Assembly (NCBI GenBank): GCA_009921465.1
Contig: RFXS01000005.1
Coordinates: 1 to 36,015 of the forward strand
DNA: 36,015 bases
Direction: 5' to 3'
Origin: Betaproteobacteria bacterium
GTDB taxonomy: Bacteria; Pseudomonadota; Gammaproteobacteria; Burkholderiales; Burkholderiaceae_C
This document shows, in pieces, positions 1 to 36,015 of this stretch. Numbering within the stretch: position 1 is the stretch's first letter; each line of letters opens with the position of its first letter. A model generated the notes under the pieces. That model did no database searches and had not been told where the DNA came from. It saw nothing but the letters and a program-made list of their open reading frames with translations. Position numbers and translations under genes: made by a program.

Positions 1-58
1 TGATCGGGTGGTGGTCGTAAAAGTGCTGGACGGCTTGCAAGGGTGATGGGTTGATCAT
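1..58 (-). CDS. 5' end of a minus-strand gene, possibly a SAM-dependent methyltransferase (partial)
   Basis: On the minus strand an ATG at 58-56 opens a frame that runs off the window start. It gives 19 codons beginning MINPSPLQAVQ and ending near FYDHHPI. The start resembles the N-terminus of Burkholderiales class I SAM-dependent methyltransferases, as recalled from that family; 19 residues cannot prove this. If real, it is divergent from the gene at 186, with about 127 bases between them. I see no clear promoter or hairpin in that gap apart from the ribosome site of the next gene. Confidence 0.4.
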   Translation of the reverse strand, partial: MINPSPLQAVQHFYDHHPI

Positions 59-185
59 GGGGTCAGGCCTGGCGTAAAGGGTGGCCAACATATTAGCCGC
101 CTTGGGCCTTGTGGCCCACGACCAGGGCGCTGGCGTTAAGCTCGGACTTGGCCCACCCACATTGGGCCGCTAAGGAGGACAAACA

Positions 186-590
186 ATGGCGATTTCATGG
201 TTGGCAGCGCTCAAGGTGGTGCCTTGGGGAAAAGTAATGGAACATGCCCCCCAGGTGTTGGACAAAGCGCGCGGTTTGATAGACAAACACCGCCCCGGTG
301 CGGCCGGGGTCGACCCCAGCCCCGTTGCGCCCAGTGTCGAGCCCGGCGAGGTCCCCAGCCTGGGCGAACTGAAAAACCGCTGCCTGGCCTTGCAAGCGCA
401 ATGCGAACAACTCAGACAAACCCAGCAACAAATGGCCCAAACCATGACCGATCTGGCCGAACAAAATGCCAGCCTGATTGGGGCCGTCAATCGAATGCAG
501 TCGCGCACGCGGGTTTTGTCGGTGTGCACCGGGCTGTCGCTGCTGGCCAGTGCAGGCCTGGCTCTGTGGCTGGCGCGCAGTTGGCCCTGA
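186..590 (+). CDS. hypothetical coiled-coil protein with C-terminal membrane anchor
   Basis: This is a 134-residue protein of unknown function. A clear ribosome site (AAGGAGG, about 9 bases upstream) supports the start at 186. The N-terminal part is mixed polar, with a Pro/Val-rich linker around residues 40-58. Residues about 60-105 are rich in Leu, Gln and Glu with heptad-like spacing and look like a coiled coil. Residues about 113-131 form one hydrophobic segment followed by Arg-Ser-Trp-Pro at the end, which suggests a tail-anchored inner-membrane protein. It has its own ribosome site, and the palindrome over its stop codon suggests that it is not cotranscribed with the binding-protein gene downstream. 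No catalytic motif is visible. Confidence 0.75.
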   Translation: MAISWLAALKVVPWGKVMEHAPQVLDKARGLIDKHRPGAAGVDPSPVAPSVEPGEVPSLGELKNRCLALQAQCEQLRQTQQQMAQTMTDLAEQNASLIGAVNRMQSRTRVLSVCTGLSLLASAGLALWLARSWP

Positions 591-603
591 TCGATTCGAT
601 CAG
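587..603. repeat. 17-base perfect palindrome spanning a stop codon
   Basis: CTGATCGA-T-TCGATCAG is a perfect inverted repeat with 8-base arms around one central base. It includes the TGA stop of the preceding gene. It could form an mRNA 3' hairpin, but the following bases (TTTGGGCTTTGG) are a poor U-tract, so a rho-independent terminator is uncertain. It could also be a protein-binding site. Confidence 0.5.
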
Positions 604-675
604 TTTGGGCTTTGGCCTTAAAGTGAGCCCTTTGGCTTCGCCTCTTGCCTTTGTTCATACCCTATAAAGATCGCC

Positions 676-1683
676 ATGCATTGTTTGCCGTGCTTCACAC
701 TGATCAAAACCGCTTTCAGCTGGCGTGCGTCAGCCATGGTGGTGCTTGGTGCTGTGGCCCTTGCGGCTTATGCCCAAACGCCTGAGTGGGTGCCCACCAA
801 GCCGGTGCGCATCATTGTCCCCATCGTGGGCAGCACCAATGATGTGCTGGCGCGCTTGCTCGCCCCCAAGCTGTCGGAGGTGTTGGGCCAGCCGGTGCTG
901 GTGGAGAACAAACCTGGCGCTGGGGGTAATTTGGGGGCCGACATGGTGGCCAAAGCCGCGCCCGATGGCCACACCTTGCTGATCGGCTACAACGGACCCA
1001 TGGCCATCAACGTGTCGCTGTTTGACAAGATGCCCTACGACCCGATCAAAGACCTGGCCCCCATCACCTTGGCGGTCAAGTCCCCGCAGTATCTGGTGGC
1101 CCACCCTGGAGCGGGCTTGCAGTCGGTGCAAGACCTGGTCGGCCAAGCGCGGGCCAACCCCGCCAAGTTTTCTTATGGCTCGGTGGCGGTGGGCAGTGCT
1201 TCGCACCTGACGATGGAAATGCTGAAAATGGCCGCTGGGGTGCAAATCACCCATGTGCCCTACAAAGGGGCCGGGCCGGCGGTGACCGATTTGATTGCGG
1301 GCAACATCCAGGTGGCCTTTTTTGTGCCGGGCAATGTGCAGCAGTTCGCCAAAGAGGGGCGCTTGCGTTTGCTGGCGGTCAGTGGGACCAAGCGCTTCAA
1401 AAGCACGCCCCAGGTGCCCACCTTGATCGAAGCCGGCTTCAAAGACTTTGAGGCCACTTCGTGGATTGGCCTGCTCACCACCGGTGGCACCCCCAAGCCC
1501 ATCATCGAGCGCTATCACCGCGAGTTGGTCAAAATTTTGCAATCCACAGAGATTCGACAAAAATTGGAAGAAATGGAGTTCGAGGTCATCGCCTCCAACC
1601 CCGACCAATTTGCTGCCTGGATTGCCACAGAAATTCCGCGCTGGGGCAAGGTGATCAAGGCCACCGGCGCCAAGGCCGATTAA
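676..1683 (+). CDS. Bug/TctC-family tripartite tricarboxylate transporter substrate-binding protein
   Basis: This is a 335-residue periplasmic binding protein. The N-terminus has a hydrophobic signal segment ending in Ala-Tyr-Ala (about residue 34). The family signature follows: KPVRIIVPIV, then NKPGAGGNLGADMVAKAAPDG, then Ile-Thr-His-Val-Pro-Tyr-Lys-Gly near residue 200. Length and motif order are usual for the Bug family, which is greatly expanded in Burkholderiales and binds carboxylates. An in-frame ATG at 736 would give a shorter, more typical signal peptide and is an alternative start. No TctA or TctB membrane subunit is in the window, so it must work with subunits encoded elsewhere. 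The next gene, 64 bases downstream, is a Rieske oxygenase, which suggests that the ligand is an aromatic acid (inference). Confidence 0.93.
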   Translation: MHCLPCFTLIKTAFSWRASAMVVLGAVALAAYAQTPEWVPTKPVRIIVPIVGSTNDVLARLLAPKLSEVLGQPVLVENKPGAGGNLGADMVAKAAPDGHTLLIGYNGPMAINVSLFDKMPYDPIKDLAPITLAVKSPQYLVAHPGAGLQSVQDLVGQARANPAKFSYGSVAVGSASHLTMEMLKMAAGVQITHVPYKGAGPAVTDLIAGNIQVAFFVPGNVQQFAKEGRLRLLAVSGTKRFKSTPQVPTLIEAGFKDFEATSWIGLLTTGGTPKPIIERYHRELVKILQSTEIRQKLEEMEFEVIASNPDQFAAWIATEIPRWGKVIKATGAKAD

Positions 1684-1747
1684 AGGCATTCGTTTAATCA
1701 ATCAATCAGCCCTGCAAGGGCAAGCCCGTTGAAATAGGAGAGCATGT

Positions 1748-3022
1748 ATGAGCCCAGAAATGTCCCAAACCCTGACCCAAACCAATGCCGGTACGCCCAT
1801 GGGCAATTTGATGCGCCGCTACTGGGTGCCAGTGGTCATGTCCAGCGAAATCGCCCAACCCGATGGCCCCCAAGTGCGGGTGCAAATCATGGGGGAAAAG
1901 TTACTGGCGTTTCGCGATACGGAGGGCTTGCCCGGACTGATCAGTGAGTTTTGCTCGCACCGCGGGGTGTCGCTGTTTTTCGGTCGCAATGAAGAAAAAG
2001 GCATCCGCTGCTCCTACCATGGGGTCAAATTTGACCGCCTGGGCAACTGTGTCGATGTGCCCTCTGCGCCGCAAATGTGCGAGAAGATGAAGATCGTGGG
2101 TTACCCCTGCGTGGAGCGCGGTGGTGTGGTGTGGGCTTATATGGGGCCTGCCGAGCAACAACCCGCCGAGCCAGAGGTAGAGTGGTGCACGCTGCCGCCC
2201 AGCCATGTGTTTGTGTCCAAGCGCTGGCAGTCGTCCAATTACCTGCAGGCCATGGAGGGCGGCATCGATACCGCCCATGTGTCGTACGTGCACAGCATGG
2301 ACGTGACCACAGACCCCATGCACCGCGGTGTCAAGGCGCTGGACTACATCAAGGCCGATGGCAATGTGGTGTTCAACATCGAAAAAACCGACTTTGGCAT
2401 GACCTTGTTTGGCCGTCGAATGGGCGAGCCTGATAGCTTTTACTGGCGTGTGACGCAGTGGTTGTTTCCTTGGTACACCCTGATCCCACCCTTTGGCGAC
2501 CATGCCTTGGGTGGCCATGTGTGGGTGCCCATTGACGATCACAATTGCTGGGCGTGGAGCATCAATTACCGGCCTGAGGCCCCGTTAGGTGAAGAAGAGT
2601 TGATGCACATGCAGCACGGGCGCGGCATTCACAATGAATACGATGCGCCGGGCAGCTTTATCCCCAAGGCCAATGCGTCCAATGACTACCTGATCGATCG
2701 ACAGGCCCAAAAAGACCGTCGTTTGTACAGCGGCGTGGCAGGTATTGCGGCGCAAGACTATTCACTACAAGAGAGCATGGGACCGATCCAAAACCATGCC
2801 GAAGAAAAGATTTTGCCCACCGACCGTGGCATTGTGATGGCGCGGCGCATGCTCTACGAGGCAGCCACCGATTTGGCCAAAGGGGTGGAGCCTCCCGCTC
2901 TTGATGCCACCGCGCAGCGGGTTCGCGCCGCCGGTGTGTTGCTCGACAAGGCGCAAGACCCGGTGTCGTGGGCCAAAGACCATTTGGCCAATGATTTGAC
3001 CAAGCCGGTATACACCCTGTGA
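1748..3022 (+). CDS. Rieske non-haem iron oxygenase, phthalate 4,5-dioxygenase-like alpha subunit
   Basis: This 424-residue enzyme probably adds oxygen to an aromatic acid in the cytoplasm. The Rieske [2Fe-2S] ligands are C69-x-H71 and C88-x2-H91 (CSHRG and CSYHG). The mononuclear iron site is visible at D174, H177 and H182 in Gly-Gly-Ile-Asp-Thr-Ala-His...His, as in phthalate dioxygenase-type oxygenases that need no beta subunit. The start at 1748 is favoured by AGGAG about 7 bases upstream. The ATG at 1744 is in another frame. No phthalate-type reductase is adjacent, so electrons must come from a protein encoded elsewhere. It lies between a Bug binding protein and an SDR, consistent with an uptake, hydroxylation and dehydrogenation unit. 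Substrate unknown. Confidence 0.93.
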   Translation: MSPEMSQTLTQTNAGTPMGNLMRRYWVPVVMSSEIAQPDGPQVRVQIMGEKLLAFRDTEGLPGLISEFCSHRGVSLFFGRNEEKGIRCSYHGVKFDRLGNCVDVPSAPQMCEKMKIVGYPCVERGGVVWAYMGPAEQQPAEPEVEWCTLPPSHVFVSKRWQSSNYLQAMEGGIDTAHVSYVHSMDVTTDPMHRGVKALDYIKADGNVVFNIEKTDFGMTLFGRRMGEPDSFYWRVTQWLFPWYTLIPPFGDHALGGHVWVPIDDHNCWAWSINYRPEAPLGEEELMHMQHGRGIHNEYDAPGSFIPKANASNDYLIDRQAQKDRRLYSGVAGIAAQDYSLQESMGPIQNHAEEKILPTDRGIVMARRMLYEAATDLAKGVEPPALDATAQRVRAAGVLLDKAQDPVSWAKDHLANDLTKPVYTL

Positions 3023-3222
3023 CGCGAATGGGCTGGCCCCACAGTCCGTTGGTGGTGTTGGCCTGGGTGGTGTGCGGGGTTCCCGGTCGGGCTCAGGCAC
3101 ACGATGGGGTGCCCCGCAAGGCGCTGCGCATTGTGGTGTCCATCGTCAAAACCGAGGTTCATTGCTGGCGTCTGATCTTCCAGGCCGTCGGCCCCAAAGT
3201 GGATTGCGCATGGACCGGTTGA
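3019..3222 (+). pseudogene. small secreted ORF, possible remnant of a Bug-family binding protein
   Basis: A GTG at 3019, overlapping the previous stop as GTGA, opens a 67-codon frame. Its codon usage is GC-rich at the third position, like the real genes around it. Residues 1-27 resemble a signal peptide ending in Arg-Ala-Gln-Ala. The next residues, KALRIVVSIV, resemble the mature start of Bug proteins (compare KPVRIIVPIV in the gene at 676). After that the similarity stops, and the frame ends 13 bases inside the following SDR gene. I read it as the truncated 5' end of a lost binding-protein gene. A short coding gene or a chance frame cannot be excluded. Confidence 0.33.
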
Positions 3223-3983
3223 AAAACAAATCCGCGCTGATCACTGGTGCAGGGGCGGGCATTGGCGCGGCCACCGCGCGATTGTTTTGCGCCCAAGGCG
3301 CCCAGGTGTGCCTGCTCGACGCCAATGGCCAGGCTTTGCGTGACACCCTGGTGGCCTTGCAGCGTGACTTCCCCCTGGCGAAATTGCATTCGGTTGTGGC
3401 TGACATCGCCCAAGAGGCGCAAGTGCAAGCGGCGGTGGCCAGTGCCGTGCATGCTTTGGGTGGCCTGGACGTGCTGGTCAACAACGCGGCCATGCGCAAC
3501 CATTCGGCCTTGGCCGATGCCACGCCTGCTGAGTGGCAGGCCATGGTGGGGGTGAATTTGGTGGGCACAGCCACTTTGTGTCGCTTGGCCCTGCCCCATT
3601 TGCGGGCGAGCGGACGCGGCAGCATTGTCAATGTGTCATCGGCCCATGCGTTGATCGGGCGCAAGGGCATGGGCTTGTACGACACCACCAAGGCCGGCAT
3701 GCTGGCCATGACCCGCACCTTGGCCTTTGAAGAGGTGCAGCACGGCGTGCGCGTCAATGCGGTGTGCCCGGGCTCGACCTTCACCGACTTTCATGTGGGG
3801 CGTGCCTTGGCCGCAGGCAAATCGCCCGCGCAACTCAAGACCGAACGTGCGGGAAACTCCTTGATCGGCCGCTGGGCCGATCCACAAGAGATGGCTTGGC
3901 CGATTTTGTGGCTGGCCTCGGACGAGGCTTCGTTCATCACGGGCGCCACCCTGATGGCCGACGGTGGCTTGTCCATCATGTGA
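3210..3983 (+). CDS. SDR-family NAD(P)-dependent oxidoreductase
   Basis: This is a 257-residue classical short-chain dehydrogenase. The nucleotide-binding motif Thr-Gly-Ala-Gly-Ala-Gly-Ile-Gly lies at about residues 12-19. NNAA follows near residue 91, then a catalytic Ser in NVSSAH, and Tyr-x3-Lys in YDTTK. The C-terminus has the usual FITGATLMADGG. The start at 3210 is chosen because MDRLKNKSALITG gives the normal short N-terminus; the frame is open upstream but would add non-conserved residues. Its place after a Rieske oxygenase suggests oxidation of a cis-diol or hydroxyl product (inference). Confidence 0.92.
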   Translation: MDRLKNKSALITGAGAGIGAATARLFCAQGAQVCLLDANGQALRDTLVALQRDFPLAKLHSVVADIAQEAQVQAAVASAVHALGGLDVLVNNAAMRNHSALADATPAEWQAMVGVNLVGTATLCRLALPHLRASGRGSIVNVSSAHALIGRKGMGLYDTTKAGMLAMTRTLAFEEVQHGVRVNAVCPGSTFTDFHVGRALAAGKSPAQLKTERAGNSLIGRWADPQEMAWPILWLASDEASFITGATLMADGGLSIM

Positions 3984-4030
3984 GCGTGTTTGGCACAATG
4001 AACCAATCCCACCGATTTGGAGCCGCCCCC

Positions 4031-4498
4031 ATGTCACATCGATCCCTTGCTTATTGGATGGCCGGACTGGCCTGTGTGCTGTCGCCAGCGGCCTGGGGGC
4101 AAGAGATGGCGCGGGTGGTCTCCACCACCCCCGTGATCCAAACTGTTTCGGTCACCGAGCCCATGTGCACCAGTGTGGGGTCATCTCCCGCCACTTGCAC
4201 TCAAACCACTCAGTTGCAAAACCGCATCACGCATTACAACGTGGTTTATGAGTACGGGGGCAAAACCTATGGTGCCAGTTTGGCCCAAGACCCAGGCCAA
4301 TGGCTGCCCATCAGTGTGACACCGGTGGTCGAGGCCGTCGTGCCTGCCATCCCCCCCACCGTTTGGGTGACGGCACCGGCACCGACCGCAGTGGTGGTCG
4401 CACCCTATCCCTATGTGTATGCCCCGGTTTATCGACCCTACCCGTTCTCCATGCACTTTGGGTTTTATGGGGGGCGCGGATTTCGCCATTGGCGTTGA
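4031..4498 (+). CDS. secreted protein related to glycine-zipper surface proteins, zipper absent
   Basis: This is a 155-residue protein with a signal peptide (residues 1-24, cleavage after Ala-Trp-Gly-Gln or nearby). Residues about 26-40 (ARVVSTTPVIQTVSV) and 67-95 (NRITHYNVVYEYGGKTY and QDPG) resemble the two flanks of Burkholderiales glycine-zipper 2TM-type outer-membrane proteins. The glycine-zipper segment that normally lies between them is missing and is replaced by a short Cys-containing stretch. The tail is rich in Pro, Tyr and Val and ends in aromatic and Gly residues. An upstream in-frame ATG at 3998 would add 11 residues before the signal peptide. The role is probably in the envelope, not catabolic, and the family link is from memory. 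Confidence 0.75.
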   Translation: MSHRSLAYWMAGLACVLSPAAWGQEMARVVSTTPVIQTVSVTEPMCTSVGSSPATCTQTTQLQNRITHYNVVYEYGGKTYGASLAQDPGQWLPISVTPVVEAVVPAIPPTVWVTAPAPTAVVVAPYPYVYAPVYRPYPFSMHFGFYGGRGFRHWR

Positions 4499-4504
4499 GC
4501 GCGC

Positions 4505-5797
4505 GTGACCCAGCCGGGCGCTGTGAAAGCAGCGCCCCATCCAGGAAAATCATCTTTGTCCAAAATTTTTCACGGCTGGCGCATTGCTGGCGCAGCCAGC
4601 ACCTTGCAGTTCATGCAATCGGCCTTGTTGACCCAGTCTTTTGGGGCCTATGTGGCCTTGCTGGCAGAAGAACGCGGTTGGAGTAAAACCTCTTTGGCCG
4701 GTGCGGCCGCGATGCAGTCCATGGAGGCGGCCATTTTGGGCCCCGTGCTGGGTTGGGTGATGGACCGGTTTGGTCCCCAAGCCATGATCCGCTGGGGCAT
4801 TGTGGCATTTGCTTTGGGGTTTTTTGCCCTCAGCCAATTGGAAACCCTCACCGGTTTTTATGTCAGTGCCGTCACCCTGGCCATTGGGGCGAGCTTGTGC
4901 GGTTATTTTCCCTTGACCGTGGCCATCATCCATTGGTTTGAGCGCCACCGCGCCCGTGCTTTGTCGTTGCTCAGCTTAGGGTTGGCGCTGGGTGGTTTGG
5001 CGGTGCCCTTGGTGGCGTGGTCCATGCACAGCTTTGGTTGGCGCACCACGGCCATCGCCTCGGGTGTGGTGGCTTTGTTGGTGGGTTTTCCATTGGCGTC
5101 ATTGATCCGTGGGCGTCCTGAGGACATGGGATTGACGATTGACGGGGTGCCCAAACCCGCCCCCATGACGGCCGATGGCCAAGACCATGGGGCACCTGCA
5201 GCGGTCGAGTTCACCGCCCGACAGGCCTTGCGCACCCAGGCCTTTTGGTTGCTGGGTTTGGGTCACGGCGTGGCTTTGTTGGTGGTGACTGCGGTCAATG
5301 TGCATGCCATCACCCACATGAAAGAGGGCTTGGGCTACACCGTGGCAGAGGCTGCTTGGTTCATCTTGCTGATGACGGTGGGCCAGGTCATGGGGGTGTT
5401 ATCAGGGGCGTGGATGGGCGACAAATACGACAAGCGCCGCGTGGCGGCCACCTGCATGTTGATGCATGGCACAGGCTTGTTGCTGCTGACCTACGCCACC
5501 CATTCGGCCGAACTGGTGGCCTTTGCCCTGCTGCACGGCATCGCTTGGGGTTTGCGCGGCCCTTTCATGCAAGCCTTGCGCGCCGATTACTTTGGCCGCA
5601 ATGCGATTGGCATGATTTTGGGCTTGTCGGCGGTGATCATTGCCATGGGCCAAATTGCAGGGCCCATGGTGGCCGGGTTTTTTGCCGACTTGACGGGCAA
5701 TTACCGCATGGGCTTCACCATATTGGCTTTGATGGCCTGCGCTGGGTCGGGCTTGTTTTTGCTGGCCAAGCCACCGCGTTTGCCCACTGCAACTTGA
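4505..5797 (+). CDS. MFS transporter
   Basis: This is a 430-residue inner-membrane permease with about 12 hydrophobic segments in two halves. Conserved major-facilitator features include Asp-Arg-Phe-Gly in the loop after the second helix (GWVMDRFGPQAM) and Gly-Asp-Lys-Tyr-Asp-Lys-Arg in the equivalent loop of the second half. The general form is that of monocarboxylate/oxalate:formate-type MFS proteins common beside catabolic genes. The GTG at 4505 is used because it keeps the N-terminal cytoplasmic part; no strong ribosome site is seen, and it lies 6 bases after the previous gene. It may import the substrate of the hydro-lyase operon downstream (inference). Confidence 0.88.
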   Translation: MTQPGAVKAAPHPGKSSLSKIFHGWRIAGAASTLQFMQSALLTQSFGAYVALLAEERGWSKTSLAGAAAMQSMEAAILGPVLGWVMDRFGPQAMIRWGIVAFALGFFALSQLETLTGFYVSAVTLAIGASLCGYFPLTVAIIHWFERHRARALSLLSLGLALGGLAVPLVAWSMHSFGWRTTAIASGVVALLVGFPLASLIRGRPEDMGLTIDGVPKPAPMTADGQDHGAPAAVEFTARQALRTQAFWLLGLGHGVALLVVTAVNVHAITHMKEGLGYTVAEAAWFILLMTVGQVMGVLSGAWMGDKYDKRRVAATCMLMHGTGLLLLTYATHSAELVAFALLHGIAWGLRGPFMQALRADYFGRNAIGMILGLSAVIIAMGQIAGPMVAGFFADLTGNYRMGFTILALMACAGSGLFLLAKPPRLPTAT

Positions 5798-5813
5798 CTC
5801 GATGGTTTTCAAA

Positions 5814-5835
5814 TTGGGCATAAAAACACGCCCAA
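5814..5835. promoter_or_regulatory. inverted repeat TTGGGC-N10-GCCCAA upstream of the leuCD-like operon
   Basis: TTGGGC at 5814-5819 and GCCCAA at 5830-5835 are perfect inverted arms separated by 10 A-rich bases. The repeat lies between the MFS gene and the LeuC-like gene. There is no T-tract, so a regulator operator is as likely as a weak terminator. I could not identify a convincing -35/-10 pair in the 109-base gap. Confidence 0.35.
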
Positions 5836-5906
5836 ACCCATGCATTAAGATGGCTGCCAGCGCTTGACGCTCCAAGTAATTTGAACCCCACCTGAGCCAA
5901 TACCCC

Positions 5907-7304
5907 ATGGGCCTGACCCTGTACGAAAAAATCTGGCATGCACACAAGGTGCTCGATGGCGATGATGGCCAAAGCCTGTTGCATGTGGCGCGCCATTTGG
6001 TGCACGATGGATCGGTGCACGCCTTTCAATTCCTCAAGGAAAAAGGCTTGACCGTGCGCCGCCCCGACCAGGTGGCGGCCACCCCCGATCACGGCATTTC
6101 AACGCGCAGCCACGTGATGGCGGCCATCACCGACGCCGAGCAGCGCCGGGTGGTGGAGCGTTTGGTGGAGAACACCCAAGCCCACGGCATCTTGCACTTT
6201 CCCCTGGGTGACCCGCGCCAAGGCATCGTGCACGTGGTGGGCCCAGAACAAGGGCTCACCCAACCTGGCATGGTCTTGGTGTGTGGCGACTCCCACACCT
6301 CTACCCATGGCGCCTTGGGCGCATTGGCTTTTGGCGCCGGTGCGAGTGAAATCACCCATGTGCTGGCCACCCAAGCCACCTGGCAGCGACGCTCCAAAAC
6401 CCTGCGCGTGCGGGTTGAAGGCGCGCGCGGGGCACACGTCAGCGCCAAAGATGTGATCTTGGCCATCATTGCCAAGATCGGCTCCAACGGTGCCGTGGGG
6501 CACGTGATCGAATATGCCGGTTCGGCCATTCGCGCCATGAGCATTGAAGAGCGCTTGACGGTGTGCAACATGTCCATCGAGGCCGGTGCCCGCGCTGGCA
6601 TGGTGGCACCCGACGACACCACCTTCGCGTATTTGCAAGGGCGTGCCTATGCACCCAAAGCGGCCTTGTGGGAGCAGGCCTTGGACCATTGGCGCAGTTT
6701 GCCCTCTGACGCAGACGCGCGTTTTGATGTCGACATCGAGCTGGACGCCAGTGCGCTATCGCCCATGGTGACCTGGGGCAACAGCCCGCAAGACGGCTTG
6801 CCCATCACCGCTTGCGTGCCTGACCCCCGCAACGAGCCCGACGCCGAAAAGCGCGCCGGCATGGAGCGGGCACTGGCCTACATGGGGTTGCAAGCGGGCA
6901 TGGCCTTGCAAGACATCGCGGTCGATCAGGTTTTCATTGGCTCTTGCACCAATGGCCGCATTGAAGACCTGCGCGCTGCCGCCGCTGTGGCACGGCTTGG
7001 AAAAGCCAAGGTACCGGTGCTGGTCTCGCCTGGCTCGACCCGCGTCAAGCTCGAGGCCGAACGCGAGGGTTTGGACCAAATCTTTAAGAACGCTGGCTTT
7101 GATTGGCGCGAATCGGGCTGCTCCATGTGCGTGGGCATGAACGGGGACTTGGTGGCCGCTGGGAAGCGCTGTGCATCCACCTCCAACCGCAATTTTGTGG
7201 GTCGCCAAGGACCGGGCAGCCGAACCCATTTGATGGGTCCGGCGATGGCCGCCGCCGCCGCCTTGACCGGCCGATTGACCGATGTCCGCAGCTTGGTGAA
7301 ATGA
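5907..7304 (+). CDS. LeuC-like 3-isopropylmalate dehydratase-family large subunit
   Basis: This is a 465-residue aconitase-superfamily hydro-lyase large subunit. The [4Fe-4S] ligands are C347 (GSCTNGR), C405 and C408 (GCSMC). Other family signatures are CGDSHTSTHGA, EIT(H)VLATQ and GMVAPDDTTFAY. Length matches bacterial LeuC. It pairs with the LeuD-like gene that follows after one base. The context is not leucine biosynthesis: no leuB or leuA is present, and downstream are an amidase-type hydrolase and two deacetylase-fold genes. A catabolic role is therefore likely, such as hydration of maleate, citraconate or a substituted maleate; LeuCD-like pairs acting as maleate or dimethylmaleate hydratases are known. 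The true substrate cannot be told from sequence. Confidence 0.92.
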   Translation: MGLTLYEKIWHAHKVLDGDDGQSLLHVARHLVHDGSVHAFQFLKEKGLTVRRPDQVAATPDHGISTRSHVMAAITDAEQRRVVERLVENTQAHGILHFPLGDPRQGIVHVVGPEQGLTQPGMVLVCGDSHTSTHGALGALAFGAGASEITHVLATQATWQRRSKTLRVRVEGARGAHVSAKDVILAIIAKIGSNGAVGHVIEYAGSAIRAMSIEERLTVCNMSIEAGARAGMVAPDDTTFAYLQGRAYAPKAALWEQALDHWRSLPSDADARFDVDIELDASALSPMVTWGNSPQDGLPITACVPDPRNEPDAEKRAGMERALAYMGLQAGMALQDIAVDQVFIGSCTNGRIEDLRAAAAVARLGKAKVPVLVSPGSTRVKLEAEREGLDQIFKNAGFDWRESGCSMCVGMNGDLVAAGKRCASTSNRNFVGRQGPGSRTHLMGPAMAAAAALTGRLTDVRSLVK

Positions 7305-7305
7305 T

Positions 7306-7920
7306 ATGAAAGCATTTGTGGTGGAAGACGGCGTGGCCGTTCCCTTTGATCAGGCCGATGTGGACACCGATCAAATCTTGCCTGCGCGGTTTTTGCGTCG
7401 TCCGCGGCAAGGTGGCTACGGTCAGTTCTTGTTTCGCGATGTGCGCTTCCATGAAGACGACACCGAGCGACCCGACTTCATCTTGAACCAAGCTGCTTAC
7501 CGCAGCGCCACCATCATGGTGGCCGATCGCAACTTTGGCTGCGGCTCCAGCCGCGAGCAAGCCCCTTGGGGCTTGGTCGACCACGGCATCCGCTGCGTGA
7601 TTGCGGCCGACTTTGGCGACATTTTTTACCTCAACTCCCTCAAAACCGGCTTGCTGCCGGTTCAATTGGACATTGCCTTTTGCGTGCGTTTGCGTGAGCA
7701 ACTGCATGCCCAACCGGGTGCGCATGTGCGGGTTGACTTGCCGGCCCAAACGGTGACCGGACCAGATGGCCAGGTCTATGCTTTCAAGATGGATGCATTT
7801 CGCAAGAAGTGCTTGGTCGAGGGCCTCGACGAGATAGGGGTCACCTTGCAGCACGACGCCGCCCTCAAGTCTTTTGAGGTGCAATACCGCCAAGCACACC
7901 CTTGGCTTTTTAACCTTTGA
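7306..7920 (+). CDS. LeuD-like 3-isopropylmalate dehydratase-family small subunit
   Basis: This 204-residue partner of the LeuC-like protein supplies the swivelling small domain. Signatures include DVDTDQILPARFL, then NFGCGSSREQAPWGL (residues about 74-88) and the FYLNSLKTGLLPV segment. It has the form of bacterial LeuD rather than the shorter archaeal type. The ATG lies one base after the large-subunit stop, so translation is coupled. The loop FLRRPRQGGYG occupies the position that governs substrate choice in this family, but I cannot assign a substrate from it. Confidence 0.92.
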   Translation: MKAFVVEDGVAVPFDQADVDTDQILPARFLRRPRQGGYGQFLFRDVRFHEDDTERPDFILNQAAYRSATIMVADRNFGCGSSREQAPWGLVDHGIRCVIAADFGDIFYLNSLKTGLLPVQLDIAFCVRLREQLHAQPGAHVRVDLPAQTVTGPDGQVYAFKMDAFRKKCLVEGLDEIGVTLQHDAALKSFEVQYRQAHPWLFNL

Positions 7921-7925
7921 ACCAC

Positions 7926-8594
7926 ATGGAACACTCAAACAAAACTGCGCGCCAACTGTTTGAAGACATCAAGGCCAACCCCACGCGGCGCCGCTTTGGG
8001 TTTGGCAAACGCCCGGCCATCATCAATATTGATTTGCAAAAGGCCTACACCTGCGTGGGTGAGTTTGTCACCGCCTACGAAACCGATCCGCAGCAACTGG
8101 CGCATGTGAACCAACTCTCCAACGCCTTGCGCAGCAAGGGTTGCCCGGTGGTGTGGACCTATGTGGCCTACATGGAGTCGGGCGAGGACTGTGGCATTTG
8201 GGGCACCCGCACCGACACCCCTGACTCGCTGCAAAACATCAAGGTCGGTTCGCGCCGTTCCGAGTTCGATGACCGCTTGCAAATCGACCACCAACGCGAC
8301 GTGGTGATCAACAAGCGCATGGCCTCGGCCTTCCACGAAACCCACCTCAACTCGGTGTTCAATTTCCATGGCATTGACACAGTGATCGTCACCGGTGGGT
8401 CTACCTCGGGCTGCGTGCGTGCCACAGTGGTCGACAGTTTGTCGCGCAGTTTTCGAACCATCGTGCCCGAAGAGTGCGTGGCCGACAAACACGAGAGCCC
8501 GCACTTTGCCAACTTGTACGACATGGCGGTGAAGTACGCCGATGTCATGTCGGCCAAGGAGGTGCTGGCCTACATCGAAGGTTTGCCGTCATGA
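7926..8594 (+). CDS. isochorismatase-family cysteine hydrolase (N-carbamoylsarcosine/maleamate amidase-like)
   Basis: This is a 222-residue cysteine hydrolase that probably cleaves an amide or carbamoyl C-N bond. The family triad is visible: D36 in INIDLQKAY, K130 in VINKRMASAF, and the nucleophile C163 in GGSTSGCVRATVVD. The length and the YTC...ETDP region fit the N-carbamoylsarcosine amidohydrolase branch, which also includes maleamate amidohydrolases. A TTG at 7917 would overlap the previous stop and add three residues. The ATG at 7926 is preferred, though no strong ribosome site precedes either. It sits between a LeuCD-like hydro-lyase and two deacetylase-fold genes. An amide-to-acid step feeding a hydratase, such as maleamate to maleate to malate, is an attractive but unproved reading. 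Confidence 0.88.
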   Translation: MEHSNKTARQLFEDIKANPTRRRFGFGKRPAIINIDLQKAYTCVGEFVTAYETDPQQLAHVNQLSNALRSKGCPVVWTYVAYMESGEDCGIWGTRTDTPDSLQNIKVGSRRSEFDDRLQIDHQRDVVINKRMASAFHETHLNSVFNFHGIDTVIVTGGSTSGCVRATVVDSLSRSFRTIVPEECVADKHESPHFANLYDMAVKYADVMSAKEVLAYIEGLPS

Positions 8595-9505
8595 AGCGCG
8601 ATCCGGGTTACTACGATTTTTTGCCCTACCAAGACCGCCCGCCCATCCGTTGGCCCAACGGGGCCCAATTGGCTTTTTGGGTGGCACCCAACATCGAGTT
8701 TTACGAACTCGATCCACCGGCCAACCCCAAGCGCACGGCCTGGCCCCGGCCTGTGCCGGATGTGCAGGCTTATTCCTACCGCGACTATGGCAACCGTGTG
8801 GGTTTTTGGCGCATGATGGAGGCCATGGACCGCTGCGGTGTGCGTGGCAGCGTTTCCCTCAACGTTGCTTTGTGCGAGCACCACCCCGAGATCATCGCCG
8901 CTTGTGTCGAGCGTGGCTGGGAGTTCTATTCGCACGGCACCTACAACACGCGCTATGTGTTTGACATGACGCCCGACCAAGAGCGCGAACTCATCCGCGA
9001 TTCGATCGACACCATCAAAAAACACACGGGCCAAAAACTCGATGGTTGGCTCTCACCTGCCTTGTCCTACACCGACCAAACACTGAACTTGGTGGCTGAA
9101 GCTGGCTTGACGTACGTGTGCGATTTGTTCCATGACGATCAACCCGGCCCGGTCAAAGTGCCCCACGGGCGTTTGGTCAGCATGCCTTATTCCCTGGAAA
9201 TGAACGACGCCATTGCCTTTAGCGTCAACTGGGTCACGCCGCACCGCTATGGCGAAATGATCAAGCGCCAGTTTGACCGCCTGTATGCCGAGGGCGAGCA
9301 ATCGGGCACGGTGATGTGCATCCCTTTGCACCCCTATTTGATTGGTCAGCCTTACCGCATGAAAGCCTTTGAAGAGGCGCTGGCCTACATCACCGGTCAC
9401 GACAAAGTCTGGCTCGCCACGGGACGCGAAATTGCCCAACATTTTTTAGAAAATAATTACAGCGCTTTCGAGCAAGCATCGGTGGCGGTGGGAGAAGCGC
9501 CATGA
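8591..9505 (+). CDS. polysaccharide-deacetylase-fold (PuuE-like) hydrolase, copy 1
   Basis: This is a 304-residue protein of the NodB-homology fold, PuuE allantoinase-like branch. Visible features are IRWPNGAQLAFWVAPNIEF, DYGNRVGFWRMMEAMD, GWEFYSHGTYNTRY, GWLSPALSYTDQTLNLVAEAG and a late IPLHPYLIGQPYR. The Asp-Asp metal pair of classical chitin deacetylases is not evident in the first motif, as in PuuE-type enzymes that act on small ureido or amide substrates. The start ATG overlaps the previous stop (ATGA). The next gene is a paralogue, also coupled by overlap. The substrate is probably a small amide, not a polysaccharide (inference from the neighbours). Confidence 0.87.
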   Translation: MKRDPGYYDFLPYQDRPPIRWPNGAQLAFWVAPNIEFYELDPPANPKRTAWPRPVPDVQAYSYRDYGNRVGFWRMMEAMDRCGVRGSVSLNVALCEHHPEIIAACVERGWEFYSHGTYNTRYVFDMTPDQERELIRDSIDTIKKHTGQKLDGWLSPALSYTDQTLNLVAEAGLTYVCDLFHDDQPGPVKVPHGRLVSMPYSLEMNDAIAFSVNWVTPHRYGEMIKRQFDRLYAEGEQSGTVMCIPLHPYLIGQPYRMKAFEEALAYITGHDKVWLATGREIAQHFLENNYSAFEQASVAVGEAP

Positions 9506-10419
9506 TCGCACCTGACTATTTGCGTTACCCCAAGCGCCAGTACGGCATGGACCACGACCGCTACGACTGGTCCATGTTGCCCGATCGCCCTGCGGTGCAG
9601 TGGCCTGGTGGTGCGCGCATTGCATTGTGGGTCACGGCCTCGCTGCAGTGGTTTCCGCTGAACCAAAAGGGTGTACCTTTCAAGCCCGTGGGCTCTTTGC
9701 AAACCGCCTACCCCGATTTGCGCCACTACACCTTGCGCGACTATGGCAACCGGGTGGGCATTTACCGCATCATGAAGGAGCTGCGTGCGCGCAACATCCC
9801 GGCCAGCGTGCCCATCAATGCGGCGGTGGCGGCCCGCTATCCCTCATTGGCGCAGGCCTGCGTGGACTTGGGTTGGGAATTGATCGGGCATGGCCTGGAC
9901 ATGGACCATGTGCACCACAGCGGCATGAGTGACGAGGCGCAGCTGATCGAGCGCAGTTTGGACATCGTTCGCCGCTTTGCCCCGGTTCGCGGATGGCTCT
10001 CACCGGCGCGCAGTGAGTCGCACCAAACCCTGGATTTGGTGGCGCAAGCAGGCATTGACTATGTGTGTGACTGGGTCAACGATGACATGCCTTACGCCAT
10101 GCGCGCGGGCGGCCGTGAGGTCGTGGCCATGCCCTTGTGTGCCGACATCGAGGACGCGGGCTTGTTGATTGCATGGCATCAAGACGAGGACGACCTGCGC
10201 CAGCAGTGGATCGACCAATTTGATTACTTGTACGCCGAGAGTGAGCGCCATGGCCCGCGCATCATGGCGTTGCCCTTGCATGCTTGGGCCATTGGCCAGC
10301 CTTATCGCATTGGCGTGCTCGCCGATGTGCTTGACCACATGCTGTCCAAACCCGGCGTGTGGGCCGCCACTGGCGGTCAAATCATGGACGCGTGGCAGGC
10401 CTGTCAAGCCAAAGCTTGA
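9502..10419 (+). CDS. polysaccharide-deacetylase-fold (PuuE-like) hydrolase, copy 2
   Basis: This 305-residue paralogue of the previous protein has the same blocks in the same order: WPGGARIALWVTASLQWF, DYGNRVGIYRIMKEL, GWELIGHGLDMDHVHH, GWLSPARSESHQTLDLVAQAG, VCDWVNDDMP and LPLHAWAIGQPYR. Divergence between the two copies is large, so the duplication is old or they were recruited separately. They may form a heteromer or act on successive substrates. ATGA overlap at 9502 shows coupling. It is the last gene of the operon that starts at 5907. A gap of 92 bases separates it from the end of the convergent MarR gene. Confidence 0.87.
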   Translation: MIAPDYLRYPKRQYGMDHDRYDWSMLPDRPAVQWPGGARIALWVTASLQWFPLNQKGVPFKPVGSLQTAYPDLRHYTLRDYGNRVGIYRIMKELRARNIPASVPINAAVAARYPSLAQACVDLGWELIGHGLDMDHVHHSGMSDEAQLIERSLDIVRRFAPVRGWLSPARSESHQTLDLVAQAGIDYVCDWVNDDMPYAMRAGGREVVAMPLCADIEDAGLLIAWHQDEDDLRQQWIDQFDYLYAESERHGPRIMALPLHAWAIGQPYRIGVLADVLDHMLSKPGVWAATGGQIMDAWQACQAKA

Positions 10420-10511
10420 CGATCTGGGTGGGTGCTCGCAGGGACAGTTGAGGCTTCTTGTGGCCCCGATCACCGCTCAGGCCGTGGGCCTGACCGACCT
10501 GGGGCGGCGCC

Positions 10512-10973
10512 TCAAACCGACTGGCGGCGTTGCGCAATGATTTGGCGCAGGGTTTCTTTCAGCGCCTCGGCCTGTGCCAAGCCATAAGGTTGAAGAATTT
10601 TTTCTTCATGCGATTTGGCCTGTTTGATCAGAGTTTTGACAATCTTTTGCCCTTGTGGGGTGATGCTCACATGCGTCACCCGCCGGTCTTTGGTTTGCGG
10701 GGTTCGCCGCACATGACCGAGGGCTTCCATGCGGTCAAGCAAACGGGTCACGGTGGGTTGCTTGGTCAATGAAATGGTGGCCAGATGGCCAATGCTCATG
10801 CCCTTGCTGCCAAACAAACTGGCCAACACCCGCCATTCGGTGACCGAAAAGCCTTGAGAGCGCACCACTTGGTGAAACTCGGTGGAAATCAGCTGGCTGG
10901 CTTGGCCCAGCAAGGCGGCCAGGTAACCATCGACAAAAGGCGGTTGGCGCGGGGAAGTCAAAGTGGGTCCCAT
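10512..10973 (-). CDS. MarR-family transcriptional regulator
   Basis: This is a 153-residue winged-helix regulator transcribed away from the long catabolic operon. The DNA-binding region runs from about residue 45 to 110: WRVLASLFG, then SIGHLATISLTKQPTVTRLLDRMEALGHV (recognition helix) and RTPQTKDRRVTHVSITPQG (wing with Asp-Arg-Arg). Helices at both ends would form the dimer interface. MarR proteins usually repress a neighbouring operon and release DNA when they bind a phenolic or acidic ligand. Palindromes lie just upstream of this gene (10985-11001) and in the promoter of the divergent operon (11071-11118), fitting autorepression and operon control. Confidence 0.93.
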   Translation of the reverse strand: MGPTLTSPRQPPFVDGYLAALLGQASQLISTEFHQVVRSQGFSVTEWRVLASLFGSKGMSIGHLATISLTKQPTVTRLLDRMEALGHVRRTPQTKDRRVTHVSITPQGQKIVKTLIKQAKSHEEKILQPYGLAQAEALKETLRQIIAQRRQSV

Positions 10974-10984
10974 CGAAAAGTGGC

Positions 10985-11001
10985 TTCAAAGAGTGTTTGA
11001 A
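10985..11001. promoter_or_regulatory. candidate MarR operator TTCAAA-N5-TTTGAA
   Basis: TTCAAA (10985-10990) and TTTGAA (10996-11001) are perfect inverted arms around GAGTG. The 17-base size is usual for a MarR dimer site. It lies 12 bases upstream of the marR start codon, where binding would repress that gene. The half-site TTCAAAG resembles TTCCAAAG in the inverted repeat near the divergent operon. Binding by this MarR is an inference. Confidence 0.4.
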
Positions 11002-11057
11002 AAGTTTCGATGATGAGCCTGGAATGCCTCAGAGGATTTACCCTGACTGCTTTTTGA

Positions 11058-11086
11058 TTGACAGAAAAACATTTCCAAAGTAATGT
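11058..11086 (+). promoter_or_regulatory. sigma-70-type promoter of the long catabolic operon
   Basis: TTGACA at 11058-11063 is a perfect -35 box. With a 17-base spacer it is followed by TAATGT at 11081-11086 as a -10 box. Transcription would begin near 11093, giving a leader of about 30 bases before the ATG at 11124. The left arm of an inverted repeat (11071-11080) lies between the two boxes, a typical repressor position. Confidence 0.55.
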
Positions 11087-11118
11087 ATCTCCCAGTGTAA
11101 TCAACAGACTTTGGAAAT
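11071..11118. promoter_or_regulatory. 10-base perfect inverted repeat flanking the operon start site, candidate operator
   Basis: ATTTCCAAAG at 11071-11080 and CTTTGGAAAT at 11109-11118 are exact reverse complements with centres 38 bases apart. The left arm is inside the promoter spacer and the right arm ends 5 bases before the first start codon. The left arm also belongs to a shorter dyad, ACATT-N8-AATGT (11070-11086 region). The pair may bind two regulator dimers or form an mRNA hairpin only if transcription begins upstream. Binding of the divergent MarR protein is inferred. Confidence 0.5.
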
Positions 11119-11123
11119 CCGCC

Positions 11124-12203
11124 ATGAAAATTGCTGTGCTCGGAGGAGGCCATGGGGCTTATGCCGCCGCTGCAGATTTGTCCTTGGCGGGGCACGAAGT
11201 GCGCTTGTGGCGGCGCGATGCGGCTGCACTGGCAGAGGTGATCGCGCACGGCAGCATCCGGCTCAAAGACGCCGATGGTGAACGCGATGTGGCTGTCCAC
11301 AGCGTCAGCGCCGACATCGGCGTGGCCTTGCGCGGCGCGGAACTGATCGTGTTGCCCACGCCGGCCAACGCGCAAGACGACATCGCGCAGGCCATGGCCC
11401 CCCATTTGCAAGATGGGCAAGTGGTTTTCTTGGCCCCCGGTACCTTTGGCAGCTTCACCATGGCCCGTCGAGTGCATGGGTTGGGATGCAAAGCCGATGT
11501 GCGATGGGCCGAGACCGGTACCTTGCCCTACCTGGCGCGCAAGCATGGGCCGCGTGAAGTTAATTTGACCATCCGTGCCGTGCACTTGCCCACGGGGGTC
11601 TACCCCGCACGCCATGCCAACGAAACGCTGGCCGTGGTGGCCCGCGCCTACCCCAGTGTGCATGCCTGTGGCAACGCTTTGTCAGGGGCCTTGATGAATG
11701 CCGGACCCATCATCCACCCCCCTTTGATCGTGATGAACGCTGCGCCATTGCAGCACTTTGAGCGCTGGGACATCCACAACGAGGGTACCCAACCCAGTGT
11801 GCGCGCCGTGACCGATCGGCTCGATCTCGAACGCATCGCCGTGCGCGAGGCCGTGGGCTGGGCAGCCCCCCATTACCCGTTGCGAGACCACTATGAAAAC
11901 GATCGCTGGATGTACGGCGACGCGCACAAAAAACTGGTCAAGTCCGGTGACTGGCGCGAGCACATTGATTTGCAACACCACCGCTATGTGAGCGAAGACA
12001 TCGAGCTGGGCTTGGCCTTTTTATGTTCAGTGGCGCGCTGGGCTGGCGTGGATGCACCCATCGCCCATGGCTTGTTGGCCATCACGGGCGGTTATTTGGG
12101 CCGCGATTTGCGCCAGGGTCCGCGCACTTTGGAGGCATTGGGCTTGGCAGACCACAGCCCTGCGCAGTTGCGCGACTTGCTCCACCGCGGGGCGCACGCA
12201 TGA
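11124..12203 (+). CDS. NAD/NADP octopine/nopaline dehydrogenase-family protein
   Basis: This is a 359-residue dehydrogenase of the opine dehydrogenase family. The N-terminal Rossmann motif is KIAVLGGGHGAYAAAADLSLAGHEVRLW (residues about 2-29). The C-terminal helical domain holds GALMNAGPIIHPP (about 190-203) and a conserved HNEG...LDLER segment. Such enzymes reduce an imine formed between a keto acid and an amino acid, or oxidise a secondary amine or hydroxy acid. In catabolic clusters the true reaction is often unknown. The start at 11124 gives the usual MKIAVLG beginning, just after the proposed operator. It is the first gene of the long operon and overlaps the next gene by ATGA. Confidence 0.88.
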   Translation: MKIAVLGGGHGAYAAAADLSLAGHEVRLWRRDAAALAEVIAHGSIRLKDADGERDVAVHSVSADIGVALRGAELIVLPTPANAQDDIAQAMAPHLQDGQVVFLAPGTFGSFTMARRVHGLGCKADVRWAETGTLPYLARKHGPREVNLTIRAVHLPTGVYPARHANETLAVVARAYPSVHACGNALSGALMNAGPIIHPPLIVMNAAPLQHFERWDIHNEGTQPSVRAVTDRLDLERIAVREAVGWAAPHYPLRDHYENDRWMYGDAHKKLVKSGDWREHIDLQHHRYVSEDIELGLAFLCSVARWAGVDAPIAHGLLAITGGYLGRDLRQGPRTLEALGLADHSPAQLRDLLHRGAHA

Positions 12204-13192
12204 GCGTGGCGCGCTTTGTGGCCGTGGGCGCTGGCCGCATGGGGCGCAGCATCGCCACGGCATTTGCCTATGCCGGGCACCGCGTTGCCGTGGTCGATTT
12301 GCGCCCACGCACACCAGCGCAATGGTTGGCCTTGCAACAAGAGGCGGAGGCCGAAGTGCGCGCCAGCTTGAACAGCTTGGCCGAGTTGGGTGCTTTTCCT
12401 GTCGAGCAAGTTGAAGCGATCGTCTCACGCGTGACTTGGGTCCATGAGCCAGGTGCAGATGCCGCCTTGTCCCGCGCGGAGATGGTGTTTGAAGGCGTGC
12501 CAGAAACCATGGAAGCCAAGCAAAGTGCTCTGACCCGCATTGGCGCGGCGTGCAGCGCCACAGCCATCATCACCTCCACCACCAGCAGCATTTTGGTGAC
12601 CGATTTGGCACCTTGGGTGGTACATCCCGAACGTTTTTTGAACATCCACTGGCTCAACCCCGCCTACTTGATTCCGGTGGTTGAGTTGAGCACCCATCCT
12701 CGTTTAGACCCGGCAGTGCTGGCGCGCGCCAAGGGCTTGATGAGCGCCATTGGCAAGCTGCCGGTGGTGTGTGGTCCCACACCAGGCTATATCGTGCCGC
12801 GTTTGCAAGCCCTGGTGATGAACGAGGCAGCCCGCATGGTGCAAGAGGGGGCGGCCACGGCAGAAGAAATCGATATGGCCACCCGCTACGGCATGGGATT
12901 GCGGTTTGCAGCCCTGGGTGTGATCGAGTTCATCGATGTGGGGGGCAACGATATTTTGTTCCACGCCAGCCGTGAAATGGCCGCCAGCATCGACCCACAA
13001 CGCTATGCCACGCCAGCGATCGTGGCCGACAAAATGAGCAAAGGCCAGTTGGGTCTCAAAACGGGCGCTGGCTTTTACGATTACGATGGCCGTGATATCG
13101 CGGCCTATCGCCGAGACATCCTGTCTCGAACCCTGGGCATGCTTGAGCATGCCGGGCATTGGCATCCCCCTGCAACCACCACCCACGACTGA
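12200..13192 (+). CDS. 3-hydroxyacyl-CoA dehydrogenase-family oxidoreductase
   Basis: This 330-residue protein has an N-terminal Rossmann domain (GAGRMGRSIATAFAYAGHRVAVVD, residues about 9-32). Further on are EGVPETMEAKQ, then TSTTSSILVTDLA and HWLNPAYLIPVVEL, where the catalytic His is expected, and a C-terminal helical domain ending GAGFYDYDG. The layout matches 3-hydroxybutyryl-CoA dehydrogenase or carnitine-dehydrogenase-like proteins. Some members act on free hydroxy acids. It begins inside the stop of the opine-dehydrogenase-like gene and precedes TRAP genes by 11 bases. Likely role: NAD-dependent oxidation of a hydroxyl intermediate. Confidence 0.9.
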   Translation: MSVARFVAVGAGRMGRSIATAFAYAGHRVAVVDLRPRTPAQWLALQQEAEAEVRASLNSLAELGAFPVEQVEAIVSRVTWVHEPGADAALSRAEMVFEGVPETMEAKQSALTRIGAACSATAIITSTTSSILVTDLAPWVVHPERFLNIHWLNPAYLIPVVELSTHPRLDPAVLARAKGLMSAIGKLPVVCGPTPGYIVPRLQALVMNEAARMVQEGAATAEEIDMATRYGMGLRFAALGVIEFIDVGGNDILFHASREMAASIDPQRYATPAIVADKMSKGQLGLKTGAGFYDYDGRDIAAYRRDILSRTLGMLEHAGHWHPPATTTHD

Positions 13193-13203
13193 AGGAGTTC
13201 ACC

Positions 13204-14190
13204 ATGTCACCGAATCGTTTCAAACGCCATACCCTGCTGGGGTTGTGCGTGGCCGTCGCCACCTTGGCCGTGCCACTGGCCGCGCATGCCCAAGAGATCA
13301 CCCTCAAGGCCGTGAACGCCTTCCAAGAGGGTACTTACTACGCCCGTAACTTTGAGCGGTTTGTGAAAAAGGTCAATGACGAGGGCAAGGGCCTGATCCA
13401 AATCAATTACATCGGTGGCCCCAAGGCCATCCCCACCTTTGAGCAGGGCAATGCCTTGCGCAGTGGTGTGGTGGACATGTCCAACACCACCACCTCTTTT
13501 GTGGCCGGCATCGTGCCCGAAGGCCTGGCCATCAACTACACCAACCAGACCATGGCCGAGATGCGCAAAAACGGCGCCATCGACTACCTCAACAAAATCA
13601 TGATGGAAAAAGGTCTGTACTACTACGCCCGCACCGGCGAAGGTGTGCAGTACTACATCTACAGCAACAAACGCATCGACAAGGCCGACCTGACTGGCTT
13701 GAAACTGCGCATTGCCCCGATCTACCGTGACTTCTTTCAAAAGTTGGGTGCCAATGTGGTGCAAATTGCACCGGGCGAGGTCTATACCGCTTTGGAGCGC
13801 GGCGTGGTCGACGGATACGGTTGGCCCTTGCTGGGCATCTTCGATTTGGGCTGGCAAGAAAAAACCAAGTACCGCATTGAGCCAGGTTTTTACGCCATTG
13901 AGCTGGGTGTGATCTTCAGCGCCAATACCTGGCGCAAACTCAATCCGGCACAGCGCGCTTTCTTGGAAAAGCAAGCCGTGTGGTTGGAAAGCCTCAACGT
14001 GGACATGTCGGCCAAAGATGCGCCCGCCGAGATCAAAAAACAGCAAGATGCCGGCCTCCAAGTCATCAAGCTTGATGCGGAACAGTCACGGATTTTGCAA
14101 AAAACCGCTTACGAAGCTGCTTGGGATGCGGTGGTCAAGTCCAGCCCCGCGCATGGCGCGAAGCTGCGCGAAATGCTCGAACCCAAATAA
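13204..14190 (+). CDS. TRAP transporter substrate-binding protein, DctP family
   Basis: This is a 328-residue periplasmic binding protein. The signal peptide is residues 1-29, ending Ala-His-Ala-Gln. Typical DctP features are LKAVNAF near the mature start, GANVVQIAPGEVYTALERGVVDGYGWP in the middle (ligand region) and a C-terminal EAAWDAVVKSSP helix. AAGGAG lies about 8 bases before the ATG at 13204. The two membrane subunits follow directly, so all three components of a high-affinity sodium- or proton-driven carboxylate uptake system are present. The ligand is probably the substrate of the operon. Confidence 0.94.
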   Translation: MSPNRFKRHTLLGLCVAVATLAVPLAAHAQEITLKAVNAFQEGTYYARNFERFVKKVNDEGKGLIQINYIGGPKAIPTFEQGNALRSGVVDMSNTTTSFVAGIVPEGLAINYTNQTMAEMRKNGAIDYLNKIMMEKGLYYYARTGEGVQYYIYSNKRIDKADLTGLKLRIAPIYRDFFQKLGANVVQIAPGEVYTALERGVVDGYGWPLLGIFDLGWQEKTKYRIEPGFYAIELGVIFSANTWRKLNPAQRAFLEKQAVWLESLNVDMSAKDAPAEIKKQQDAGLQVIKLDAEQSRILQKTAYEAAWDAVVKSSPAHGAKLREMLEPK

Positions 14191-14199
14191 GGGGCTCAC

Positions 14200-14730
14200 A
14201 TGATGAATCGTTGGTCCCGTGTGTTGGGGCAAGTCTATGAATGGCTGGCTTGGATGGCTTGCGCCATGTTGTTTGCCTTGATGTTGGTGATTTGCGCCGA
14301 TGTCTTTTTGCGCAACGTGCCACTCATCCCTGGTTTGCGGGGCATGCCGGCGACCAACGATTTGTCAGAAGCTTTTTTGTACCTCATCACCTTGTTTGCA
14401 GGACCGTGGTTGCTGCGACTGGGCCAGCACATCCGGGTCGATATTTTGCTGCGCGCCATCCCGCCCCTGTGGGCTTGGTATTGCGAATGGGCCGTGGATG
14501 TGTTGGGCTTGCTGTGCTCTTTGGTCATCGCTTGGTACGGGCTGACCACCACCTGGGACAGTTTGCAAACCGGAGAAATGTTCATCAAAGCCCTCACCAC
14601 TCCCGTGTGGTGGTGGCTGGCTTTTTTGCCACTCACGTTTGGTTTGTTGGCGGTTGAATTTGTGTTTCGCATGCACCGTTTGATGCACGGCGAGCGCGCT
14701 CCCCGTGAAGAAGCGGTATCGGCCGCCTAA
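14200..14730 (+). CDS. TRAP transporter small permease, DctQ family
   Basis: This is a 176-residue inner-membrane protein with four hydrophobic segments (about residues 20-40, 60-75, 95-115 and 130-155). DVFLRN after the first helix and LGQHIRVDIL between the second and third are typical of DctQ. It may start at 14200 or at the adjacent ATG at 14203. It lies 9 bases after the binding-protein gene. Confidence 0.92.
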   Translation: MMNRWSRVLGQVYEWLAWMACAMLFALMLVICADVFLRNVPLIPGLRGMPATNDLSEAFLYLITLFAGPWLLRLGQHIRVDILLRAIPPLWAWYCEWAVDVLGLLCSLVIAWYGLTTTWDSLQTGEMFIKALTTPVWWWLAFLPLTFGLLAVEFVFRMHRLMHGERAPREEAVSAA

Positions 14731-14748
14731 CCCCTCCTAAGGATCCTC

Positions 14749-16062
14749 ATGAGTTGGCAATTGGCGTCTTGGTTGTTGTTGGGTGGGTCCACCGTGCTGC
14801 TCTTTTTGGGCCTGCCTGTGGTGTTTTCTTTTCTGGTCATCAATGTGCTCGGCGCTTGGATGATCTTGGGTGGCGAAGCGGGCATCGCGCAAATGGTGCG
14901 CAATTGCGTGGGTTCGGTGGCCAGTTTTTCGCTGACCCCCATTCCCTTGTTTGTGCTCATGGGCGAGGTGTTGTTCCACACCGGTTTGGCGGTCAAGGTG
15001 ATCGACGGCATTGAACGTTTGATCAAAAACCTGCCAGGCCGATTGGCGGTGGTGGCCATTGTGGCGGGCACGGTTTTCTCGGCCATTTCTGGCTCGACCA
15101 TCGCCACCACGGCCATGCTGGGTGGGTTGATGGTGCCCTTGATGCTGCAGCGCGGCTACCACCCCACGATGGCCACAGGGCCGGTGATGGCCATTGGCGC
15201 AGTTGACATGCTGATACCACCCTCTGCGCTGACGGTGCTGCTGGGTTCGCTGTCGGGCATTTCGATCAGCAAGTTGCTCATTGGCGGTGTGGTGCCAGGC
15301 CTGATCTTGAGCGTGGTCTTCGTGGCCTACATCGTCATCCGGGTCAAAATTCAACCGCATCTGGCCCCCAATTCCGAATTCACCGCGCACAAAGGTTGGG
15401 ACATGTTCCAGCCTTTCGTGAAATATGTGTTGCCCTTGGTGTCGATCTTTGCTGTGGTGGTGGGTGTGATGATCGCAGGCATTGCCACGCCGACAGAATC
15501 GGCCGCGATCGGCGCCTTTACCACCGTGTTGTTTGCCATGGCCTACCGCGCCTTGACTGTGAAAAACATGCTCGAGAGCTTGCGTGCCACGGTCACGATT
15601 TCGGGCATGATTTTGTTCATCATCATTGGCGCCACCACTTTTGCGCAAATACTTTCTTTTTCGGGTGTGAGCAACGGGGTGGTGCAGGTCATCACCGGTG
15701 CCAACCTGTCGACCAACGCCATCATCGTGGGCATGCTGCTGATATTGATATTCCTGGGTGTGTTTGTGGACCAGGTCAGCATGATGCTCATCACCTTGCC
15801 CATCTTCATGCCCATCGTGCAGCAGTTGGGGGTGGACCAGGTGTGGTTTGGCATCATGTTTCTGATTTGCATGCAATTGGGTTTGCTGCTGCCGCCACAT
15901 GGTTTATTGCTCATGACGATGCGTGGGGTGGCCCCCAAAGAGGTCACCATGATGCATATTTTCCAAGCAGTGATGCCTTACCTGGCTTTTAGCTTTGCTG
16001 TGTTGGCCTTGGTGTTCTTTTGGCCCCCCGTGGCCACCTGGTTGCCCAACCTGTTGGGTTGA
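14749..16062 (+). CDS. TRAP transporter large permease, DctM family
   Basis: This 437-residue polytopic membrane protein is the translocation subunit. Signatures are PLFVLMGEVLFHTGLA, then GTVFSAISGSTIATTAMLGGLMVP and GAVDMLIPPSALTVLLG, and ATPTESAAIGAF in the second half. Length and motif order are normal for DctM. A probable ribosome site (TAAGGA) lies upstream of the ATG at 14749. The stop codon overlaps an ATG for the downstream oxygenase (TGATG at 16060). Confidence 0.94.
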   Translation: MSWQLASWLLLGGSTVLLFLGLPVVFSFLVINVLGAWMILGGEAGIAQMVRNCVGSVASFSLTPIPLFVLMGEVLFHTGLAVKVIDGIERLIKNLPGRLAVVAIVAGTVFSAISGSTIATTAMLGGLMVPLMLQRGYHPTMATGPVMAIGAVDMLIPPSALTVLLGSLSGISISKLLIGGVVPGLILSVVFVAYIVIRVKIQPHLAPNSEFTAHKGWDMFQPFVKYVLPLVSIFAVVVGVMIAGIATPTESAAIGAFTTVLFAMAYRALTVKNMLESLRATVTISGMILFIIIGATTFAQILSFSGVSNGVVQVITGANLSTNAIIVGMLLILIFLGVFVDQVSMMLITLPIFMPIVQQLGVDQVWFGIMFLICMQLGLLLPPHGLLLMTMRGVAPKEVTMMHIFQAVMPYLAFSFAVLALVFFWPPVATWLPNLLG

Positions 16063-16079
16063 TGCACCGAGCTGAGCCC

Positions 16080-17405
16080 ATGAGCGCTGTGCCGCCAACC
16101 AAGCCTGTGCACCCCTTGGTTCAACACAGTTGTGTGCACCGTGATTTGTACACCGATGCCGCTTTGTTTGAGCAAGAGCGACATCGGTTTTTTGCCCGCT
16201 CCTGGTTGTTTGCAGGGCATGGCAGCCAAATTCCCGCCAGCGGTGACTTCATCACGCTGGATTTGTCAGGCCAGCCCGTGCTGTTGCTGCGCGACGCGCA
16301 AGGTGAAATTCGGGCATTTTTCAACCGGTGTGCCCACAAGGGCTCAAAGCTCTATACCTTGGCCCAAGGCCATGCCGGAAAGATGCTGCGCTGTCCTTAC
16401 CATGCCTGGTCATATCGCTTGGACGGCAAGCCATTGACCGTGCCCCTTAAAGAGGGATATGTGGGCACGGGCTTGGACAGCAGTCCGTCTGGCCAAGGTC
16501 TCACGCTGCTGCCAGGGGTTCGTGTCTACCGCGAATTTGTGTTTGTGCGCTTGAGCCCTGAAGGCATGGACTTTGAGGCTTATTTTGGCGATGCCTTGAA
16601 AGCCATTGACAACATGGTCGAGCGCTCTCCGGTCGGTCGACTGGAGGTTGCCGGCGGGGTGCTGCGCAACACCATTGCTTGCAACTGGAAGATGTACCTG
16701 GAGAACATCAACGACGCGGTACACCCCGTTTCTTCGCACGAATCGGCCAGCAGCGCCGCGCGGCAACTGTGGCAAGGCCATGGCAGTGATGAGCCCATGC
16801 CGATGGCGATGGAGCAAATGCTTCCCTTTGCCAATGGCTATGAATATTTCGACCGCATGGGGGCACGCATTCATCCCCAAGGTCACAGTTTGTTGGGTGT
16901 GAACTTCAGCATCCATTCGGCCTATGCGGTGCCGCCCGATTACCAGGCCGCGCTGGAGGCCAGTTGGGGGGCTGAGCGCACCCATGAGGTGTTGCAACGT
17001 TCGCCGCAAAATGCGGTGCTCTATCCAAGCATTGCACTGAAGGGTTCGCCCTTGTCCATGCGGGTCATTCGGCCCGTGGCTGTCAACCGCACCGTGGTGG
17101 AGGCCTGGAGCTTTCGCGCCGTGGGTGCACCAGACCTGTTGCTCGAGCGCGCCATGACCTATAACCGGTTGGTCTTTTCGCCCATGTCGGTGGTGGCCCA
17201 TGACGATGTGCATTTGTTTGAAAGCATTCAAGACGGGTTGTTGGCCATGGGAAACCCATGGGTCAGCTTGCACCGCAACCTAGACGCCATTGAAAATGCA
17301 CAATCCAAAGCCGACACCAACAGCGCCAATGAATGGCTGATGCGCAACCAATACCGCGCTTGGGCGCAGACCATGGCACAGCCTCTCGCATCGGAGCACG
17401 CATGA
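16080..17405 (+). CDS. aromatic ring-hydroxylating dioxygenase alpha subunit, pair 1
   Basis: This 441-residue alpha subunit has a Rieske [2Fe-2S] domain with C84-x-H86 (RCAHKGS) and C105-x2-H108 (CPYHAW). The catalytic domain contains NWKMYLENINDAVHPVSSHES, with the bridging Asp and two iron-ligand His. The type is that of benzoate/anthranilate-like oxygenases that need a small beta subunit, and the beta gene follows by ATGA overlap. The start at 16080 makes its N-terminus equal in length to the paralogue at 21662. An in-frame ATG at 16062, overlapping the TRAP stop, would add six residues. No reductase gene is near. Confidence 0.92.
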   Translation: MSAVPPTKPVHPLVQHSCVHRDLYTDAALFEQERHRFFARSWLFAGHGSQIPASGDFITLDLSGQPVLLLRDAQGEIRAFFNRCAHKGSKLYTLAQGHAGKMLRCPYHAWSYRLDGKPLTVPLKEGYVGTGLDSSPSGQGLTLLPGVRVYREFVFVRLSPEGMDFEAYFGDALKAIDNMVERSPVGRLEVAGGVLRNTIACNWKMYLENINDAVHPVSSHESASSAARQLWQGHGSDEPMPMAMEQMLPFANGYEYFDRMGARIHPQGHSLLGVNFSIHSAYAVPPDYQAALEASWGAERTHEVLQRSPQNAVLYPSIALKGSPLSMRVIRPVAVNRTVVEAWSFRAVGAPDLLLERAMTYNRLVFSPMSVVAHDDVHLFESIQDGLLAMGNPWVSLHRNLDAIENAQSKADTNSANEWLMRNQYRAWAQTMAQPLASEHA

Positions 17406-17881
17406 GCGATGTGCAGGCACAAAGTGTGCGAGATTTTGTCGCCAACGAAGCGCGTTTGCTCAACCGGGGTCGTTACCAAGACTGGCTTGGTTTGTTTGCA
17501 TCCGATGGGCGGTACTGGGTTCCGCTGGGCGGAGATGTTCAACATGAGTCGGATGTGCACAACGCCTTGGCCAACGAAGACCGCTTGTTGCTGGGCTTGC
17601 GCGTTGCGCGTTTGCTCGCAGGGCGCGCCCATTCTCAGCAGCCGGCCAGCCGCAGTGCCCACGTCATCCAACTCCCGCTGGTGGACCAGGTCGATGACCA
17701 CGCTGCCGAGGTTTACACGCCGTTCACTTATGTAGAGAGCCGGGGCGAGCAACAGGTTTGGTTGGCGGGGCATTGGTGCCATCGACTGCGCCGTGAAGAA
17801 GGCGCTTGGCGCATCGCGCTCAAGCGCGTGAACTTGCTCAATGCGGGTGCAGCCCACGCCGCCATTCAATTGTTTCCCTGA
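17402..17881 (+). CDS. aromatic ring-hydroxylating dioxygenase beta subunit, pair 1
   Basis: This is a 159-residue SnoaL/NTF2-like small subunit that forms the alpha3beta3 oxygenase. Visible features are FVANEARLLNRGRYQDWLGLFASDGRYWVPL at the start, RLLAGRAHSQQPASRSAHVI in the middle and WRIALKRVNLLNA at the end. It overlaps the alpha gene by four bases. It has the usual family length, and no catalytic residues are expected. Between it and the next gene is a 50-base spacer containing that gene's ribosome site. Confidence 0.92.
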   Translation: MSDVQAQSVRDFVANEARLLNRGRYQDWLGLFASDGRYWVPLGGDVQHESDVHNALANEDRLLLGLRVARLLAGRAHSQQPASRSAHVIQLPLVDQVDDHAAEVYTPFTYVESRGEQQVWLAGHWCHRLRREEGAWRIALKRVNLLNAGAAHAAIQLFP

Positions 17882-17931
17882 ACCACACATGCCAAAAACT
17901 GTGCATTGCAATTCCACTGGAGAGTGCCGTC

Positions 17932-20127
17932 ATGGCTGAACGTTCATTTGTACAAGAAGTGCAAAAGCTGCGCTTGGGCGCGGGCGAAGAGTTTGTGGGC
18001 GAAGGCATTTTGGCCGTCACCAAGGCCTTGCTCGAGTCGGGGGTGTCGTATGTGGCGGGCTACCAAGGGGCGCCCATTTCACACTTGATGGACGTGCTTG
18101 CCGATGCACAAGACATCTTGCAAGAACACGGCATTCGGTTTGAAAACAGTGCCAGCGAGGCCACGGCAGCGGCCACCTTGGCCGCATCGGTCAACTACCC
18201 CTTGCGTGGGGCGGTCACCTTCAAAGCCACGGTGGGCACCAATGTGGCTTCTGATGCCTTGGCCAACCTGGCCTCCGGTGGGGTGACCGGTGGGGCCTTG
18301 ATCGTGGTCGGCGAAGACTACGGCGAAGGCTCTTCCATCATGCAAGAGCGCAGCCATGCGTTTGCCATGAAGTCCCAAATATGGCTGCTCGATCCCAGGC
18401 CGAATTTGCCCAGCATGGTCAAGGCCGTCAAGATGGGTTTTGAGTTGTCCGAGGCCAGCCACACGCCGGTGATGCTTCAGTTGCGCATTCGGGCCTGTCA
18501 CGTGCATGGCCGCTTTACGGCCAGTGACAATGTGCGCGCACCATTTGCACTGCACGAAGCGATGGAACAACCCCAGCGCGATGTCAGTCGCATTGTGTTG
18601 CCACCAGCGAGTTTTGTGCACGAGCAAGAAAAGCTCACCCACCGCTGGCCTGCCGCCGTGGATTTCATTCAAAAACACCAGCTCAACGAATTTTTCGATG
18701 GCGAGGCCAAAGACGTGGGCATCTTGGTGCAAGGGGGCAACTACAACGCCTTGGTGCGCGTGCTCGAGCGACTTGGTTTGGCCGATGTGTATGGTCGCTG
18801 CCGAGTCCCCTTGTATGTGATGAACGTGGCTTACCCGGTGGTGGATGCCGAAGTACTGCGTTTTTGCCAAGGCAAGCGAGCCGTCTTGTTGGTCGAAGAG
18901 GGCCAACCCAACTTTGTCGAACAAAACGTGGCCACGGTGTTGCGCCAAGCTGGTTGCACCACCTTGCTGCATGGCAAAGACATGTTGCCGCCAGCGGGCG
19001 AGTACACCTTGCACGAAGTGCTCAAAGGCGTGCGTGCATTCGCCCAACGCTACGACTTGATTGCTGCGGCACAAACATCGGTTGCTCAGGCCTTGCCCGC
19101 GGCGGCGAGCGCTTCAGCAGCACCCGCACCCACCCCCACCAAGGCGCACAAGGTGTTTGCGCTCAAACCTTTGCAGCAAGTGGTTCAGCCGCGCCCACCA
19201 GGCTTTTGCACCGGTTGCCCAGAGCGGCCCATTTTTGCCGCCATGAAGCTGGTAGAAAAAGAATTGGGCGCGCACCATGTCAGTGCCGACATTGGGTGTC
19301 ATTTGTTTTCGATCTTGCCGCCATTTCACATTGGCAACACCACCATGGGATACGGCTTGGGCACAGCAGGCGCTTCTGCGATGAATGTGCCTGCTGGCAA
19401 AAAAGCCATCTCCATCATGGGCGATGGTGGGTTTTGGCACAACGGTTTGACCAGTGGCATTGCCAATGCGGTGTTCAACCGCAGCAACAACCTGACCATC
19501 GTCGTTGACAACAGCTACACCTCTGCCACCGGTGGGCAAGATGTCTTGTCATCCAAAGCCCTCAATCCCACCCGCAGCACAGGGCACTTGATCGAAAAAG
19601 CCGTGCGTGGTGTTGGCGTGGAATGGGTGCGCACTTTCAAGCGCACTTACGACGTGGCAGGGCTGCGCGACGCCTTGAAAGAAGCTTTGACCAGCACCCA
19701 GCCCGGCCCCAAGGTGTTGGTGGCGCAATCAGAATGCATGCTCAACCGACAGCGGCGCGAAAAACCCCAGGTGCGGGCCCAACTCGCTGCCGGTCAGCGT
19801 GTGGTGCGCGAGCGGTTTGGTGTTGATTCCGACACCTGCACAGGCGACCACTCGTGCATTCGCATTTCGGGCTGCCCTTCCTTGTCCATCAAAACCAACC
19901 CCGACCCTTTGCGCACCGATCCGGTGGCCACTGTGCTTGACAGCTGTGTGGGTTGTGGCATGTGTGGTGAGGTCTCGCACGCTGCCGTGTTGTGCCCCTC
20001 TTTTTACAAAGCCCAAATCGTTAGCCACCCAAGCGCATGGGAGCGTTGGTGGGATGGACTGCGCCGCCAGGTGGTGGGCGTTTTGCAACGACGCCGCGCT
20101 CAGCAATTGGCACAGTGGGCTTTTTGA
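17932..20127 (+). CDS. indolepyruvate:ferredoxin oxidoreductase-type alpha subunit with C-terminal ferredoxin domain
   Basis: This 731-residue 2-oxoacid:ferredoxin oxidoreductase subunit would oxidatively decarboxylate an aryl- or acyl-pyruvate to a CoA ester and reduce ferredoxin. The N-terminal pyrimidine-binding domain has GYQGAPISHLMDVL and ENSASEATAAA. An Ala/Pro linker lies near residues 385-400. The thiamine diphosphate site is GDGGFWHNG from residue 497, ending in VVDN. Near the end are two cluster-binding regions: an unusual C636-x5-C-x5-C (CTGDHSCIRISGC) and a normal C672-x2-C-x2-C plus a later Cys before Pro. GGAGAG upstream supports the start at 17932. The paired subunit follows by TGATG overlap. 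It sits between two oxygenase pairs. Confidence 0.9.
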   Translation: MAERSFVQEVQKLRLGAGEEFVGEGILAVTKALLESGVSYVAGYQGAPISHLMDVLADAQDILQEHGIRFENSASEATAAATLAASVNYPLRGAVTFKATVGTNVASDALANLASGGVTGGALIVVGEDYGEGSSIMQERSHAFAMKSQIWLLDPRPNLPSMVKAVKMGFELSEASHTPVMLQLRIRACHVHGRFTASDNVRAPFALHEAMEQPQRDVSRIVLPPASFVHEQEKLTHRWPAAVDFIQKHQLNEFFDGEAKDVGILVQGGNYNALVRVLERLGLADVYGRCRVPLYVMNVAYPVVDAEVLRFCQGKRAVLLVEEGQPNFVEQNVATVLRQAGCTTLLHGKDMLPPAGEYTLHEVLKGVRAFAQRYDLIAAAQTSVAQALPAAASASAAPAPTPTKAHKVFALKPLQQVVQPRPPGFCTGCPERPIFAAMKLVEKELGAHHVSADIGCHLFSILPPFHIGNTTMGYGLGTAGASAMNVPAGKKAISIMGDGGFWHNGLTSGIANAVFNRSNNLTIVVDNSYTSATGGQDVLSSKALNPTRSTGHLIEKAVRGVGVEWVRTFKRTYDVAGLRDALKEALTSTQPGPKVLVAQSECMLNRQRREKPQVRAQLAAGQRVVRERFGVDSDTCTGDHSCIRISGCPSLSIKTNPDPLRTDPVATVLDSCVGCGMCGEVSHAAVLCPSFYKAQIVSHPSAWERWWDGLRRQVVGVLQRRRAQQLAQWAF

Positions 20128-21641
20128 TGGCCACAGACAAGCATCCCCAACCCATCAAAATTGCCATCCTGGCCATGGGCGGCGAAGGCGGTGGCGTGCT
20201 GGCCGATTGGATCGTCGACTTGGGTGAACAAGCCGGGCACTGGGCACAAACCACGTCGGTGCCTGGCGTGGCCCAGCGCACGGGTGCGACCATTTATTAC
20301 GTTGAGCTCTTTCCCAAATCTGCGGCTCTGGGGGGCGGTCCTGAGCCAGTGCTGGCCTTGATGCCCTTGCCCGGTGATGTGGACATTGTGTTGGCCTCTG
20401 AGTTGATGGAGGCGGGCCGCGCCGTACAGCGCGGATTGGTGACCACCGACAGAACCACCCTGATTGCCTCCACCCACCGCGTTTATTCCATCACCGAAAA
20501 ATCGGCCATGGGGGACGGACGCGTCGATGCCGACCAACTGCTGGCCCATGCCCAGGCTGCCGCCCAACGCTTGGTGTGTTTTGACATGGCGGCATTGGCC
20601 GAGCGCGAGGGCAGTGTCATCAGTGCGGTGTTGTTTGGTGCATTGGCTGGCGTGGGCGTATTGCCTTTTTCGCGCGCCCAATTCGAAGCCACCATTGAGC
20701 GCGCTGGTTTGGGCGTCAAAAGCAGTTTGCAGGCCTTTGCCCAAGGCTTTGCGCTGGCACAAAACCCAGCCTTGATCACACCACCTGCCCCAATGGCGCA
20801 GTCGGCGACCAAACCCGTGCCCCAAGAGCCGGTGCTGCGCGCTTGTGTGGACCAGGTGTGGGACATGCTGGCCGAGCCCGCGCGCACATTGGCCATAGAA
20901 GGCGTGCGCCGCATGGCCGATTACCAAGACCCCGCTTACGCACGCTTATACGTTGATCGATTGGAAAGTGTCCACCAGGCCCTGCCCCAAGACCCGATGG
21001 AGGTGATGGCCGCATTGGCGCGCCATTTGGCCTTGTGGATGTCCTATGAGGACACGGTTCGGGTGGCCGACCTCAAAACCCGTGGCAGCCGATTTGACCG
21101 GGTGCGCCAAGAAGTGGGTGCCCAGCCAGCGCAATTGCTGCGCATCAACGAATACATGCACCCGCGCTATCAAGAGGTGTGCGAATCATTGCCGGCCCGC
21201 TTGGGCACTTGGTTGATGGCGTCCCCTCGGTTGCGGGCATTGGGCGAGCGAGTGCTCAGCCGTGGTCGGGTGGTGCAAACCAATTCTTTGAGCGGCTTTT
21301 TGCTGCTGTACGTGGTCTCGGCCTTCAAGCCCTGGCGGCGTCGCACGCTGCGCTACCAACTGGAAAATCAACGCATCGAGCTGTGGCTGTCATTGGTGCG
21401 CCAATGGGTCCCTGCCCACCCCGCATTGGCCTTGGAGTTGGTGTTGTGTCAGCGTTTGGTCAAGGGCTATAGTGACACCCACGCCCGTGGTCACCACCAC
21501 CACGACCAGTTGCTGGCCTTGGTGGCTGAGCATGGTGCGCGTTTGAGCGCCGAACAACTGCGTGCCCTGCGAGAAGCGGCCTTGGCCGATGACCAAGGCA
21601 ATGCCTTTCGCAGCACACTGGCGTCTCAAGGCTGGGCGTGA
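20127..21641 (+). CDS. indolepyruvate:ferredoxin oxidoreductase-type beta subunit with C-terminal extension (DUF6537-like)
   Basis: This 504-residue protein is the partner of the preceding gene. Residues about 9-190 are the gamma/beta-type domain of 2-oxoacid oxidoreductases: ILAMGGEGGGVLADWIVD, then TTSVPGVAQRTGATIYYVE and DIVLASELMEAGRAV. Classical IorB proteins stop at about 200 residues. Here about 260 more helical residues follow, with RMADYQDPAYARLYVDRL and TNSLSGFLLLYVVSAFKPWRRRTLRY, resembling the DUF6537 extension of aerobic proteobacterial homologues. The function of the extension is unknown to me. A His-rich GHHHH lies near residue 454. The ATG overlaps the alpha stop. Confidence 0.87.
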   Translation: MATDKHPQPIKIAILAMGGEGGGVLADWIVDLGEQAGHWAQTTSVPGVAQRTGATIYYVELFPKSAALGGGPEPVLALMPLPGDVDIVLASELMEAGRAVQRGLVTTDRTTLIASTHRVYSITEKSAMGDGRVDADQLLAHAQAAAQRLVCFDMAALAEREGSVISAVLFGALAGVGVLPFSRAQFEATIERAGLGVKSSLQAFAQGFALAQNPALITPPAPMAQSATKPVPQEPVLRACVDQVWDMLAEPARTLAIEGVRRMADYQDPAYARLYVDRLESVHQALPQDPMEVMAALARHLALWMSYEDTVRVADLKTRGSRFDRVRQEVGAQPAQLLRINEYMHPRYQEVCESLPARLGTWLMASPRLRALGERVLSRGRVVQTNSLSGFLLLYVVSAFKPWRRRTLRYQLENQRIELWLSLVRQWVPAHPALALELVLCQRLVKGYSDTHARGHHHHDQLLALVAEHGARLSAEQLRALREAALADDQGNAFRSTLASQGWA

Positions 21642-21661
21642 CCAAGCTGGGAGAACATCGC

Positions 21662-22984
21662 ATGTCAATCCACAAATTGCCACAGGACACAACCCGTTGG
21701 GTGCGCGAACGTGAAGTGCACCGAGATATTTTCACCGACCCCGATGTGTTCGCGCTGGAGATGCAAACCGTTTTTACCCACACCTGGGTGTATGTCGGGC
21801 ACGCCAGTCAAATACCCCAACCGGGTGACTATTTCAGCACCACGGTGGGCGACCAACCCGTGGTGATGGTGCGCCAGTGGGATGGAAGTGTCAGCGTTTT
21901 ACACAACCGCTGTGCCCATAAGGGCGTCAAAGTTGCCGGTCGTGAACATGGCAACACAGGTAAATTTTTTCGCTGTCCTTATCACGCATGGACCTTCAAG
22001 TTGGATGGGACAGTGCTGGCCATTCCCTTGAAAAATGGTTACGAGGAAAACGGTTTCGAGGGTACTGAAGCCGCACTGGGCATGGCCAGCGTGGGTGCGG
22101 TCGAGGTGTACCGCGATTTTGTGTTTTGCCGCTTGGCCCGCCACGGCGAGTCTTTTGCTGATTTTTTTGGAGACGCGCTGTCGACCATTGACAACATGGT
22201 GGAGCGTTCGCCCGAGGGCAAGCTCGAGGTCGCAGGGGGCGTGTTGCGCTACATGCATCGATGCAACTGGAAGATGTTGGTCGACAACCAAACCGACACC
22301 TGCCACCCGATGGTGGCGCACGAGTCTTCGGCGGGCACGGCGGTCAAGGTGTGGAAAGCGGCGCCTGAGGGCACGCCCAAGCCCATGGCCGTGGAATTGT
22401 TTGCTCCCTTTGTCAGTCCCTATGAATTTTTTGAGGGGATGGGCATTCGGGCCTGGCCCCATGGGCATGGGCACACAGGCACGGCCGACTCCATCCACGC
22501 CGCTTATTCGCCCGTACCGGGTTATTGGGACCAAATGAAGGCCGCCTATGGCGAGCAACGGGCCCAAAAAATTCTGGGTGAAGTGCGCCACAACACCATT
22601 TACTTTCCCAACATCATGGTCAAGGGGCCGATCCAAACCTTGCGCGTGTTCAAACCTTTGGCCGCTGACCGCACCTTGGTGGAGTCTTGGACCTTTCGTT
22701 TGGTGGGTGCACCCGATTTGTTGCTCGAGCGCACCTTGATGTACAACCGCTTGATCAATGCCCCGACATCGGTGGTGGGCCATGACGATTTGGAGGTGTA
22801 CGAGCGTTCCCAGCAAGCCCTGCATTCAAGAGGGCGCGATTGGGTCAATGTGGGTCGCTTGTACGATCCGTCAGAGACTGCTTCGCCCACACAAGTGGTC
22901 AATGGCACCAGCGAGTTGCAAATGCGCAACCAATACCGCGCTTGGGCCAAGTACATGGCCATGGGTGCGCAGGTGAACGCATGA
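21662..22984 (+). CDS. aromatic ring-hydroxylating dioxygenase alpha subunit, pair 2
   Basis: This 440-residue alpha subunit is paralogous to the one at 16080, with which it shares long blocks such as IDNMVERSP, LEVAGGVLR and LRNQYRAWA-like ends. The Rieske ligands are C84-x-H86 and C105-x2-H108. The catalytic domain has NWKMLVDNQTDTCHPMVAHESS with the bridging Asp and iron-ligand His pair. The ATG at 21662 follows GGGAGA at a good distance. A GTG at 21638 would overlap the previous stop but is less likely. The beta gene overlaps by ATGA. Differences around the catalytic helix suggest a different substrate or step from pair 1. Confidence 0.93.
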   Translation: MSIHKLPQDTTRWVREREVHRDIFTDPDVFALEMQTVFTHTWVYVGHASQIPQPGDYFSTTVGDQPVVMVRQWDGSVSVLHNRCAHKGVKVAGREHGNTGKFFRCPYHAWTFKLDGTVLAIPLKNGYEENGFEGTEAALGMASVGAVEVYRDFVFCRLARHGESFADFFGDALSTIDNMVERSPEGKLEVAGGVLRYMHRCNWKMLVDNQTDTCHPMVAHESSAGTAVKVWKAAPEGTPKPMAVELFAPFVSPYEFFEGMGIRAWPHGHGHTGTADSIHAAYSPVPGYWDQMKAAYGEQRAQKILGEVRHNTIYFPNIMVKGPIQTLRVFKPLAADRTLVESWTFRLVGAPDLLLERTLMYNRLINAPTSVVGHDDLEVYERSQQALHSRGRDWVNVGRLYDPSETASPTQVVNGTSELQMRNQYRAWAKYMAMGAQVNA

Positions 22985-23463
22985 ATGCCGCCCCCACCAG
23001 TGCCCTGATGGATTTGGTCTACCAAGAGGCACGCTGCATCGATGAGCAGCGCTGGGACGATTGGCTGGCCATGTACACCGATGACGCCCATTACTGGATG
23101 CCCCTGACCCACGGACAAACCGACCCCTTGCTGCAAGGCTCGTTGATGTACGAAGACAAAATGCTGCTGGGCATCCGCGTGGAGCGGCTCAAAGGGCGGC
23201 GCACCTTTTCGCAAGAGCCCATCAGCCGATGCCACCACTTGCTGCAAGCACCCAGTGTCGAGTCCATCGATACCGCGCAAGGACTGGCGGTGGTGCGGGC
23301 TGCGTTTCATTATGTCGAAACCCGTGGCGATGAACAGCAGTTGTATGCCGGTTGGGCCACCTATCACTGGAGACAGCAAGGCGCAGATTGGCGCATTGCA
23401 CTCAAGCGCGTCGACCTGGTCAATTGCGACGCCGCATTTGGCAATATCCAGCTGTTCATGTGA
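22981..23463 (+). CDS. aromatic ring-hydroxylating dioxygenase beta subunit, pair 2
   Basis: This is a 160-residue NTF2-like beta subunit. Features are LVYQEARCIDEQRWDDWLAMYTDDAHYWMP, then GIRVERLKGRRTFSQEPISRCHHLLQ and WRIALKRVDLVNCDA. It is similar to the beta subunit at 17402 and belongs with the alpha subunit just upstream. It is followed by a ligase gene after 10 bases. Confidence 0.92.
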   Translation: MNAAPTSALMDLVYQEARCIDEQRWDDWLAMYTDDAHYWMPLTHGQTDPLLQGSLMYEDKMLLGIRVERLKGRRTFSQEPISRCHHLLQAPSVESIDTAQGLAVVRAAFHYVETRGDEQQLYAGWATYHWRQQGADWRIALKRVDLVNCDAAFGNIQLFM

Positions 23464-23473
23464 AAGCGCCTCC

Positions 23474-25132
23474 ATGCCCCTGACCGATTTGGACCCCCAA
23501 GCCGCTGACTGCACGGTGCACGCCGTTTTGCAGGCGGCTGCTCAACGCCAACCCCACGCCGACTTGCTGTTCACAGAACGTGTCACGGCGGCGCAATATG
23601 GCATCGACACTGGCACGGTGTCCTACGGACAAGCCTTGGCCACCGTGGCCCAATGGCGCGAGGCCTATCAAAGCGCTGGCTATGGGCACGGCCACCGGGT
23701 GGGCTTGCTGCTGGACAACCGGCCAGATTTTTTATACCACTGGTGGGCCCTCAATGCCCTGGGTGTGTCGGTCGTGCCCATCCACTCGGACATGCGTTCG
23801 GCCGAGCTGCAATACCTGATGGGCCACAGCGAAATTGCCTTGGCCGTGGTGCTGCCCCAACGCACGCAAGACGTTGGGCTGGCTGCCAAGGCCGTCGGCA
23901 GCGACTGTGCGGTGTGGGCCCATGGCAGCGCAGACCCTTTGCCACACGCACAACGCGCGGCCCCACTGGCGGCACAAGCGGTGGGGCGCAGCAGCGAATG
24001 CGCCTTGCTGTACACATCGGGCACCACCGGCCGGCCCAAAGGTTGCCGCTTGCTCAATGGATATTTTTTGGCTGCTGGGCTGTGGTACGCCCAGTTGGGG
24101 GGTGCGTGTGTGATGCGCCTTGCCCAAGAGCGCGTCATCACCCCCTTGCCACTCAACCACATGAACGCCATGGCCTTTTCCACCATGGTCGTGCTCATGA
24201 CCGGTGGCTGCTTGGTGCAACTCGATCGATTTCACCCCCAAACCTGGTGGGACAGCGTGGCCCAAAGCCGTGCCACGGTGATCCATTATTTGGGGGTCAT
24301 GCCTGCCATGTTGCTGGCGGCCGCGCCCAGTCCCAGTGACCGACTGCACGCTGTTCGCTTTGGCTTTGGTGCAGGGGTGGACCACCGCAACCATGCGCCT
24401 TTTGAAGAGCGGTTTGGTTTTCCATTGGTCGAGGCCTGGGCCATGACCGAGACCGGGGCCGCCGCCTGTGTGATGGCCAACCACGAACCGCGCCATGTGG
24501 GGACCCATTGTTTTGGCAAACCGCCACCTGCGATGGCCTATTGCTTGGTCGATGACCAGGGGGTGGATGTGGGTGTCGATGTGCCCGGCGAGTTGTGGGT
24601 GCGCGCCCAAGGGCCAGACCCGCGCCATGATTTTTTTGCCGGTTACCTCAAGGACGAAGAGGCCACCGCTGCCGCTTGGGAGCAGGGCTGGTTTCATACC
24701 GGCGACCTGGTCAAACGCGACGCGCAAGGCTTGTTGTATTTTGTGGACCGCAAGAAAAATGTGATTCGGCGCAGCGGGGAGAACATTTCCGCCGTCGAAG
24801 TGGAAAGCGTTTTGGCCCAGCACCCGGCCATCAAAGCCTGCGGCATTGCCGCCACCCCAGATGCCGTGCGCGGTGATGAGGTGCTGGCGTGTGTCGTCAC
24901 CCGACAGGCGCTGCCCGTGGCAGAGCGCGAAGCCTTGGCGCACGATGTGGTTCGCCATTGCCTGGCCCAATTGGCCTATTACAAGGCGCCGGGTTATGTG
25001 GCCTTTGTCGACGCGCTGCCGGTGACTTTGTCGCAAAAAATCCAACGCGGACAGTTGCGCGACTGGGCACGCGATTTGCCCGCGCAAGCCCATTGCATCG
25101 ATGTGCGCGCACTGAAAAAGCGACAAACATGA
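23474..25132 (+). CDS. AMP-dependent acyl-CoA synthetase/ligase
   Basis: This 552-residue ANL-superfamily enzyme would activate a carboxylic acid to its CoA thioester using ATP. The phosphate-binding motif YTSGTTGRPKG is at residues 180-190. The A5-type motif EAWAMTETGAA, then GWFHTGDLVKRD and the hinge region DRKKNVIRRSGENIS follow. The C-terminal domain ends with LSQKIQRGQL, whose Lys is the expected adenylation residue. It resembles long-chain or crotonobetaine/carnitine-type ligases. The ATG at 23474 is the first good start after the beta-subunit stop. The thiolase-like gene overlaps its end by ATGA, so the CoA ester made here is probably used by the next two proteins. Confidence 0.92.
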   Translation: MPLTDLDPQAADCTVHAVLQAAAQRQPHADLLFTERVTAAQYGIDTGTVSYGQALATVAQWREAYQSAGYGHGHRVGLLLDNRPDFLYHWWALNALGVSVVPIHSDMRSAELQYLMGHSEIALAVVLPQRTQDVGLAAKAVGSDCAVWAHGSADPLPHAQRAAPLAAQAVGRSSECALLYTSGTTGRPKGCRLLNGYFLAAGLWYAQLGGACVMRLAQERVITPLPLNHMNAMAFSTMVVLMTGGCLVQLDRFHPQTWWDSVAQSRATVIHYLGVMPAMLLAAAPSPSDRLHAVRFGFGAGVDHRNHAPFEERFGFPLVEAWAMTETGAAACVMANHEPRHVGTHCFGKPPPAMAYCLVDDQGVDVGVDVPGELWVRAQGPDPRHDFFAGYLKDEEATAAAWEQGWFHTGDLVKRDAQGLLYFVDRKKNVIRRSGENISAVEVESVLAQHPAIKACGIAATPDAVRGDEVLACVVTRQALPVAEREALAHDVVRHCLAQLAYYKAPGYVAFVDALPVTLSQKIQRGQLRDWARDLPAQAHCIDVRALKKRQT

Positions 25133-26298
25133 GGCAACGCCAGTCTTACCAAGGGGTGGCGGTGGCCGTGCCCATCACCGTGCCCTACCAACGCTACTGC
25201 ACCCAAGGCGCCCATTGGTTTGTGGGTCAAGCGGTGCAGGCTTTGGTGCAGGCATCCGGTTTGGCCAAGGAAGACATTGATGGGCTGTGCCTGAGCAGTT
25301 TTTCGCTCAGCCCCGACACTGCTGTGGGTTTGACCCAGCACTTGGGTTTGTCGCCGCGCTGGTTGGACCACATCCCCACTGGGGGTGCCTCTGGCGTGAT
25401 GTCGCTGCGCCGCGCTGCCCGCGCGGTGCAAGCTGGCGACGCCGACGTGGTCGCTTGCATCGGGGCCGACACCAACCATGTGGACTCATTTCGCCAAACC
25501 CTGGGCAGCTTCAGCCACTTTGCCCGCGACGCGAGTTACCCCTATGGGTCGGGTGGGCCCAACTCGGTGTTTGCCTTCATCACGGCCAACTACATGCGCA
25601 CCTATGGCGCGCGCCGCGAAGACTTTGGCCGCATCGCGGTCGATCAGCGCAGCAACGCTTTGAAAAACCCCAATGCCTTGTTCAAAAAGCCACTCAGTCT
25701 GGACGAGTACATGGCGGGGCGCCCCATTTCAGACCCCATTCATTTGTTTGATTGCGTCATGCCCTGCGCGGGGGCCGATGCATTTTTGGTCATGAGCCAG
25801 GCGCGCGCGCGCGATTTGGGCCTGCCCCACGCCATCATCCGGGGCGCCATTGAGCGACACAACGCCTATGCCAGCGACCCCATCATGGTGCAAGGGGGGT
25901 GGCGGCGCGACCTCGATGATTTGTACGCACAAGCCGATGCCACACCAGCACAAGTTGATTTTGTGCAAACCTATGACGATTACCCGGTGATCGTGATGAT
26001 GCAATTCGAAGACCTGGGCTTTTGTGCCAAGGGCGAGGGGCCACAGTTTGTTCGTTCGCACGCCATGACGCACGATGGCAGCTTTCCCAACAACACCAGC
26101 GGGGGTCAGTTGTCGGTGGGCCAAGCTGGTGCGGCTGGTGGTTTTATTGGCATGGTCGAGGCGCTGCGCCAACTGTGTGATCTCGCTGGGGAGCGCAGTG
26201 TGATCGGAGCGCAACTGGGCTTGGTCTCGGGTTTTGGCATGGTCACTTACGACCGCTGTTTGTGCACCGGTGCGGTGCTGTTGGGGCGTCCCGCATGA
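25129..26298 (+). CDS. thiolase-fold protein lacking the catalytic cysteine, SCP2/Ltp2-like
   Basis: This is a 389-residue thiolase-superfamily protein of the lipid-transfer/SCP-x type. Where active thiolases have the acylated Cys, this protein has T84-G-G-A-S-G89 with no Cys. The usual Gly-His-Pro is Gly331-Gln332-Ala333 in NNTSGGQLSVGQAGAAGG. A Cys-x-Gly remains near the end (CLCTGAVLL). A Claisen thiolase reaction is therefore unlikely. Cys-less relatives that pair with DUF35 proteins act as retro-aldolases on beta-hydroxyacyl-CoA side chains, as in Ltp2-ChsH2 of steroid degradation. The next gene, overlapping by ATGA, is a DUF35 protein, which supports that reading (inference). Confidence 0.9.
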   Translation: MRQRQSYQGVAVAVPITVPYQRYCTQGAHWFVGQAVQALVQASGLAKEDIDGLCLSSFSLSPDTAVGLTQHLGLSPRWLDHIPTGGASGVMSLRRAARAVQAGDADVVACIGADTNHVDSFRQTLGSFSHFARDASYPYGSGGPNSVFAFITANYMRTYGARREDFGRIAVDQRSNALKNPNALFKKPLSLDEYMAGRPISDPIHLFDCVMPCAGADAFLVMSQARARDLGLPHAIIRGAIERHNAYASDPIMVQGGWRRDLDDLYAQADATPAQVDFVQTYDDYPVIVMMQFEDLGFCAKGEGPQFVRSHAMTHDGSFPNNTSGGQLSVGQAGAAGGFIGMVEALRQLCDLAGERSVIGAQLGLVSGFGMVTYDRCLCTGAVLLGRPA

Positions 26299-27548
26299 CC
26301 ATGCCACTGATGCGCCCTGCGCGCAAAAACCCCATCTTGCGCACCCCGCAAATGAACCTGCCGCCATCGGCGCGCAGTCGGGTTGCGATGGGTTTGACCG
26401 CTGCTGCAGCAGAAGGTCGTTTTGAATTGCAGGTGTGCCAAGACTGTGCCACCGTGCAGTACCCCCCGCGCGAGGCCTGCGTGCACTGCGTGTCGCCCCG
26501 CTTGCAGTGGCGCGCCCAAACAGGCTGGGGGCAGTTGCTGGCCAGCACCACCTTGCACCACAGCAATGATTTGTTTTTTCGCGAACGCTTGCCTTGGCGA
26601 CTGGGCATGGTGGCGTTGGATGCCGGCCCATCGGTGATGGTGCATTTGCACAGCGACGTGGGCGATGCACCGTGCCGCTTGCGGGTGGGTGCGCGCTTGG
26701 ACCGGGCGGGGCAAGCGGTCTTGATAGGTTTCCCAGAGAAAGAGAGCGAACACATGGCCGACGACAAAATGCTGCGCGAGATGGGCAGCGACCCCAAGTT
26801 CCGCAAGGTGCTGGTGACCGACGGCAAAACCCCCGTGGGACAAGCCATGGTTCGGGCCTTGGTCAAGGCCGGTGCAGACATCGTGTGGGTGGGCCACGCC
26901 GAGCCTTGGAAGAAATTGCCCGGATTGAGTGAGCTCGCTGCGTTGCCACAAGTCACCATGTTGCCACTGGACCTGAGCAATGAGCGCTCGGTGACCACGC
27001 TGGCCGGTGAAATTGGGGGCAAGGTCGATATCGTCATCAACAACGCCGAGGTGCACCGCAGCCACGGCATTGGCAACCGCACCGGCACCGATGTGGCACG
27101 CATGGAGATGGAGATCAACTACCTGGGCTTGTTGCGCTTGTCCCAGGCTTTGGGTCCGGCCTTGCGCGGTCGAGCGGCCGATGGCGTGACGCATGCCTGC
27201 GCTTGGGTCAACTTGCTGTCGATCTATGCACTGTCCAACTTTCCTTCGCACGGCACCTATTCCGCCTCCAAGGCAGCTGCTTACTCGTTGTCGCAATGTC
27301 TGCGCGCCGAGATGCGCCCCGCTGGCATCCGTGTGGTCAATGTGTTTCCAGGGCCGATTGACGATGAATGGAATCAAAACATGCCGCCACCCAAATTGGC
27401 CCCTGACAGTTTGGCCAGTGCCGTTGTCAAAGCCTTGCGCGATGGCACCGAGGACGTCTACCCCGGGGATGTGGCGCACGAGTGGCTGCAGCGCTGGCGT
27501 GAAAACCCCAAGGTGTTAGAGCGAGAAATTGCAGCGGGAGGCACTTGA
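26295..27548 (+). CDS. Zn-ribbon/OB-fold (DUF35) protein fused to an SDR domain
   Basis: This 417-residue protein has two domains. Residues about 25-150 are a DUF35 module: zinc ligands C48-x2-C51 and C62-x2-C65, then an OB-fold with LGMVALDAGPSVMVHL. Residues about 168-410 are a short-chain dehydrogenase: TDGKTPVG at 175-182 in place of the usual TGxxxGxG, Asn-Asn-Ala-Glu, a Ser near 309, and Y322-SASK326. No stop separates them. An in-frame ATG at 26754 (codon 154) with a purine-rich AGAGAG stretch upstream could also give a separate 264-residue SDR. The DUF35 part should bind acyl-CoA and support the thiolase-like partner. The SDR part may reduce or oxidise the product aldehyde or ketone. 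Confidence 0.88.
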   Translation: MTMPLMRPARKNPILRTPQMNLPPSARSRVAMGLTAAAAEGRFELQVCQDCATVQYPPREACVHCVSPRLQWRAQTGWGQLLASTTLHHSNDLFFRERLPWRLGMVALDAGPSVMVHLHSDVGDAPCRLRVGARLDRAGQAVLIGFPEKESEHMADDKMLREMGSDPKFRKVLVTDGKTPVGQAMVRALVKAGADIVWVGHAEPWKKLPGLSELAALPQVTMLPLDLSNERSVTTLAGEIGGKVDIVINNAEVHRSHGIGNRTGTDVARMEMEINYLGLLRLSQALGPALRGRAADGVTHACAWVNLLSIYALSNFPSHGTYSASKAAAYSLSQCLRAEMRPAGIRVVNVFPGPIDDEWNQNMPPPKLAPDSLASAVVKALRDGTEDVYPGDVAHEWLQRWRENPKVLEREIAAGGT

Positions 27549-27550
27549 AC

Positions 27551-28345
27551 ATGAGCAGCAACGCACCCTTGTTGACGGCCTTGGTCGATGCCATGCGCAC
27601 GCGGCGCATTGAAGTCATTGACCTGACCCAAACCCTCACGCCCGACTTTCCGCAAATTGCCCTGCCCCCCGAGATGGGTCAGTGCTGGCCGTTTCGCATC
27701 GAAGAGGCATCCCACTACGACGAGCGTGGGCCGGGTTGGTACTGGAACAACTTCTCTTGTGGCGAGCACACGGGCACTCACTTTGATGCCCCCATCCATT
27801 GGATATCCGGGCGCGACCTGCCCAACAACGCGGTGGACACCATTCCCGTGCAGCATTTCGTTGCACCCGCTTGCGTGGTGGACTGCTCGGCACAGGTGGC
27901 GCAAAACCCCGACTACTTGCTCACCGTTGACGATTTGCTTGCTTTTGAGGCCGCGCACGGGCGCATCCCCGCTGGGGCGTGGCTGCTCATGCGCACCGAC
28001 TGGTCCCAGCGCAGCGACCCCGAGGCCTATCAAAATTTTGACGAAACCGGCCAGCACACCCCGGGGCCGAGCGCACAGGCCGTGCGTTTTTTGGTCGATC
28101 AGCGCGATGTGCTGGGCTTTGGCTCAGAGGCGATTGGCACCGATGCCGGTCAGGGCTATCACCTGCGCCCGCCTTACCCTTGCCATTACTACATGCACGG
28201 GGCGGGGCGCTATGGCTTGCAGTGCCTGAGCAATTTGGACAAGTTGCCCGCCACGGGTGCGGTGATCTTGAGCCCGCCCTTGAAGATCCAAAAAGGCAGC
28301 GGCAGCCCCTTGCGCGTGCTGGCACTGGTGGAACACGCGGCATGA
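27551..28345 (+). CDS. cyclase-family metal-dependent hydrolase (kynurenine formamidase/isatin hydrolase-like)
   Basis: This is a 264-residue hydrolase. The metal-binding motif HTGTHFDAPIHW is at residues 73-84, and VIDLTQTLTPDFP at the N-terminus is typical. A later LGFGSEAIGTDAGQG and a His-containing YMHGAGRYGLQCLSNL complete the family pattern. Members hydrolyse amides or lactams such as N-formylkynurenine and isatin, or cyclic esters. GGGAGG about 10 bases upstream supports the ATG at 27551; a TTG at 27545 overlaps the previous stop. With the indolepyruvate-type oxidoreductase and oxygenases of the operon it raises the idea of an indolic substrate, but the family is broad. Confidence 0.9.
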   Translation: MSSNAPLLTALVDAMRTRRIEVIDLTQTLTPDFPQIALPPEMGQCWPFRIEEASHYDERGPGWYWNNFSCGEHTGTHFDAPIHWISGRDLPNNAVDTIPVQHFVAPACVVDCSAQVAQNPDYLLTVDDLLAFEAAHGRIPAGAWLLMRTDWSQRSDPEAYQNFDETGQHTPGPSAQAVRFLVDQRDVLGFGSEAIGTDAGQGYHLRPPYPCHYYMHGAGRYGLQCLSNLDKLPATGAVILSPPLKIQKGSGSPLRVLALVEHAA

Positions 28346-29091
28346 ATGCCCTTGCCGCAAACGGTTTGCGCCAAGTGGCCTTGGTCAGTGGCGGCAGCGC
28401 GGGCATTGGCCGGGCGGTGTGCGAGCAGTTGATTGCACAAGCTTGTGAGGTGGTGTCGCTGGACGTGCAAGCGCCGAGTTGGCAACACCCAAAGCTGCAT
28501 GCCGTGCAGGTGGATTTGCTCGACCGCCAGGCCACAGCGCAGGCCTTGCAGCAAGTGGTGCGCGACTGGCCCATCAACACCGTGGTGCACAACGCGGGCT
28601 TGATCCGTGCGGCCTTGTTGCCCGACGTGCGCTTGAGCGACTTGGACGATTTGACGCAGTTGCACTTGGCGTGTGCCATTCAAATGGTGCAAGCGGCCTT
28701 GCCCACCATGCGCGACCAACACTTTGGCCGGGTGGTGGTGTTGTCATCGCGTGCCGCGGTGGGCTTGGCCACGCGCAGCGCTTATTCAGCCACCAAGGCG
28801 GGCTTGATGGGCATGGCCCGCACCTGGGCTTTGGAACTTGGCCCCATTGGGGTGACGGTCAATGTGATCGCCCCGGGCCCCATCCGCAGCACGGCCATGT
28901 TCCATGATGTGGTGCCTGCCGGCAGCGACAAAGAGCAGCAATTGGCGTCCTCTTTGCCTGTGCGCCGCTTGGGCGAGCCCGCCGATGTGGCCCGCGCGGC
29001 GGGGTTTTTTGTCCAGCCCGACAGTGGTTTCATCACTGGACAGGTGTTGTATGTGTGTGGCGGTGCCAGCGTGGGCAGCTTGAACCTGTGA
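28342..29091 (+). CDS. SDR-family oxidoreductase
   Basis: This is a 249-residue short-chain dehydrogenase. The cofactor motif SGGSAGIGRAV lies at about residues 16-26. Asp after the second strand (SLDVQ) suggests NAD preference. Also present are HNAG, a catalytic Ser in LSSRAA and Tyr-x3-Lys in YSATK. The end FITGQVLYVCGG is normal. It starts within the stop of the cyclase gene. It is the last gene of the long operon, and several small hairpins follow. Confidence 0.92.
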   Translation: MNALAANGLRQVALVSGGSAGIGRAVCEQLIAQACEVVSLDVQAPSWQHPKLHAVQVDLLDRQATAQALQQVVRDWPINTVVHNAGLIRAALLPDVRLSDLDDLTQLHLACAIQMVQAALPTMRDQHFGRVVVLSSRAAVGLATRSAYSATKAGLMGMARTWALELGPIGVTVNVIAPGPIRSTAMFHDVVPAGSDKEQQLASSLPVRRLGEPADVARAAGFFVQPDSGFITGQVLYVCGGASVGSLNL

Positions 29092-29228
29092 GGTTTCGCC
29101 ACCGAAACGTGGACAAAAGGGGCAGGGGGAATCCCTGAGAAACTCCAGCGTCGCACAAGCGACAATGCCAGTTGTTTTTCAATCGATGTCCCAAAGTGGG
29201 TCGTGAAAGTTGTTTTAAAGGAGTGATC
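29092..29228 (+). other. intergenic region with three short hairpins
   Basis: Between the last operon gene and the ABC binding protein are GTTTCG-CCAC-CGAAAC (29093-29108), CAGGG-N5-CCCTG (about 29123-29137) and GTCGC-ACAA-GCGAC (29150-29163). None is followed at once by a U-tract, though TTGTTTTT occurs about nine bases after the third. They could reduce read-through or protect the mRNA end. The gene at 29229 has a clear AAGGAG ribosome site. I found no confident promoter boxes. Confidence 0.4.
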
Positions 29229-30416
29229 ATGCGCACAACGAAATCAGGCCGTTTGCTGGCCTTGTCTTTGGCCACTTTGTTGGCCGCTTCCCTGGTTCAA
29301 GCCGCTGACAAGGTCAAGGTTGGATTTGTCAGCACCTTGTCTGGCCCCAACGGCGCTTTGGGCGCAGAAATCCGTGACGCCTTCAATTTGGCAGTCAAGC
29401 TCAATGGCGGCAAGCTCGGTGGTTTGCCCGCCGAGGTGTTGATTGGCGACGACCAGTTCAAGCCCGATGTGGGCAAGCAGCTGTTTGAGCGCTATGTCAA
29501 GCGCGACAAAGTTGACTTCATGACCGGCGTGGTGTTTTCCAACATCATGCTGGCCGGTTTGCCCGAAGCCGTGGGCGAAAAAACCTTTTACCTGAGCCCC
29601 AATGCTGCCCCTTCGCCAATTGCAGGCAAAGAATGCACGCCTTATTTCTTTGCCGTGTCTTGGCCCAATGACGCCTACCACGAGGCCGCTGGCCAATACG
29701 CCACGACCAAGGGCTTCAAGTCCGCTTATTTGGTCGCGCCCAATTACCAAGCGGGCAAAGACTCTTTGGCCGGGTTCAAGCGCTATTACAAGGGCAAGGT
29801 GGCCGCCGAGGTCTACACCAAGCTGGGCCAGTTGGACTATTCGGCCGAGCTGGCCGAAATCCGCGCGGCCAAGCCCGATGTGCTGTATTTCTTCCTGCCC
29901 GGGGGCATGGGCATCAACTTCATCAAGCAGTTCGTGGCCGCTGGCCTGAACAAAGACACCAAACTGGTGTTGCCTGGGTTTGGCGCCGACCAAGACATCA
30001 TCCGCAGCGTGGGTGACGAGATGTTGGGCATCAATGACACCGCCCATTGGGGCTTGGACTTGAACAATGCCGCCAACAAGAAGTTTGTGGCCGAGTTCGA
30101 AAAAGAGTACAAGCGCTTGCCCACCGTCTATGCCGCCCAAGGCTACGACACCGCTTTGCTGATCGACGCGGCCGTGCGCGGCGCCAAGGGCAACTTGGAG
30201 GACAAAGAAGCCTTGCGCCGCCACATCAAAGAGGCCAAGTTCGAGTCCGTGCGCGGTGCCTTCAAGTTCAACACCAACCAGTACCCGATCCAAAACTACT
30301 ATTTGCGCGAAGTGCAAAAAGATGGCCAGGGTCGCTTGGTCAACAAGATCGTTTCGCAAACCCCCGTGTTGGCCAACCACGGTGATGCTTACGTGCAAGA
30401 CTGCCCAATGAAATAA
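29229..30416 (+). CDS. ABC transporter substrate-binding protein, LivK/branched-chain or aromatic type
   Basis: This is a 395-residue periplasmic binding protein of the Leu/Ile/Val family. The signal peptide is residues 1-23, ending Val-Gln-Ala-Ala. The mature start KVKVGFVSTLSGPNGALGAEIRDAFNLAVK is the family hallmark. Later features are DDQFKPDVGKQL and YAAQGYDTALLIDAAV. AAGGAG lies 8 bases upstream of the chosen ATG. In Burkholderiales many such proteins bind aromatic acids rather than amino acids, and the surrounding oxygenase genes favour that. Confidence 0.93.
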   Translation: MRTTKSGRLLALSLATLLAASLVQAADKVKVGFVSTLSGPNGALGAEIRDAFNLAVKLNGGKLGGLPAEVLIGDDQFKPDVGKQLFERYVKRDKVDFMTGVVFSNIMLAGLPEAVGEKTFYLSPNAAPSPIAGKECTPYFFAVSWPNDAYHEAAGQYATTKGFKSAYLVAPNYQAGKDSLAGFKRYYKGKVAAEVYTKLGQLDYSAELAEIRAAKPDVLYFFLPGGMGINFIKQFVAAGLNKDTKLVLPGFGADQDIIRSVGDEMLGINDTAHWGLDLNNAANKKFVAEFEKEYKRLPTVYAAQGYDTALLIDAAVRGAKGNLEDKEALRRHIKEAKFESVRGAFKFNTNQYPIQNYYLREVQKDGQGRLVNKIVSQTPVLANHGDAYVQDCPMK

Positions 30417-30440
30417 GCGCCTGTGCGCTGACACCCTGAG

Positions 30441-30476
30441 GCCCCACCACGCTGTGGTGGGGCATTTTTTGTTTTT
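30441..30476 (+). terminator. rho-independent terminator after the binding-protein gene
   Basis: GCCCCACCAC (30441-30450) and GTGGTGGGGC (30454-30463) form a perfect 10-bp GC-rich stem with a GCT loop, followed by ATTTTTTGTTTTT. It lies between the binding-protein gene and the permease genes. It probably causes partial termination, giving more binding protein than membrane complex. Confidence 0.85.
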
Positions 30477-30493
30477 GACCGGTACGCAAGTGC

Positions 30494-31411
30494 ATGACCT
30501 GGATATTGTTTCTTGAGCAAAGCCTCAACGGGCTGCAGTTTGGTTTGATGCTGTTTTTGCTGGCCTCTGGCTTGACCTTGGTGTTTGGCATCATGGACAT
30601 GATCAACCTGGCGCATGGTGCTTTGTACATGGTGGGTGCCTTCTTGACCGCCTGGCTTGCTGACATGACGCACTCCTTCTTGTGGGGTGTTTTGTTGGCC
30701 GTTCCGCTGACCGCGGTGTTTGGCATGGTGTTGGAGTCAACCTTGTTGCGCAGCCTTTACCGGCGTGACCACATGTCACAGGTGCTGGCCACGTTTGCGC
30801 TGATCCTCATCATCAATGAAGCGGTGCGCATGGTTTGGGGCAGCGATTTGGCCTTGTCAGCGCCGGCGGCCTTGTCTGGTCCGGTCGAATTGTTGCCCGG
30901 TCTGAAGTACCCCAGCTACCGCTTGCTCATCATTGGGGTGGGCTTGGCATTGGCCTTGTTTTTGTATTTGGTCGTGACGCAAACCCGCATGGGTGCTTGG
31001 GTGCGGGCCGGTGCCTCCAACCGTGACATGGCCATGGCCATGGGCATCAACATACAGCGCTTGTTCACTTTGGTGTTTGGCTTGGGTGCGGCCATGTGCG
31101 CGGTGGCGGGCGCCATGCTCGGGCCACTGCTGGCCGTTCAAGTGGGCATGGGCGAAAGCATTTTGATCTTGGCCTTTGTGGTCATCGTGATTGGTGGCAT
31201 TGGCTCGATTTGGGGCGCTTTTGTGGGCTCGTTGCTGGTGGGCTTTGTCGATACCTTTGGCCGCACCTTGCTGCCGCATCTGTTTCGCGAGTTGTTTCCT
31301 CCCCAAGTGGCGGCCACGGCAGGCCCGGCCGCTGCGTCCATCATGGTGTACCTGTTGATGGCGGTGGTGTTGTTCATCCGCCCACAGGGCTTGTTTTCGC
31401 GCCGATCATGA
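30494..31411 (+). CDS. branched-chain-type ABC transporter permease, LivH family
   Basis: This 305-residue inner-membrane permease has about eight hydrophobic segments. Its N-terminus, SLNGLQFGLMLFLLASGLTLVFGIMDMINLAHGALYM, is the LivH signature. The cytoplasmic coupling region near ASNRDMAMAMGIN is present. The stop overlaps the start of the LivM-like gene by ATGA. Confidence 0.93.
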   Translation: MTWILFLEQSLNGLQFGLMLFLLASGLTLVFGIMDMINLAHGALYMVGAFLTAWLADMTHSFLWGVLLAVPLTAVFGMVLESTLLRSLYRRDHMSQVLATFALILIINEAVRMVWGSDLALSAPAALSGPVELLPGLKYPSYRLLIIGVGLALALFLYLVVTQTRMGAWVRAGASNRDMAMAMGINIQRLFTLVFGLGAAMCAVAGAMLGPLLAVQVGMGESILILAFVVIVIGGIGSIWGAFVGSLLVGFVDTFGRTLLPHLFRELFPPQVAATAGPAAASIMVYLLMAVVLFIRPQGLFSRRS

Positions 31412-32379
31412 ACGCGAACCCATCCTCCACCACATTCACCAAGCCCTGGCTTTGGTGCTTGCTCATGGCGCTGGCCATTGGCCTGGGTTGGCTGATGCAA
31501 TCGCAGGGCATGAGTTTTTACTTGTCCATGCTCAGCCGCATGATGATTTACGGCCTGGCAGCTTGCAGCCTGAACCTGATCTTGGGTTACGGGGGCTTGG
31601 TGTCGTTTGGTCACGCTGCATTTGTCGGGATTGGAGCCTACACCGTGGGCATCTTGATCACCGAAGGCGTGCCCAGCGGGTGGATTGGTTTTCCAGCGGC
31701 CATGCTGGTGTCGGCGCTGTTTGCCGCCTTGATCGGTGCCATCTCGCTGCGCACCCGTGGCGTGTACTTCATCATGATCACCTTGGCTTTTGCGCAAATG
31801 GTTTATTACCTGGTCAATTCGGTCAAGGCCTACGGTGGCGATGAGGGCCTGAACATCCGCATGCGTTCTGATTTTGGTTTTGGACTGAACTTGAAAAACG
31901 ATTTGGCGTTTTATTACCTGGTGCTGCTGTGCCTGGCCCTGAGCCTGTGGTTCATGCACCGCTTGATGCATTCGCGCTTTGGCCGGGTGGTGCTGGCCCA
32001 GCGCGATGACGATGTGCGCACCGAAGCCTTGGGGTTTGCGGTGTACCGCTACCAAATGATTTTGTTTGTCCTTGCTGGGGCCATTGGCGGTTTGTCTGGC
32101 GCACTGATGGTCAACCAACAAAACTATGTCAATCCCAATTTGATGCACTGGACGCAATCGGGCGTGCTCATGGTGATGGTCATTTTGGGTGGCGTGGGCA
32201 CCTTGGCCGGCGGCCTGTGGGGGGCTTTGTTGTTGTTGACCCTGGAAGACGTGTTTGCCGAATACACCGTGCATTGGCAGTTTTACGTGGGTTGGATTTT
32301 GCTGGCGGTGGTGCTGATGGCACCCCAAGGCTTGGCCGGTTTGTTCAAGCGCAAGCCAAAGGGGGTGGGCCATGGCTGA
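31408..32379 (+). CDS. branched-chain-type ABC transporter permease, LivM family
   Basis: This is a 323-residue polytopic permease. LNLILGYGGLVSFGHAAFVGIGAYT (near residues 55-80) and RTRGVYFIMITLAFAQM are LivM signatures. The coupling region with Asp-Asp-Asp-Val-Arg-Thr-Glu-Ala-Leu-Gly is present. The C-terminus ends in basic residues. It overlaps the ATPase gene by 8 bases. Confidence 0.93.
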   Translation: MNANPSSTTFTKPWLWCLLMALAIGLGWLMQSQGMSFYLSMLSRMMIYGLAACSLNLILGYGGLVSFGHAAFVGIGAYTVGILITEGVPSGWIGFPAAMLVSALFAALIGAISLRTRGVYFIMITLAFAQMVYYLVNSVKAYGGDEGLNIRMRSDFGFGLNLKNDLAFYYLVLLCLALSLWFMHRLMHSRFGRVVLAQRDDDVRTEALGFAVYRYQMILFVLAGAIGGLSGALMVNQQNYVNPNLMHWTQSGVLMVMVILGGVGTLAGGLWGALLLLTLEDVFAEYTVHWQFYVGWILLAVVLMAPQGLAGLFKRKPKGVGHG

Positions 32380-33127
32380 TGCGGTGCTGCAAGTCAAATC
32401 CTTGGTCAAGCATTTTGGTGCCCTGTGTGCCACCGACCATGTCAGCTTGGATGTGCGCGCAGGCGAAATCCACGCCCTGATCGGGCCCAATGGTGCGGGC
32501 AAAACCAGTCTGGTGGCCCAACTCTCGGGCTTGCTCGCCAGTGATGCGGGGCAGGTGCTTTTCTTGAACGAAGACATCACCGCCATGAGCGCACACCAGC
32601 GGGTGCGACGGGGTTTGGTGCGCTCGTTTCAAATCACCCGCTTGTTCAAATCGTTCACGGTGCGCGACAACGTCGCGTTGGCCGTGCAAGCCCGCACGGG
32701 CAACGCCTATTCTTTTTGGAAACCGGTGGCAGCAGAACGTGCTTTGCACGACGAGGCACAGGCCATCTTGCATGACATTGGCCTGGCCGAGCGTGCCGAC
32801 GAATTGGCCCAAAACTTATCGCATGGCGAGCAGCGCGTGCTCGAGGTCGGCTTGGCCATGGCCACCGCGCCCAAGTTGCTGCTCCTCGACGAGCCCATGG
32901 CGGGCACGGGCCCGGAGGAGTCGCAGCGCATCGTCGATCTGATCGCGGGCCTGAAAAACCGCGTTGCCATTTTGCTGGTCGAGCACGACATGGAGGCTGT
33001 GTTTCGCTTGGCCGACCGCATCTCGGTGTTGGTCAATGGCGCGGTCATCGCCTGCGGCGCGCCCCACGACATTCGCCACGACCCGATGGTGATCGCCGCC
33101 TATTTGGGCGAGGAGCAAAGCGCATGA
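32372..33127 (+). CDS. ABC transporter ATP-binding protein, LivG family
   Basis: This 251-residue ATPase has Walker A GPNGAGKTS (near residue 40), the signature LSHGEQR (about 149-155), Walker B LLLLDEP and H-loop VEHDM. The extended loop after Walker A and the C-terminal PHDIRHDPMVIAAYLG are typical of LivG. It pairs with the following LivF-like subunit; the genes overlap by ATGA. Confidence 0.94.
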   Translation: MADAVLQVKSLVKHFGALCATDHVSLDVRAGEIHALIGPNGAGKTSLVAQLSGLLASDAGQVLFLNEDITAMSAHQRVRRGLVRSFQITRLFKSFTVRDNVALAVQARTGNAYSFWKPVAAERALHDEAQAILHDIGLAERADELAQNLSHGEQRVLEVGLAMATAPKLLLLDEPMAGTGPEESQRIVDLIAGLKNRVAILLVEHDMEAVFRLADRISVLVNGAVIACGAPHDIRHDPMVIAAYLGEEQSA

Positions 33128-33837
33128 GCCAAAGCTTGTTGCAAGCCCAGGGTTTGCGTGCTGCCTATGGTGCGAGCCAGGTGTTGTTTGGCATTGACTT
33201 TGACATCAAGGCCGGTGAAGTGATGGGTTTGCTCGGGCGCAATGGCATGGGCAAGACCACCTTGATCCGCAGCTTGCTGGGCCTGAAAAGCCCGCAAGCG
33301 GGCAGCGTGCATTTTGAGGGGGTGGCCATCACCGGCCAAAGTGCTGACCGCATCGCCCGTTTGGGCTTGGCCGTGGTGCCCGAAGGGCGCCAGGTGTTTC
33401 CCAACCTGAGCGTGGACGAGCATTTAACGGCGTTTGCAGCGCGCCGCAATGGGGCGGCCCAGCCTTGGACGCCCGAGTCGGTTTATCAGTTGTTTCCGCG
33501 TTTGGCCGAGCGCAAAAAAAACATGGGCAACCAACTCTCCGGCGGCGAACAGCAAATGCTGGCCATTGGCCGCGCCTTGGTCACCAACCCCAAATTGCTG
33601 ATCCTGGACGAGGCCACCGAAGGCCTGGCCCCGCTCATCCGCGAAGAAATCTGGCAATGCCTGACCCGTTTGCGCCAAGCCGGACAAACCTTGGTGGTGG
33701 TGGACAAATACGTCAACCGCTTGGTGCAAATTGCCGACCGTCATTTGATCTTGGAGCGCGGCACCGTGGCTTGGCAAGGCACTTCAGCCGAACTCGACCA
33801 AGACCGCAATCTGTGGCACCGCTACCTGGGCGTTTGA
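33124..33837 (+). CDS. ABC transporter ATP-binding protein, LivF family
   Basis: This 237-residue ATPase has Walker A GRNGMGKTT, LAVVPEGRQVFPNLSV, the signature LSGGEQQ and Walker B LLILDEATEGLAP. Where many LivF proteins have Val-Glu-Gln-Asn in the switch region, this one has Val-Val-Asp-Lys-Tyr, a variant I associate with a subset of betaproteobacterial systems. It is the last gene of the transporter. A 60-base convergent gap to the LysR gene holds only a small hairpin (33843-33858) with no U-tract. Confidence 0.93.
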   Translation: MSQSLLQAQGLRAAYGASQVLFGIDFDIKAGEVMGLLGRNGMGKTTLIRSLLGLKSPQAGSVHFEGVAITGQSADRIARLGLAVVPEGRQVFPNLSVDEHLTAFAARRNGAAQPWTPESVYQLFPRLAERKKNMGNQLSGGEQQMLAIGRALVTNPKLLILDEATEGLAPLIREEIWQCLTRLRQAGQTLVVVDKYVNRLVQIADRHLILERGTVAWQGTSAELDQDRNLWHRYLGV

Positions 33838-33897
33838 GGCAAGGCCAACAGCCTGGCCCCACTTTGCATTAACCCTTGCACCGTGGCCCAGCGTGGC

Positions 33898-34803
33898 TCA
33901 AGCAAAGTCCCGCTGAGCCAGCTTCTTCAAATTGTCTTGCAGGCTTTTGGACGCTGCGCTGGTTGACCCACTGCGCCGTCGCGTGATGCCTACGCGGCGC
34001 GCCCAATCGGTGCCCGCCACTGGCAGGGCTTTGAGCTGACCGGCTTGCGCCTCCCAATGAATCAGCTCTTGGGGGATGAAGGTCAGTGCATCGCTTTGCA
34101 TCACCATGGCTTTCATCAGCACCGTGGAGGTGGTCTCGATGTGCGCTTTGGGTGGCGTCAGTTGGTGGGCCAGAAAAAAATCATCGAAGGCCAAGCGCTC
34201 CAATTCGCGTTGGCGAGGCAGCACCCATGTTTGGTCAAGCAAGTCGCTGGCAAGGACTTGGCGGCGCAGCCCCAAAGGGTGATCTGTGCGTGCCACCACC
34301 ACAGCGCTTTCGGTGAACAAGGTTTCATGCACCAAGTCGGCATCGTTGCTGCGCGCAGGCACCGATGACAAGGCAAAGTCAACCTCGCCTTGTTTGACCC
34401 AGGGCATGAGCGACTCGTTGAGGCCGTATAAAACCGTCACCTTGAGTTCGGGGTGCCCTCGTTGCCATGCCATCAGGGCCTGGGGCAGCAATCGGGTGGC
34501 CTCGGTGGGCCCGCACCCCATGATCACATGCCCGCGTTGCGAGCCTTTGAGCGCATCGATCTCGCCCAAGGCGTGGCGCAACTCGGCCTCCACCACTTGG
34601 CCGTGTTGCATCAAGGCCTGGCCATAGGGGGTGGGGCTGACACCAAAGCGCCCGCGCTCGAGCAGCGCCACCCCCAAAGATTTTTCCAGCGCTTTGATGC
34701 TTTTGGACAAGGCCGGTTGCGAGACTTCCAGTTCGGCGGCGGCCTCGGTCAGGCTGCCACAGCGCACGGCGGTCAGAAAAAACTGTACTTTTCGGTAATC
34801 CAT
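33898..34803 (-). CDS. LysR-family transcriptional regulator
   Basis: This is a 301-residue regulator divergent from the Rieske gene at 34907. The N-terminal helix-turn-helix is FFLTAVRCGSLTEAAAELEVSQPALSKSIKALEKSLG (residues about 8-44). The effector domain begins near residue 90 with HVIMGCGPTEATRLLP. LysR proteins usually activate the divergent gene when they bind a pathway compound. The start at 34803 gives MDYRKVQFF, the normal beginning. An upstream in-frame ATG would add eight residues (MLFTLPLV). The divergent oxygenase gene is its likely target. Confidence 0.92.
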   Translation of the reverse strand: MDYRKVQFFLTAVRCGSLTEAAAELEVSQPALSKSIKALEKSLGVALLERGRFGVSPTPYGQALMQHGQVVEAELRHALGEIDALKGSQRGHVIMGCGPTEATRLLPQALMAWQRGHPELKVTVLYGLNESLMPWVKQGEVDFALSSVPARSNDADLVHETLFTESAVVVARTDHPLGLRRQVLASDLLDQTWVLPRQRELERLAFDDFFLAHQLTPPKAHIETTSTVLMKAMVMQSDALTFIPQELIHWEAQAGQLKALPVAGTDWARRVGITRRRSGSTSAASKSLQDNLKKLAQRDFA

Positions 34804-34815
34804 AACCAATGGTAA
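34803..34815. promoter_or_regulatory. LysR-type box T-N11-A with dyad symmetry
   Basis: TAACCAATGGTAA is T-N11-A with an inner perfect ACCA-A-TGGT dyad. It abuts the lysR start codon, where binding would limit lysR expression, and it lies 92 bases from the divergent oxygenase start. Activation sites are often near -65 from a promoter, which is possible here, but I could identify only weak promoter boxes (TTGTAG near 34834). Confidence 0.4.
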
Positions 34816-34906
34816 TGTAAAAAGCATGGAAAGTTGTAGGTGCTGTGCGCCAGCTTTGCTAGCCTTCGCGCTTGCCTTCAACCCCTGTGTTCTTTTCGGA
34901 GATGAC

Positions 34907-36015
34907 ATGACCGCTTTAGACCTTGACCACCTGGTCCAACCCGACCGCGTGCACCGCAGCGTGTACACCGACCAGGCCATTTTTGACCTGGAGATGGAGC
35001 ACATGTTTGAAAAGACCTGGGTCTACTGTGGCCATGAGTCCCAGGTCAAAGCGGTGGGGGATTACCACACGCTGCACATTGGACGCCAGCCCATGGTGAT
35101 GGTGCGCGACCGTGACCAATCCATCCGTGTGCTCTACAACCGTTGCCCGCACCGGGGCGTGCAGTTGTGCGGCACGCACAGCGGCAACACCGGCTCGGGC
35201 TTTGTTTGCCCCTACCACGCTTGGAGTTTTCACCTCAATGGCAAAGTGCGCGCGATTCCCTTGGCCAAGGGTTACGAGGGCACGCGCTTTCATTTGGACG
35301 ACGATCAGGCCAGCATGGTGCCGGCCGCCCGCGTGGACAGCTACCGCGGTTTTGTGTTTGCCAGCTTGAGCCACGAGGGGCCCAGCTTGTTGGACTTTTT
35401 GGGCGAGGCCAAGGTGGCCTTTGACGACATGTGCGACCGCTCGCCCGTGGGCGAGGTCGAGGTGGTGCCGGTGTGCCACCGCGTGGTGCAGCATTCGAAC
35501 TGGAAGTTCTTCATGGAGAACCAACTCGATGCATTGCACCCTTCGGTCACCCACCAGTCCACCGGCGTGTCGGCGCGGCGCATCGAGGAGCGCGTCAAAA
35601 AGAACCAAGGTGCGGCACCGCTGTACTTCCATTACCTGTCGACTTTTGCATCCAGCTTTGACCAGTGGGATTCGGTGCAAACGGTCAACTTCCCCCACGG
35701 GCACGGCATCCTCAAAGCCTACATGGGCCTGCGCCCGACCGACCCCGACACGGTGGAATACGAAGGCGTGTTGAAAAAAGCCTACGGCGAGGCCAAGGCC
35801 GAGGAATACCTCTCGCGCAGCATCCACCATGTGCTGATCTACCCGTACTTGTCGGTGCAGTCACCCTTGCAGCAACTGCGCTGCTTGCGCCCCATTGCGC
35901 CGGACAAAACCTTGTCTGAGATTTGGCATTTCCGCCTCAAGGGTGCGCCCGAGGCCATTTACCGCCGCGCGCTGTGGTACTTCAACCTGGTCAATTCGCC
36001 CGCCACCATGATCAA
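34907..36015 (+). CDS. aromatic ring-hydroxylating dioxygenase alpha subunit, pair 3 (3' end beyond window)
   Basis: The frame from ATG 34907 stays open to the window end, giving 369 residues of about 440 expected. GGAG lies five bases upstream. The Rieske ligands are C80-x-H82 (RCPHRG) and C101-x2-H104 (CPYHAW). The catalytic domain has NWKFFMENQLDALHPSVTHQS with the bridging Asp and two His. It is the same broad subfamily as the alpha subunits at 16080 and 21662 but more distant from them. It is divergent from the LysR gene, its probable regulator. A beta subunit or reductase may lie just beyond the window. Confidence 0.92.
   Translation, partial: MTALDLDHLVQPDRVHRSVYTDQAIFDLEMEHMFEKTWVYCGHESQVKAVGDYHTLHIGRQPMVMVRDRDQSIRVLYNRCPHRGVQLCGTHSGNTGSGFVCPYHAWSFHLNGKVRAIPLAKGYEGTRFHLDDDQASMVPAARVDSYRGFVFASLSHEGPSLLDFLGEAKVAFDDMCDRSPVGEVEVVPVCHRVVQHSNWKFFMENQLDALHPSVTHQSTGVSARRIEERVKKNQGAAPLYFHYLSTFASSFDQWDSVQTVNFPHGHGILKAYMGLRPTDPDTVEYEGVLKKAYGEAKAEEYLSRSIHHVLIYPYLSVQSPLQQLRCLRPIAPDKTLSEIWHFRLKGAPEAIYRRALWYFNLVNSPATMI

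Follow-up and report, generated by a model that had tools for sequence, protein, structure and literature searches.

A proposed DUF35-type aldolase in the iad auxin-degradation locus, paired with an SDR domain whose active site has decayed

The 36,015-nucleotide stretch of DNA analysed here (the window), from a Betaproteobacteria bacterium, carries the iadG–iadH pair of the iad auxin-degradation locus, as is evident from gene order and homology. We consider it likely, at a probability of roughly three in four, that IadG and the DUF35 part of IadH together split dioxindole-3-acetyl-CoA into isatin and acetyl-CoA in a redox-neutral reaction, and that the SDR half of IadH is non-catalytic or barely catalytic. 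Through the iad pathway, bacteria on roots can control the auxin of the plant, and its transfer into further root bacteria has been used for the benefit of plants (PMC12633357). That 2025 preprint calls IadG a ketothiolase, with an EC number, and IadH an alcohol dehydrogenase, and its scheme draws side-chain removal as the work of these two activities. Should the two proteins instead form a redox-neutral aldolase and a pseudo-dehydrogenase partner, the pathway scheme and its cofactor balance would change, as would the database names ‘thiolase family protein’ and ‘SDR family NAD(P)-dependent oxidoreductase’, and DUF35 aldolases would extend from steroids to indoles.

The genes for IadG (25129–26298, forward strand, 389 amino acids) and IadH (26295–27548, forward strand, 417 amino acids) share a 4-base ATGA overlap, and the ligase frame upstream overlaps that of IadG in the same way. 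In IadG, Pfam places Thiolase_C_1 above its cut-off and Thiolase_N, at 23 bits, below the cut-off of 26.4. In IadH, it finds zf-ChsH2 (residues 36–67), OB_ChsH2_C (72–136) and adh_short (171–362). These correspond to a DUF35 part composed of a zinc ribbon and an OB fold (26400–26702), the proposed docking partner of IadG, and to an SDR fold (26802–27536) that is also recognized in alignments and by a fold match to 5u4s. Because the 50 Foldseek matches listed for IadH are all SDRs, the assignment of the DUF35 half relies on Pfam and sequence. Single-chain models of the two proteins have mean pLDDT values of 78.9 (IadG) and 78.0 (IadH); residues 118–141 and 325–333 (the GGQLS loop) of the IadG model fall below 50, and its active-site loops are of low confidence.

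Complete or almost complete copies of the fusion are found in 32 of 399 same-family genomes, including that of the window, with the other 31 sequences 67–81% identical to the window fusion. A phylum sample contained it in 8 of 398 genomes; two of these (the window's own and G122) had already been counted in the family sample, and the six additional sequences are 43–52% identical. All of the 80 named contigs (the best 80 of 376) have it, as do all 34 plasmid records found, at a coverage of at least 80%; the viral collection searched gave no relative. A stop or frameshift between the domains, or absence of the fusion from relatives, had been named in advance as what would speak against the architecture. 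IadH is a single open reading frame, and the full-length relatives in the family, phylum, named-contig and plasmid sets rule out a frameshift or assembly artefact; its presence in 32 of the 399 same-family genomes likewise rules out a fusion peculiar to the window's genome. The Cys-less thiolase partner, whose constant company with the fusion had been proposed as a check, is found in exactly the same 32 of 399 genomes. An architecture that was at first not recognized as described is common in one published locus, iad. In a full-text literature search, neither a DUF35–SDR fusion nor an aldolase step in iad is described in the titles or abstracts among the matches listed (supplements or subscription papers could contain one). 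PMC12633357 and PMC9613470 make no mention of DUF35, aldolase or fusion in their main text, nor does PMC10374108 mention DUF35 or aldolase.

The contiguous gene order in the window corresponds to iadDE-F-G-H-I-J, all on the forward strand: a Rieske oxygenase alpha subunit (IadD homologue, 21662–22984; 579 bits to 9o71, which PMC12633357 names as the IadDE structure) and beta subunit (IadE homologue, 22981–23463; Pfam), an AMP-forming acyl-CoA ligase (IadF homologue, 23450–25132; iad role from PMC12633357), the G–H pair, an isatin hydrolase of family PF04199 (IadI homologue, 27551–28345) and a separate SDR (IadJ homologue, 28342–29091; Pfam, with homologues in the named contigs). Further upstream, on the same strand, are an IorA-like subunit of a 2-oxoacid oxidoreductase (17929–20127), a candidate for converting isatinate to anthraniloyl-CoA, an IorB-like subunit (20124–21641) and a second IadD-like Rieske alpha subunit (16062–17405; 491 bits to 9o71); a regulator named by eye as MarR-type is on the reverse strand (10512–10973). 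Homologues of IorA, IorB and the regulator were found in 69, 71 and 64, respectively, of the best 80 of 376 named contigs. Such counts are best hits at an E value of 1e-8 and include weak ones, such as IadF at 34–35% in L052 and L102 and IadJ at 27%, placed before G, in L116, so that a true IadJ is present in at most 79 of the 80.

The same gene set occurs on named Variovorax contigs, and Variovorax-titled homologues are about 80–86% (G) and 79–81% (H) identical to those of the window. Order (D-E-F-G-H-I-J) and protein families are also those of the iad locus of Variovorax paradoxus CL014 (PMC12633357, PMC10374108 and PMC9613470). In contrast to CL014, the second Rieske pair of the window lies upstream, not downstream, and the solute-binding protein encoded at 29172–30416 is closely matched in just one of the best 80 of 376 named contigs. 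With the Roseibium reductase of L131 as the query, the window gave no IadC-like match (best E value, 0.6); contig C148 of the 57.6%-complete assembly encodes a 37% relative, and iadC is dispensable for IAA degradation in CL014 (PMC12633357).

The neighbours of the pair point to the substrate. The IadI homologue aligns with isatin hydrolases over nearly its whole length (370 bits to 5nmp and 363 bits to 5nna), and isatin hydrolase A (5nnb) and the product of the gene at the iadI place on a plasmid of Roseibium aggregatum are alike at all but 9 of 257 residues; in PMC12633357, IadI is annotated as a kynurenine formamidase, and a broad-specificity amidase is suggested. Deletion of iadF, iadG, iadH or iadI leads to accumulation of C10H9NO4 (PMC12633357), and subtraction of C2H4O2 from this formula gives C8H5NO2, which is isatin, a compound detected in V. 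paradoxus CL14 (PMC9613470). As deletion of iadI also raises C10H9NO4, this phenotype alone does not place IadH at the cleavage. The original prediction had proposed removal of the side chain from an aromatic acid, coupled to an acyl-CoA ligase; the ligase does adjoin, and the acid can now be named, probably as indole-3-acetic acid, by way of dioxindole-3-acetic acid. That the pair cleaves another oxidized indole or aryl hydroxyacyl-CoA, with isatin not being the direct product, would suit an Agrobacterium locus (L132) that has G, H and the cyclase gene and no annotated Rieske or ligase gene within 10 kb on either side, as well as an older proposal through 2-aminobenzoylacetic acids (Egebo 1991, through a citing paper). 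We regard this as very improbable, however, as the gene directly downstream closely matches isatin hydrolases and four Alphaproteobacterial plasmid loci have the same core order as Burkholderiales loci.

IadG itself has several marks of a DUF35 aldolase. Its best fold matches are the aldolases Sal, which has the DUF35 partner Shy (9myr), and Ltp2, which has the DUF35 partner ChsH2 (6ok1). In a profile alignment, Gly86 (codon at 25384–25386, forward strand) occupies the position of the nucleophile Cys of the thiolase 7yvy, where Sal also has Gly. Among 118 distinct G sequences, all 115 that are readable at this site have Gly and the other 3 are gapped. The base motif, HDAF in the thiolases 7yvy and 7pxp, is Y-D-x-[YF] in Sal, Ltp2 and the window protein, in which Tyr282-Asp283-Asp284-Tyr285 (YDDY; 25972–25983, forward strand) aligns with YDCY of Sal and YDHF of Ltp2. 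YDDY is found in 117 of the 118 sequences, the remaining one being gapped there, and the dN/dS of G is 0.068. Tyr302 of CtSal is needed for activity (PMC12329534). The original prediction of a Cys-less, CoA-dependent retro-aldolase with a DUF35 partner, its gene overlapping a DUF35–SDR gene by ATGA, is supported: both frames are open where they had been placed, Gly86 stands at the Cys site, and the Ltp2 and Sal folds and the base Tyr agree with the proposed activity.

Thiolases of EC 2.3.1.16 have a nucleophile Cys and an HDxF base motif. The window protein lacks both, and the missing Cys and the missing His of the base motif led us to reject a plain thiolase. The pair could still be read as an ordinary ketothiolase whose substrate would be a 3-oxoacyl-CoA produced in an earlier oxidation, in keeping with the thiolase fold and with the name and EC number given in PMC12633357. 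This we hold to be exceedingly improbable, given a Gly at every readable nucleophile site and a Tyr in place of the His; moreover, C3 of dioxindole-3-acetate is quaternary and bears an OH, and would not be oxidizable to a 3-oxoacyl-CoA with the ring intact.

With Sal and Ltp2, the window pair has in common the absent nucleophile Cys, a base Tyr in Y-D-x-[FY] and an adjacent DUF35 partner. As Asp284 and Gly334 replace the known acid residues (Cys304 of Sal and Tyr344 of Ltp2, respectively), we class IadG as a variant and not as a strict Sal or Ltp2. Cleavage by Ltp2 yields a ketone. The steroid aldolase TcLtp2–ChsH2 (6ok1) shares the fold, base Tyr and DUF35 partner with the window pair, and cleaves at a tertiary alcohol (C17-OH), as proposed here; it differs in having His296 where the window protein has Asp. 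The bile-acid side-chain aldolase CtSal–CtShy (9myr; PMC12329534) has the same fold, Gly for Cys, Y-D-x-Y and GGQLSxGQ, and its DUF35 partner is likewise fused to another domain, a MaoC hydratase there and an SDR in the window; Cys304 of CtSal, where the window has Asp, is catalytic, and the substrate of CtSal is a steroid, whereas that of the window pair is probably an oxindole. Benzoylsuccinyl-CoA thiolase BbsAB (7pxp) also combines a thiolase fold with a DUF35-type partner, but its base motif is HDAF, and a Cys of this enzyme aligns close to the nucleophile site.

That the YDDY motif is unique to iad is ruled out by relatives elsewhere: YDDY or YDDF occurs with a separate adjacent DUF35 protein in L167, L170–L179 and L186, and also in L168 and L169, where a profile search (12 and 9 kb) found no DUF35 above 25 bits. 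The presence of YDDY outside iad speaks against our reading, in which Asp284 is a putative acid.

In the mechanism that we favour, IadF would make the CoA thioester of dioxindole-3-acetic acid, and the DUF35 part of IadH would hold IadG as Shy holds Sal and ChsH2 holds Ltp2. Tyr282 of IadG would deprotonate the tertiary 3-hydroxyl, ring C3 would separate from the acetyl-CoA arm, and Asp284 (in place of Cys304 of Sal) or a neighbour would protonate the acetyl-CoA enolate, giving isatin and acetyl-CoA in a redox-neutral step. The adjacent isatin hydrolase would then open isatin to isatinate. Selection may have retained the SDR fold of IadH because it aids assembly, binds substrate or hands over product.

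Classical SDRs have a TGxxxGxG cofactor loop and an active site of Asn, Ser, Tyr and Lys. The window protein has a degenerate loop, TDGKTPVG (26817–26840, forward strand), and keeps Asn275, Ser309, Tyr322 and Lys326, the last two within YSASK (27258–27272, forward strand). From 132 loci, removal of 13 repeats and the window copy L001 left 119 distinct H sequences, including that of the window. The first Gly of the loop is kept in none of the 119 and the second is lost in 115, while the zinc Cys residues 48, 51, 62 and 65 of the DUF35 part are kept in all. Omitting L129 and L130, which are cut by contig ends, Tyr and Lys occur together in 7 of 117 sequences, the window among them, a count that overstates independence because the window is closely related to most of these sequences; in 97, the catalytic Tyr has given way to Phe. 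Ser309 (113 of 117) and Lys326 (102 of 117) are mostly kept, so the site is not wholly erased. On one tree, parsimony requires the Tyr site to change 13 times and the Lys site 6 times. We conclude that the SDR half has probably lost enzyme activity in most relatives, although the window's own protein, with Tyr322 and Lys326, may be active. The built-in dehydrogenase of the original prediction does not survive as a general property of the fusion.

A working dehydrogenase was envisaged both there and in the preprint; it would reduce IadG-released isatin to dioxindole, so that IadGH would remove the acetyl arm reductively. The iadI mutant contains C8H7NO2, two H more than isatin, from which IadFGH were read as catalysing a reductive removal (PMC12633357), and dioxindole has been detected in V. 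paradoxus CL14 (PMC9613470); the aldolase reading needs another isatin-reducing enzyme to account for C8H7NO2. Besides the intact Tyr322 and Lys326 of the window, a stand-alone SDR in L168 (105.6 bits to the IadH half), with GGSGGIGG and YCASK, shares its locus with a YDDY thiolase and a ligase. Nevertheless, we judge a working dehydrogenase unlikely: the first loop Gly is missing throughout, Phe replaces Tyr in all 45 Variovorax-titled contigs examined (CL014 not among them), Variovorax being the source of the phenotype data, and the neighbouring hydrolase family acts on isatin, so that prior reduction would be a detour. L061, titled Burkholderiales with the scaffold name VARIO8X, has Tyr. 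In the nearest solved SDR, 5u4s, Leu aligns with the Tyr, and yet the structure was solved with NADP, so that cofactor binding may survive without Tyr. The literature searched contained no enzyme assay of IadG or IadH.

Substitution patterns indicate that the SDR domain stays under purifying selection despite the decay of its site. Between the window and L041, dN/dS is 0.042 for the SDR part and 0.059 for the DUF35 part; across the 10 loci that pass a strict length rule (32 non-independent pairs), the medians are 0.148 and 0.161, respectively. We see an even chance that iad loci encode a new DUF35 aldolase complex that converts dioxindole-3-acetyl-CoA to isatin, with an Asp-containing YDDY motif and a DUF35 partner whose selected, non-catalytic SDR has a structural or substrate-holding role, a counterpart in another fold to the inert MaoC domain of ChsH2.

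The IadG and IadH homologues (25129-26298 and 26295-27548, both on the + strand) are a thiolase-fold protein of 389 residues and a DUF35/SDR protein of 417 residues encoded by two overlapping genes; when both genes were re-read, the reading frames, ATGA overlap and GGASG stretch of the original prediction were all borne out. Their neighbours are a Rieske pair, an acyl-CoA ligase, a cyclase-family hydrolase and a second SDR, in the same order, iadDE-F-G-H-I-J, as that published for Variovorax paradoxus CL014 (PMC12633357), and the Rieske alpha subunit scores highest against the IadD structures (579 bits). The pair therefore belongs to a published auxin-degradation locus.

In the profile alignment, Gly86 of the IadG homologue falls where the Pyrococcus thiolase 7yvy has its nucleophile Cys, and this position is Gly in all 115 readable distinct sequences. 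A fold search returned the DUF35 aldolases Sal (9myr) and Ltp2 (6ok1) as the top two PDB entries. Sal is reported to use Tyr302 and Cys304, within YDCY, and Ltp2 to use Tyr294 (in YDHF) and Tyr344 (PMC12329534). Whereas the thiolases 7yvy and 7pxp have HDAF at the motif position, the window protein has YDDY (residues 282-285), kept in 117 of 118 distinct relatives, with a gap in the remaining one. Gln327 and Gln332 (GGQLSxGQ) lie 45 and 50 residues past the Tyr of this motif, the spacing of Gln347 and Gln352 in Sal, to which they probably correspond; the Cys of Sal is replaced by Asp284, which could act as the acid in its place. YDDY is not specific to iad loci, because YDDY or YDDF also occurs in a wider branch, in most members of which a separate DUF35 gene adjoins; among 25 loci surveyed from that branch (L167-L191), no ORF combined DUF35 with an SDR match.

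The pair is of interest because the side-chain step is drawn differently in print. Retro-aldol cleavage would convert dioxindole-3-acetyl-CoA to isatin and acetyl-CoA in a redox-neutral step; the scheme in the preprint PMC12633357 instead has a reductive loss of C2H2O2 to give C8H7NO2, with IadG as a ketothiolase and IadH as an alcohol dehydrogenase. The gene that follows the fusion matches solved isatin hydrolases (363-370 bits). On a Roseibium aggregatum plasmid with a complete iad core plus a reductase gene, the hydrolase next to the fusion scores 583 bits against isatin hydrolase A (5nnb) in an alignment that spans 257 of 257 residues and, by our count, differs at 9 of them. CL14 cultures were found to contain all three of isatin, dioxindole and isatinic acid (PMC9613470). 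The first IadCDE product is given as oxIAA in PMC10374108 and as not oxIAA in PMC12633357, a disagreement that does not touch the cleavage step. Part of the interest also lies in the sequence evidence, which favours a redox-neutral DUF35 aldolase that would make isatin and whose fused SDR fold is for the most part not an enzyme.

In 119 distinct IadH sequences, including that of the window, all four DUF35 zinc Cys are kept in every case, and the three Gly of the SDR cofactor loop in 0, 4 and 112, respectively. Both the catalytic Tyr and the catalytic Lys are present in 7 of the 117 sequences in which these positions are readable, among them the window and its relative L041 (94% identical). The Tyr position is occupied by Phe in 97 of the 117 and by Tyr in 13; 102 retain the Lys and 113 retain Ser309. 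Phe is present in 45 of 45 Variovorax-titled contigs fetched, a set without CL014 itself; L061, titled Burkholderiales and containing a scaffold called VARIO8X, has Tyr. Out-of-family fusions (L035-L040 and L122-L136) have Y/Q, H/C, H/H, A/A, T/G and T/A, among other pairs, at the Tyr/Lys sites, the variety that repeated loss would give, and four of them have F/K. On one tree, the most parsimonious history has 13 changes at the Tyr position and 6 at the Lys position. Between the window and L041, both Tyr-type, dN/dS is 0.042 in the SDR region and 0.059 in the DUF35 region; medians among ten Phe-type loci are 0.148 and 0.161. These values show the SDR domain to be still under selection, and the plainest reading is a fold retained without its full catalytic set. 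The MaoC domain of ChsH2, which lacks catalytic residues (PMC11321319), offers a parallel, not a proof. Against a non-catalytic SDR, the window protein itself retains all four active-site residues (Asn, Ser, Tyr and Lys), and the structure 5u4s includes NADP despite Leu at the Tyr position. The built-in dehydrogenase of the original prediction keeps some footing in the window protein, but is not supported for the family at large, given the scarcity of the Tyr and Lys pair and the loss of the first loop Gly.

Locus L168 (2869-3636 and 5862-8614) contains a YDDY thiolase, a ligase, a partial IadD-like Rieske gene and a stand-alone SDR akin to the SDR half (105.6 bits, same EDLYPGD ending), with GGSGGIGG and YCASK. 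This SDR perhaps resembles the fused domain before fusion and decay.

The fusion occurs in 32 of 399 same-family genomes, and the close IadG cluster (E 5.6e-166 or better) in 32 of the same 399; compared by eye, the two lists are identical. The IadG gene adjoins the fusion in 35 of 36 loci, the window's own included, and the remaining locus begins near a contig end. The original prediction had raised whether the fusion always neighbours the Cys-less thiolase, and the two do go together. In the best 80 of 376 named contigs (best match at E 1e-8), IadH, IadI and IadJ homologues were found in all 80 (counting an IadJ match in L116 that is only 27% identical and out of place), IadG in 79, IadF in 75, IadD and IadE in 74 each, IorB in 71, IorA in 69 and MarR in 64; some of these contigs are cut short (L060, for example, begins 105 bases upstream of iadH). 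The window locus has two IadDE-like Rieske pairs (16062-17881 and 21662-23463), and the alpha subunit of each scores highest against IadD structures; the additional pair, at 16062-17881, has best matches in 66 and 65 of these 80 contigs, mostly downstream of IadJ.

Upstream, positions 11124-16062 encode an octopine/nopaline-dehydrogenase-like protein, a 3-hydroxyacyl-CoA dehydrogenase and a TRAP transporter. On a Paracoccus saliphilus plasmid (L135), counterparts of both dehydrogenase-type genes and of the TRAP binding protein stand behind the iad core (58%, 50% and 35% identity, respectively). The upstream set may serve uptake and side-branch reactions of indole acids. A solute-binding protein (29172-30416) occupies the place of iadK2; it has a 99% identical counterpart in L041 and no match at E 1e-15 within the flanks of the remaining 79 named contigs, so this locus departs from the others in its uptake part. 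An Agrobacterium pusense plasmid (L132:10001-11254) has the IadG homologue, fusion and cyclase, with no annotated Rieske or ligase genes within 10 kb; the annotated start of the fusion protein lies 375 bases too far downstream, which hides its DUF35 domain. At the start of the window, a tripartite tricarboxylate-type binding protein (676-1683) upstream of a separate Rieske-type oxygenase (1748-3022), both identified by eye, probably form another operon.
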